From the NCBI RefSeq assembly GCF_000003815.2, contig NC_049980.1:2753179-2817178 (forward strand): a DNA stretch of 64,000 nt, in the 5' to 3' direction. This stretch comes from Branchiostoma floridae. Its lineage: Eukaryota; Chordata; Leptocardii; Amphioxiformes; Branchiostomatidae. Every line of letters starts with the position of its first letter. Positions within the stretch are counted from its first letter, which is position 1. Shown piece after piece: positions 1-64,000 of the stretch. The translations under genes and the position numbers were made by a program. The notes beneath the pieces were generated by a model that had not been told where the DNA came from, ran no database searches, and was given only the letters and a program-made list of their open reading frames with translations.

Positions 1-542
1 TCGGAAACAATGGTTTAAATATGTAAAACCGTCGTCACAAAGATCGTAGGACATCGTACGATGAGGTCAGAAGAGCTTCCCTGCGTAAATCCCAGTTAAT
101 CATAGTAAATCGGGGAGCCTCTTATGACCAATACCCACCTACCTACCTAGTCCCGTGACCTCCAGGTCGTTGGGGGGACAAGGTATACATGAATAACGGA
201 GCTGAAATGGATTTTGAATAGGTTCAAAATTTCTCCATCGCCGTACGAATTTTATTGCCCTCATAGCAGACTTCATTAGGGCAATTTTTTTCTACTGATG
301 ACGTTCAAGATTCATAAATTTTTAGCATGTTGTGATTGTTTCAGTTTTCCCTGGTATTACCGATCTTGATGAAAAGTGAAACCATCAGAACACAGAAGCA
401 ACCAAAGAACAGCACGCCCATAGAAGAGCCTTCTTCCAGGCCTAAGTTTTATGCGTGGCAGATTCAGTGTCACGCGCAGGCGATTCATGTTTTTCTTTGA
501 TGACTACATACACGTGGGTTCATAATTAGGTCAGATCTCAGC

Positions 543-916
543 TCACGTGTCCAACATGCCATGATAATGTTGAAAATGAATCCCACTCTATAATGGATTG
601 TCCAACTTATGATAGAGAGAGACAAAAAATATTACAGTCTATTAAATGCAAATCTGATACTATGTTACCACCTACCAAGACAGAAATGTTCAATATGTTA
701 TTATCATGTCCTGCTGATATATCTGCCTATGTCGGTCAATTTATATATAACTCATTTAAAAAACGTGACAATATTATACTATCATGAACCAGCACATAAT
801 GATAGCCTGATTGTAAATTGTAGTGTTCTGTTCTGTATGTATTGTATGTTCAAGTTGCCAAACACTGTATCCTCTACAGTTGTCGTGCAATAAAGTTCTT
901 CTTCTTCTTCTTCGTC
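543..916 (+). mobile_element. 5'-truncated LINE, C-terminal ORF end and 3' tail
   Basis: An open frame through 787 reads a Cys-x2-Cys cluster, then VENESH, DCPTY and a basic end FKKRDN. This layout is typical of the C-terminal tail of CR1/L2-like LINE reverse transcriptase proteins. It is followed by an untranslated stretch, an AATAAA at about 891 and a (CTT)n simple tail. Comparison with the empty site in the 45985-47037 transposon places the insertion between about 543 and 916. Only the last 80 or so codons are present, so it is a dead fragment. Confidence 0.65.
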
Positions 917-1420
917 AGTCTCGTGTCACATTACAATGACTGTACCATGGCGACAACTCGAAGAGATGAGCAGGCTCCATCAGTTTTGTTTTTGTTGTTT
1001 TGGGGGGGAGGGAGGGCTAATGTATGTTTTTGGTTCTGATGACATTTTTCTTGATGGCATATCATCAGAAAATAAACATGTTATGATTTCCGTTATGAAC
1101 CGATAAAGGGATAAGCGTACCAGTACTATTGATTCATTTGAAACTTTGTTTGTATGACTTATGTTCGTTTTCTTCTTTTTGTCACAGCGAAAGACAATAT
1201 GGTGTTCAACAGCTAGGTCCACATTCGGTTGGTTAGAGAGGCACAAAAGCGTTCAGGCGACTATTCAGGAAGAGGCATGAGTGAAAAATCGTATGGCGCT
1301 GGAAAAATTTTGAACATCATCCGATGCTCTGCGATGGCTGCTTTTGATTACGATTTGGCTGCGATTCACTGCGATCATCGAGCGATATGCGGAATATGCT
1401 ATCGCAAGGACGTCATAATA

Positions 1421-1606
1421 CCCCCCTCACATTAGGCAAAACTCGATCGGAAGACGAGTCTGCGAGCTTTAAATTACGAGGAGGCATGACCCTGCTGCCG
1501 ACGAAGAAATGGCAGAGTTCCCCCGTTCCCGGTCAGGGTCATGCCTCCTCGTAATTTAGAGCTCGCAGACTCGTCGTCCGATCGATTTTCGTCTAATGTG
1601 AGGGGG
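1421..1606. mobile_element. Palindromic MITE with CCCCCCTCACATTAG ends
   Basis: The left arm beginning CCCCCCTCACATTAG is the inverse of the right arm ending CTAATGTGAGGGGG. The arms continue inward for about 75 bp through GAGTCTGCGAGCT and GGAGGCATGACCCTG. TA flanks both ends (1419-1420, 1607-1608), as expected for a Tc1/mariner-type target duplication. It sits inside the transposon at 1-1632. Confidence 0.8.
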
Positions 1607-1632
1607 TATAAGCGCTTTGTGACCGGGGCTTA

Positions 1633-2105
1633 AGTGTCCGTCTCTTCAAATGTATTTTTCTGCTAGGCAAAGTAACTGTATATGCGGTAAGAGGATATCC
1701 TTTCAATTACAAGATAAACCGTTATTTCAACCTCAATAATTTTCGTAGATCAGAGGGGAAAACATTATTCGCATGTTAAGAATAATGCGCAAAGTTTGCA
1801 TGGGATAAAACCCATTCAACTATATTTTTCGGCAGAAAACGATTCATGTTTACATTAATCAAGCCTATTGAAAATAAAATTCTAGTATTGTAATGTCTTT
1901 ATTATCCACGACGCTCGTTAACTTACACAACGCAACAGAGGTCAATCTGTGACAATACGGTGAAACAATAAAAAGGGAATTCGTAAGTAACCAAGTCCAA
2001 GCTCAGTTTTCATTAAAAAAACACCACTTCTACGCTTTTCAGCCATGTTAGTGTCTAATGTCAACACGATAACTTGAGAAGGCCTAATTGAATTCTCTTA
2101 ATACT
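1633..2105. other. Unassigned AT-rich sequence
   Basis: No reading frame, RNA gene or repeat structure that I can support. Confidence 0.5.
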
Positions 2106-2235
2106 AGTACTCAAGTCAAGTTTGTTGTACAATGATTGCATTGGGTACAATGTATGGCAAATAACATGTATCATTAACAGCCACAAACTATCTACATTAG
2201 TATACTAATCTGACATCATAAGTATACTGGACTTC
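2106..2235 (-). repeat. LINE 3'-UTR fragment, reverse orientation
   Basis: Matches 4690-4795 over blocks such as TCAAGTTT, ACAATGTATGG and AGTATACTAATCT. On the - strand it reads towards a TTTATT/AATAAA-type end. It is a solitary fragment of the family at 4688-5085. Confidence 0.5.
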
Positions 2236-3143
2236 AATAAATGTAACACATGTTAATCATGATAGGTTGGGCAGCCCTGGCTGTCTGTATACAGCCGAAC
2301 GAGTAAATAAAAAATAAATATGATAGGTGGAATATAATCAGATACCAAATGTAGTAATGAGGAACTTGTTTGCATAATTTATGTAAAAAAGCAAAACCGC
2401 TTTATGATTAATGATGGGAATTTAATAATTGTGACATATGTACGTTAGTCAATGATGAACAACACCATGCATGAATTATGTTAATGCGTTAGTCAATTGC
2501 ATTTACAAAAGCTCTAAATATTTCATGGCGGTATGAGGTCGCCGAAGTCTAGTTTTTGTATTTCTTCTTCTTCTGTCAAATCTTCAAATTCCCTTTGGGG
2601 CCAAATGACGAGAAATTTGGCATAAGAGTGGAGTAGGCGTTTTTTTTTTCATATTAAAAAAATCATTTGCCCTAGGCCCTAAAAAGATTTTTTCGCCATT
2701 TCTCGACGAAAAATGTATGCCTCTGTGTAGACCAAGTTTGACTGTGGGTACTTGGTAAAATGACTTTTAACTCTCCTCTACTGTTTGTTTGCTTGGGTAT
2801 GTAAGCCCCAAAACATGCCGGTAGAATCGATTCATTTTCGAATCGGTCCAACATCTGGACCACTTATTTTTTTCATGTCCGGTTTATCCGGACCGGTCCA
2901 ACATCAGACCACCTAACCGGCTGAAAATGAACGTTAACGCGCCGAGAGAATGAATTTCCCCGTCGTCATTTCGCACCGGTGATCAGCACAGGATCGATAA
3001 GACAGGGGGACGTGATGTTCTGCCGCATTTCCCTTTAAGTCACACGTTCTGAATTTGTGATGTTGTCCTATTAGATCTGACACTTCTTGAATGGATGCTA
3101 GATTGTCATTAGCTTGCAGAATTGCTCGGAGCCTTTATCGCTA

Positions 3144-3145
<2 letters not shown>
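2236..3145. other. Unassigned sequence
   Basis: No coding or RNA feature is supported. A short AAATAAAAAATAAATA tract lies near 2305. Confidence 0.4.

Positions 3146-3194
<49 letters not shown>
3146..3194. repeat. (AT)n microsatellite
   Basis: About 24 uninterrupted AT units. Confidence 0.95.
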
Positions 3195-3196
<2 letters not shown>

Positions 3197-3890
3197 AGAA
3201 AAACAAACGGACTTACAGACAAAGATATCATTTACCTCTCCTGCGGCTACTCCTGATCACTGACATCCCGTGCAAATACTCTAGTCTTCACACAACCTTA
3301 CATTTCGTTGCCATCACCGAAAAATTAGGTATTTCCCACCGTGACCTTGGATCGCAATCGAAGCGCAGTTTGCAGTCAAAATAACAATTTGCCTTGGAGA
3401 AGTAAGATCTTCATCATTCCGAGTGGTTCTCGTCCGTTTCTGATGGGCCGATATGATCTCGTCCCCTGTGTGATGGGCCGTTATCATCTCGTACCCGGTA
3501 GGACGGGCGGCTGCAGCATCGATCTCAGTTTCCCCATAGGGTGACATGATCGAAAGTAATTTGCCGATGTAAGAGATATGTCTGCCCTGAAGGACTCCCC
3601 TGATAACACAGCAAACGACATATCAATCCTGGGTGATCTTCTCGGGAAGGCAGTCCCAAGTACAGTCTACATTTGGGAATGTCGTCACCATCTATGCCAA
3701 CTTGTTTGCTTGGTCTGAAGTTTTAGGATTCCACTTTCATGGGTTTTGGGGGCCGGGGGAGGTGGGGGCAGGTTTACATGTACATATAGAGCAAACTCCA
3801 TAAGCCAATTTCATTTATCTCCCAGTGGAATTTGTTCTAATATATAAATGCCCCAGCTGCCCCGCTGTCTTGACATTTGCCGCGCGCTAA
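3195..3890. other. Unassigned sequence with a two-copy 34-bp repeat
   Basis: Around 3440-3505 a GATGGGCCG-T/A-TATGATCTCGT motif occurs twice in tandem. Nothing else is recognised before the gap. Confidence 0.4.
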
Positions 3891-3990
3891 NNNNNNNNNN
3901 NNNNNNNNNNNNNNNNNNNNNNNNNNNNNNNNNNNNNNNNNNNNNNNNNNNNNNNNNNNNNNNNNNNNNNNNNNNNNNNNNNNNNNNNNN
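3891..3990. other. Scaffold gap of 100 Ns
   Basis: Exactly 100 undetermined bases, the usual placeholder for a gap of unknown length. Order and distance across it are uncertain. Confidence 0.99.
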
Positions 3991-4687
3991 CCGTCAGCCT
4001 AAAGATCTGAACTGAGCTACAGACCTGCTCCTATTATGTGACGTCATCGATGATTTCGCGGGGCCCCGCCAAATTAACGGTGATATCGTGGCCAGCTGGA
4101 TATCTGAAGTGTGCAAGTCTCGGGTCTTACTACCAGCAGATCTCTTATATTCAACGCTTTTTAACGTGATGGTCTTCGGGTACGCGGTGGAATAGTGAGA
4201 TGACGTTATACGGTGTAGATAGAATAACCTAAACATGCGAGCAGCAAATTGTACAGATGTGCGGTCCTGGCAACTTACATTGACAATGAAACCAAGAATG
4301 TCCAGATACCGTTGACTTTTCCACATTCAAGAATAAATGTTGTGTATATACTATTGTTGGATTAGATACGACACACACTTGAGAAAGTAGCAAAGGACAG
4401 TTACTGGTAATACTGATATGACTTGTGATCGACTGTTCCGCAGCCGACTGATGATAACGACTGATGGAGATATGACTGTCCGACAGGAGTATGTCCCCGG
4501 AGACCGCTAGGACAAACACAATGTGCGATGGCACTTGCTGAAATAAAGCCATATATCGATTTGGCGGGGTGATATAAGCAAGAGATAGTCACGCAAAAAG
4601 CCCCATGCTTCATTGAGCATTATCAGCAGCAGCGTGATCACACATTGTCTCTTGCACCAAAGCTAAGTGCAACCGATTGAACGCAGA
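3991..4687. other. Unassigned sequence
   Basis: Overlapping - strand frames of about 107-110 codons show no recognisable domain, no composition suggesting coding and no consistent splice borders. I see nothing to annotate. Confidence 0.4.
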
Positions 4688-4857
4688 AAAGTCAAGTTTA
4701 TTGCACAACGATTGCATGATGTATAATGTATGGAAAATAAATTATTGCTAACAACTACAAACTAACTACATAAGTATACTAATCTAACATCTTTACGAAA
4801 TATGGTGACACAGTGCATTTCACATTGTTATGGCACGACTTCCCTTTTACATAGCAC

Positions 4858-4928
<71 letters not shown>

Positions 4929-5085
4929 TGGCCTTCGTCGAAAGATATGGAGTCGAATATTTCTTTACTTCTTTTAGGTGATGTTGATCTGTTGTTACAT
5001 TTGGTCAATAACCTGTTCCTTTCTTCATTATAATAAGGACATATCACCAGGAAATGATATTCATCTTCAAAAATAGGCTAAAATT
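4688..5085 (-). mobile_element. LINE 3' end on the - strand, split by an expanded AT microsatellite
   Basis: On the - strand, 5047 down to about 4926 reads ICPYYNEERNRLL followed by a basic stretch, the usual C-terminal end of a CR1/L2-like LINE ORF2. It then runs into a (AT)n tract (4858-4925). The 3'-UTR follows (4795-4690) and ends in an AATAAA-containing tail. A second copy of that UTR is at 2106-2235. Dead fragment. Confidence 0.6.
4858..4925. repeat. (AT)n microsatellite
   Basis: About 33 AT units with one AAAT interruption, inside a LINE tail. Confidence 0.95.
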
Positions 5086-5394
5086 AGTTTTCCAGAGCGA
5101 AGGTTGTTTTAATTTTCGAATACGTTCCCAGTTTACTAAGTTTCTTAATATCATATCTTTTATCTCCAGTTCGAAAGAAATGTGTCCTTTAGGCGTTCCT
5201 TGAATATGTTTCCAAAACATTTGGCATCGACATTAGGGTTTAGCTAAATGTTTACGGCCACAGTACAGTGTATCTGAACTCGGCACAAATAGTTTGGAAT
5301 ATCAACTTTGGTTGATCACATTTCTGATGTTTCTGCATTAATTTCAATGTACGATGTTCATGATGTTGTAAACGTTTCATTAGACCTTATTTGG
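5086..5394. other. Unassigned sequence between LINE fragments
   Basis: Probably degraded LINE sequence, given the fragments on both sides. No frame survives. Confidence 0.3.
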
Positions 5395-5590
5395 TTTGTC
5401 AAAACCTGCTACTTCCATTCTTAATAACCCACTCATCATAGAAAAAGTGGGGTACTTCGTCTTCCACTGCTTCCAGAAAAGAAGTCAAACCCCAAATGCG
5501 TAGATTGTAGCTCTCAGCAGTCAATATCATTGATATAATAGTCACTTGTTTACACTTGTCACCATTGTTATCTATACCAAATTGTTTTAT
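5395..5590 (+). mobile_element. LINE 3' end fragment
   Basis: Closely matches 60900-61070, including AATAACCCACTCATCATAG, the stop region and GATTGTAGCTCTCAGCAG. It encodes the last residues of the ORF (FVFQCFQRR-type end in the better copy) plus 3'-UTR. The upstream part has been deleted. Confidence 0.65.
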
Positions 5591-5619
5591 TTTATGTATG
5601 TTTTAATATCCTATTTACC

Positions 5620-6260
5620 TGCATGTATGCAGGTATGGTTTTGATGCTGGTGGGAACTTTTCGGTAGCCGGGGATGTAGGGCGCTGTATCTCGTGAACGG
5701 ATGGTGCGAGCACGACGATTTTTGGTACGTGGGTTGGGGGTGGTAGCCTGACACTCAGGTGTGATTTTGGGCCTCCTGGCGCTTGACCTTGACATTGAAG
5801 GTGGCATTTTTTGTGTTTTTGGGGCACTTTTGGCGCTGTGTGTCCGGAACGATACGCGCGATTGCGACGATTTTTGGTGCATGGGTGGGGGTTGTTGCCT
5901 GTTGCCTAGGATTGACTTTGGGCCTTGTCGCGTTTGAACTTGACCCGGCAGGTCGAATTTTGTGTCCGGGAGGGGTGTTTCCGGAGTTATATCTTCTGAA
6001 CGGCTGATGCTGGCGCGATGATATTTGGCACATGTGTCGGCGGTGGCTGAATAATGCTCAATTTTGATTTTGGCGCCCTTGGTGCTTGAACTTGACATTT
6101 TAGGTTACCTTTTGTGCGGGCACGGGGCGTGCGCTGTATCTCCGGAACGCAAGGTGCCATTGTGTTGCTATTTGGTACCTGAGTTGTTGGTGGTGTCCTG
6201 GTGGTCAGGTTTGATTTTGGGCCTCCTAGTGCTTGAACTTGATACTGTATAGGTTGACCC
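5620..6260. repeat. Diverged tandem array, unit about 150 bp, four copies
   Basis: The block GATTTTGGGCCTCCT-x-GCGCTTGA-x-CTTGACATT recurs near 5763, 5914, 6067 and 6213, at spacings of about 151, 153 and 146 bp. Each unit also has a CTGTATCTCxxGAACG segment and an ATTTTTGGTACxTGGGT segment. The copies are strongly diverged, so this is an old array. Overlapping frames in both directions are repeat shadows. Confidence 0.75.
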
Positions 6261-6534
6261 TGTTTTAGTGTGGTTGGGGCATCCTCCCAATATCTGCTTG
6301 GTTTTAAAAACAGATTATGGTTGGGTGTAGAACCATCATCTGGCCTGGGCCACCTTCAATGTATCAGGTTACTTAGTGGCACTGACAGTTTGCCAGATGA
6401 CGGGAGTGTACAAGATTATATATCTGTTGGTCAGGTATAATTGAAGTTTGCTTATTACTCTTTGTGGTGTTTCTAGAGCTGTATAGTACTGAGTTTTAAG
6501 TTCCGGTACAAGTTCCTTTACCCTGTTGGCAATC

Positions 6535-6618
6535 ATGGTTGAACTTGAACTTAAACAGAAGAAGATGCAATTTTCTAATGTGGAGGAGAACTGTATAGAG
6601 TGTGGGCATAAGAGAAAG
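6535..6618 (+). CDS. Candidate first coding exon, unknown protein
   Basis: ATG at 6535 opens exactly 28 codons that end at a good splice donor (AAAG|GTATGT at 6619), leaving phase 0. The peptide is charged and contains a Cys-x2-Cys followed by GHKRK, which could be half of a zinc-binding site. I do not recognise the protein and could not find a matching downstream exon. It could equally belong to a transposon or be chance. Confidence 0.2.
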
Positions 6619-7610
6619 GTATGTGTATGATTTGTCCTGTGTTTCTTTTTGTTTCTTTGGTAATGCCATTTCCATACTGTATACAGGTAATTTGTTGTTT
6701 TGGGCTAGTCATATTCGCTTGGTTTTTGGGCCTGCTTAATCTATGGTACAGGCAGGGTTAAGTGGTGGAGGCTTAGCTTTGTTCTGTTTTAAATTCAGTA
6801 TCGTTTGTTGCATTTTGTCGCGGCAAATATATGATGAAATTCCCCTTCTAAGCAACTGCTCATTGGTTTGCGGGGATGTTTGCTGGGTGTTTGCTTTGAC
6901 TACAACAGCTTCTGAACTTTTCAAAGCTTCCATTGCCAGCAGCTTGCCATCTATAAATGGGATTGACAAGGACATTTTTCATAGTAAATTATGCTGTTAA
7001 ATTTGGCTTAGATACTACAGGAGATTTAGGTTTGGGTTGGATGGATTGAATGAAAATATCGTACCACCCTGGGGACTAACTGTTGCTGCTGCATGGGGGC
7101 TACCACTATTCATGTTGTCTAATGTCTATGGAACTACAGATAAAAGTATCATTGGTCAAATTATGCGAGTAAAACATTCCGATGTCAAGTGAATAACACC
7201 CCAGAAATAAGTCTTTAATGAATATCATTGGAAGAACACAAACCAAGGAGACTTAGCAGCTGCATTAGGTCAGTACATTGAAATAGGAAGATATTAGTAT
7301 ATCATGTGACAGAGTAACTACATGTGCATGGGCCATCTGAGACAAAAAAAGGTAGCGTCTCAACAACTTCAAAGTACTGTGGTTGGTTACATACTTAAGA
7401 AATCCAAAATAAGTAATGTTCATCCCTGTCCAAACTTACAAATTCAGAAAATGGAATTTCAGAGTCAGACTTTTGCATGGTGCACAACCAACACAGTAAA
7501 AAGCTCATTTTTCCAACCACGTACCACAGACAAAAAGGCAAAAATACACAATAGGTCTACAGAAACCCAATACATTTCATGCAGGCCTGAGGTCTACGAA
7601 CTCTTGTTTC
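6619..7610. other. Unassigned sequence
   Basis: Two frames of 79-103 codons (6736-6975 on the -, 7322-7633 on the +) have no recognisable domain and no supporting splice signals. I do not call them genes. Confidence 0.35.
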
Positions 7611-7664
7611 TGTATGTTTCATGTTGCAATTAGCCCTCGGGCAAGAACTTGCAAATAAACTTCT
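7611..7664 (+). repeat. LINE 3'-UTR scrap
   Basis: Matches 61098-61150 (GTTGCAATTAG-x-CCTCG-x-GCAAGA-x-CTTGCAAATAAA), the terminal tail of the LINE family seen at 60640-61160. Confidence 0.6.
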
Positions 7665-7711
7665 AATTCTGTCATCAAGCTAAATGCCAGCACTGTGTGG
7701 GTTCGCTAATA

Positions 7712-8523
7712 CCCCCCTCACATTATATACGATCTTCGGACGTTCTTCGCGATCGCAGGAAGGTCGGCTGATTTTAAGATCTTAAGATGGTCTTGCGTAT
7801 TTTTCGCCTCAAAACTGTCCCCCTCACATATACGCGAGGCTCGTGAGATCGACGGTGAATAAATCTATGATAATAAACCTCCCATGACCTCTTGCACGCG
7901 GACAAGGTAACACAAAACGTTCCTCAAAAAAGGCAAGAGATCAATAAATGTTCCATATTTTGTTGTCGTAATCTTTTTAACCAATGAATGGAATGCGCGG
8001 GCATAATAGAAACGACGCAAGAATAGAAAGTGTGTCACAAAGCCAGCCTACATACTGCCACAGCGGCCACAATGTTAGAATTACCCTCACATTCCCAGAA
8101 ATTCAATATTTGTAAACAAACGTAAGTCGGGCGAACGTCGCCCGAACATTGCCCAACTGACGGGCGTTCGCCATCCGATTTGCGCTCGATGATTAATAAC
8201 TATGTCTTTGCTCGCCTATCGGTCTTCAATCGTTGGATTGACGCAAGACTATTGGCCGATACCCTTGCAAGGTACGCACGATTTGTACGCACAATCTGCG
8301 ACTCGGTAACGAGCTGTGCGATTTTGGAGATTTCCTTCGACTAGTCGCATATGTTAAGAACATGTTTCGCTGCACCGCGACCGTCGTAAGACTCCTGAAA
8401 ACTGCCGGCGATCCGTAAAAATCGCAAGATGATCGTGAGAACACCGGACGTCTTACTCACGAAAATGTCATTCAGAGTTCGTAAACTAGTCTTCCGATCG
8501 AATCGCGCCTATTGTGAGGGGGG
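7712..8523. mobile_element. Non-autonomous DNA element with CCCCCCTCACA ends
   Basis: It begins CCCCCCTCACATTA and ends with the inverse TATTGTGAGGGGGG, and is bounded by TA on both sides (7710-7711, 8524-8525). The termini and the subterminal GATCGAA block match the shorter MITE at 1421-1606. The extra 0.6 kb has no transposase frame. Two internal CCCTCACA motifs near 7820 and 8083 may be remnants of nested ends. Confidence 0.7.
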
Positions 8524-8759
8524 TATTACGACACATGTTGACGTTCCCTTTTGACTGTGTGTCAAGACACGGGAACCTGCATTCAACGCCTACCACCATT
8601 TTGCTTACCGTCATGATAAAATATTTGTCAGAATCTATGGAAAATTCAGTATTAATTGTCGGTGACCGTGCCAGTAACTATGTGATTGGCCCTCGCTAGA
8701 AAATTGGTATAGTATAGTATAGTATACAGGGGGAGGGGGTCCTCGTCCGCTTCCTCGCT

Positions 8760-8793
8760 GCTCATTGATAACAGATTAATGGGATAGCTCATT
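8760..8793 (+). repeat. Isolated single unit of the 27-bp minisatellite
   Basis: One unit containing CATTGATAACAGATTAATGG, identical in type to the array at 9301-9540 but separated from it by a SINE-like block. Confidence 0.75.
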
Positions 8794-9054
8794 GTTGTTG
8801 GCATCCGTCTGTCTCGGAAGACAATGGTAGGCGGACGGGTTTAAGGCGACCCGTCTGCCTGGCCTGCACTTGGGTTTTTAAGGTGAAGGAGGGGTGTGCA
8901 CGTCCTTCTCCACCCTCTCGTCCACTGGCGCACTAGTCCTACAAGGGCAACTGTATGCAACGTGTAAGACGGCCCCACCAGATGCAGGTTTGTTGTTTGG
9001 AGTTTCCGTCTCCTAGGAGGACTTCCGACCAAGGATGCAAGGGGTTCCTCCTAC

Positions 9055-9298
9055 CCCTGACTCATGTGTCATGGCGGGTGCGTCATGCCCGAACATGCCC
9101 CTATGGCCTGTCACCACCACAAAGGCCTGTCACTGCCACTAGCCGCAGCTATGTATTCATTTACACCTGAGTTAGGCGAGGAAAGTCGTGTAAAGTGCCT
9201 TTCCCAAGGGCACAAGATCGGTGACACGGCAAGCGGATTTGAACCCCGGACCTCTCGGGCCTGAGACCAACGCGCTCCCGATCGTGCCACGCGGTCCC
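9055..9298 (-). mobile_element. tRNA-derived SINE, family B
   Basis: Read on the - strand the head contains an A-box-like TGGCACGATCGGG and a B-box GGTTCAAATCC (forward GGATTTGAACC near 9236). The body follows: GTGTCACCGATCTTGTGCCC, then GGGAAAGGCACTTTACACGA. Related copies lie at 26870-27060 and 38840-39118. Not a tRNA gene: it lacks an acceptor stem and the sequence is repeated. Confidence 0.65.
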
Positions 9299-9300
9299 AC

Positions 9301-9540
9301 GATAGCTCAGTGATAACACATTAATGGGATAGCTCATTGATAACAGATTAATGGGATAGCTCATTGATAACAGATTAATGGGATGGCTCATTGATAACAG
9401 ATTAATGGGATAGCTCATTGATAACAGATTAATGGGATAGCTCATTGATAACAGATTAATGGGATAGCTCATTGATAAAAGATTAATGGGATAGCTCATT
9501 GATAACAGATTAATGGGATAGCTCATTGATAACAGATTAA
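9301..9540 (+). repeat. 27-bp minisatellite, about nine copies
   Basis: The unit GATAGCTCATTGATAACAG-ATTAATGG repeats nearly perfectly. A stray unit at 8760-8793 and a scrambled pair at about 9868-9900 lie outside. Because 27 is divisible by three, an open - strand frame reads through it; that frame is not a gene. Confidence 0.95.
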
Positions 9541-9935
9541 TTCTTATTCTAACCCAAAATTTTATTACAACATCTAAACGTTTTATATCCTGATTTGTAC
9601 TTTTTAGTTCTCTGTAAATCTGATCTTTTGTTACTGGGGTAGGGGATCCGGCATGCGCTCATACCAACTTTATTGTTACACATCATTTAATTTCTACTTG
9701 TTGTTAGTATTATTTACATCTTCCTTAATTTTGTATTTCGCTTAGTTCAGTTATTTCTATATCTTTGTATATATGTATAGTGGTGGCGTGAATATAAGTT
9801 CCCAACTTGAGTGCGCAATCACTATGTCTGTCTTTTATGCATTTGTGTCTGAAAAAAACAACTAAAGATTAATGGGATAACAGATTAATGGGATAGCTTT
9901 TATTTGAATAAAGTCAAATAAAGTCAAAGTCAAAT
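9541..9935 (+). repeat. Probable LINE 3' tail with AATAAAGTCA repeats
   Basis: An AT-rich untranslated-looking stretch ends in a short repeated AATAAAGTCA tail near 9908-9932, interrupted by two stray minisatellite units. The family assignment is uncertain. Confidence 0.35.
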
Positions 9936-10784
9936 GGGATAGTGACCAGGGACCTGGGCTGGAGACAGACTTGGGACCGGCCGGGCGGCAGACGTCTTGC
10001 CGATAATGACTTCTCATATATCTACCTAATCTACTACGTACATTTCGCATAATAGAACGGAGGCTATTCTGTCGTACATCAAACTCTGAACATATGCATG
10101 ACCTCTAATCTGGTCTTCACGTCTTAACCGTTATGGTAACCTGACGTGTCACCATTGTCAGTTCACCGTGGGACGGACCTTGTTGCCAAAGATAGGTACT
10201 CATTTGAACCTGAGTAAAGCACAATTTCCGGTAATTATCCATTCACCCGCTGCACCATCAGTTCTATCGGTGTCGGCGCGTGGCTGTACATTCGCCATGG
10301 TCAATTTCTCCGTGACCTTGATCATAATTTCATCGATTGGGCACCGCAAAGTTCATCGTTGACGCTTGCCCTTGCTGCACACTGCATGAACACTGCTACC
10401 GTACATCTAACTTTAAAACACATTGAAAGGCGCGTCTATGGTAGCTTACAGAAAACAACGATGGGTTACGATGTTTCTCTTTGCGAACATCAAAAAAGCG
10501 GGAAACCGAAGATTGGTCTACAACTGACAAATAGCGAACTTCTACTATGCATATACGAATATAACCTGTCCCGTTTACTTATCTATCTATTGCTTTGACT
10601 GAAACGTAAATACTATCTAGAGCAGACAAGGTTGTCCTTCCTGTAAAGTTGTACATCATCTAAAAGGGCATTTATATCCCTATCCCCCAAAAATTGATAA
10701 GAATAAATGGAATAAAAAACTAGACTTCCACTACCCCATTCCTTCGCCAAATGATTTTAGCCTTTACTACGATAGAGTTTGCGC
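9936..10784. other. Unassigned sequence
   Basis: Short open frames only (up to 79 codons), with no domain or splice support. Confidence 0.35.
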
Positions 10785-11160
10785 GTATCTAATTTACTAT
10801 GCAAATTAGATCCTAATTTACATAAATCATATTAGTTGATAACCTCCACGCCCAAATAAAAGAAGTAGACAAACACATCTTAGAAAAGGCCATACTATCA
10901 TTTTCTGATGAGTTATGCAAATGAGGTCCTCATTTGCATTATTTGTACTCAACGATGTTTACTTTGACGTAACTTTCAAATTTGAAATTCCCGACGTTTA
11001 TCACTATGGAAATGTAGTTATCATAGATTATACAAATAAGGTCTTTTGCATAAGTATTTTATCTATCAATGTTCTTCTCTTTCTCGGTTAGATATGTCAC
11101 ATGTTCGCGAGTTCATAGAACTTCCTCATTGGTTATGCAAATTATATTTTAACTACCATC
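10785..11160. repeat. Dispersed repeat with palindromic ATGCAAAT octamers
   Basis: Shares ATTTTCTGATxA-x-TTATGCAAATGA, GAGGTCCTCATTTGCAT and CAACGATGTT-x-AC blocks with 47870-48190. It carries several ATGCAAAT octamers in both orientations. Confidence 0.6.
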
Positions 11161-12469
11161 TAACAGCCCTACGCATGGTTCTCGTCACCTTAAAAATGTT
11201 AGAGCTCTATGGAGGAGCTCTCATAAAGGACAAACAAACGCTGCCGAAAATAAACCCTTCTTGGCGAAGGCAATAAGATGGCATTGTTAGAATCTTTACT
11301 ACCCTGGTAGCCAGACTCTTGATATGCGACCACGTGCACAAGGTGACTGACATCGACGCGGATAGAATTATAGTAGAGCACATTTCTGAAGCAGGACAAA
11401 TTAGTATGTTAAAGTCGAGAATATAACCTTCAAAGTTACTGAAAACAAACAAAAAAGTTATGTTTACACCCTCTTTGAAATGGGGTCATTCGGGGCAAAG
11501 CGGACTGCAGCCGACTCACCGAGGTAGTCAAGGTCAGGCGCATTGATACACCGAATGGGAAAACATCATGATCTTATACATACGATCTGAAAGTCGACTC
11601 ATTGTTCTACCATATAGTCAAGTTCATGCCCAGCTGTCTTTCACGTTACAGTGTTTACAGAGGCTACCAGATTTCGGCCGCGCTACCTTTTTACCCCTAC
11701 GTTTTTACCAATACTGTCCTGAACTCACGCGAGTGGAGATCTCGCGAGAGTTTATTCTATTTTGATATTAGTGGGAATATAAGGGAATATAATATTTATC
11801 TATTCAAAATGCGACGGTACATTACACAGACCTATAGGCAGCACAGCTGATTGCATAGGTCTACAAATAACATAACTTTACAACGGTACAAGACAAATTT
11901 ACATAAGATGGTATTTACATAATGGTATTCGAGAATTGCGAAATCAAATACTACGGAAGCTTGAAGGTGAATAACATTCTACGGAAGGTCAGAGTTCGAA
12001 ATTTAGGTAATGAGAAGCAAATTTCAGTATAGCTAAGTAAATCTACAAAACAGCATATGATAATTTCAGATCACCGCTACGTCTCTCGGTATATTGGTCC
12101 AGGTCCGAGTTATTTCGACGTGTTAGGTATTGCGGTGATTGGATATTGAAGCAGATGTTGCGTGATGCAGATATGGGATTATGTGAGAACAGCTTTCGCG
12201 GTAGAGGAATCCCTGAACAGATATTAGGCTTTCTAGCGCTAGAACATTGCATTGGTCTTTGCCAGATTTATAATAAACAAGTTATGTCAAGTACATACTT
12301 TGTTCTGGTACGCTATAAGTAATATTAGGGCTTTGTTTTCTTTCCTGTTCGTCGTTATTTGTCTATCTGGGACTGTCCATATCATATGCATAATATAGAA
12401 TGACGGATACCATAAATACGTCACAGTATGTTACCTATGGTCACTAGTATTGTCTTTTTTCTGTTCCAG
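11161..12469. other. Unassigned, probably Kv2 intron
   Basis: No other features recognised. It lies just upstream of the Kv2 exon acceptor (pyrimidine-rich tract TGTCTTTTTTCTGTTCCAG ending at 12469), so it is probably the 3' part of a long intron. The first Kv2 exon (T1 domain and S1) is not visible anywhere upstream in the window. Confidence 0.45.
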
Positions 12470-14607
12470 ATCCTAGCCATCATCTCCATCCTGTTCATCG
12501 TCCTGTCGACGATAGCCCTTTCCTTGAACACTCTTCCCAGCCTCCAGGAAAGAGACGAGTTCAATCATATGACGGACAACCCTAAGCTGGCACATGTCGA
12601 GGCAGTCTGTATTGCATGGTTCACAATGGAATACCTTCTTCGCTTCATATCCTCCCCAAACAAGTGGAAATTCTTCAAGGGTCCCCTGAATATCATCGAT
12701 TTGACTGCTATCTTGCCGTATTACGTCACGATTTTTTTGACGGAGTCAAATCGCAGCGTCATGCAGTTCCAAAACGTCCGCAGAGTGGTGCAAATTTTTC
12801 GCATCATGCGGATCTTGAGAATATTGAAACTTGCGAGGCATTCTACCGGCCTGCAGTCCCTCGGTTATACGCTGAGACGGAGCTACAAAGAACTCGGACT
12901 ACTGATTCTTTTTCTTGCCATTGGCATCATGATTTTTTCTAGTTTGGTCTTCTTCGCTGAGAAGGACGAAAATCCACAGTTCAAGAGTATCCCAGAGGCA
13001 TTTTGGTGGGCCAGTATCACTATGACGACGGTCGGATACGGTGATATTTACCCAACGACGCTACTCGGGAAAATCGTGGGCAGCCTGTGTTGTGTGTGCG
13101 GCGTGTTGGTGATCGCATTACCTATTCCATCATTGTGAACAATTTTTCCGAGTTCTATAAGGAGCAAAAGCGACAAGAAAAGGCCATCAAGCGCAGAGAA
13201 GCGTTAGAGAGGGCCAAGCGCAACGGTAGCATCGTCTCCATGAACCTAAGGGACGCTTTCCAGAGAAGTATGGAGCTGCAGGACGTGGTGGTGGACACAC
13301 AAACAAACAGTCCTGACAGCTCCATGCACGACGCAGTGTCACAAATCCACACTCCCAGCGGGACGGAGAAGAGACAGCTCTTTTGCCCCGACACCGTCGG
13401 GAAGGGGTACGACGCCCCCGGGGGGCGCATCGCATCCACCCAAAGGGCAAACCCATACGAGTTGACCTACACGCACCCCCCTCCGTATGGGGTGTGCACC
13501 AGTCCGGTTGAAGGGGAGGACAGGGAGCGAGAAAGCGACAACGAAAGTTTTGCCAGTTGTACGACAGAATTTAATGAAACAGATACTCTGTTGGCTGAAG
13601 CAAGGGCAAGAGAAGACCCTCTGAGGAACTCTTTAAGTACTGAGAGGGCGCATCCACCACTCGTGGTCTCGTACAGTGACGGTGGAAGGTCTTCTTATTC
13701 ATTTGAGGAGTTGCAACTTAAGGATGGGTCTAGGAAAAGCCTCTTGAAACAAGGAGTGAGAGGAAAGCGGATTAAAGCCAAGGTACGGATTAGCGAGGAC
13801 GAGGAGGTACTGCGGACACCGCTTCCCATGGTGCGGACTCACAGCGCGCCACCCGCGCCACAGATCATTCTAAGTCCCTCAAACTTACAAGTGCCCAAGA
13901 AGGCGTACCCTCCATCTCCGCTACCTCCTGTTTTGGCCCCACAACATAGTCCCCTATACCTACCACAGGAGGACCAAACACAATCCACAGAGCCTCCTGG
14001 CGAAGACAGTAGGAACAGCACGGAGGCGGTATCCGACACTGACAGTTCCTCCTCTCCCAAACAGAAAACAAAGACAGCAAAGATGCGCCTGAAAGAAAAA
14101 CTCGGCAAAATGGGGTTGAGGAGTCGCCATGGCAACGGGCTTCCTAAGAAGAAAGTCTCCGCCGTGGGAAGGCGCTCCTCAACGTCCAGTTGTGAGGAAA
14201 CAGGCGCCCGGAACGGGAGCACGACGTCAGAGAGTGTGGGAAACGTTAACGAAAACTTGCAAAGTACCGTACCCGACAGTCCCTTACAATCTTCTCCAAG
14301 CGAAATAGAAGATGAGCCGAAGAGAAATCCTAGCAGGGTAAAATTCTTTGCGCAACGAGCCGACCCAGAGGTAGAACTGAAGGGTTTGAGTAAACATGAT
14401 GTCACAAGTGAAGTTCGGAACGAAATGTCGGAGTCAAAGGACGTCGCCTCCTCTGACGAACCTTTGCCTAATGGTAACCAAGATTCGTCGTCAAGCAGCG
14501 ACAAAAATGGTAACGTTGCTAACCACGTGACGCAAGCACAGCCCAAACTTGCGGTGCATGGGTCTGTCCATGACGATGGCATGGGGGACATGGAGACCAT
14601 GTGCTAG
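12470..14607 (+). CDS. KCNB: Kv2/Shab voltage-gated potassium channel, last coding exon (one-base frame break)
   Basis: Alpha subunit of a delayed-rectifier K+ channel of the plasma membrane; four subunits form the pore. The exon starts after the acceptor CTGTTCCAG at codon phase 0, the border I recall for vertebrate KCNB genes, where the remaining protein is one exon. In order: end of S1 ([13 protein letters not shown]), S2, S3, an S4 sensor rich in regularly spaced Arg ([18 protein letters not shown]), S5, the filter TVGYGD (codons 13028-13045), S6 with PIP (13121-13129), then the Kv2 signature [19 protein letters not shown] and a long Ser-rich cytoplasmic tail ending at TAG 14607. One base is missing after 13129. 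The frame then shifts from the 12470 frame to one that carries the rest. About 712 residues are encoded here, plus about 190 expected from the missing first exon. The tail carries SFASCTTEF (13546-13572), like the Kv2.1 PRC/FFAT segment. Paralogue KCNB1 versus KCNB2 cannot be assigned. Confidence 0.93.
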
Positions 14608-17600
14608 CACGTGTGCGCAACAAAAGTCACGTGACGACCATGTGACTTATTTCTTTTTGGATGTAACTTTGGCCAGTGCTTGCAAATATAAAGGCAATTG
14701 TCCGTAGCATAATTCTTCCGATGCAATATCAGGTAACTGACTGGTGCCTTAGTCGCTCGGGCTTGGAGTATGGTTTTTCTGAGTCTTCTCGAGTAATACT
14801 CAACCACGGGGAAAGGCTTGTTGTATCAGTAATATAGTACAGCCGCGATTTCAAATATCACGGATTTTTGGGAGCGCCTTGTGCGACCACCGACACGCCG
14901 CAAATGATGACACAAGCCGCTCACGGAGATATCGAGAACACGTTACTCTAGTTGGCTCTTTGAAAGCATACCCGAGCCATCAAAACACAAGCACTGGCCA
15001 TGACAAAATATAGCTAAGAAGTCAACTTTGGAAAACATGAAAGCACACTACAGAAGCGTCAGAAAAACGTGGCATTGAGGCATTTACTGCAGCAAATTAT
15101 GACCCAATGAACCAGGTACCCTGCGGCCTCATTTGCTGTCGTCTTCAAATGACGCTTGTCGAAGTTGTCATTCGACGGCGTCATCATCAGTCGTGTTGTT
15201 GTTGTAAATGTAATCGCGTAATGCTCTTTGTAGAACTCTAAGAGAACGTTTACGACAAGTGATATTACTTGCCGTCCCTCTCAGCGATTTTTGTTGGAGT
15301 TTTCACGTTTCCGTCACAAGTTTTGGCACAACAACAGTACCGAGATGTTGGTGCTCAAATGTCATAGGGACGAATTGAAGCGAGCAGAAAGTAAGACTCG
15401 CTCGTTTTTAGTTATCAAGCTGAACTGTTGGTCGCATTGAAGCCATCTAACAAACACAGCCTGACATAGGAGTCTCTGGTTCGATGAAGAACTATGTGAA
15501 CTTCCAAGTGGGTACGCCCAAGACTTGCAGTCAGTCGATATGCTGCGCCTGAATCGCGTTGGCAAACCAGGAGAAAACGACAAGCCTAGAACGCCTGGAC
15601 ACGAGCTTAGTATGTCAGTCACATGTTTGAATGTTAGCAGTAACGATTCCATTATGAACCCACGGAAATGCGCAATATTGTTTAGTGAACTGAACTTTTA
15701 CGTAGGAACGTTGCAATTGTGTGCCCGGAAATGGTATCAGCCAAACACGGATGACACACTGGGTCAACAAAACTACAGATAGACCAAAACTACAGGTAGA
15801 CCGGAGCTTCGGTAAAAAATGACCGTGCAGTTTTGTATGGAAGCCGTATCAGCATATCACACATTAGGACTTTGAGCTCACGGGTAAAGGACACTTTGAT
15901 CCAAGACTGTATTCTATAGCACCGTTATACAAAATACTGTAGAAATTAGTATCTTTGTAAATGACTATATGTCAATTTTTTCATCAGAACGTATCACTTG
16001 TGATCTGTTTTAGATACACGTCGTTCAGACAAAAGACAATGTGAGCCACCTTGGGTACGGGGATTTAGCAGACGCAAGGTTGGCTTGGACACACCCGCTA
16101 CGCTTGCACGTGTATATTTGCTTTCTTTAATAGCTGGACATCCCGCGTATTCACCACTCTAGTTTGCCAAGCGCATCATCTCAAGCTGAAAGGTTTCCGT
16201 AGGAAGAACGTATGTCTTTCTGTATCCGAGACGTTGGCATACCTACAACATCTCTGTTGTAATTTCTGGTCATTTTGTCGCCATTGACAAACACTATTCG
16301 ATCCAACGGCAATGTTTCTTAGACATAAACATTTGTGACCATGGATTATGGACCGCCGAGCATTCACAGAAAAGTGCAGAACCTGTTGACATCTTGATTT
16401 CTTGAAATTCATCAATACTCGGCAAACCTACCAACGCAAAAAATTCTGTTTGTAACAACACGATGGGAAACGTGTCACTTGTTTTGCTCTATTTCCTGCC
16501 CCAAATGTAATAGATTATATAAATTTATAAGCCAACGACTGCGACAACTGGACCACGGCTGCACGGACACTCCTTCCTCTCTCTGTTCCGCATTTTCAGA
16601 AGCTTTCTCTTTGCACACCGATCGCCTCAACAAAGGATGGCACTATCGTCAGCAGTTTGTCCTCTGTTTGTCACAGTTATATCAGACCCATGATTATATC
16701 TTTGCAAAAGATATGATACGAAAAATCTAACCTGCCTGCCTGCCTGGACATTCTGGATTTGCCCATCGCAGTCCTATATCACAGCAAAACTATTGACGAT
16801 GGCTGATCTTTCGCAGGATTGATCCCAGATAAATTATTTGTTCATCGTTTGTTTTTCTGAAACTATCGTAACCATTCTTTCCCAGTATGTGCCAGTTTAT
16901 TTCCAACATTTGGGTCGTGGTTGCACAAAAGAAGAGCTAGCGGCATGAACTTTAAGGCCAATATATACATAATATGGCCCATAGCAAGCTAGGTCTAACT
17001 ACAGTGTGGCTCAGTGCGATAATAGCGGTGTATCCAATATTTTCCTCTGTATCTCTGGAATGATTCATTTCAAATATTTTACACAACAAAAGAATCAATA
17101 ATCAAATGTACTCACAGAATATGGTGACAGGAATTTCCGCTTGATTTAAAAAAACAATTTAAGTGCCTGGTGCACATATTCGCTTACCTGAGGATTTTGT
17201 CTTATTCGCTGCATTTAGATTTGCCTTACGATAAACTGCCCTACAGTCTATATCTGTAGACAGAAATGGCGGAAGTTGATGCTTATAAGCTACTTAGTCT
17301 GCTTACATGTAATACGATGCATATTGGCGTGTATGAAAAACCAGAGTTTTGTTATATTTCACCACGCATCTTGTTCGTGATAGAAACCATGAACACATGC
17401 AATGCTATTGCTAGATCACGTTTGTTTTCGAAAGCACAATATGAGTCAGCAGCGTTTCAGTCATCCCGTTTTTATTCCTACCTTCAATAGCAAATGTTGA
17501 CTGCACATAGTATCATATGTCGTCTGACATCTAGCCAAAATATGCATCGCTGGGAACTCAAACAGTTCTATAATCACGTGTAAAACCTCCATGCGTCTCT

Positions 17601-17950
17601 TTCTTTGCCTACATGAAAAGGGTGGATACGACTTTGTATATGTACATATGTGTATCAAGTGAAATGAAACAAACTTGAAGATAGAAATTAAAATTGACGA
17701 AACCTCTTTTGTTGTGGCAGTGTCTTCATTTTTCTGGCAATGCCAAGATGCACTTTGTGATTCGAAAACATTAACGACATACTACACACTTGAAGAAACC
17801 AGGGACCTTTGTTTGCAAGGTGCTGTAGAGTTCGTATATTATACTACGTTGGTGGTAAATCATCATTGTTGATGTGATATACTTCACAAGAGGACTTAAC
17901 AATTGATTCTCACACATGTACCCCAGAAAAGACTCTCAAATGAGAATCAC
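14608..17950. other. Unassigned sequence, includes Kv2 3'-UTR
   Basis: The beginning is presumably Kv2 3'-UTR; no clear AATAAA is seen in the first few hundred bases. Open frames up to 96 codons have no recognisable content. I see no repeats or RNA genes. Confidence 0.4.
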
Positions 17951-17954
17951 TGTC

Positions 17955-18860
17955 CTTGGTTTAATTAATCAAGAAGAAGAAAATACTCTACAAAAGAGCT
18001 AAGAGTACCAAGGAAGAACAAGATTGGGAAAACATAAGACGATGCGCAGACTAGCTAAGAAAAAAAATGGAAAAGCACGCAACGAATATCTGAAGGAGAT
18101 CTTAGACGAAGCACTAGAGAACCCCAAGAAGCTTTGGCAGTATGTGAAATGTAGGAAACAGAGTGCGTCTACCCCCCCCCCCCACCTCAAAGTAGACATA
18201 GCCTTCAAAGTAGACATAGCCTTCAAAGTAGACATAGCCTTCAAAGTAGACATAGCCTTCAAAGTAGACATAGCCTTCAAGTAGACATAGCCTTCAAAGT
18301 AGACATAGCCTTCAAGTAGACATAGCCTTCCTAGATTTTTCTAACGCTTTTGATAGCGTACCTCACCACCGGCTACACTTGCTTGAATTAAAAACTCACT
18401 ATTGAACCGTCACCAACAGGTTGTGGTCGATGGGGAAAAATCGGGTCCTGTTGTTGTGGGTCCCACAGGGGGCAGTCTTACCTGTGTTAGGGCCGCTCTT
18501 GATTCTAATCTACATTAACGATATCAAGAAAGATATAACATCCCAGCTCAGACTCTTTGCCGATGAATGACTCATATACCGCCCCAAAGTCTGTGATCTT
18601 GACCGTTATTCTCTTCAAACTGATCACATATCAATGATATAACAGGCAAAGCCAACAGTACTCTGGGGTTCGGCCGCCGCAATTGAAGGGGGTGGGGGCA
18701 AGCAAAGAGTTAAGAAGAAAGGCTTACACATCCTTAGTACGTTCCAAAGTACGCATCATCGATATCTGTTCGGGATTCACAAAAACTCCAACATGCACAA
18801 TCCAGCACTCTTGCAAACAAGATAGAATCAGTACAATGGAAAGCCGCACGATTCGTCTCT
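17955..18860 (+). mobile_element. Decayed CR1/L2-like LINE, reverse transcriptase region
   Basis: Several frames together spell a non-LTR reverse transcriptase. First comes a basic linker (ending NPKKLWQYVKCRKQ, 18121-18165), then motif A-like FLDFSNAFDSVPHHRL (about 18328-18375). A damaged motif B follows (WVPQG then LGPLLILIYINDIKKD, about 18456-18535), then motif C reduced to LFADE with a stop (about 18550-18568). A KANSTLGF and RRNLKGAS-type region and KIESVQ-KAARFVS come before 18860. Multiple stops and shifts make it dead. A local 18-bp tandem expansion lies immediately before motif A. It ends at the palindrome starting at 18870. Confidence 0.75.
18187..18330 (+). repeat. 18-bp tandem repeat inside the LINE, about eight copies
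   Basis: The unit AAAGTAGACATAGCCTTC (reads KVDIAF) occurs about eight times, with two 17-bp variants. It is the stretch directly in front of the motif A residues FLDFS, so it is a local expansion of coding sequence in a dead element. Confidence 0.93.
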
Positions 18861-18869
18861 GTTAATTAA

Positions 18870-19046
18870 GGGTTAATGACCTGCCCCGAGGTGTATATGG
18901 TGTCATAACGCCTGGTCCTTTGCTATGACCACCGAATAAAACCACCGAGTGAGCGAAGCGAACGAGGTGGTTTTATTCGGTGGTTGTAGCAAAGGACCAG
19001 GCGTTATGACACCATATATACCGAGGAACAGGCGGGTCATTAACCC
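18870..19046. mobile_element. Palindromic element, GGGTTAATGACC ends, TTAA on the left
   Basis: Two arms of about 80 bp are near-perfect inverses: GGGTTAATGACCTGCC at 18870, GGCGGGTCATTAACCC ending at 19046. They are joined by a short centre (GAGTGAGCGAAGCGAACGAG). TTAA precedes the left end (18866-18869). The right end is followed by TATT instead of TTAA. A half copy ends at 34672, in the orientation expected of the opposite terminus of a larger element. TTAA targets and a GGG start are features I associate with the Kolobok superfamily; that assignment is inference. Confidence 0.8.
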
Positions 19047-19082
19047 TATTATCATATAGCCTACTCACACTGACCCATTTAA

Positions 19083-19105
19083 GAGTAGAGTAGAGTAGAG
19101 TAGAG
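19083..19105. repeat. (AGAGT)n microsatellite
   Basis: Four to five pentamer units. Confidence 0.85.
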
Positions 19106-19469
19106 TTTCCGGTTGAGTAGGAGCGACAAATTCCTTTATAAAACATACATCTTTTATTCAGTACATAAATTTGAACAGTGAATTTGAAGAACATAAAACT
19201 TGTACGTGAAATGTATTTCTGTTCCAAGGCTTGAAATAAGAACAAAGTCGATTAATTATGTTACAAACTGTTGCACGCTCCGTATTTCTCCACTCGCCCA
19301 TTCTCCAGTTTGTCGAGTTCGTTCGTATCAGGCGCTAAATCTCTGCCGGCTTTCCCGACGCATTCCGGGATCCCTGTGCTTCACAGCTCTTGAGAATCTC
19401 GTTTACGACGAACTCAGACACGTCTTCTCCGAAGAAAGGTAGCATTTTGGTCCTCCAGCGCCATGACCG

Positions 19470-19621
19470 CTAATCAATGGCGGTCCGTGCTGGCCTCCTG
19501 CCGATGTTTTCGTTGTTGTCAATCACGGAGAGCTGCAGCCTCCCTCTCATCACTGGGTACGTGAAGTGCGTCCTCTTTGGAGCATACTTCAGGACGACGT
19601 TGTGATGTACCTCTAAGTTAC
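19470..19621 (-). pseudogene. Transposase-like family, C-terminal exon
   Basis: After the acceptor GCTGCAG the frame continues the upstream exon exactly (G from 20045 plus GT gives Gly). It reads NLEVHHNVVLKYAPKRTHF, then a stretch ending VIDNNENIGRRPARTA. This is the C-terminal block of the family whose N-terminal half is at 31984-34593, recognised from memory as common in amphioxus, fish and cnidarian genomes. A TAG at 19470 interrupts, but the same frame stays open to 19335 with plausible continuation (PFFGEDVSEFVVNEILK). It may therefore be a premature stop. Function unknown; probably transposon-derived. Confidence 0.55.
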
Positions 19622-20044
19622 CTGCAGCAATAGCAAAAATGATACTGCACATAATAATGGACTTACATTTCAAAATGTTTGCTTACTCAGCTACTTACCT
19701 AAGAAAACATGGCTTAGTTCATATGTCACAATTAAAAAGAAAAAAATGTCAAAACCTTGACAATGATGTAACATAAAAGATTTATTGGGATACAGAATGT
19801 AAGAATAAGAAAAATGTATAGAGGACAATAACAAACAATATGGTTAGTTCTACCTTTCACAAAAGGAATCTGACAATGCAGAAAGGAATCTAAATGCCCT
19901 TAAATGTATCTGCTTTTGGACAAGAATGACACGTTTCTTTTTCAAATACAGCTTGTACCTTAGAGTCATCTAAAATATTGCACATAACAGAGATGGTAGA
20001 GGAAGCTGAGCTCTTCTGTGATACAACTAAAACGAAACACCCAC

Positions 20045-20273
20045 CTGTATGCTTGAACTTGGTCATTTGGCTCATGTCTTTTAGCAGTGTGGTCTCTAAG
20101 ACGACTTCTGCCAGGGCCTTGTGGGGGGCTGAACCCATCTTCATCCACTTCTTCTTCTTTTTCTGTCTGGCTGTCAAGTGTAGGTGCTCACACTTGTGGA
20201 ACATGCTGTTACCAGACCATCTGTGCCTGTTACAGATGTGGTTCAAGATGGACCTCCATTTCTCCCTCAGTAG
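20045..20273 (-). pseudogene. Transposase-like family, exon before the C-terminal exon
   Basis: Begins after the acceptor GTGTTTCAG and runs 76 codons plus one base to the donor ACAG|GTGGGT. It reads LLREKWRSILNHICNRH, then CEHLHL, a Lys-rich stretch, GSAPHKALAEVV and LLKDMSQMTKFKHTG. This order (EKW-S-NH, CEH, AH-AL, F-HTG-LEV-H) is the signature of the same family as 31984-34593. The intervening piece (expected WI-SI-NHLWW-type block) was not found between 20273 and 31984. The exon is therefore either part of a broken gene or a separate copy. The splice junction to 19621 is in phase. Confidence 0.6.
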
Positions 20274-20499
20274 CTGAAACACATGATGGCATATACATGT
20301 ATATAGGGTATAGTCTGAATTTATTTTCTCCATGTAATGTGACCCACTGTCTGGGAACTTTCAAAAGGTATTGGTGTATACAACTTCACGCATAAATGCA
20401 AATCGTTGGCATACAAACTATCAAAACATGTAATACATTCTATGTTAGGTGCAAATCTTCCTTTTGGAATAACTTTGAACTGAAAGCAAATTAACATAC

Positions 20500-20563
20500 C
20501 TCTGCTCTTTCCTGGCAAGTCTTCGCTGACGACCACAAGTGGTTTCCTATAGACTTCTTCCAT
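20500..20563 (-). CDS. Candidate short first exon, unknown protein
   Basis: ATG at 20563 gives 21 codons plus one base up to a strong donor (CAGAG|GTATGT). Upstream on the same strand is a GGGGCGGAG-type GC-rich patch. The phase does not fit the transposase-like exon at 20273, so it is not obviously its first exon. Not recognised. Confidence 0.2.
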
Positions 20564-20599
20564 AGTAGCAGTTCCTGGCAGTTTTTTGGCGACGCCTCA

Positions 20600-23500
20600 G
20601 GGGCGGAGCCGTTCTTATAGTACTGCGATTGAGTTGCCAGGAATTCTAAAAATTCCACGCATGCATTCCCTAGGGAATTCTTTTTTGCCTACATTTTGCG
20701 GGACCGGTCTTTACACAAAGAAGAGAGGAACTCTAATCTTGGGGCATGGAATAGCCACAAGGTTAGAGTTTGTTTGTGCACACTATTAAACTCTATATTA
20801 CAGCTTTTTAAAGATATTTCATATTAACTTTCTGCATGTTAATTTAGACCAAAATGTCGTATAATGTTTCGTATAATGAGTAATGTTACGCCTGGCCCTG
20901 TAATTGACACTGGTTCATATAGATGCCGTTTTGAAAACTGTTTTTGATATGTCAATTATAAAAGATGCAGAGATGAGATTTTCCTTACATTGGGCACGGT
21001 ACGGTGGACATTTAACTCAGACTGACCGTGACTACATGATGCTGGCCTTACTTTTACTTAGCCTTACTGTGTGATGGAAGTGATGTTTTGTATGGGTGTT
21101 TTCATTTATTTGGTGTGTTTTGTATCATGTGCGTTACCTGAATATTGCTATTTCATTGATTTCTCTTTTTTTTTTTGCTTTCATGATGATGTCACATTTG
21201 ATATTTGTTGGGATATATCGGTACTCCAATTCATCCGCAACTGGGATTCTTGCTGGCCAGTGAATCCTTCTGTAGACCTGCGGGCTACCTGTGGACACAA
21301 ATAGACAAAAACACATAAATAAATAAATAAATGCCATTAATCTGCTTGTTACAATACGTTTTATGCAGGTATGCTCTTCTTGCAGGTCACATGCAAAGTG
21401 TGTGAGCCAATTATGTTTACAGACTTCATCGATGTTTTAAATGTTGATGGTCATATGTTTGTTAATTGATTATGATAAATTACAATGACTAGCAATGACA
21501 TATGAACTATATGTTACCTAGCTCAACAAAATCACAAATACATCGTCCGATTGGGCTTTATATTTCCAGCTATACGAGACAAGGGGGCCCCAACCCGCCC
21601 CACTTTGTCCTGACGTTAAACCCTATCTGCTACTCAAATGTCAAGGCCATACTTTGTTCGCGGGACAAGAGATACATTGAAGATTTTTTTTCACTAATCA
21701 AACAAATGTTCTTCTTTTCTGCATAAAGTGTTCATAAAATTTCACTTTGTACACCTACCAAAACCGGATAACAGGAAAATCCATTATTTCCGTCTTGAGT
21801 AAATCCTCTTCGGACAATACATGTATTATTTACAAAAACGACGCTGTAATTCCAGAATTAGCTTCTAGGGGACCTAAACTTATGTCATTTTCATTTCTTC
21901 CAAAGCACAAGATCTGATGACCACCCACAGTTGTGACCATAGAATATTCAGACATAAGACATCAGAACCGGGAGTTTCGCTGCCGAACCAAAAGAAGCCG
22001 CTAGGAGGCTTATGAAATTTCATCATTTCCAGTTTTCGTCACACCTGGTCATAACAGCGCGCCAAGTACAAAACCAATCCATCCTGTCGTTCTTGAGTTC
22101 TTTGTACACAGACAAGTAAACACTACTGAATAGGTTGAAAAGGTCGGTCGAACACGATGTTAAGTAGCTGAAACTTTAAATAAACAGATATACTGAAGTT
22201 CTCTAGCAAAAAAACGACCAAAGAGCAACTAAAAAAATCCAATATCTAAGTGATAATCAATACTTCAGTAATGTTGAGCCAGTAGCAAAATTACAACTGG
22301 GTCACTCGCTCGGATGACGGCATACAATTTATAAAACTAGTTGATACAATGGATCACGCTCCAAAGAACATTTACAACGTAAGTAAAAAGAACATTATTT
22401 TGTTTTAGTCGTAGCATTAGCGAACGGTCCCTCACACACAAGGGGCACAAGCGGTACTAATCAAGAGATGAGGCAGGCGCGGCCAAGCCGGTATGGTCAT
22501 TCTGAGCAAAGCGTTTTGTTTAATAGCGACCACGAAAACAAAAAAGACCAATTAGAGTAAGCCATTTTGCGTAAAAACGTCCATCTGTTCGACTGGGGTT
22601 GGATCATTACGGTGAGATGGAGTAAGACAATTCAGTTCAAATTCCCCTTCCGGAATTCCCCTGGTCTCCCCCATGCCTGGCTCACAGCGGCTGTGGAAAA
22701 CGTGTTTTCGATCCCGTGTTTATTCTTCGCCAGGAATCGGGACAGCTAGGGACGGTACGCGACATGAACGGTATAACCATCGTATTTCTGACAAAGAAAA
22801 TTCAAGATTTCTTTACTGATAGATATATGAACTTGAATAGGCATTTTGGTGCCATACTGACACGCAGGGCAGTTTATATTGACGTCTGAGCTAAAATTCG
22901 CTGAACACTTTCCAAAAACTTAGGGCGATTCCAGCCTGCTGACGAACAACTCGAAATAAAAACAGAGTCTGTGACCATCTATACTTTGCTCGAGCATACA
23001 ATTTGCAAAACTTAAGTTAAAACTGTGGACCACGTAGAGAAAACGTTTTACCGGTGGAAACAAATTAGCCACACAAGACGGCCATACCACAACTCAAGAC
23101 GGAAAACAAATAGATATGTATGAAAAAATTCACAGTCGAAGATATACGCATCAAGCAAGAAAATAAAATCCTCAAAGTCCCAAAATAACCAGAGCTTGCA
23201 AGAAGTGATTCATTTCTAATACAGACCTACCTTACCTTACCTAGTCCCATCCTCATTTGTGATATTGCAACTCTAGCACGTTTATCGTCACCGATAACAT
23301 ACCATTAAAAATATCTTTCGAGCTACGAATTCACTTTACCTAAACAGATGAGCGGACACGGGGGTTGTTTACGGGGTAACGATTGATTTAAATTAGCTAC
23401 CCCGCTGACCCTGGGCGGCGATAAGTCGAAGGGACGGAGAAGAAGACAGGGTACCAGAAACAGGCCCATGATTGAATGATGCTTAGCAGACTGGGTCGGT

Positions 23501-23690
23501 ACTAGTCTACCCTTGGAGAACAGTGTTTGAAATGACGGATTTCTTCACAAATTACAAAAGAATTACAAAAAAAACATTTAGAAGTCACAACTTTGCTTAA
23601 ATATCAATCAGTCTCCAGTCCGATCTCAAAAATATCCACATGTAGGATAGATATTTTGAGTTTGGACTGGGATCTGATATTCAGGTCATA
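20600..23690. other. Unassigned sequence
   Basis: Only short frames (up to 77 codons), AT-rich in part. No repeat structure or domain that I can name. Confidence 0.4.
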
Positions 23691-23696
23691 ACATAC

Positions 23697-23830
23697 CTTG
23701 AGACATGTCAGCTCGTCGGTTGGTCGGACGGTGGACCAGCAATTATCTTGGGGTGCCGGGCAGTCATTCCCGTAACCCGTCGACCGAGAAATAGCACTCC
23801 GGGAAGTTGTCGAGACCAACAAGACAAGAA
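23697..23830 (-). CDS. Candidate exon ending at a strong donor
   Basis: On the - strand an open stretch containing CPAPQDNCW and TDELTCLK ends exactly at CTCAAG|GTATGT (donor 23696-23691). There is no ATG in this frame; an ATG in another frame starts upstream at about 23836. The local GC content is higher than in the surroundings. Weak support, protein unknown. Confidence 0.15.
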
Positions 23831-24879
23831 CTCCATGCCCCCCGAGTGGTCATCTATGTAGGCGGGAATAACTGCCTGATACCCCGAAAAAAAATTCTTG
23901 CCAACGAGCTAGCCGGTTCCCAGGGCAGTGAGTTCATCTTGCCGCGCCTCTGTGCGCCTTGGCCTGGGCTGCTCCAGAAGCGCTCTGCCAGCCCGCTCCG
24001 GTGTCACCGACTCGACCCGCTGACGACTTGATCTGTACTGAAAAACAGATAGCTGAACACGAAATGACTGCTTTCAGGTTCACCGTCTGATTGGCCACAA
24101 GCCCGCAGCTGACCTATCGCTGACCAATCACTTATGAGAATCGCCTTTGCTATTTTCAATACTAGAAGATTGATGAACTGAGTGGTCACATGTCGCCCAG
24201 ATGTCGCCCAACTGTTGGGTTGACTCAGCATCCTGGAGGATCTGTTTGTTGTTTGACCTCATGTAACCAACTCGGTTTGACCTAGATATGTCATCAGTGA
24301 TACACACCTTCCTTGGAAATCCCACGGGCCCCACCCCACCTATGATACAGCCAATATCATCGAAGCAAACAAACATTTTGCATTCGGGCTATGTCTCACG
24401 AACTTGAAGCTTGCACCCACATAAGTCACACATTGCAGGTGTTTATGTTGAAACGTAAAAATCTTCCCGGCAAGGTGTCAACCCAACCCGAGCGGCCTTT
24501 CTTGTGGGTTATGGTATGGTTTAGTAGATGGTGAATAGAGAGCTGTGATGAAGGTACCATTTCTTAGAAGGGAACAGGCCCAACTCCTCTTAGGCAAATT
24601 ATTGTACCAAGAGCCAGCGTAATCTTATTTTTATAGGTGTATATAAACGGCAATTTTTGGTGACTCCGTGACTCTGCGAGGGTGCCCCTGAGTTTTACTT
24701 TCGGGTTCACAACGGTGATCTCAAGTTCTTTCACGATTAGCGAAAATCATTAGTGCCACTCAGTGTGGGAAAGTAGCGAAGTATTTTTGTCACATGTGCT
24801 CTATGTCCGACATCTTTGCATTTTGGGACACATCTTTGGGAACAGCTATACTAGATATCACATCAAGGGACGTACACTG

Positions 24880-24962
24880 TACCTGAAACACATTAATACC
24901 TGTACCTAGCCCGTCGAGGCATGAATGTACAATAAAGGTCTTTCATTCATTCATTCATTAAT
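24880..24962 (+). mobile_element. LINE 3' tail with (ATTC)n
   Basis: ACCTGTACCTAGCCC, then GAATGTACAATAAAGGTCTT and a (CATT)n tail. The same terminal sequence occurs at 30735-30798, 35520-35577 and 62306-62363, so it is the 3' end of a dispersed CR1-like family. Confidence 0.7.
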
Positions 24963-25437
24963 ACTATCGAAGTTGGGTGACTTCGATGGGTTTTCGTGCA
25001 AAAATAATTACACGCCCCGTCACTGCTGGTCTGGTTGCTAGGCTTTTTCCATGACCCACACAGGTCAACTCCTCGGCTCTAGAGCCAACAACGCATTGTC
25101 CCTAAGGAAATTCCACAACAGAAACACCCCATCCGTTACCCTGATATAATATTGAGATCGGTGTCGTCAGGCTAGGCAAAAGGCGTCTCAACACTATTTC
25201 TACCTCTTGAAACTGAGCCCATATTTTTATCAGGGAAGTTTCTGATTACATAAATATAGCTAGAATATGTTTATGTGATACTCTGCTACATTGTATTCTT
25301 TGCCCCGAGTCAACACGGGGTAGAGGCCTCACCAGCTAATATCAACAAACAACTGTGACTGATGAACCTATTCAACAACAAACAGCCGACCTTTCAAAAC
25401 AGGCATGCTTACTGTGACCTCAAAACAAAAAAGGAAA
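24963..25437. other. Unassigned sequence
   Basis: Nothing recognised. Confidence 0.4.
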
Positions 25438-25905
25438 ACTGGGGAATGTATAAGGAATTATCAGGATATGATCAATTATGTGCCAGCAACAGGTATGACA
25501 GACTCTAAATGCACTCATAGAACTAAAGCCTTGTAAAGTGCCCTGTTGTATGTACATTTACGTTGTAAGTTGATCACTATCATCAATACATATTTCTTGA
25601 TAATATTAACGTTACATGAAAAAAAGCAGAATCTAAAAAGAAACTCTCCCATTGATTCGATTTTTTAAAGATTTGTAATATATCTAACGAAACAAGGAAG
25701 TGAAATATACAAATACAAATGTAGAAACAAAAACATTTACCTCTCCAGGTTCTGTAGGTTTATATCCAGTTGCGTTCTTGGCCATTTACTAATTCCTCAT
25801 GTACAAACGTCCGTTCCTAGATCCTGGAAAATCATCGTCCTTCTCCAAGTTCGTTCGTTCGTTTTCCAAGTTCAAACCCACTTGTGCCCCATGGCGGGTT
25901 TGCCC
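25438..25905. repeat. Direct duplication, copy 1 (partner 28612-29062)
   Basis: Collinear with 28612-29062 through many exact blocks, for example GTAAAGTGCCCTGTTGTATG, AAGTTGATCACTATCATCAA and CAGTTGCGTTCTTGG, with scattered indels. The copies are about 3.17 kb apart in the same orientation. This is a local segmental duplication rather than an obvious transposon, since I see no terminal repeats. Confidence 0.8.
25741..25785 (-). CDS. Candidate first coding exon within the duplicated segment
   Basis: ATG at 25785 opens 15 codons (MAKNATGYKPTEPGE) up to the donor GAG|GTAAAT. In the second copy of the duplication (about 28895-28940) the ATG is lost, there are small indels and the donor is changed. 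If this is a real first exon, only this copy could work. Protein not recognised; no downstream exon found. Confidence 0.22.
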
Positions 25906-26869
25906 TCGGGGAGAGTAGAAACCCCCAGGGCGGGCCTGGTGCTTACACAGAAATTTGGCCACTACCATCGGTTAACTATTACTTATTCGCACAGAGTCGA
26001 TTTATTAGCTCCCCTCTCTTCTCTCATCTATCTGTTCTGACCTGTCCTACCATCACTCCTGTTTATGTAACCGACGGGGACAGACTATCAAAACCACATG
26101 CCCATTGATCATGTCACTCTCTGAGCGAGCCGCCTCTGTCGGCCGTCTCAAGAGGGCACAAGGCACTGTCTTTCTCAGAAGTCTGCTGGTCAGCAGGCAA
26201 ATGCCCCTGCGTCATGAATTTCGGAGGTTTCCATATGGAGCCAAGATGTGACAGAACCCTAACTTGAAATAAGATACAGTGTAAATCCAGATCAAAATTG
26301 TTGTTTGTTTGTTTGTTTATTCTTTATTTAACTAGGGTAAAGCATGTCGCACTAATCATGACAAAGCAGAGGTTACAGTCGGGGGAGGGGTGACATTTAT
26401 ATGTTAGTAGAATGGTGTAGTGAGCCGTATTTTTTTATTTTTTTTTTATTGAACAAACACATGAAGGCAAAATAACAGACAAGTAGCGGCCCACTCAAGT
26501 TAAGACAACTTATTTCGGTGCCGCTATTTAAAAGAAAATAAGAAAAACATATGATTGACAAGATGCAGTAAATCTGTGCAAATGGTATACTAGTGTATTG
26601 ACTGGTGGAAGCGCAAGTCCTGGTACCCCCCCCCCCGGAAATATAGGTCACGAAAAAAAAACATGGTTATAAATGGCCAGTTTGCACAATGAAGTTCTGA
26701 GTTGAAGACATAATCAAACAGTTTGTGGAATAGTTGCAAAGGGAAGTACCAAAAAGTAGTAAATATTTGAGTTTACCATCAGAGAGAGAGAAAATATCTA
26801 AAAGATGTCCTACGATCCTAGAAAGTTTTATTTTCTAGTTTTAAAAGCCGTATTTTGTTCAGCTCAGAC
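25906..26869. other. Unassigned sequence
   Basis: Includes short homopolymer runs (a C run near 26627-26636) and a (TTTG)n patch near 26300. A 46-codon frame at 26111-26251 has no supporting evidence. Confidence 0.35.
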
Positions 26870-27060
26870 CCAAGTGGTCGATCCTGTCACCGGTGTTGTG
26901 CCCTTGGAAAAGGCAGATTACACGACTCTCCGTCACTCAGGTGAAAATGAGAACTTAGCTTCGGCTCGGACTCGGATTGGACGTTAAATGGAGGTCCCGT
27001 GTTTGAGGACAGCCACACCCTGAGCGTGTAAAAGAAACCACACACTTATCGAAAAGAGTA
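26870..27060 (+). mobile_element. SINE family B body, diverged
   Basis: CTGTCACCGGTGTTGTGCCCTT, GGCAGATTACACGACT, CACTCAGGTG and later GGACGTTAAATGGAGGTCCC match, in order, the - strand readings of 9055-9298 and 38840-39118. The tRNA-like head is missing or unrecognisable. The family name is not assigned. Confidence 0.55.
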
Positions 27061-28000
27061 GACCGGGTCTTACCCCGTGTGAGTGGATCAGTTAAGTCCG
27101 TCCCGGGCTATGCAGCCTGCCCTTTTCAGTACAAACCTGGTGTGTTACACATGCGACAGTTACCGGATGTGCAATACAAACAAACAAACAAAGAGAACAA
27201 AGTAGTAGACACGATTTCTTCTTCTCTTCGGTCGCGGTTGTAGGCAGGCGTAATGAATCCTGGACAATACCCCCCTCCCCCGGCTCTTGGGGAGAATATA
27301 ATTGTGTGTTGGGCCTTCTATCGGCTTTTTTGGAACTGCAGGGATGGGTTTTGCTCTAGAATTCAAGCATAATAACTCAACAACGAGTTATTGGGTCGTC
27401 ATATTTTTTATAGATATATAGATATATTAAATGATAAATAATTTACATGGTTAGATACAAATCGATATCTAATTTGCATAATTGATAAGTAAACTTAACA
27501 AATCCGCTACACTTCATACCGGGACTCATAAACATGTGATATATGTGAAATATCGCTATAAAAACGGTTAGGATATTAGTTGTGGAACTACAAGCACTGT
27601 TGTGTCCTTCCATGATCATGACCGGCTCGGGTTTGACATTGTTTTACTTTCATTATTCCATACGTGTGTGAGGCAGTGTTGTGATAGAATATTTTATTCT
27701 GTACATATTTACATGGATTCACGACAAAAGTTTTATTCCTTTTACGTACAACAGCTCTTGACTAGTCCTTGCGCCAGGCCCTCTACCCCCTGGTCTGTCT
27801 CTCCTGACTTACTTGCCTTACTTCTAATCTGAAATCTGCAGGCCGGTTAAATCCTTCCAGATGACTCCGTCACATGGTCCTAAAAGGAGCCGTGGTTTCT
27901 TGCCCGGCCTGTGTTGTGTCTCCTTTGCGTTTGATGTAAAGAACGATTTCATACCGTCTTTGCCTAACAGTACAGCCACGTTCTATCCGTTGTTACCTCC
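27061..28000. other. Unassigned sequence
   Basis: No supported feature. Confidence 0.35.
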
Positions 28001-28300
28001 ATAGAAAATGGAGGCAGTGTTGTTTCGGTGTGGCTGTGCGTGTGCCTGTGTTTCCAGATATTTGTGTTCCCAGGTTTTGTGGTCAACGTAACTCCCTGGT
28101 ATGTGACCTTGGTATTGCAGAAGAATTTTCGCTTTTTGTATCTTTGTCCTGGATGTGAGGTCTTAATATTTTGGTGGCAAATAGCTTTTGATGTGAGGAA
28201 GAAGTTGTGTAGCCCCCCACCCCCATCCCCAGGCTCCCTAGCAGCTTCTTCTGCGGGGGCATTGTTCTTAAGCATTTTAAGGGGTGTAACGACTACAGTT
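28001..28300 (+). repeat. Dispersed repeat with TTTCCAGATATTTGTG motif
   Basis: ACCTCCATAGAAAATGGAGG forms a small hairpin. It is followed by a GTGTG-rich stretch and TGTGTTTCCAGATATTTGTG. The - strand of 41600-41700 shows the same order. The 3' part (CACCCCCATCCCCAG, then GCGGGGGCATTGTTCTTA) recurs at 31242-31290. The 93-codon frame here is a by-product. Confidence 0.5.
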
Positions 28301-28611
28301 CTGCTTTAAACGTCCTTAAATATCTATATTATCAAGCAGAAATAATGTTCGATCACTGGATCCTTTGTTCTTGTATACAGTTTATCCACATAGATAATAT
28401 TCACACAAACAGAGCTATATGACACAGATATTACCAAGATAATGACACGTCACCAGGACATTAATCCTTCAGAACAATCTTACATTAGGACATTGCGTTG
28501 TGTTAACTACAAAACAGAGTTACTTCAGACAAATGTCACCGGGCACTAACAGTGGACTGCCCTTCCTTGCACGAACTGTGGCCTCATATAGAAATAAAAA
28601 CGAAAACTTTG

Positions 28612-29062
28612 GGGGAACATATGAGGATTTATGTGCCAGCATCAGATATGACAGACTCTGATGAACTCATAGAACTAAAGCTTTGTAAAGTGCCCTGTTG
28701 TATGTACATTTACTTTGCAAGTTGATCACTATCATCAATAGATATTTCTTGATAGTATTAACGTAATACATGAAAAAAAACACGAAAAGAATCTAAAAAA
28801 AATCTCCCATTGATTCAATATTTCAAAGATTTGTAGAACATCTAACGATACAAAGATGTGAGCTATACAAATAGATAGAAACAAAAACATTACTTTTCCA
28901 GGTTCTGTAGGTTATCCAGTTGCGTTCTTGGGCCGTTTACTAATTCCTCCTGTACAAACGCCCATTCCGTAGATCCTGGAAAAATCATCGTCTTTCCCCA
29001 TGCGTTCGTTCTCCAAGTTCAAACCAACTTCCCATGTACGGGACCCATGGCGGGTTTGGCAG
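28612..29062. repeat. Direct duplication, copy 2 (partner 25438-25905)
   Basis: Decayed second copy: the candidate exon in copy 1 has lost its start codon and donor here. Both copies end near CCATGGCGGGTTTG. Confidence 0.8.
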
Positions 29063-30206
29063 CATTCTTTTACTACAGAGGACACAGAGCTGATACATGG
29101 CTTCTCTTTACCGATCTTGCTGGCGGGCACATTATTCCGGGAACACCCAGACTGGGTTGTTTGTATTGCTTAAATTGCAGTAAACCGCCTCATGGCGTAA
29201 CACATCAGGTTTATACTTCATTCAAACCGGGAGGAACCCTTCTCTTTTCGATAAACGTGATGGGTTCTTTATCGGAGCTTTGTGTGTAGTGGTTCATGGT
29301 GGGGTTTATTTCACGGTGTTTAATTATGTTAACAACAGGAAATACACTGTTGCTGTATTCTTCTTGTTTTTCTAATCTCTTCAGGTTCTCCTGTCATGTT
29401 TGAACACCTCTATCACTTGATATAAGTCGATAACAAACGAACGGAAGTTAATGATTTTGGCACGTGGGTAGTTTGATCAGAGACGAGTACGACGAATTAC
29501 TATTATTACTCTAAGTCGCACATAACTTGCATGATTAATGAGGAAACGAGTACATGCTACGGATGTAATACTAGGAGTGAAGGTAGCTATAGGAAAGGTG
29601 CATATAACGCACAATGTTAATATGTGACGCATTTTCACAATTGATACAGAAACTTGTTATTTCCTTGAATGGTACATGTACATGGTCGGAACGCGAAAAC
29701 CCGTATTAATGTAAAAACCACCACCACCGTCATTACCTTCCCACCAATGTGTTGTCGACGCGGTGTTCATATGGTGTTAGTTATGGCCTCATACCGGACT
29801 TTTGTTGTTATTTAAAATAACGCTTCATTATGCAACTTTTATTAAAAAACAGTTCTGCTGGAGATGTTTTAATTTCTATTGCAAGAGCACTTATCCAGTA
29901 ATCAATACAAAAAATGTCCCCAAAATCCGACCGACTATAACTGTACGTAAATACTATCCACAAAGAGGGGTTTTCCTCTCGTGAACCGCTGACCGCATTA
30001 CTCAGGATAAACAAACGTACACGTCCGACACTCGCACGAATGCCGAAACTTTCCTTCCTGATTCTGTCAAAATACATAACCTTTCATCTCAAATCCTTTC
30101 GATATGACATGGAGGCGATAAAAGGCAATTTATCATCCACGGTTTCTGGGCCAAATTTATATTTTGGTAGGGATTCCCACTCGGAGTAATACAGGAACGA
30201 GACCTT
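29063..30206. other. Unassigned sequence
   Basis: Small frames only; nothing recognised. Confidence 0.35.
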
Positions 30207-30548
30207 ATGTCTCACCCAACGACTTCGTGGAAACAGGTTGTCCCCGTTCTTATCTACTGGACCTACTACCTGTTCCCGCTTATCGCCGATCAGTTAGATG
30301 TTATCTCTGCTATCTGTACTGCTGTCACACTGTTCCTACTGCCATCAATCGTACGGGGTGACTGTTATCGTCTGGTGCGTTACCACGATGGTGTTTTTTT
30401 TAAGAGTACAGTGAAACTCGTATTTGCTGTCTTGGTTATTAGCATGCAAGATCCACTCAAAGAAAGTCAAGGGTCCAAAATTATAGCTCTACCCATCACT
30501 GATAACCATACTCAGAAAGCGACACAATCAGCGAGAGGCGAGGACTAG
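30207..30548 (+). CDS. Hypothetical small membrane protein or exon
   Basis: A 113-codon ATG frame with three hydrophobic stretches: around residues 10-25 (VVPVLIYWTYYLFPLI), 33-50 (VISAICTAVTLFLLPSIV) and 69-82 (VKLVFAVLVIS). A polar tail with Lys, Gln and Ser follows to the stop at 30546. The upstream base context is unremarkable. I cannot place it in a family; the spacing of helices is loosely like N-terminal segments of polytopic transporters, but no motif confirms this. It could also be a chance frame. Confidence 0.25.
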   Translation: MSHPTTSWKQVVPVLIYWTYYLFPLIADQLDVISAICTAVTLFLLPSIVRGDCYRLVRYHDGVFFKSTVKLVFAVLVISMQDPLKESQGSKIIALPITDNHTQKATQSARGED

Positions 30549-30729
30549 AGGTATGGGAATGGGCCATGGATGGGAAGGTCCCGATCTGATCGGTCAGGGG
30601 CCCACCTAGACCCACGGTGTAGGTTCAGGGAGATAAAGCAATAGTACCACAATTTGCATGCACAATAAAATGTACGCAGTAGAATACGATCCTTGAGTAG
30701 TGTAGATTCATTGTATCATTATATCATGT

Positions 30730-30798
30730 TGTATCATTTGTTGTGACCTGTACTAAACCCAGTGGGTATGAATGTACAATAAAGGTCTTCATTCAATA
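30730..30798 (+). mobile_element. LINE 3' tail
   Basis: TGTGACCTGTACTAAACCC, then GAATGTACAATAAAGGTCTT and a short ATTC tail, as at 24880-24962. Confidence 0.65.
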
Positions 30799-30809
30799 AT
30801 TGAACTACA

Positions 30810-30980
30810 TACTGTAAATGCAGAAATGTTTGCGGAGCTTGAGACGGGAGGGAAGTTTTGTCTCCCCGCAAGCTGACAGGATATGTTGCATGCCCATACG
30901 TTTTGAAAAAAAAGTCGTGACACACCACAGGCTACGAGTATAAGTATAAGGTATGAGTGCACCGGGGCTTGAGACGGGAC
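30810..30980. mobile_element. Partial MITE starting TACTGTAAATGCAG
   Basis: The terminus is the same as that of the complete element at 53914-54121. An internal CTTGAGACGGGA-x-GGAA motif occurs twice (30840, 30967). The opposite end is not found. Confidence 0.4.
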
Positions 30981-31147
30981 GGAATTGTGCCCCCTGCCCA
31001 ATTGCACAAGAGGAGAGTATTAGAAGAGGATATAACGTTATGATCTAAAACTAGAATTTCAATGTTTTAGCTCAGAGTGGCCCACGCACGCGACCGTACG
31101 TAATCGGGTCGGCGTTCAGGACGTGTATCGGAAGGTCTCGGAAATTA

Positions 31148-31290
31148 CTAGGGGTGGGTACCGGTATAGAAAATTCAGGCCCAGGTCCGGTTCAGGTCCA
31201 AAGGATCAGGTCCAGGTCCGGACCTGAACCTGGTAGGTCACCACCCCCATCCCCCAGCAGCTTGCTCTACGGGGGCATTGTTCCCTTAAC
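31148..31290 (+). repeat. Short dispersed repeat, GGGTACCGG and CAGGTCCAGGTCC motifs
   Basis: Shares AGGGGTGGGTACCGGTA, AAATTCAGG and CAGGTCCAGGTCCGG with 43535-43640 (inverse) and 47630-47705. Its 3' part overlaps the block shared with 28211-28300. Confidence 0.5.
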
Positions 31291-31983
31291 TATTTTAAGG
31301 ATGATAGCGAAACAGAATAACGACGACTTTCCATCATATTTAGTATGCAGGTAGTTTAGTTAAATGTGTACGTAATATCATGGTGATTAAGCAAATTATA
31401 ACTTGATTTCAATAATTAATGACGAGAATCTGTAATTGGCTATTTATACAGTGTATGCGATTCAACTGTGGCGGTGTGTTCACATGCAGCTATTGTACTA
31501 GGTAAGACTTTGGTACTTTGATCCCGCGGCTACTGCTGGTGGAGTGCTTGTTGTAGTGAGACAGACGAAAAGCCTCGGCCGTGATGCGTTTGATATGACA
31601 CGTCTTTGACAAATTCCAAACTGTATCCCTCTCTGTATCTATCCATGCTAATTCAAAGCGTTGATGTTGCTAGACTCCTTCACCGGCCTCTCTGGGGGCC
31701 TACCTACCTTGTCCAAGGCTGTATTACAGCGTGTAAATTGACCTCACCTTACATCACGCATGACGTCAATAAAACATAGTACAGACACTTTTTTATCAGA
31801 GTTAAAAGACAGTGATGATTACCTGCACTTTAAGTCATGATTTCTAAAGATGACGAGCAAATTTAGACTACATCACTTTTGAACACAGTTATACGGTAAC
31901 CGGTCCAGCTACTTACTTCGGTTAAGACTTCTCAATACCTACTTCAACGAAAAAGTCCAAACCGTACCGCCGTTACCTTCTTA
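31291..31983. other. Unassigned sequence
   Basis: Nothing recognised. Confidence 0.4.
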
Positions 31984-34593
31984 CTAATTCTCACGTCGCC
32001 AGTGTTTTTTTTTAAAAACCACACTTTTTCTTCTTGCCCTTGCCAGCAGCTTTTTTCCGATGTTTTTTGAGACATGAAAGATGTCAAATTGGTGCTGAAT
32101 ATCTTTATACTTTGTCTTCATAAGGGCGCCTACCCCTCTGTGTCTGTCTGTAGCCAGGCAATTGACTTCAATGCCATCTTCATCCAGCTTCTGAAGACAC
32201 CGATCCAGTCCCTCTTTCTCCATGGCTTGGGATGAGCCTGTCTCTGTACACTGCACCAGTTCCATTGCAATAATCAGTGAAGTTGTCTCCTCCATTATAG
32301 TATATGAACTATATTTTGCGTTATGGCCTGGTGAATCGCACCTTGCGTCGCCGACAACATCTACTGGCGCTTCTCTGCACAGGTCCAGTGCCATACTTCT
32401 ATCATACTGATTATAGTCATTTATTGCTGGCAGTGCATATGTCTTTTGAACCTTGAAGAACGTTTCCTGACTGAAAAACTCCAGTGCCTTAGCAAAGTCT
32501 TCAAACTTTTGTATGGATCCGCCAGCAAATAGAATTGCAGAGGAGATGAGCAGGTTTCCCCTTGCCATGCCTCTATCAAACGGCTGTGAGTACCAGGTGC
32601 CGTAATGTTGGTTACAACATGTCCATTCCACTATTATGGCTGACCCCCTCGTCCTCGTCTCAAAAGTCATGTCTGCGCAGCAAGTCGGGCAGCTCCTGAA
32701 CAGTTCCTGCAGTTGTTCTCCAAAAACGATAAATCGCTTCCCAACAAGTGAAGGTGCAGAAGATTCAGCTTCATCAATGTCGTCTTCTGATGATTCTTCT
32801 GACGACTCAGGATGGTAAGATGAGTCTAAATCAGCCTTTCCAGGGGTAGTCATAACTGATGATGGGGTCGCACAGAACGATGAGTTTAGCACAGGATTAC
32901 CAGGGGTAGTCATAACTGGTGATGGGGTGGCACAGAACGATGAGGTTAGCACAGGATTACCAGGGGTAGTCATAACTGGTGATGGGGTGGCACAGAACGA
33001 TGAGTTTAGCACAGGATTACCAGGGGTAGTCATAACTGGTGATGGGGTGGCACAGAACGATGAGTTTAGCACAGGATTACCAGGGGTAGTCATAACTGGT
33101 GATGGGGTGGCACAGAACGATGAGTTTAACATAGGATTCCTTGGTTTGATTGGGGTTGATTGCAGGAATTTCTGTTCTGTCTGAGTTGCAACTGTCATAT
33201 TTGCTGGGACAGGTTTGGAACTTCTACTTGCTGCAGCTGGAACTTGGTTGGAAACAGAACTGTATGCAGGAACTGGGCTGGAGACAGCATTATTTGCTGA
33301 AAAAAGGGTGGGGACATCTTGACTTGCTGGAACTGTGTTGGAGATCATGTTGGCTGGAATGAGTTCGAAAACTCTACTTGCTGCAACTGGAACACTACTT
33401 GCAGGAACAAGTTTGAAAACTGAGCTTGAGACAGCACTGCTTGTTGCGCTGCTTGTTGAAGCTGGCTTGGGTACAGCACTGCTTGCTGAAGCTGGCTTGG
33501 GGATAGCGCTCCTTGTTGAACTTGAAGCTGGCTTGGGGATAGCACTGCTTGTTGAAGCTGGCTTGGGGATAGCGCTGCTTGTTGAAGTTGGCTTGGGGAC
33601 AGCGCTGCTTGTTGAAGCTCGCTTGGGTACAGCACTGCTTGTTGAACTTGAAGCTGGCTTGGGTACAGCACTGCTTGTTGAAGCTGGCTTGGGTACAGCA
33701 CTGCTTGTTGAAGCTGGCTTGGGTACAGCACTGCTTGTTGAAGCTGGCTTGGGTACAGCACTGCTTGTTGAAGCTGGCTTGGGGGTAGCGCTGCTTGTTG
33801 AAGCTACCTTGGGGACAGCACTGCTTGTTGAACTTGAAACTAGTTTAGGGACAGCACTGCTTGTTGAACTTGAAGCTGACTTGGGTACAGCACTGCTTGT
33901 TGAACTTGAACCTGGCTTGGGGACAGCACTGCTTGTTGAAGCTGGCTTGGGGACAGCACTACTTGTTGAACTTGACGCTGGCTTGGGGATAGCACTGCTA
34001 GTTGAACTTGAAGCTGGCTTGGGGACAGCACTGCTTGTTGAACTTGAAGCTGGCTTGGGGATAGCACTGCTTGTTGAAGCTGGCTTGGGGATAGCGCTGC
34101 TTGTTGAAGTTGGCTTGGGGACAGCGCTGCTTGTTGAAGCTCGCTTGGGTACAGCACTGCTTGTTGAACTTGAAGCTGGCTTGGGTACAGCACTGCTTGT
34201 TGAAGCTGGCTTGGGTACAGCACTGCTTGTTGAAGCTGGCTTGGGGGTAGCGCTGCTTGTTGAAGCTACCTTGGGGACAGCACTGCTTGTTGAACTTGAA
34301 ACTAGTTTAGGGACAGCACTGCTTGTTGAACTTGAAGCTGACTTGGGTACAGCACTGCTTGTTGAACTTGAACCTGGCTTGGGGACAGCACTGCTTGTTG
34401 AAGCTGGCTTGGGGACAGCACTACTTGTTGAACTTGACGCTGGCTTGGGGATAGCACTGCTAGTTGAACTTGAAGCTGGCTTGGGGACAGCACTGCTTGT
34501 TGAACTTGAAGCTGGCTTGGGGACAGCACTGCTTGTTGAAGCTGGCTTGGGGATAGCGCTGCTTGTTGAAGTTGGCTTGGGGACAGCGCTCAC
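31984..34593 (-). CDS. Transposase-like protein, N-terminal half, with coding minisatellites
   Basis: An 869-codon open frame without an ATG start: it opens with GTG at the junction with the half palindrome at 34587. Residues 1 to about 390 are 10- and 12-residue Ser/Thr/Ala/Pro/Lys repeats (ASTSSAVPKP type). Residues about 480-585 are five 20-residue repeats (NPVLNSSFCATPSPVMTTPG type), followed by an acidic segment. From about 616 comes a conserved-looking part. It has CPTC and WTCCNQH, which look like a zinc site, and GTWYSQPF. GDARCDSPGHNAKYSS is at about 746-763, ATDRHRGVGALM at about 812 and HQFDIFHVSKNIGKKL near 833. The spaced Asp residues suggest an RNase H-like DDE transposase core; this is inference. 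The frame ends early (31984) in a Lys run, before the C-terminal blocks seen at 19470-20273. I recognise the family as an uncharacterised one of animal genomes. As it stands it is a fragment. Confidence 0.6.
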   Translation of the reverse strand: MSAVPKPTSTSSAIPKPASTSSAVPKPASSSTSSAVPKPASSSTSSAIPKPASSSTSSAVPKPASTSSAVPKPGSSSTSSAVPKSASSSTSSAVPKLVSSSTSSAVPKVASTSSATPKPASTSSAVPKPASTSSAVPKPASSSTSSAVPKRASTSSAVPKPTSTSSAIPKPASTSSAIPKPASSSTSSAVPKPASSSTSSAIPKPASSSTSSAVPKPASTSSAVPKPGSSSTSSAVPKSASSSTSSAVPKLVSSSTSSAVPKVASTSSATPKPASTSSAVPKPASTSSAVPKPASTSSAVPKPASTSSAVPKPASSSTSSAVPKRASTSSAVPKPTSTSSAIPKPASTSSAIPKPASSSTRSAIPKPASASSAVPKPASTSSATSSAVSSSVFKLVPASSVPVAASRVFELIPANMISNTVPASQDVPTLFSANNAVSSPVPAYSSVSNQVPAAASRSSKPVPANMTVATQTEQKFLQSTPIKPRNPMLNSSFCATPSPVMTTPGNPVLNSSFCATPSPVMTTPGNPVLNSSFCATPSPVMTTPGNPVLTSSFCATPSPVMTTPGNPVLNSSFCATPSSVMTTPGKADLDSSYHPESSEESSEDDIDEAESSAPSLVGKRFIVFGEQLQELFRSCPTCCADMTFETRTRGSAIIVEWTCCNQHYGTWYSQPFDRGMARGNLLISSAILFAGGSIQKFEDFAKALEFFSQETFFKVQKTYALPAINDYNQYDRSMALDLCREAPVDVVGDARCDSPGHNAKYSSYTIMEETTSLIIAMELVQCTETGSSQAMEKEGLDRCLQKLDEDGIEVNCLATDRHRGVGALMKTKYKDIQHQFDIFHVSKNIGKKLLARARRKSVVFKKKHWRREN
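32845..33135 (-). repeat. 60-bp coding minisatellite, about five copies
   Basis: Near-identical 60-bp units containing CCAGGGGTAGTCATAACTGG and GGCACAGAACGATGAG. Each encodes 20 residues of the 31984-34593 protein, so the frame is kept. Confidence 0.95.
33440..34590 (-). repeat. 30/36-bp coding minisatellite with higher-order repeat
   Basis: Units of 30 bp (GCTTGTTGAAGCTGGCTTGG type) and 36 bp (with an extra GAACTT) alternate. A marker variant (GTTGAAGTTGGCTTGGGG) at 33581, 34103 and 34565 shows blocks of 522 and 462 bp in which the same order of unit variants recurs. The 60-bp difference is two 30-bp units. All unit lengths are multiples of three, so every frame on both strands stays open. 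Confidence 0.93.
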
Positions 34594-34672
34594 TCGGTGG
34601 TTTTATTCGGTGGTTATAACAAAGGACCGGGCGTTATGACACCGTATACACCACGGGGCGGGTCATTAACCC
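34587..34672. mobile_element. Half copy of the 18870-19046 palindrome, TTAA on the right
   Basis: 86 bp matching the inverse of the left arm at 18870: CGCTCACTCGGTGG, then GGTCATTAACCC ending at 34672. TTAA follows at 34673-34676. The inner side joins the coding minisatellite directly, with CGCT shared at the junction. With 18870 it forms a pair of inverted ends enclosing 15.8 kb. Confidence 0.8.
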
Positions 34673-35239
34673 TTAATTATAAAGACCACAGACAACAAGT
34701 ACTATGGCTACCCCAGCTCCGCCCAGTTGTAATGATAGGAGCTTATACCCAGTGTGGCAATGTACGGTATCACAATGTTTTTACCTTCGCCAGGTTATAT
34801 TCTATTTTTGCTTCACTGCATGCACTATTTTTGTTGCTTGTTCGCGCCACCACCATCGGCCACACTAGGGTTAGACCTCTAAGCTTATCCCTAGACGTCA
34901 TGCCCCACACAGATGTAGTTGTGTCATTAACACCTGTAGTGTTCGCAGCCCCTGCGATGTCAGTGACCCTTGCATTATATGAACCCCCTGGACTGTCCTA
35001 ACCCACCCCCTCTTATGCCCACACCTCTGTTGGGTCCATACCCTCTGCAATGCCCTTGTGATGCCTGAAACCCCTGTGGTGTCCGTTCCAACTGTAGTGT
35101 CCATACCCCCTGTAGTGTCCGTACCCCCTTGTAACCCACGTCAAATCGAGGTACCATTCGTCCTCTTGTGTAACGCTCGCTCCTTAGCGAACAAATTAGA
35201 TGAATTTCATACTGCATTAAAATCTGTCATTATTGCAAC

Positions 35240-35577
35240 CTAAATAAGATAGAGGCTGACTATCACTTTATTATGGACTGTACTTTGTACACCAACAAAA
35301 GAAACGTCCTCTTCGATTGCATGCAAGATATGTTCCCTAACTTCCATTATATAAATAGTAAGGAAACATTCATATTCTTTATGCAACTAGATAAATCCTG
35401 CATTATTGATCACATCTGCCCTTATGTTTACAACTGTATTAAGAAGCGAGAAGAAGTTGAACCTGTACATACTAGCGCATAGTAGTCTCTGTAGATGAAA
35501 TTGTGCCTTATGCGCTACGACCTGTACTTAGCTTGTTGGAGCATAAATGTACAATAAAGGTCTTCCATTCATTCTTA
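35240..35577 (+). mobile_element. 5'-truncated LINE 3' end nested in the LINE endonuclease
   Basis: Reads ADYHFIMDCTLYTNKR and a 60-codon C-terminal end (35273-35480), then 3'-UTR with AATAAAGGTCTTCCATTC. It interrupts the host LINE between SLANKLDEFHTALKSVI and ENIEVAAV. The same insertion sits at the same point in the second copy (62026-62363). Confidence 0.75.
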
Positions 35578-36588
35578 ATGAGAATATTGAGGTAGCGGCT
35601 GTATCATAAACATGGTTCCAACATGATGTCCCCGCTGACTTCTGGTCTCTTGATGGATACACTGTGTTCCGTAAATCGAGACATGACAAGTGGGGTGGTG
35701 GTGTTGCCTTGTATGTGAAGGATAGTATAGCTACAGGACAATTCACGACAATTGATGTACCTCCCGATGTTGAATGTATGTGGCTCATGTTAAGGCCCAA
35801 GCGCCAACCTAGAAAGATCACATCAATTGTTACTTGTGTAGTATACTCACCTCCTCAGTCTCCTCAGTCCCTCATAATGGGTGATTTTAATCACATGGAT
35901 GTGTCCGACCTATGTTCTCGGAATGAAGGTTAGACAGTACACTTGATCTGATCATAACTAATCTCACTGATTATTATAACCCTCCCTCTGCAACTTCACC
36001 TCTTGGTCGCGGTGATCACAACGCTGTGCTGCTGACACCGAAGCACCGGGCACTCCAGAACAAGTATTTTCATGACAAACACGACCGATGAAGGACTCCA
36101 GTATCCGGTATTTTGGTCAGTGGGTGACTCAGCACCAGTGGGACTGGAGGTGCCAGAAGAGCAGGGGACACAGGACAAAACTACTGCCTTCTACAGGACA
36201 TTACATCAGGCAATAGCAACACACTTTCCACTCAAGTCGGTGCCGATACATTTATATGACAAACTTTGGATATCACCCAGTATCAAGTCTTTGATGAAGG
36301 CAAGACAGCGGGCTTTCAACCAACAGAACTGGGAAGACTGGCGCAAACTCCGGAACAAGATCATGAGGGAGATCAAGTCCGCCAAAAAACAGTTCTACAA
36401 CACCAGAGTTAAGAACCTTAAGAAGGAAAATCCAAGAACTTTGTTCAAGGAGTTGAATGTGCTGACGGGCAGCTGAAGGAAGATGACAGTTCGAGTGGAG
36501 GGAATGGACCCAGAAGACCACAGCGGCATGGCAAATAAAATCAAAGAGACACTTACCAACATCACAAAATCCTTACCACCGTTGAACT

Positions 36589-36863
36589 GTAACCGGTAGA
36601 GTGTTCGCCTTGCATTCGGTAGGTCGTGAGTTCGATCCCCGGCCGAGTCATACCAAAGACTCTAAAAATGGTACATGCTGCTTTCTCTGCTTAGCACTCA
36701 GCACTAATGAGGAAGAGTATGGAAGTTAAACACACATCACTACCAGCGGACCAGCACCCTGCTGTAGTGGCTTGCACATGTGTGGCCCAAGGGCTTCGAA
36801 GTGGGGATGGGCGCCACCCTACGCGTCTGTAGATGCATGGGCAAACTTTAACTTTTTTTTTTA
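36589..36863 (+). mobile_element. tRNA-derived SINE, family A, nested in the LINE
   Basis: Flanked by an exact 11-bp target duplication ACCGTTGAACT (36578-36588 and 36864-36874). It contains the B-box region GTGAGTTCGATCCCCGG and ends in AACTTTAAC followed by T8-T10. The head lacks the A box present in the copy at 44798, so it is 5'-truncated. Confidence 0.9.
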
Positions 36864-37131
36864 ACCGTTGAACTTGTCAGAACTACCATCATTTCTCCCT
36901 GCGAGGCCACCCCCGATGGTCCAGCCATGGCAGCTGTGCGAGAAATTGCTGAAGATAAAAACAACAATTGCAAAGGCTCAGGCCCGGATGGAGTAAGTGG
37001 CAGGCTGTTAAAGGAGTTCGCTTACGAACTCAGTACACCGATAGCCGACATCCTTAACACTTCCCTGTGATAAGGTACTGTTCCACAGGGATGGAAGGAG
37101 GCGATTGTGGTACCCCTACCTAAAACCTCTA

Positions 37132-37299
37132 GCCTGGGTACCATCCGGATAGTAGTTCGCTCCTATGTTCACTTCTGCTATCCAGAGAAACACAGAGAAG
37201 TGACTGTATATAGTGTATAATGAATGTCAGAGCTAGAAGCGACTGTATATAGTATATAATGAACGTCGGAGCGAACTACTTTCCGGATGGTACCCAGGC
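37132..37299. mobile_element. MITE with GCCTGGGTACCATCCGGA ends
   Basis: The inverted termini are about 32 bp long (GCCTGGGTACCATCCGGA at the left, its inverse ending at 37299) and TA lies on both sides (37130-37131, 37300-37301). Removing it rejoins LPKTS to the SLTSLIAK part of the host reverse transcriptase. The interior has two GACTGTATATAGT repeats. Confidence 0.88.
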
Positions 37300-38640
37300 T
37301 ATTAAACCTCCCCATCGGACATAAATCAGCTCCGCCCGTCTCACTCACGTCTCTCATAGCCAAAGTATGTGAGAGTTTCATGGCCACATGGGACCTACAG
37401 GACATAGAGAAGAACATATCTCCAGATCAATACGGATGTCTAAAAGGCCGATCGACCACACACTGTCTCGTCAGCCTCGCCGATCAACTCTACAAGACTG
37501 CCGACAGACTTGGCACTTGTAGCACATGGGTGCTTACAGACTACAGCAAGGCTTTCGACCTCGTCGAAACATCTGCTTGAGATGGGAGTCAGACCAGGAC
37601 TTTTACCTTGGCTTACCAACTTTCATTCGGGACGCAGCCAGAAGACCAGATATCACGATGTACTGTCACGAACAAAACAACTTACGAGCGGTCTGGCACA
37701 GGGGACCAAACTAGGACCAATAGTGTTCATCGTCCACACGAACAAATCAACAGACAGCATGTAATCTCCCACCCGGGCCTTCGTCGACGACCTAAACATC
37801 AATGAATCAAGACTTCTCTCCGAAACATCCCAGCTACAGAATGAACTCAATGAACTGTCTTTGTGGTCAGATGAGAACAGCATGAAACTGAACCCTGCAA
37901 AATGTAAGGCCGTTCATGTCTGTTTCAGTCGCACACCACCTTCGCCACCCACTCTCACTATCCGCGGACATGAGCTAGAGGTTGTGTCGCCAAGTGTCCA
38001 GGAGTAACGTTCCAAGCAGAACTAGGGTGGGACATGACGAAGAAAGGAAGCCAGAGACTGTACCTTCTATGCAGACTCTGACAGTTTAATCTACCTGTGG
38101 AAGACCTGGTCACCGTATACACCTGCTTCATCCATCCCGTTCTGGAATACGCTGCCCCAGTCGGTCACCATGGCATTACGAACACAAAAAACAAGAAGAT
38201 CGAAAGAATCCAACGGCGGGCAACTAGGATCATCCTAGAACATACTGGCCCTCTCATATGAGCAGTCCTGCAAATCACTGAAGTTACATAGCATATGAGA
38301 GGAGGGAGGACCTGTGCCTGGAGTTTGGAAAGAAGCTGGCCAAGTCAAACCTGTACCACACCTGGTTACCACGCACCAGAGGTGAAGTGACGGGGAGGGA
38401 AACAAGACAAAAAACAAAATCGACATCATATCAGTACGAACAAATCGATATGCCAAAAGTCCAATACCTTATATTGTCAACCTCTTGAACAGCAGTAAAT
38501 AACTTTTATCTAGCACCGATGTGTAATGATTATTGTATTTTAATGATTATTGTATTTTATTGTTGTAAATTGACGACACATGTATATAAGTTGATTGATG
38601 TATTTTTACCTGTAGTGTTTGTAAAAAGTTGTAACGGTGA

Positions 38641-38839
38641 ATCTCGCATGCGCAGTTCAGCTTTTTGGCTGCCAGGAGAGTTCAATCGTACACCCGATCT
38701 CGGAAGTTAAGCCACGCGCTTACATTATAATCAACAATACATGGTTGTTGTACAGCTGAATTGCAAGCTTAAAATAGACGTTGCTTAAGTGCAAGGGTCT
38801 GGAACAGCTGCCATTTGGCGCTAACTCAGGTGACCTCAA
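38641..38839. other. Unassigned sequence
   Basis: Nothing recognised. Confidence 0.4.
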
Positions 38840-39118
38840 TACGAAAGCATTTGCCCCAAGTGCGGCCATAGGACTTAACGTTTTGAACTCCTGACACACC
38901 GGGAAGGACCACTACTGTCTTCCATAAGTGTGGCGGTTCTTTAACGTGTGGATCTCCTCAAATACGGGACCCCCATTTAACGTCCTATCTGAGGGACAAT
39001 GCTAACCGAAGTTAGGTACTCTACCTTAGTGAAGTGAGGAAAGTCGTGTTAAGAGACCTTCCCAAGCGCACAAGATCGGTGGTATTTCAACTGATTCGAA
39101 CCTAGAACCTCTGGGTTA
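38840..39118 (-). mobile_element. SINE family B, diverged
   Basis: Forward blocks GTGAGGAAAGTCGTGTTAAG, CACAAGATCGGTGG and GATTCGAACC match 9175-9245. The part near 38930-38990 (GCGGTTCTTTAACGTGTGGA, CCCCCATTTAACGTCC) is the inverse of 26978-27040. Together the three copies define head, body and tail of one family. Confidence 0.6.
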
Positions 39119-39119
39119 T

Positions 39120-39270
39120 GTAACACACACAGCTCCTTTACACACGACTACTTTAAACACAGCTCCTTCGCACACTGCCCATTCACATACAGCTCATTCA
39201 CATAGTTTCTTATCACACACAGATCCTTCACAAACAGCTCCTTTACTAAGCACAAACAGCCCATACTGCT
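39120..39270. repeat. Degenerate minisatellite of CACAGCTCCTTCACA units
   Basis: About eight imperfect 14-16-bp units (CACAGCTCCTT, CATACAGCTCATTCACA and similar). Confidence 0.6.
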
Positions 39271-40308
39271 AAAACAGCTTTTGTACCAGTGTGCTTTCTT
39301 AGATCTGAGTAGCTTGACGTGATAGCCAGCCCAGGTAGACAGTCTAGCCTTTTCCGTCAACCCACATAAGAGAGGGACTTGGAGAAGTATGTGTCATCAC
39401 ATTCATTCCTGAAAAATATTTCATTTCAAATCTACTCCCTTACAATGTAAACAACAAGCAATATTGTAACATAAGTTTATGCTCCATTCATTCATTCTTA
39501 CTTGCAAAGGTATCAGTAGATTGTAATGATAATGAGATTTGTATATTCTACATGTATGACATACAATGTACATTGTAAAGAAGTTTTCCCCCCATATTAT
39601 CCAGGACCTAAACAAACGAGTAATCAAAGTCCAGCTGGCATCAAGTTGATTCTTAAGCCTATTTTAAAAGACACAACAGCAAGAACAGCTGAAAGACTTA
39701 CTACAATGTAGATATCAAACAAAATTCATGTTTCACTTCTTCCTTCAATGATGTCACAGACTTTGAATCCTCAGTTTAAGTTTTAAAAGACCATTTTGGC
39801 AGGATGTTGCATCAGAGAGTCCAAAGATTAAAAGAAAATAACTTCAGTGTGCTTTGATTTTTCAAAGACACCTAAATTGGCAGAATATGCACCTTTTGTC
39901 ATAACTTACAAGTAGCTGACCATATTCCGAGTTAAAGAAAGCATAATGGGCCACAGCAAGTGAATTTTATGGATGACATCTACACGCTCATTAATTTTTG
40001 CCTGATTTCAGAAAAAAAAAACAAGAATTTTTCTTCTTTTGAGATGGTCCACATGTTGAAAAATTCCGAAAAATGAGCTGTAGTTGTGTTGTAGCCTAAT
40101 GATTGTACATTGTACTTGTGGAAGTGACACTCACAAGGTACCCAAGACTGTACTAGTGAAACTAGTTTAATAGTTGTACCAGTGGCAATGATATAAAAGC
40201 CATGAGTGTGGTTACCAACTTTGTTAGTGATTACCAGTCTACACTTGTGTCACTTTTACTTCATGTCTAGAATACAGGAATGAATGCCTTATTGGCTGTG
40301 TTACCTGA
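39271..40308. other. Unassigned sequence
   Basis: AT-rich, small frames only, nothing recognised. Confidence 0.35.
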
Positions 40309-41033
40309 CAGGGCTCGAAATACTGGGTGCATGTGCACCTTGGTGCACCCAAAATTGGAACCAATTTTTTCTGTGAGTGCAACAGGTGTGATGGCGTCAC
40401 TGTTTTGGTTGAATAGATTTAATAGAGTTGGAAGCATACTTCAAGACTCCACCTTCTCACACGTGGTGTCAGAAGTGGGATGTTCAATGAAGGAAAGACA
40501 GTAGGTGAGGATCCATGCAAGAAAGGCAGATTACTACATCCGGGGAACTGAGTAAGTAGACCGATTGTCGATAGCTTGTGCCAAGAGCCAGTGTTGATGA
40601 GACCTTACTTTGAGAAGACTTTCATCCTAACAGAGATTGGAGCAGTGCTGACACAGATAGCCAGGACCTCCCTGTGGTGTATGTGAGCCGGAAGTTACTA
40701 CCCCGTGAAGGGAACTACTCCTGAGAAGGAGTGTCTGGTAATCAAGTATGCGGTCGAGACACTCCACTACTACCTAATCGGGAGGAAGTTTGTCATCATG
40801 ATGGAACACCATCCTCTGCAGTGGCTGAACCAGATGAAACACCATAACCAGAGGCTCACAAGATAGAGCATGTGCCTGCAATAGTTATCAAGTTTTCTTA
40901 GTTATGAACAAAAATGCATTGTACTAGTAGTTTGTTTGTTTTCTGAAATTCTACTTTATCTTTTGTGGTCACCCAATTTTTTAGATTAAGTGCACCAGTG
41001 CACCCAATCCAAAAAAATCAATTTCGAGCCCTG
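40309..41033. mobile_element. hAT-like element, CAGGGCTCGAAAT ends
   Basis: It begins CAGGGCTCGAAAT and ends ATTTCGAGCCCTG. Subterminal GGTGCACC/TGGGTGCA motifs are also inverted (40327 and 40990). The flanks TTACCTGA and TTACCATA share six of eight positions, consistent with an old 8-bp hAT target duplication. The interior holds a Gypsy-type fragment, not an hAT transposase. It lies 85 bp beyond the SLC66A3 stop codon. Confidence 0.75.
40630..40865 (+). pseudogene. Ty3/Gypsy RNase H fragment inside the hAT-like element
   Basis: Frames spell GAVLTQ, then TPEKECLVIKYAVETLHYYL and GRKFVIMMEHHPLQWLNQM. This is the start of a Gypsy RNase H domain (family form: ECLAIV-A-ETLRYYL, D-H-PLQWL). The catalytic Asp of the D-H-PLQWL motif is replaced (EHHPLQWL), and shifts and stops are present. 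A dead fragment on the + strand. Confidence 0.7.
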
Positions 41034-41117
41034 TTACCATATTTTGTCCTTTAATTCAACTATACACACTTGATTAACATTTCAATCTCCTGTGCAGTCT
41101 TCATTTGTTGGCCATCT

Positions 41118-41224
41118 TTATGCACGTTTCTCCCTCTTGGCAGGTGTCTTCAGTGCTTGCAAATACACGACACTCAGGCCGATAGTGCAGTTCAGCACAG
41201 AACTGATAGACTGCGTCAGAAGAA
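41118..41224 (-). CDS. SLC66A3: SLC66A3 exon 7, with stop
   Basis: Acceptor TTCCCCAG; reads LLTQSISSVLNCTIGLSVVY and a short basic tail KTPAKREKRA before TAA at 41120-41118. No clear polyadenylation signal is seen before the hAT-like element at 41033. Confidence 0.92.
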
Positions 41225-44200
41225 CTGGGGAAGTGCACATCATGCAATTATTTTACAATTCAGGTGAAGAAAGAAGGTTAGGAGGAACAAATAATCTCAT
41301 GTAACAGAGTGTAACCAATGTGCAGATGTGACTAGTTTTTGTTATTAAATAAAATAACACTTGAACATGACAACACTCAAGACATATGACACACATGTAG
41401 ATATCTGCATTTGTATACAATCATGAAAAGTTACATGTACAACATGTATTTATAAAATTATTCTTAGATGTTGCAACATTTAAGATTCTAGACACACCTT
41501 CGGGTCAAGAGAAAGAAAAGTATCTGCCACAGTACCAAGGTCACATACCAGGGTTAATCATAAACAATACATCTTGACCTTTGTCTTTCCAAATATTGTC
41601 TATCCACAAAAATCTGGAAACACAGACACACACAAACACACACACATACATGTACACAGACACGCTCCAAAGTATATGACATATCTCCATTTTTCATGGA
41701 GATACAAATGTAAAAATAGCCAACTTCATGCCATGGGCCTGGAGCAGTGATACTTTTACAGGAAATTGTGATAGGGCCTGGAGCAGGGATATTTTTAGAG
41801 GATGTTGTGATAGTCATCTGGAATAGGATTCGCTTTCCCGAAAACAAGAACAATGCATGCATGTACCTCAAAATTTGATAAATGTCAAATTTCAATGATT
41901 TTTGGGGGGTGACCATACATTTATCAGCCAATATTGATATGTCAATATTGTAAGATGAAATCAATAGACTACCTACCTAAGTACCTGAACATCCAACTGT
42001 TACTCTATAAGCCAATATAGCTACGGACATTGCATTGCAGCTGGGCTTTAAAGTTTACAACTTCCTACTAGTATTGTGCAGAGTTTGGTCCTTCTTGCCT
42101 ATCAATCAATCCGGCAGCATCTGTGGTTCTTTGTTTATGCACGGTCAGATTTAACAAAAAATCGGGTCTGAGGAAAAACTTTCAGGTCACTAAGGAAGGA
42201 GGTTTCTCTATCAGACACCTATGAGAGAATAATATCTTTTCCACTCCCAAAAAAACTTCCAAAGGCCAAAGGCTCAGTGGCCGTCACTCCACCATCAGGG
42301 AAAGACGTATATACCCTCTACCAAGGACATAACGTCGGAGGCATGGCTAACCCTGGACCTTCCAAGCACAACACTCTTTAAGTTACATTTGAAAATCACA
42401 CACAGCGCCATCATATCGTTTACTGAATGAATGAACTACATGTATTACTCAACAGTTGAACACCGTATAAACTATGGCAACAACAACAAAGCAATCATCA
42501 GAGTAACAACTGGTGAGTATGGGTCTCCGACGGAGGAATGTAAATTGTCTGCTGACTGACTCCTGCTTTTTTACACATTCAAGCTAAAGGCAAATTGCTT
42601 TGATCAGCACGTTCTGCTTTTGTTGTTAGGTTTAAGTTGGAGACATTTGCTCTTAACTTCTGCTTCTTATCAAGTCATTATATATATACAAGTATTGTAC
42701 AAAATGTAGGGAACAAACTTACCAGGAATGTCTCCTGTTTGCACAATGGTTGTGAAAATCCGAGCTGAGACATGGTAAAAAGATTGCACAATGTAAGTAT
42801 TTTTATGTGGAAGTTACTGAATATTGTACATGCTTATCACAATGTGTCTTAAGTGCACATATGTTTACATTTAAGAGTTTTCTGAAGACCTACATTGTGC
42901 CTTTTACCCTTGTCCTGCTGGTATTTTGTTTCCAGTGCTGATTGCTTCATCAGGTTGTTGAAACTTTTGCACTGCTACTGCAGTCAGTTAGGCCATGTTG
43001 ATTTGATTATATGGATGACATCCTCTGGGAACTCCAAAATTGATGCAAGCGAGCGAATAAAAAAAAAGTTTGGCCAAAAAAAAAAAAAGTTGGCTTCAGT
43101 ATGAAATCAATGTGGCCAGGAAGGTTGAACATAGGACTACAAACACATAGTATGGTATACCAACAGTTAGATGTTGCGACCAGTACATCATACGGGTGCG
43201 AAACATTTTTTTTCTTCTTGGACCAATCTGAAATAAACAGACCTGAAAAAAAATCAGACGAACGGGGTTCGCCAATTGCAAAATGGACACACTATGTCGG
43301 CGGGTGTTTGGGGTCTTACCGGCCCAATAAGACAACAAGAGCGAAGTGAGTAGAGGTTATAGTCACGTGTACCAAGTTTCTACATGCAAAAGTACAGAGA
43401 CAGTTAGCCTTTATTACATGAAGATGGGATTTTAAAATGCCAGTGGTAGTCCAATGATCCACCAAAGAGATTTCTTTGTAGCAAAATTGACCAATTACCA
43501 TTGTTTTGAGTATTATCAGTTCTCAAGTTTCCAAAGACAATCAGGTCCAGGTTCACGTCCACCTGGAAATGATCCTCTGGACCTGAACGGGACCTATCCT
43601 GAATTTACTGGTACATGTACAAACCCCTACCAAAAATACTTTTTTTTTTCTTTCTGTCCTTTCACATCTTATTATTTGACTTTTGAGATTTATTTTGGCA
43701 TTCTATGGCATCAGTTATCGATTTTCTGATACTTTTTTTCAATCTATGGAATATTTGTGCTCATTTCACAGCTGCTTTGCACAATTTACTATGTGGTCCA
43801 AAACTTTTTTTTTTGGAAATGGCCGAAAATTGGTGCGAGCGCGGATGTCATCCATATAATCAAATCAACGTGGCCTTACTTCATGTGCATTTGCACTGTG
43901 TTTCACTGCAGGTTCATGTCAGAGATACCCAAAACCTGTATGCACGGGACCCACATACAGGCATCATAATGCTTGTATGTGAATCTATATTCTACATGGG
44001 ATCCGCAGGACAAGGGTTAATCCTGTACACTGAACTCACATTATTCTGAATGAGAAAATGTACGATACACTGCAACATGTAACTGTTGATTAGCTGGGGT
44101 TGGCTTCAAATGAGAAATTCTTTCCAGGCATAATAATCATCATTCTATCAGTCAGCCAAATCAAGAACTAAGCCTGTATACTTAATAACTAAATATACAG

Positions 44201-47200
44201 TAGTACTGTAACAGTTGTGGTCATAGTTAATAACTTGAAAGTCGAATGCCATTGATGGGTCAGAAATCATCCATGACTGGTCAGAAAAGCCTCAGCCTTA
44301 TTCAGAAGCCATCAAACATCCCTCAAAAACCCAACAGAAATTAAAGACTCTGACTGGTGATTGTCAGTGTTAATGAGATGGGTCAGGTTCATTTTGCAAC
44401 CAGCAATGATGGCATTTTGTCACCTCCCGCCATCTGTCCGCGTCAAAGACAATCTCTGACCAGTCACTGACGATCACATACCCGTCATCATTCTGTCAGT
44501 GTCAATTTTCTGATTCAGGGAGAAATGTCAGGTTTCTGTTTGATCAGAGTTTTCAAATCATATGCAGGCTGCGGTAAAATAACAGCATAGTGGTGGGAAA
44601 ACAAATTTGCCTCACGTGTGGTAGAAAATTGCCAAATACAAAAGAATTGATGGAATTAGGAGACGGCAACTTTGCCTGCACCCTGCCCAGTGCAGACGGG
44701 GAAATTAGTCGGAAAAAACTGTCCAGTCTGAAAAGATGGTCTGAATGGGGGTTTCTGGTCATGCTTAAAGCTCAATTCAGACAGTGCTTAATAAAAATGC
44801 AACCGGTGCAATGGCCTGCAACTGGTGCAATGGCCTAGTGGGTAGAGTGTTCGCCTTGCATTCGGTAGGTCGTGAGTTCGATCCCCGGCCGAGTCATACC
44901 AAAGACTCTAAAAATGGTACATGCTTCTTTCTCTGCTAAGCACTCAGCACTTATGAGGAAGAGTATGGAAGTTAAACACACATCACTACCAGCGGACCAG
45001 CCCCCTGCTGTAGTGGCTTGTACATGTGTGGCCCAAGGGCTTCGAAGTGGGGATGGGCGCCACCCTACGCGTCTGTAGATGCATGGGCAAACTTTAACTT
45101 TAACTTTAAACTTAATAAAAACAAGTACTTATTTATGGCCTGGTTGACAGTTCTGCAATGTTGCATTACATGTTGTGTCAGTGACATCCATATCAATTTC
45201 TGCCAGCCATGTAAACGTCATCTCTCAACCAGTTTGTATAATTCATGCCAGGGGGAGTGGGGGGTGAAGGAAAAAAATGAAGCGGGGGATGGCTTTGGAA
45301 AAATTTTTAACCTGAAGTGAGGGCCTAGGAAATGTTTTTACTATTTTCTAACCCTCAGTCAACCAGCCCTCCTTGGTAAGAGCAAAACAGAAAATTGTAA
45401 CCAGCATACCTGCATATCTGAACAAAGACACCAATAGTTAGAGAAGTTGGCAATGACACTTGTTGACTGACCTACACAACTGTAGAAGGCTATAAACCAT
45501 GTGGTTGAGCTGACACTGCTGGCATCACGACTGGCCCACAAGGCTCGCAGCTGGATCAGCTTACTGGTCATGGACAGTGGAAGCACCAAACTCTGCAAAT
45601 GCAAGTTGGCAATGTCAACAATAAGCATGCCATCTGAATATACATGACTGTATAATGTAGTGAGTTAGTACGATGCTAAACTTCCTTCCAACACAAAGGT
45701 ATACTGTCTGCCAGAAGGTTGTCGGTGCCTTCCACCTGGGACAGGAGTTCCGTCAGCTCTTTGTCCGCTTTCAGGTCATCTAGCAGAGGCAGCAGCACCA
45801 TTTTTTAGTTGTGGGGGCAAGAATTTTGCATATCACCAAATCGAGCGCCAAAGGCGTGACCATTCTAGGGGTGTCCGGGGGCATGCATCCCCGGAAAATA
45901 TCTAAAAAATCTGAAAATCTAAACCCTACCTAAATCTAAATGCTATTTACTGTATTTTGAGGGGCTGATTTTACTGCCAGACCAAAGCCCCGGTCACAAA
46001 GCGTGTGCGATTCCTTGTGATTCCTTGCGATGCGCGGTATGAGCGCAGTGCATCGTAAGTCAGGGTAGAATCGGATGCAATAGTTTAAATATATAAAGCC
46101 GTGGTCACAAAGCACATAGTGCATTGTACGATGAGGTCATAAGAGCGTTCCTGCGTCAATCGCAGTAAATCATAGTAAATCGGGGAGCGTCCTATGACGA
46201 AAATAGAGCTGAAATGGACTTTGAACATGTTCAAAGTTTCTCCATCATCGTACGATTTTTATTGCCCCCATAGCAGACTTTATTAAGGCCATGTCTTTTC
46301 TGCTGATGAGGTTAAAGATTCATAAGTTTTTAGCATGTTGTGATAGTTTCAGTTTTCCCTGATATTGTCGATGTTTACGAAAAGGGAAAATATATCAGTC
46401 GCAACTGTTAACAGTAGCAATTGTAGAATGGCCTGCCTATCACGCACAGGTGATGTAGACAATTGTTTGATCGCTATACATGCATGTGAGTTCATCATTA
46501 GATCAAATCTCAGCTCTCGGGTCAGTTTACCATAATTGTAATAACCATGGGGGCAACTCGAACATATAAAGGCAGGCTCTATGAGTCGGAAATATATATG
46601 ATATAATGCTTATGATATGATTTTTGTATGATGGCATCTTTTGTTGATAGCATATCATGATACAATCTTCGAAAAAGCCTGACTCATGGAGCAAGCAGGC
46701 TGAGGAAACCATACCAGTATACTCGCGCTTGATTTGAACTTTTGTTTGTAATACTCATGTTGTTATGGTCTCTTTTACTTTATTTTTTACAGTAAAATAT
46801 ATTATTGACAATAGGAAGGTATTCAACAGCTATGTCCACAATTTGTTGGTTAAAGCAGTGCAAAAGCAGTCAGGCTTCAGAAGAGACACTAGTACTGGTG
46901 AAAACTCATACGATGCAGCTGGAAAAATTTTGAACATCATCCGATGTGTTGCGATGGATGATTTTGCTTACGATTTTGCTGTGATTTACCGGAATATGCC
47001 ATCGCAAGAAATCGTACGCGCTTTGTGACCGGGGCTTAAGCTAACTTCAATGACATTTCTATTGAAAAATTTTAAATGCACATTGGTTTAGCTTTTAGTT
47101 ATTGAGGTCAACGCCCCCAACATATAGCAGAATCTGATGTACAATTTTAATGTGAGATAATTAACTTGATTATATGCTGCTCCATTCTAAGGAATATCAC

Positions 47201-50200
47201 AATAATTCAATCTAATCCAATATTATGGCTATTAGGAACTTTTAACAGGTATACAAATGTATGGCATAGCTTACACAGGTCCGTTCATTTTAACATCCTA
47301 ACATCCAACCTTTTGGATACAAGGCATTACCAGCAGCAAAATGCAAAAATACCGACAAAAGACTTATCTGTCTTCTCAGAGATATGATACTTACAATCAT
47401 GATATTGGAAACTGCTGAAGAGGTTGAGAGCACCAAAACAATAGCAACATATCTGCATGCGTTTTTATAAAAGGAAAATATTATGATGATAATTCTGAAT
47501 TAAGTAAGTAAAATTTGTATGTCTACATTTTTTTGTACATACACATTATTATTTGGCAACACTCTGCATTACAAGTAAGAATGTTACAAAAAAACAGTAT
47601 ATGGTACTTTATATATCTACTGCAGGGGTGAAAGAAATTCAGCTACATGTAAGGTCCAGGTCCAGAAGATCAGGTACAGGTCTATACCTGAACCGGGACC
47701 TAACTATCTGTGAAAACATGTGAATGGGAGGTTCTTAAAACAATGGTCCGTTTTGCTACAAAGGTTTTGTGGGGTATCTGACATCCAGTGACATTTTAAA
47801 ACTATAGTTCCAAGACCCCATACATGTACGTTCGCCAAATGCTATCCTTTACAACTGCTGTACAAATTGTTTGCCATTTATTATGCAAATGAGGTCCTCA
47901 TTTGCATAAATAAAATTATTTGATCATCTTCTTTACCAAACAACAGATGTACACAATCTACTATATTAAGAAAGATTTTAATCGCATTTTCTGATAATTT
48001 ATGCAAATGATGACCTCATTTACATAATGTTCAACGATGTTCACCTGTACATAACTTCCAATTGCTACAAGTATGAAGTTCCAGTCATTTACCACAACGA
48101 CATTATAGCACATATGCATACTGACATTATAGAACGCCAGATATGTTATGTAATGTTATGACGTCAGCGGTATGCTAATGAACCACTACTGTATCACCAA
48201 TATGGTAATGAGGGAAGTGTCCCGGATGTTCTCCGCCATCTTGTTGTCAAGCCAGTTAGAAGTACATTAAACCGAGTTGCGTTCATCTCCACACCTTGCG
48301 GTCCCTGTAGTTAACTACTGACGGAATATTAATACAATCCATCCAGGCATTCTTGAGTTATGCTGGTCTTCTACAAAGTTTACATATATAGTACATACAC
48401 AGTGTCACGCTACCCAAAACATAACCTTCTCGGCGAACATAATTATATCCTACTCAATGATCTGTAAACACCACTTACTGCCTCTGTTTTACATACACGT
48501 AGAATAGAAAGTGAGTGAGCTAATCCATCTTATTTTCACTCCTCAAATAAGATCTAAACTTTGAGCTAATTTGACTTTTGAAGTCCAACTGTGTCCTAGA
48601 CAAAAAGGATACCCTGTAATGTAAAGTAAGGCCTCCATCATAGGTCTGTCTCCAAAGTGCAGGATGATCAAGACAAGAACCATGTCTAAGGTGAAAATGG
48701 AAGAAACAGAGTTTAGCAGTAAGACGGGTATACAGAACAGCCAATTCAGGAATCTAGGAAACAGTTAACTGTTACCACACAGATTATAACAGAATTGTTT
48801 GATCCAATACTATTCTACATCATGCATGTGCATTATCATGTACAGTCAAACCTGTCTTAAGCGGCCACTCAAAGGGACAGGAGAAATATGGCCACACTAG
48901 ACAGGTGACCACTATATAGAAAATGTTGATCAATTGACCATGAGCAAGCTACATGATTTCAGTTCCCACTAATGAGGGTCTGCATGCCTTTTTCCGTTAA
49001 GCGTTACGAGCCATTTTAATTCACCGTTAATCGTTACCGACCCGCTCTAATTCAACGTTAATCGTTATCGGTATATTCATCGTGAAGCGTTATTGGTCGT
49101 TTTAATTCAACGTTAATCGTTATTTGTTATCCCGAATTCACCGTTAAGCGTTACCAAGAAATTCTTCGTAACCCGTTATATACACGAAGTCTAATGCCAG
49201 ATAGAACCCCTGAGAATGCAGGAAATGGCGTTTCAAAGGGTCCATATTTCAAAATTTCTCCGAGCCTCCCGGCATTCGGCTCCAGACAGGGTAAAATATG
49301 TTGTGGAAGCGTTGCCTTCAAAAACTTTATCACTCATACAGATTTCAGTGTCAAGCTTAGTTTCAGGCAAAACGTACTCCTAAAATGCAGAAAATGAGGT
49401 TTCTCCGGACCTCTCTTGCGACGGCTTGCGCCCTTGGCGCTTACGACGACATGGCGAAAATATGTTAGGGGCGTGGGTTTTCGCACAAAAAAATCTTTTC
49501 TCTCAAATCTAATTTAGTTTCGTCTCACAGCAAAATCTGTCCTTCAAAAGTCCAGATTTTAAAATTTCCCCTGACTTAAATTGCAACGTCTCGTGCCTTC
49601 CGAGCTCGAATCGAAATGGTAAAATATGTCGGGAGCTCTGGGGCCAAAGCCATAACCATGTGTGATTTGATGAAAATGTTAAAATCAACCTAGCTTAGTC
49701 GGTCGGCAAAATTTGCCGAAAAATGCAGGAAAAAGCATTTAAGAGGGTCTTGATTTTAAAATTTTCCCGGGGAAGCATACCCCCGGACCCCCCTGGGATG
49801 CGTCGCGCCTTTGGCGCTCCATGTGCTGAAACAATAGTTCAATCCCTCCATAAGTAATTTGCTACCGCCGTCTCTGTGGCTGGCCGGGAACTCTAGATCT
49901 GCCTCCGTCAATTTACAGATGTCATAGACATTGTCCCTCTCATTCCTCCGGGTTCTGGTCACCTTTTGCTTCTCACAATGTCATTAAACGGATATTTTCA
50001 CCCATTGATATAACTACTCTAGCGCTGTATGAATAGGAATGTTACTTAAGTGCTATGCATTGTAACTCCTTCTGAATTTACCGTTAAGCGTTACCGGGCC
50101 TCCTGAATTTACCGTTAAGCGTTACTGGGCCTCCTGAATTCACCGTTAAGCGTTACCAAGGCCCCCCCATGCAGACCCTCACTAATCTTTCTCACCAAGT

Positions 50201-53200
50201 AACATTGTCTCGATCGGTAAATTCACCAACGAAGACTTGCACTTTAATGCTCAAGGCATGCATTACCTTCTGCTACTGCCAAAATGACCCTGTTAGGAAC
50301 TCCAAATCCTCGCAAACTACAATTTCAAACTTGGTGCAGGCTGTAGTATATGGTTGCAATAGGCAGTGTTTCTGTATCAACTGGACCGGAAATCGTGTGG
50401 CCATGGCCACGTTGGACAGGTGGTTGCTAAGACTATTTCTTAATCATTAAGAATCCAAGTGACCGACAAAAAGTGGCCACTATTGCTAGGTGGCTGCTAT
50501 GCAAAGGTGGCCGCTAATACAGATTTGACTGTACTGGAAGCAAAAAAGAACAAAATCATAAGTTAGTTTTTTTGGTACAAATCAATATTTTTACAAGGGC
50601 TGAAACAAGTACATGCAAAGTTGTTGCTAAAATTTATCCTTCCCTCTGAGGTAAAAAATAAACCAGCACAAATTTGGTACCAGAACAAAGGCTAGACTCA
50701 GTCTTACAAGAAGCTAGTATGAATAAATCAAAGCTTTTCCAAATCAATCAATCGTTTGCATGCATCATTAGTTGATCCGTGGTGGCTACAGAAACTTCAG
50801 ACAGTTTTTCAAAAGGTCCATTGAATTTATTAGAATTTCTGTTACAATCTTGTAAATTCTTCAATAAATATATGAATAAATACATAGATCAGAGCAGGTT
50901 ATTTCTATTTTGTAAGACAGATGGACTGTGTGTAATTAGTCATCTGGGGTAAACTGATCTAGTTGCATATGATGATATCACAGTAAGAATAAGTCAAGAT
51001 GGGACTACTAGAGTCCATTCCAAGACACCATGAGGGTTTTTAGGCGATATTTATAATTAGTCTGAATTATTTTAAATAAAAGAATATCTGAGGCACAATA
51101 ATTAAATTATTTTCAAAAAAATGACTAAGAAAATACTCATTTATTTGAATTTCTTTGAATATTTTAGAAACATTTTGAAAGTAACTGTACAAAAATATCT
51201 TTATTTAGAATAATTGTGAAACCTCTCTGTGATTATTTTCACATTTACAAATATTTGCAAAAAATGGTAAACCTGGCCAAATGGTAAAATTAGTTTATTG
51301 CCCCCATAAAGGTAAGCCCTGTTGTTGCATCTGTGTATTTTTAGATTTCACTGCTGGGCACTGGTGGATCCTTTGTGGTGGGCCATTGTTGCATGGCACC
51401 CAATCATACTTTGCAAGGATGTGTGAATTGCTATCTTCCCAGCCCACCGAACCATTTACAAAAAATGGTAGAAAATGGTAAATAATGGTAGAATGCTGTT
51501 ATCATTATTCAGAAACCATTAGAAGTATCCAATTCCACACCATGAATATTTCCAAAGTTTTACAGGACCAGGGAAATATCTATAAAGTTGAAACAGTGTT
51601 AAAAATATTTCTGAAGTATCAAATGTCCTAGACATATAATTACAAAACTTTAGAATCAATTCTAAACAATGGCAACAAACATCCGCATGGTGTCTTGGAA
51701 TGGACTCTAGTATTAAATTTTTATGATTTCTGACCAGTAGGTAAATGTAATGGTATGTGCAATAAACTAAATAGGATTTTGCCTAATCAATGCGGAAGAT
51801 TTATATTTCAAATGTGCTAATATATGACAGGAATATCATATTCATTACATACATGTAGGTATCTAAAAAATGTTAGTAAAAAACAGCAAAACATTATGGA
51901 AACTTTTTAAAAAGGTGTATCAAGTTGTTGACAAAGTCTGGGTGTGTAACGAGGGGTGCCCTAACATGGCACACTTTGTCATATGCTCAAACTCTTGGCG
52001 CTCAATTGCTAGTTGCCAGAGGTGAATGAATGAATGAATGAAGACCATACTTGGATACGAAATGCATTCCTATGGTTCATGAACCCTTTGCACTGCTCAT
52101 TACAAGTGGCTAAACATTGAGACGTTTTCAGGTATCATACATACCTTCTAATTTTGTACTATGCTAGACAGTGTGCCATAACTTGGTAGGCTTTTGTAAT
52201 TTTGCTCTTAGTGATGAATTTTAGTACAAAGAAATAAGACTTCATTTGTATGATATGTGAGTGTTTGGCTTTCGTTTGTAAAATACTGACTGTGTGCACC
52301 TCGTTTCATGTGAGGAGGGCTGTACATTTGTATCTAGCACAATAATCCAGCTGATGAGTTCACAGCAAATAGGTTTACTAATAGGCTAAATTCACTGATT
52401 GCGTTAGTCTAAGAAAATCATTATGAAAAAAGACATCGCCAACATAAACAAAACTCTGTCTACTGATAATATGGAAATATCTTTGAGATCTCTCTATATA
52501 GAGTTCCCTTTTCATAGTCAGTACAAATTATTTGTTAGAGTAGCAAATCTTTCTTTGGAGCATTCTCTTGGGGGGGGGGGGGTGCCTACACTTTGTATAT
52601 AAGCATTTGCATGAATCTTGATCAAATTCTTACAAACCTAAATATTTGATATGCACGTAAAACTATCATGGGAAAATGTATGAAAATCTTATGAAAAACG
52701 CACTAATCAAAACCTATGAACCTTATGTGATATGCATGAATCACTATGTGACATGCACGAACCTTATGCGATTCGCACGAACCTTATGCAAAACCGGCCA
52801 ACCAGCTCCGGGTCACGTGACATCATGTCATTCCGGCAGGAATCCAAGATGGTCTGCAGAAGGTATGTTTATTCTTGCTTCTGTTCACGCAACCTCCTTG
52901 GTTCATGATATTTTGATTTTTGAGCATTGAACGAGCTTATGCCGCTCTGATACAATACAGAATAACAAAAAGTGCTCATGTGAGCTTTGTGGCGACATAG
53001 TAGTCTGTATTAAATTCATACAAGTGACAGAAGTGGCCAGGGAGAATTCACGACTAGGTAACGTTATGTATGGGTGGGCGACATACTGCATATTTCTACC
53101 AAATTATGAAGTCATGAATGATTCTGCTTTATATCATTATTCCTAGACATTGTATAACTAGGGACATGTAAATGTTTTTCTACCTTTGCGTCTTAGGAGT

Positions 53201-56200
53201 TAAAGTAAACTTTCTAAGCATTTCATTATATAAGGCATCTCTGAAGCTATCTACATTTCAAATATATGCAGCATGAAAATCCGTCAACCCATTCCCGAGT
53301 TATTCCCCTCTAAAGGGATGATGCAACTACACATGCCTGTAGAAAAATTCCTGAAATGCCTGCGAGATTTTGGGAATTCTTGTCAAACGGTCGCAAACTA
53401 TACTATAAGGCTCGACCCTGAGGCATAGCCAAAAATAATATGTGAAAGAGCAAAAAAGAAAATATATTGTGGGCACAAGTACAGAAAATTCAGGTCTAGT
53501 CATTTATGTTTATATTTACGTATCTGACTCCCACTGGTGTTTTCAAATCCTAAGTGTAATCAAGGCTAGCTACCTCAGTCTATACCTTTGACTGTAGAAA
53601 CATGGTTGGTACAAATGACTATAAACTCTACTTGACTTCGCTCGTTATTCTCCTTGCCCTGTAAGCTCCAAAACGCCTGTTGACATAGTGTGTCCATTAG
53701 TGTTAGCAAAACATAGATGTTATTTTTGCTGACACCTCGTTTATTAGTCTATGGGTGCCATGTTTTTTGTTTCTTTGCAGATTATAGTGAAGTGCATGAT
53801 AGGAAGGGGTTTTACCATTTTGATGTGAAGGGGTGTTTTTCCCCTTATTTTGGTGATCTTTAATTGGCATGGAAAAGTGAAAGCGTGGTGGTTCTGTGGC
53901 CTTGTTAATGTTACTGTAAATGCATTTAAGTTCACAGGGATTTAATTTCGCGGTAGCGAGAAAATGGACTTTTCGCGGTGGTTTTAATTTCGCGGTAGCA
54001 CCACGCACTGTAGTCTCTTACTGTTATGGAAAAATATTCGCGGTGGTTTTAAATTCGCGGTGAAGCGGCCGCCGCGAAAACCGCGAACATTAATCCACCG
54101 CGAACATTTCTGCATTTACAGTATTACCTTCGCTAAGAAGATAATATTTACGGTTATGCTGTAGTGTTAGGTGAGTCTTTATGTAGGTCAACAGTATAAC
54201 TGGAGAACTGATTGATGGATCTTCATGATACTTGGTATTTGAGTAGCGATTGGGAAAAGAAAGAGTTCGAAAATGGTTCCCCTGATATTTTCTGTCGGTG
54301 AGCACATTTGCATTTATTATGTTATCAGTATTTTTTTACGTTTAGATTGTTTGCATTAGAAATTCAATAACATGTACATAGCAAGTTCCTTTTATTCTCT
54401 TTCCTTTTTCCCTTTGGCAAGATATATAGGTTGTTTTTAATTGTCCCGTGGTGCACTGACTATGGTATGGGTCTGCATGTATGTCAACAGCAGAACTTGA
54501 GATGGTGTGGACTTGACAAGTACCCGTTCAAAAAGGTTAAAGAATGATTTACCTGCTGTTTTCCTTCAGTGCTTCAGCATTTGTTTATGTACATGTATGT
54601 GTGTGTTTTTTTCTTTGTGGACAACATTACTCGAGGTTAGTTGGGATGGATAAAATGGAATTTCAAACCACTACAAACACATGTTCATGCAGTCATTTGC
54701 TATTGGGGTAGGTACTACATGGTGTCTGGGTGTGTCACACTGACAGTACACAGCCACATGAGGGTCTACTGGTGTCTGGGTGTGTCACACTGACAGTACA
54801 CGGCCACATGAGGACTACTGGTGTCTGGGTGTGTCGCACCGACAGTACACGGCCACATGAGGGCTACTGGTGCCTGGGTTGTGTCACACTGTCAGTACAC
54901 GGCCACATGGGGGCTACTGGTGCTTGGGTGTGTCACACTGTCAGTACATGGCCACATGGGGGCTACTGGTGCCTGGGTGTGTCACACCGACAGTACACGG
55001 CCACACGTGGGCTACTGGTGCCTGGGTGTGTCACACTGACAGTACACGGCCACATGGGGGCTACTGGTGCCTGGGTGTGTCACACTGACAGTACATGGCC
55101 ACATGGGGGCTACTGGTGCCTGGGTGTGTCACACTGACAGTACATGGCCACATGTGGGCTACTGGTGCCTGGGTGTGTCACACAGACAGTACATGGCCAC
55201 ATGTGGGCTACTGGTACCTGGGTTGTGTCACACTGACAGTACATGGCCACTTGAGGACTACTGGTGCCTGGGTGTGTCACACTGTCAGTATACGGCCACA
55301 TGGGGGCTACTGGTGCCTGAGTGTGTCACACTTGACAGTACATGGCCACATGTGGGCTACTGGTGCCTGGGTGTGTCACACAGACAGTACATGGCCACAT
55401 GTGGGCTACTGGTGCCTGGGTGTGTCACACAGACAGGACATGGCCACATGTGGGCTACTGGTGCCTGGGTGTGTCACACTGTCAGTACACGGCCACATGA
55501 GGGCTACTGGTGCCTGGGTGTGTCACACTGTCAGTACACGGCCACATGAGGGCTACTGGTGCCTGGGTGTGTCACACTGACAGTACACGGCCACATGAGG
55601 GCTACTGGTGCCTGGGTGTGTCACACTGACAGTACACGGCCACATGTGGGCTACTGGTGCCTGGGTGTGTCACACTGACAGTACACGGCCACATGAGGGC
55701 TACTGGTGCCTGGGTGTGTCACACTGACAGTACACGGCCACATGAGGGCTACTGGTGCCTGGGTGTGTCACACTGACAGTACACGGCCACATGGGGGCTA
55801 CTGGTGCTTGGGTGTGTCACACTGACGGTACACAGCCACATGAGGGCTACTGGTGCCTGGGTGTGTCACACTGTCAGTACACGGCCACATGGGGGCTACT
55901 GGTGCCTGGGTGTGTCACACTGTCAGTACACGGCCACATGGGGGCTACTGGTGCCTGGGTGTGTCATACAGACAGGACATGGCCACATGTGGGCTACTGG
56001 TGCCTGGGTGTGTCACACTGTCAGTACACGGCCACATGAGGGCTACTGGTGCCTGGGTGTGTCACACTGTCAGTACACGGCCACATGAGGGCTACTGGTG
56101 CCTGGGTGTGTCACACTGTCAGTACACGGCCACATGGGGGCTACTGGTGCCTGGGTGTGTCACACTGTCAGTACACGGCCACATGGGGGCTACTGGTGCC

Positions 56201-59200
56201 TGGGTGTGTCATACAGACAGGACATGGCCACATGTGGGCTACTGGTGCCTGGGTGTGTCATACAGACAGGACAGGGCCACATGAGGGCTACTGGTGCCTG
56301 GGTGTGTCACACTGTCAGTACACGGCCACATGAGGGCTACTGGTGTCTGGGTGTGTCACACTGTCAGTACACCGCCACATGAGGGCTACTGGTGTCTGGG
56401 TGTGTCACACAGACTAGACAGTACACCTGGAATTTTAGTTTGGTAAAGATATACTGCACTTTAATCTAGCCGTTACCCTTCAAAAACAACCTGGTATGTT
56501 ACCCTTTAAAAACAAATGTCATATAATATACATGTACATGTACTTGCAGCAGTCTCACCTTGCATATTTAGGAAGAGGTATTCTGCATAGGTACTGAGGG
56601 GATATTCATTCACAAAATGGTAGCACATCATGACTGCATAGCTGTATGGTGAATACACAATGTCATGGTCAAATGAGTAAAAAAAGCTGATACTTACAAA
56701 AATAAGAGAGATCTTTTAACCTATCAATGAATGGGTGCTTCTGAGTATAGTGTAAGCACAAAGCTACCCATAACCTGAAAGTACCTTCCTTCAGAAATAT
56801 GTGAAGATTGCAGGTATGAACATATATCATTGGAGAGGTTCATCAGTCACGTATGCATACAGTTACAACAATTTTCTTTCAATCAATGACTGTTTTGTAG
56901 TACATACCTCCCAAATTTTCAATGTCTACCAGCACATCCAGCACATCTTCATCATGGGGAATGACCTTAGTCCTAGTCTCAGTTCTCACGAGGCAGATGA
57001 TCCACGCAAACCTGACCTAGTTTCATATTCTCTCGCAAGAACTGAGACTAGGTCATTCCCCATGACGATTCCCCATGATGAACATGTGCTGGTAGACATT
57101 GAAAATTTGGGAGGCATGTACCGCTACTGTACCTTTACAAAACAGTCATTGATTGAAGAAAATTGTTGTAACTAAATGAACATATATGATTTTGATTAGC
57201 AATGATTACTGTGCAATTGTATAATTCATGGGGAATAAAGCTTACCAATCATACTTAAAATAACCCTTATCTCCAGTGTGACTGGGGGCATTGGCATAAG
57301 TTGTTGAGGTGGGTAGGGGTGGAGTCTGATTCACAATTTTTAAATGGGAACACGCTGGGAAAGGAAAATTTGCCTGACTTCACCCCCCACTTATGCCAAT
57401 GCCCCCAGAGAGGCCAGTGAAGGAGGCTACCATCATGAACTGTGGAAATCAATCTGAAATTTACAATTTTATTGGCCAATATCGAATCCAAGTGTCAACA
57501 ACAATGTTGTCTTGTGTCATGCATACATATATATCGTTGAATTTTGTGAAATCACACGGGCACGTGCCAGACTGCAGTCTCATGAGATTGGTGCCGGGAT
57601 TATAATGTCAGGCATGGTATATCATCACTATGTGTGTTTAGTAATTGTCCAACCTTCAAGACCGCTTAGATTTCATACTAAAGGCAACTTTTTGGGGCCA
57701 ACTTATATTTGTGCGCTGGCATCAGTTTTGGGGTTCCCAGAGGATGTCATCCATATATTATATAATTTATAGTGGAATCATGATCAATTAGCCAAACTGG
57801 AAAAAACAGTTGAACATGTCAGAGTCATTATCTTGGATGCAAATGTTTCATTTAGCATATCATGATTACATCTTTTTGCTCATCATATTTTACCAGGAAT
57901 AATTCAAACATTTCCAGGGCCATGTTCTCAATAAGTTTACCCATCAACTTTCATTGAAATCGAACTTCTTTCAATTTTTTTCAATCCATCTCTGATCTAT
58001 ACTTCAAATGCATATCTTCACAAAGTATGTGGAGAAGGATAACCTCAAGCCAACCATTCACACTTATGCCACATCTTCAGAAAAGCCGCTGAAGCTGCAT
58101 GTTCCCCGTTTAGGAACTTTATTTGAACCAACACACAACAAGTGTGAACGGTTGGCTTGAGCAAGGAGGTTTAACCTCCTTGGCTTGAGGTTATTCTTCT
58201 CCACATACTCTACATATCTTCATGCAAATTATGATTTTAAAACCTTTCTCCTGGACCTATGGTATTTGGACCTACTATCCATTAATGGAACCGGGTTGGG
58301 CTGATTATTTGGAATGATTTGCCCTGGGGATTGGGGAAGCTCCTTGGAGTTGGGTAATCTCCAAGCAGATCCTATGGTAGCATAATAAGATAAGTTACTA
58401 GTATACTAGAGTACGTATCAAAATATGGAAAAGGAGCTACCAATACCATTATGCACACTCCTAGGCTGGCAACACTCCTTTGCCAGCTTCTGATATTATC
58501 TTATAATCTCAAAGCAGATCTTGCCGTGGCATTAAAGAGTATCATAAGCTTGGGATGGAGTTTAACCAGCAGAGGAGTTTTATTGGCCACAGCTGAGATG
58601 CAGCTACCGTAGGATCTTGGAGATGTGCAGAGGCCGTCAATCATAAATTCAAATGGCCTTTAATACAATAGTTTAAGGTTATATCAGCAAGTCTACGAAA
58701 GCTTCACCTTCCGCACTGGTATTCCAGTGCTGATTCAATGGTCAAAGCCCCCTCAGCACTGGTTTTCCAGTGCTGAAGAAAGATCAGCACTGGTTTTCCA
58801 GTGCTGAATGGCTCTGTTCCAGTGCGGAAGCTCCGTCAGGACTGGAATTCCAGTGCTGAAGACTGTTTCAGCACTGGTTTTCCAGTGCTGAGCTCATTTC
58901 AGCAGTGGTTTTCCAGTGCTGGACTGCTGTCAGCACTAGTTACCCAGTGCTGAACTCGCTGTCAGCACTGGAACCGAGTGCTGATATACAAAAGCTTCAC
59001 CTTCCGCACTGGATTTACCAGTGCTCAGGGACATTTCAGCACTGGAACATCAGTGCTGAGGGATCTTCAGCACTGGAAAACGAGTGCTGACGTCTTTTCA
59101 GCACTGGAATGATCTTCAAACCAGTGCTGAAGTCTTTCCAGAACTGCAGTGTCCTAGTGATGAGAGGGGTACTTGGCGAAGATTTCAATCAGAAAATAAG

Positions 59201-59981
59201 TAACCTGATGCCAAGAAACCGAAGTTGTGCAGATGTGCAATTGAAACTTGACATATGTATAATGTAAACGAGATAGATATGATTTTTTTAAAGTACTGAG
59301 AGCGGCACTAGGCATAAATTCTAATATAGATATGGTCCAAGTTCATCAGAAGTCCAAATCTGAGTTATTTCATTTGTTGTGTGACGTGTTGGAATTGGAT
59401 TATATATCTAAGATAGAATGCCATTAACAAAGGATTGCAAATTTTATTGTGTGTGATTTTGAATGATAATTACATTTACAGCCCTTCTGGAAATGATTTG
59501 AGTGGCCAGCACGGAATATCGTCCGAGCACTCGGTTTCCAGTGCTGACGCCGGCTTTTCCAGTGCTGAGAGCGCATCAGCACTGGAAGCCCAGTGCTGAC
59601 GAACGTTCAGCACTGGAAATCCAGTGCTGAAGCCATCTTCAGCACTGGAACCGAGTGCTGAAAAAGGAGGGTGAAGCTTTCGTAGTTTTGCGTTATATCA
59701 TCACATTTTCTACATAAAAGTGCGTCAGAACTCCAATCTCGCTATCGATTTGCATAGGACAAAGGGACACGTCCACACAAAAATTGTGCAAGATGAAAAT
59801 TATGGTCTGAAAGTTTTCTTACGTACCAAAACCATTCTAGCAGAGTACTTTGCAAACTAACGCCCCTTGCGCTCTTGGAAGACCATATGGCGCCGATTTG
59901 AGGTAGTTTGAGCACAACGCAGAAAACTATACAGCTGAGAGACGCGAAGGACACCAAGACTTCAGAAGCAGCAAACGCCAT
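41118..59981 (-). CDS. SLC66A3: SLC66A3 (PQLC3) PQ-loop protein, complete, seven exons
   Basis: Coding exons, in - strand order: 59981-59827, 56641-56559, 48685-48613, 47452-47395, 45592-45472, 42764-42723, 41224-41118. The lengths (155, 83, 73, 58, 121, 42, 107) sum to 639 nt, that is 212 residues and a TAA, with GT/AG at every border and all phases matching. The human protein has about 202 residues and aligns almost without gaps from memory: VLKLPQIGAIW with SARGVSLQS, NEYPLSTYAEY, SKLIQLRALW, FTTIVQTGDIP. The first PQ motif is Pro27-Gln28. In the second loop the Pro is Ile (Ile136-Gln137), as human SLC66A3 also lacks PQ there. Seven membrane helices are expected. The SLC66 family includes lysosomal cystine and cationic amino acid exporters; the substrate of SLC66A3 is not established to my knowledge. 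The ATG at 59981 has an AAC upstream and a G after it, a fair Kozak context. The introns are packed with mobile elements. Confidence 0.93.
41555..41700 (-). repeat. Dispersed repeat related to 28001-28300, with (CA)n
   Basis: The - strand gives CTCCATGAAAAATGGAG, a GT-rich run and TCTGTGTTTCCAGATTTTTG, in the order seen at 28001. Outside SLC66A3 exons, in the last intron. Confidence 0.5.
42723..42764 (-). CDS. SLC66A3: SLC66A3 exon 6, 42-nt microexon
   Basis: Acceptor CATGTCTCAG, donor CCTG|GTAAGT. It encodes the 14-residue stretch around RIFTTIVQTGDIP that exactly fills the gap between exons 5 and 7 when aligned to human TRIITTLMTTNDFT. Confidence 0.92.
42990..43875. mobile_element. MITE-like inverted pair, GATTATATGGATGACATCC ends
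   Basis: GATTTGATTATATGGATGAC near 43000 is the inverse of GTCATCCATATAATCAAATC near 43845. Both continue into related poly-A/T stretches and AAAATTG blocks. A fragment of the same end is at 57690-57760. In SLC66A3 intron 5, near the 42-nt exon. Confidence 0.6.
43535..43640 (-). repeat. Short dispersed repeat, inverse of the 31148-31290 type
   Basis: CAGGTCCAGGTTCACG, CTCTGGACCTGAACGGGACC and CTGGTACATGTACAAACCCC are the same modules as at 31148 and 47630. Confidence 0.45.
44798..45110 (+). mobile_element. tRNA-derived SINE, family A, full length
   Basis: Flanked by an exact 11-bp duplication CTTAATAAAAA (44787-44797 and 45111-45121). The A box (TGGCCTAGTGGG, 44831) and B box (GTTCGATCC, 44876) are present. 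The body is shared with 36589-36863 and 63375-63649. The tail is (AACTTT)n. An 18-bp duplication of GGTGCAATGGCCT lies at the 5' end. In SLC66A3 intron 5, antisense to the gene. Confidence 0.9.
45472..45592 (-). CDS. SLC66A3: SLC66A3 exon 5
   Basis: Acceptor CATTTGCAG; reads SLVLPLSMTSKLIQLRALW, then RDASSVSSTTWFIAFYSCV, the second PQ-loop region; donor GTAG|GTCAGT. Ends in phase 1. Confidence 0.93.
45690..45806 (-). other. Unrecognised coding-like stretch in SLC66A3 intron 4
   Basis: On the - strand an ATG near 45803 opens a frame reading MVLLPLLDDLKADKELTELL, then a possible donor CCCAG|GTGGAAG. The composition looks protein-like, but it does not fit the SLC66A3 reading frame and no partner exon was found. 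It could be a captured exon scrap. Confidence 0.25.
45812..45915 (-). repeat. GCCTTTGGCGCT / CCCCCGGA repeat module
   Basis: The inverse matches 49755-49825 (TTTTCCCGGGGAAGCAT, CCCCCGGACCCCC, CGCGCCTTTGGCGCTC). It is a dispersed module also present inside the nested element at 48974-50180. Confidence 0.5.
45985..47037. mobile_element. DNA transposon with AAGCCCCGGTCACAAAGCG ends
   Basis: The 19-bp termini are exact inverses (left at 45985, right ending at 47037). The interior is collinear with 1-1632 without the LINE and MITE inserts of that copy, so it shows the uninterrupted form. No transposase frame. Located in SLC66A3 intron 4. The target duplication is unclear. Confidence 0.78.
47395..47452 (-). 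CDS. SLC66A3: SLC66A3 exon 4
   Basis: Acceptor GCATGCAG; reads YVAIVLVLSTSSAVSNIMI; donor ATT|GTAAGT. Phase 0 at its end. Confidence 0.9.
47630..47710 (+). repeat. Short dispersed repeat with AGGTCCAGGTCC
   Basis: GCAGGGGTGAAAGAAATTCAG, AGGTCCAGGTCCAGAAGATC and ACCTGAACCGGGACCTAAC; third copy of the 31148 type. Confidence 0.45.
47870..48190. repeat. Dispersed repeat with octamer palindrome
   Basis: Partner of 10785-11160. At 47881-47909 two 14-bp arms TTATGCAAATGAGG and CCTCATTTGCATAA form an exact palindrome around one base. In SLC66A3 intron 3. Confidence 0.65.
48613..48685 (-). CDS. SLC66A3: SLC66A3 exon 3
   Basis: Acceptor CACCTTAG; reads MVLVLIILHFGDRPMMEALL; donor ACAGG|GTATCC, leaving phase 2. 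It encodes a helix and a short loop, matching the human VILLLCIFHFNG position. Confidence 0.9.
48843..50531. mobile_element. pogo/Tigger-like MITE, interrupted
   Basis: It begins CAGTCAAACCTGTCTTAAGC and ends with the inverse CAGATTTGACTG, with TA on both sides (48841-48842, 50532-50533). GCGGCCAC and GTGGCC motifs recur near both ends. Removing the nested element leaves about 476 bp. In SLC66A3 intron 2; its left end is 157 bp from exon 3. Confidence 0.75.
48974..50180. mobile_element. Nested element with GAGGGTCTGCATG ends and CCGTTAAGCGTTAC subterminal repeats
   Basis: Left end GAGGGTCTGCATGC, right end GCATGCAGACCCTC, 6-bp duplication ACTAAT on both sides (48968-48973, 50181-50186). Near the left end AATTCACCGTTAAGCGTTAC-type units occur about five times, and near the right end three times. 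The interior has diverged copies of a module with AAAATTTC-CCGG and GCGCCTTTGGCGCT. No transposase frame. It interrupts the pogo-like element. Confidence 0.82.
51011..51707. mobile_element. AT-rich MITE, GAGTCCATTCCAAGACACC ends
   Basis: GAGTCCATTCCAAGACACC at 51011 and its exact inverse ending at 51707 are flanked by TA. The interior is AT-rich with repeated AAATGGTA motifs. In SLC66A3 intron 2. Confidence 0.85.
51708..53913. other. SLC66A3 intron 2, no further feature
   Basis: Nothing recognised apart from a (TGAA)n patch at about 52023-52042 and a run of Gs at about 52571-52582. Confidence 0.4.
53914..54121. mobile_element. MITE with CTGTAAATGCA ends, TTCGCGG-rich
   Basis: It begins CTGTAAATGCA and ends TGCATTTACAG between TA dinucleotides. 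The interior repeats AATTTCGCGGTAGC and TTCGCGGTGGTTTTAA, with a GCGGCCGCCGCGAAA core. The 30810 fragment has a similar end. Confidence 0.82.
54722..56413 (+). repeat. 49-bp minisatellite, about 34 copies
   Basis: The unit contains CTGGGTGTGTCACACTG, CAGTACACGGCCACATG and GGGCTACTGGTGC. Variants (ACAGACAGGACATGG, ACTGTCAGTACACGG) recur in the same order about every 245 bp in the right half, showing block duplication. Because 49 is not a multiple of three, the many open frames cycle through phases and are not genes. In SLC66A3 intron 2, ending 146 bp from exon 2. Confidence 0.97.
56559..56641 (-). CDS. SLC66A3: SLC66A3 exon 2
   Basis: Acceptor CATACAG; a second AG eight bases downstream would break the frame. 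Reads YAVMMCYHFVNEYPLSTYAE; donor CAAG|GTGAGA. It lies 146 bp beyond the end of the 49-bp minisatellite, which is in the next intron. Confidence 0.92.
56861..57173. repeat. Long inverted repeat (foldback), arms about 125-135 bp
   Basis: AGTTACAACAATTTTCTTTC (56861) and CCCAAATTTTCAATGTCTAC on the left recur inverted up to 57173, with a loop near 56988-57037. Small insertions differ between arms (CCAGCACAT duplicated on the left; GACGATTCCCCATGA on the right). No target duplication seen. In SLC66A3 intron 1. Confidence 0.75.
57282..57408. mobile_element. Short MITE, CTGGGGGCATTGGCATAAGT ends
   Basis: The first 20 bp and last 20 bp are exact inverses. No clear target duplication. In SLC66A3 intron 1. 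Confidence 0.75.
57690..57760 (-). repeat. Fragment of the 42990-43875 MITE-like family
   Basis: CATCAGTTTTGGGGTTCCCA and GAGGATGTCATCCATAT match the inverse of 43005-43060. Confidence 0.55.
58027..58207. mobile_element. Palindromic MITE, TATGTGGAGAAGGATAACC ends
   Basis: TATGTGGAGAAGGATAACCT at the left and its near-inverse ending CTTCTCCACATA at the right. A second inverted block TCAAGCCAACC-x-TTCACAC lies inside, and GGAGGTTTAACCTCC is a self-palindrome near 58165. Confidence 0.75.
58345..58632. repeat. Cluster of ATCTCCAAGCAGATCC motifs
   Basis: AATCTCCAAGCAGATCCTAT (58353), AATCTCAAAGCAGATCTTGC (58505) and the inverse CTACCGTAGGATCTTGGAGA (58605). Likely remains of a dispersed repeat. 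Confidence 0.45.
58687..59691. mobile_element. Foldback element of CAGCACTGG hairpins with 9-bp target duplication
   Basis: The flanks GTTATATCA at 58678-58686 and 59692-59700 are identical, an apparent 9-bp target duplication. The ends are inverted: GCAAGTCTACGAAAGC at the left, inverse of GCTTTCGTAGTTTTGC at the right with two mismatches, continuing into TTCACC. The left 0.5 kb holds about 12-13 hairpins of the form CAGCACTGG-N4-CCAGTGCTG at 30-40-bp spacing, and the right 0.2 kb holds about five. A second AAAGCTTCACCTTCCGCACT terminus-like block lies at about 58990. The centre (about 59160-59500) is AT-rich and unique. No protein frame. The 9-bp duplication suggests a Mutator-like (MULE) origin, by inference. 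It lies 127 bp inside intron 1 from SLC66A3 exon 1. Confidence 0.88.
59827..59981 (-). CDS. SLC66A3: SLC66A3 exon 1
   Basis: MAFAASEVLV start, a hydrophobic helix, then KLPQIGAIW and SARGVSLQSTLLEWF. The donor is GTACGT. A stronger-looking GTAAGA lies four bases further but would shift the frame into exon 2. Ends in phase 2. Confidence 0.92.
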
Positions 59982-60639
59982 GTTGAAGTAGAGAATGGAA
60001 GTGGACCATCCCAACTTGCAGACCTTTGGCGCTCACGTTTCTGCTCATTTCATATTAAGTATATTTCATCTAATCATTTTTCTTTCAATTTGTTTTGAGT
60101 TGTTTTTGTCGTGTGGAGGAGATATTATCACCCCCCGTGCACTCTTACAACCATTCATTATTATCATTTTAGGTATCTTTTTCTCAACCATGTCTCCTCC
60201 GTTATAGTGGTGGAGTCCGTGTGAGTATGGTGCACCCTGGGAAGACGTCACCACAAACTTGTCCTCCTGTGACGGACGTTCGACCAACAACAGTCAGTAT
60301 TTTTCCTGTCTTTTCTTCATTTCATCCCAAAATGTAGCAGATTTTAGCTTCCCTGTAGGCTCCTTCCAACAGAGTTCTTCACACATTACAATGAGGTACC
60401 AAAGTGAATTCTATCAAGACAGTTTTGGGCAATATCACGTTTGTTTTCTGCAACAAGTTGCTTGCCGTCATGGCGGAAGTGGGGTCTGCCTGAACACCTC
60501 AAACGACCTCAGGTGTTTCGGCAGACCGGTGGAAGTGTAACGTTATTAGGACTGGTGTGGAAACGTCTTTGGTTTCAACCTACCTTCCAGATGTCTCTAA
60601 GGATTGAAGAGACAGTCATGTCTGAAATGTGATCCATGT
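59982..60639. promoter_or_regulatory. Region upstream of SLC66A3, likely promoter and 5'-UTR
   Basis: Position only: it lies directly upstream of the ATG at 59981 on the - strand. A GACGTCAC (CRE-like) site is at 60245. A hairpin-prone GGTCTGCC-TGAACACCTC and its inverse lie at 60482-60526. No TATA box is placed with confidence, and no + strand gene could be identified. Confidence 0.3.
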
Positions 60640-61160
60640 TGGCGCGAATGTTGTGTAGTTGCTACTCTATGAATGTGATAGGGTAATTATTGAAATTGAG
60701 AAAGGGCGGTACAAAAAGCTACCTGTGCATGTGGCGAAAGAACCTGTAACAAGTGCATTTCAAAACCGGTGGAAGACGAAACACATTTTATTTCTAACTG
60801 CCTCACCAGTAAAGAAAAGACTATTCGAAGAGGCCTGCAAAACCCACAAAATTTCCAAACGTTTAGTGACGAAAACAAAACCTTGTTAATCTTAATGTCA
60901 CATAACCCACTCTTCATAGAAAAAGTGGGACACTTTGTCTTCCAATGCTTCCAGAGAAGAAGTCAAACCCAAAATGCTTAGATTGTAGCTCTCAGCAGTT
61001 CATACCATTACTAGAATACCCACTTGTTTCTACTTCTCACCATTAATCAATTGTTATCTATACCAGTCGTTTATTTTCTGTATATTCACTATATATTCTG
61101 TATGTTCCTTGTTGCAATTAGACCTCGAGCAAGATCTTGCAAATAAATTTTCAAGAAACT
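60640..61160 (+). mobile_element. LINE 3' end, C-terminal ORF plus 3'-UTR
   Basis: Two frames joined by a shift give VEDETHFISNCLTSKEKRLF, then NFQTFSDENKTLLILMSHNP and GHFVFQCFQRRSQ, the C-terminal end of a CR1/L2-like ORF2. The 3'-UTR ends GCAAGATCTTGCAAATAAA. Related fragments are at 5395-5590 and 7611-7664. Confidence 0.75.
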
Positions 61161-61782
61161 AATTTTTGGCATGATTTTGTATGTTACTAACGTTCACAGT
61201 GCTTTTGTGCGCCCTACACTCAATGTACCGAATGTACAAATAGATTTGTTTCAGGGGGCGTGGCAGACCATCAAATTCTTGCCCACTGTAATCATGGTTT
61301 TTCCTCAAAGAAAGATTGACCTAGTGTTGATAAATGGATTCTTTGCTGGTTGGAAGGTTCAGGAAGCTGGTTTGGGAGAAGCATCAGCAAATGCGATGCC
61401 TGTTGTAGCTGTCACTGTGTGTACTTTCTTGTGTGTACAGCTGGTGGAATGTTCAGGACATATGATAATGTTGTATGTAAAGACTTGAGTCAACCCAGGT
61501 TGGAAAGTGAATCGGATAAACCCTGATATTAATATTAGTGATGGACATATACAGACCTCTGTCTGTATGACAAGGAAAGACATATCCGATATCACTACTA
61601 ATATTACGATATTCATCTTAATTTGTCATGTGTGCCCACCCAGAAATATAATGCTATGCAGGGGCTCCTCTCTCCCCTCTTTGGGCCATTTTTTTTCTCC
61701 ATGGGTGCTGATGGAGGTTATTAATAATAAAAAAATGGGGATCTACCCTAGTTCTACATGGTATTTTCGTTCATATGGCGTT
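61161..61782. other. Unassigned sequence before the gap
   Basis: A 105-codon frame (61171-61488) has no domain I recognise and no splice support. Confidence 0.35.
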
Positions 61783-61882
61783 NNNNNNNNNNNNNNNNNN
61801 NNNNNNNNNNNNNNNNNNNNNNNNNNNNNNNNNNNNNNNNNNNNNNNNNNNNNNNNNNNNNNNNNNNNNNNNNNNNNNNNNN
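61783..61882. other. Scaffold gap of 100 Ns
   Basis: Exactly 100 undetermined bases; frames drawn through it are meaningless. The LINE copy that follows starts directly at its edge. Confidence 0.99.
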
Positions 61883-63374
61883 AGTGTCATACCCCCTGTA
61901 GTGTCCGTACCCCCTTGTAACCCACGTCAAATCGAGGTACCATTCGTCCTCTTGTGTAACGCTCGCTCCTTAGCGAACAAATTAGATGAATTTCATACTG
62001 CATTAAAATCTGTCATTATTGCAACCTAAATAAGATAGAGGCTGACTATCACTTTATTATGGACTGTACTTTGTACACCAACAAAAGAAACGTCCTCTTC
62101 GATTGCATGCAAGATATGTTCCCTAACTTCCATTATATAAATAGTAAGGAAACATTCATATTCTTTATGCAACTAGATAAATCCTGTATTATTGATCACA
62201 TCTGCCCTTATGTTTACAACTGTATTAAGAAGCGAGAAGAAGTTGAACCTGTACATACTAGCGCATAGTAGTCTCTGTAGATGAAATTGTGCCTTATGCG
62301 CTACGACCTGTACTTAGCTTGTTGGAGCATAAATGTACAATAAAGGTCTTCCATTCATTCTTAATGAGAATATTGAGGTAGCGGCTGTATCATAAACATG
62401 GTTCCAACATGATGTCCCCGCTGACTTCTGGTCTCTTGATGGATACACTGTGTTCCGTAAATCGAGACATGACAAGTGGGGTGGTGGTGTTGCCTTGTAT
62501 GTGAAGGATAGTATAGCTACAGGACAATTCACGACAATTGATGTACCTCCCGATGTTGAATGTATGTGGCTCATGTTAAGGCCCAAGCGCCAACCTAGAA
62601 AGATCACATCAATTGTTACTTGTGTAGTATACTCACCTCCTCAGTCTCCTCAGTCCCTCATAATGGGTGATTTTAATCACATGGATGTGTCCGACCTATG
62701 TTCTCGGAATGAAGGTTAGACAGTACACTTGATCTGATCATAACTAATCTCACTGATTATTATAACCCTCCGTCTGCAACTTCACCTCTTGGTCGCGGTG
62801 ATCACAACGCTGGGCTGCTGACACCGAAGCACCGGGCACTCCTGAACAAGTATTTTCACGACAAACACGACCGATGAAGGACTCCAGTATCCGGTCTTTT
62901 GGTCAGTGGGTGACTCAGCACCAGTGGGACTGGAGGTGCCAGAAGAGCAGGGGACACAGGACAAAACTACTGCCTTCTACAGGACATTACATCAGGCAAT
63001 AGCAACACACTTTCCACTCAAGTCAGTGCCGATACATTTATATGACAAACTTTGGATATCACCCAGTATCAAGTCTTTGATGAAGGCAAGACAGCGGGCT
63101 TTCAACCAACAGAACTGGGAAGACTGGCGCAAACTCCGGAACAAGATCATGAGGGAGATCAAGTCCGCCAAAAAACAGTTCTACAACACCAGAGTTAAGA
63201 ACCTTAAGAAGGAAAATCCAAGAACTTTGTTCAAGGAGTTGAATGTGCTGACGGGCAGCTGAAGGAAGATGACAGTTCGAGTGGAGGGAATGGACCCAGA
63301 AGACCACAGCGGCATAGCAAATAAAATCAAAGAGACACTTACCAACATCACAAAATCCTTACCACCGTTGAACT

Positions 63375-63649
63375 GTAACCGGTAGAGTGTTCGCCTTGCA
63401 TTCGGTAGGTCGTGAGTTCGATCCCCGGCCGAGTCATACCAAAGACTCTAAAAATGGTACATGCTGCTTTCTCTGCTTAGCACTCAGCACTAATGAGGAA
63501 GAGTATGGAAGTTAAACACACATCACTACCAGCGGACCAGCACCCTGCTGTAGTGGCTTGCACATGTGTGGCCCAAGGGCTTCGAAGTGGGGATGGGCGC
63601 CACCCTACGCGTCTGTAGATGCATGGGCAAACTTTAACTTTTTTTTTTA
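63375..63649 (+). mobile_element. tRNA-derived SINE, family A, in LINE copy 2
   Basis: Same 275-bp insertion, same 5' truncation and same ACCGTTGAACT duplication (63364-63374, 63650-63660) as at 36589-36863. Confidence 0.9.
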
Positions 63650-63917
63650 ACCGTTGAACTTGTCAGAACTACCATCATTTCTCCCTGCGAGGCCACCCCC
63701 GATGGTCCAGCCATGGCAGCTGTGCGAGAAATTGCTGAAGATAAAAACAACAATTGCAAAGGCTCAGGCCCGGATGGAGTAAGTGGCAGGCTGTTAAAGG
63801 AGTTCGCTTACGAACTCAGTACACCGATAGCCGACATCCTTAACACTTCCCTGTGATAAGGTACTGTTCCACAGGGATGGAAGGAGGCGATTGTGGTACC
63901 CCTACCTAAAACCTCTA

Positions 63918-64000
63918 GCCTGGGTACCATCCGGATAGTAGTTCGCTCCTATGTTCACTTCTGCTATCCAGAGAAACACAGAGGAGTGACTGTATATAGT
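63918..64000. mobile_element. MITE with GCCTGGGTACCATCCGGA end, cut by window end
   Basis: Left part of the MITE seen complete at 37132-37299, at the same position in the host LINE. Confidence 0.85.

Follow-up and report, generated by a model that had tools for sequence, protein, structure and literature searches.

The locus and the insertion

The window, that is, the whole stretch of 64,000 nucleotides of Branchiostoma floridae DNA analysed here, carries on its minus strand a gene of the PQ-loop family, which we take to resemble SLC66A3. The open frame of its exon 1 matches the PQ-loop family in Pfam above the cut-off (PF04193, E=4e-06), and a probable exon 2 closes an intron 1 of approximately 3.2 kb (Table 1). 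No Pfam PQ-loop match was found in the frames around this probable exon 2 or around a later candidate exon at 45362-45664. Just past the probable exon 2 lies a 49-bp minisatellite (54715-56414; 34.6 copies, 93% matches).

In the vicinity of exon 1 we found an element of 1005 bp (58687-59691), bounded on both flanks by the exact 9-bp sequence GTTATATCA. Inverted ends flanked by an exact target-site duplication, as in a cut-and-paste DNA transposon, are present; that a transposon bearing terminal inverted repeats inserted here is the firm part of our result. Among the 370 inverted pairs of 12-mers in the window (40-6000 bp apart, words with fewer than three letter types excluded, and up to 12 further outer bases tolerated if at least 60% of them matched), two were bounded by an exact direct repeat of 9 bp or more, namely the element itself and a 192-bp neighbour at 58021-58212. 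At its inner edge the left terminal inverted repeat merges into a half-site, CCGCACTGG, the first of the array described below. An inner copy of the end sequence shows two mismatches to the 16-base end word, and this word, at up to three mismatches, is confined to the element within the window. The first-pass annotation, made from the letters of the DNA, had reported the identical flanks with a 9-bp duplication, the inverted ends and a unique AT-rich centre, and each of these is borne out (Table 1). It had also placed the element 127 bp from exon 1; the adjacency holds, but 126 bases separate the right target duplication from the last base of exon 1, and because the gene lies on the minus strand, the element sits in intron 1 and not upstream of the gene. 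No effect on the gene, which the first pass had thought possible, is apparent from the sequence. The inner end copy, the site steps of 31, 42 and 52 bp described below and the minus-strand orientation of the gene were absent from the first-pass annotation.

Table 1. Features of the element and of its host gene, with positions counted in the window
Feature	Position	Strand	Remarks
Left 9-bp target-site duplication GTTATATCA	58678..58686	+	identical to 59692-59700
Right 9-bp target-site duplication GTTATATCA	59692..59700	+	
Left terminal inverted repeat, 26 bp	58687..58712	+	23/26 against the reverse complement of the right end
Right terminal inverted repeat	59666..59691	-	23/26 against the left end
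Outer left arm, 8 palindromes and a lone half-site at 58819	58710..58984	.	parsed sites; 31-bp tandem period
Inner, directly oriented copy of the end sequence, lacking the element's first 7 bases	58987..59012	+	25/26 against 58694-58719
Inner left arm, 4 palindromes (13-nt centre in the last)	59003..59130	.	
Unique centre, A/T 226/341	59165..59505	.	no Rfam match
Right arm, 4 palindromes and a lone half-site at 59559	59524..59661	.	
Coding part of host exon 1, ATG to splice donor, 155 bp	59827..59981	-	ATG at 59981; GTACGTAAG donor
Probable host exon 2, bounded by acceptor and donor	56559..56641	-	frame continues from exon 1; recognised by eye

The 192-bp neighbour is a MITE-like insertion that also lies in this intron, at a distance of 474 bp from the element. 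Its 30-nt inverted arms are 97% complementary, and it is flanked by an exact 10-bp repeat, CATATCTTCA; intron 1 of the PQ-loop gene hosts two insertions with duplications of 9-10 bp. Elsewhere in the window, a different element (48974-50180) has the ends GAGGGTCTGCATG and CATGCAGACCCTC and flanking ACTAAT; close to each end it carries a directly oriented 31-bp tandem repeat, and it apparently lies within another element, whose TACAGTCAAA-type ends are at 48841 and 50533. A pair of almost identical open frames (36036-36476 and 62846-63262), neither with a Pfam match above the cut-off, perhaps represents two copies of one mobile-element fragment, and an open frame at 12416-13138 belongs to a voltage-gated ion-channel-like gene (Ion_trans, E=1.4e-50).

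An array of palindromic sites in the arms

The arms of the element are crowded with one short word. Counted on both strands, the window has 23 occurrences of CAGCACTGG, and the element accounts for 22 of these; 100 dinucleotide shuffles gave a mean of 0.62 and a maximum of 4. When half-sites were collected at no more than two mismatches in nine to the consensus and then paired, the arms resolved into 16 palindromes of the type TCAGCACTGG-N3..5-CCAGTGCTGA, one of which has a centre of 13 nt, plus two lone half-sites, in agreement with the 16-18 short hairpins counted in the first pass; six weaker words resembling half-sites, each with two mismatches (58914, 59138, 59139, 59154, 59303 and 59507), were excluded. 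The arms are unequal, the left being approximately 475 bp long with 12 palindromes and the right approximately 170 bp with 4, and 90-nt stretches of the two are 80% complementary; the left arm also has a 31-bp tandem period (TRF). Long inverted arms of unequal length that are made of repeated short units are those of a foldback-type composite; a transposon that has arms of this type and duplicated 9 bp of target on insertion is supported.

Once the sites were masked, no clear inverted homology between the arms was found. The best registers were 19/41 for the left against the inverted right arm, 22/50 for the left against the direct right arm, and 19/37 (direct) and 19/35 (inverted) for the outer against the inner left arm; each of these is the best of many offsets, so we make no claim as to which part of an arm was copied from which. 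Read in direct orientation, the lone half-sites at 58819 and 59559 share a common layout, 11-10-7 in a 28-nt gap, with spacers that differ, and this shared layout stays unexplained.

Conservation in the array was judged between the repeats of one element copy and not between elements. In the 32 half-sites of the 16 palindromes, 306 of 320 letters are at consensus, and five of the 14 changed letters hit the second-last G; the mean pairwise identity of 0.917 is inflated, as the half-sites were picked for their likeness to the consensus. A check on exact half-sites, in which a partner was looked for 12-14 bp away without a threshold, found one within two mismatches for 19 of the 22, against 0.5% at random places; three had none, namely both halves of the palindrome with the 13-nt centre and, in addition, the lone site at 59559. 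Among the ten spacers of 7-8 nt, with longer spacers set aside, pairwise identity is 0.33 over the first seven bases and 0.30 over the last seven, compared with 0.24 for shuffled letters, values reached by 0.2% and 2% of 2000 shuffles, respectively. Spacers are near chance, if slightly more alike than chance, with a trace of shared descent left, which implies that part of the array arose by tandem duplication and that its steps are not all independent.

The first-pass annotation had held that loops vary while stems are kept, and this is half right, for their letters do vary (identity 0.413 against 0.421 in shuffled loops, no more alike than composition gives) but their composition is retained, with A/T at 52 of 59 positions (13-nt loop excluded) against 61 of 129 across 15 stretches of spacer (the one with the inner end copy was left aside). 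With letters treated as independent, Fisher's test gives p ~6e-8 for this difference, or ~3e-6 when distinct loops only are counted. Four of the 16 loops read TTTT.

Helical phasing

Measured from centre to centre, the palindromes follow one another at 43, 31, 52, 32, 31, 31, 31.5, 42, 32.5, 31 and 35.5 bp in the left arm and at 52, 31 and 31.5 bp in the right. At 10.5 bp per turn, 13 of these 14 steps fall within 0.1 turn of whole turns, the sole misfit being the step of 35.5 bp, and 10.5 is also the best period in the range of 8-14 bp. As shared descent may account for many of the 31-bp steps, the redrawing was limited to the other five (43, 52, 42, 35.5 and 52), at random values between 25 and 60 bp, and 0.9% of 20,000 draws reached the observed phasing (p ~0.009); the test was devised post hoc, once the spacings were known, and is to be held lightly.

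The insertion anatomy, the site array, the pattern of constraint and the phasing are all seen in this single copy. The exact palindrome pattern with a 4-nt loop was present in one stretch of viral_contigs (L001, that one palindrome only) and in six stretches of genome_contigs, with one palindrome listed in each. In viral, bacterial and archaeal sequence, apparently without this organism, the palindrome array was not met, and the end sequence of the element had no match in viral_contigs, a collection that apparently lacks this organism as well.

Superfamily and known relatives

Judged by duplication length and architecture, MULE is the best-fitting superfamily. Its members make target duplications of 8-10 bp, usually 9, and the duplication here is exactly 9 bp; duplications of Merlin elements are 8-9 bp and those of P and hAT elements normally 8 bp. 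The description of the element in the first pass as a non-autonomous MULE-type foldback stands as regards duplication length and arm architecture, but no transposase was found within it, the list of open frames of at least 110 aa containing none for a transposase in this 1-kb element. A minus-strand frame of 872 aa at 31984-34602, with many AVPKPASS-type repeats, has near its end weak matches to Mutator/MULE transposases (E 0.0085 and 0.013), below the Pfam cut-offs; this is a weak MULE frame within the window, but the end word of the element is found only inside the element.

The comparisons with known elements below follow the available portions of the cited reports. Muta1 of Aedes aegypti, a MULE and type 2 foldback, makes 8-9-bp duplications and carries nine 12-bp repeats with 3-4-bp spacers (PMC5225508). 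It shares with the element the composite arms, the short subterminal sites with short spacers and the duplication of 8-9 bp, and resembles it further in having non-autonomous derivatives with variable centres (PMC5225508). Its 12-bp repeats, however, are described as standing in tandem and the palindrome described for it is a 10-bp terminal motif (PMC5225508), whereas the element has head-to-head palindromes of ~24 bp in 31-bp steps. Likewise, Tm1, a Mutator/foldback element of root-knot nematodes, makes mostly 9-bp duplications, has arms of unequal length with a variable number of a short repeat, and exists in many short non-autonomous copies, but its repeat is a tandem one of 13-15 bp and its 7-bp terminal motifs are asymmetric (PMC3169594).

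More distant likenesses are found elsewhere. The FB (foldback) element of Drosophila melanogaster has 27-31-bp repeats flanking a middle region in unequal numbers of blocks, but these are blocks of five repeats with end sequences of 467-479 bp, and head-to-head palindromes are not described in the portion available (PMC7642927). Rehavkus combines a 9-bp duplication with inverted repeats of 26-400 bp and a minisatellite near an end; it differs in its PHD-finger transposase, absent from the present copy, and in a minisatellite which that portion describes before the 3' end only (PMC6446971). In Galileo of Drosophila, foldback-like arms hold several binding sites for the THAP domain of the transposase, as seen by footprint and gel shift, but Galileo belongs to the P superfamily and its three sites lie ~70, 570 and 710 bp from the end (PMC3688188). 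Certain plant MULEs, the 3-TIR elements, carry their terminal repeat twice at one end, in which they resemble the element, yet their terminal repeats are long and a palindrome array is not mentioned in the part available (PMC3310237). A foldback with phased head-to-head palindromes was not met in the literature searched, taken in part and without Repbase and most subscription papers. On these comparisons Muta1 and Tm1 are apparently the closest known designs, of which the head-to-head phased sites would be a variant.

Hairpins, protein sites and other explanations

What, then, are the palindromes kept for? One answer, which we consider improbable, is that they are retained as single-stranded DNA or RNA hairpins, or were made and corrected by foldback synthesis. 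The left arm, taken as single-stranded DNA, does fold at -149 kcal/mol, where 100 shuffles average -70, and the recurrent TTTT loops would suit a hairpin; however, a strong fold is expected here because palindromic repeats pair whatever their use, and no known structured RNA was matched at the Rfam gathering score between 58600 and 59800. Were the stems kept or mended as hairpins, changes should go together in the two halves. Across the 16 palindromes none of the 14 changed letters is compensated, a number of changes that has low power, and with each left half given a random right half the stems pair no better than shuffled partners (146/160 paired positions; shuffled mean 146.8, sd 1.0, maximum 149). 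The first-pass annotation had offered two origins for the hairpins, transposase sites or products of foldback synthesis. The latter finds no support, as copying between arms predicts matching changes in both; the former fits what can be read from the sequence. The half-sites, rather than the hairpins, seem to be conserved, although 14 changes give little power and leave room for weak selection on pairing. The absence of compensation, together with pairing at the shuffled level, suggests that half-sites are maintained independently of one another, as protein sites would be, and the pattern is that of putative protein sites of two-fold symmetry whose middle is flexible. That the element is dead and its array a passive minisatellite, with stems that seem kept only through tandem duplication, is in our view very unlikely: the 31-bp TRF period and the slight excess of spacer identity point that way, as does the neighbouring element at 48974-50180 with its own 31-bp tandem repeat, but duplication would have copied the spacers too, and these are near chance next to half-sites of far higher identity (even allowing for the ascertainment that inflates it), while the loops hold their A/T content at a letter identity no higher than shuffled.

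If the array is bound by a protein, this need not be a transposase. A second element-encoded protein, e.g., an anti-silencing factor acting as VANC does on the VANDAL motifs of Arabidopsis, could occupy the sites, and we regard this as quite unlikely; to our knowledge, VANC occurs only in plants. The available portion of the report on VANC21 describes its binding to a 9-bp motif densely arrayed in VANDAL21, from which it is clear that repeated motifs need not be transposase sites, but those motifs lie in one orientation and in noncoding regions (PMC5735166), whereas the sites of the element stand head to head in both arms. Furthermore, the terminal repeat and the first half-site overlap, as would be predicted if the sites served to recognise the ends. 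The same architecture might also belong to a different transposase superfamily (e.g., Merlin, P or hAT), a reading that overlaps with the site array instead of excluding it and that we judge unlikely. More than one superfamily has evolved foldback arms, Galileo being related to P (PMC4079207, PMC3688188, as far as their available portions go), but it is for the MULE foldbacks Muta1 (PMC5225508) and Tm1 (PMC3169594) that duplications of 8-10 bp together with repeat-rich arms are reported in the portions available.

A proposed role for the arms

We favour, with a probability of about 0.6, a non-autonomous MULE-type foldback whose arms are a phased array of two-fold-symmetric sites, probably for transposase; the superfamily, the bound protein and the effect on transposition are what we infer. 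In this proposal, a non-autonomous transposon has inserted into intron 1 of the PQ-loop gene, duplicating 9 bp, and its arms would act not as hairpins but as a double-stranded array of TCAGCACTGG-(mostly A/T)-CCAGTGCTGA sites. By analogy with the site-bearing arms of Muta1, Tm1 and Galileo, each palindrome would probably bind a DNA-binding domain as a dimer, the domain most likely belonging to the transposase of an autonomous relative, and with steps of ~3, 4 or 5 helical turns the bound dimers would come to lie on one face of the DNA. Dimers aligned in this way might recognise and join the two ends with higher specificity and avidity, the phased row marking the ends for synapsis. The site array draws support from the terminal repeat, whose inner end is a half-site, and from the preservation of an inner copy of that repeat.

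Other transposons offer precedents in both directions. According to the available portion of the report on piggyBat, a palindrome is bent by its transposase and has an A/T-rich centre as in the element, and a subterminal site is inhibitory and lowers activity (PMC11707139), which means that extra sites need not help. Additionally, extra Hermes transposases bound inside the ends were judged, in the part of that work available, unlikely to support transposition in cells (PMC10368747). Only as a tentative possibility do we suggest that, in this MULE-type foldback, the transposase may coat the arms as a regular one-faced oligomer, with the number and phase of the sites, and not the short terminal repeat, giving the ends their specificity.

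The purpose of the long repetitive arms of foldback transposons is not settled, and within the literature examined, itself available in part, Galileo is the foldback-like case in which repeated arm sites have been shown to be bound (PMC3688188). The sequence of the element points to units kept as half-sites in phased double-stranded DNA and not as hairpins, and the idea of a transposase array along the arms is directly testable on a short synthetic arm.
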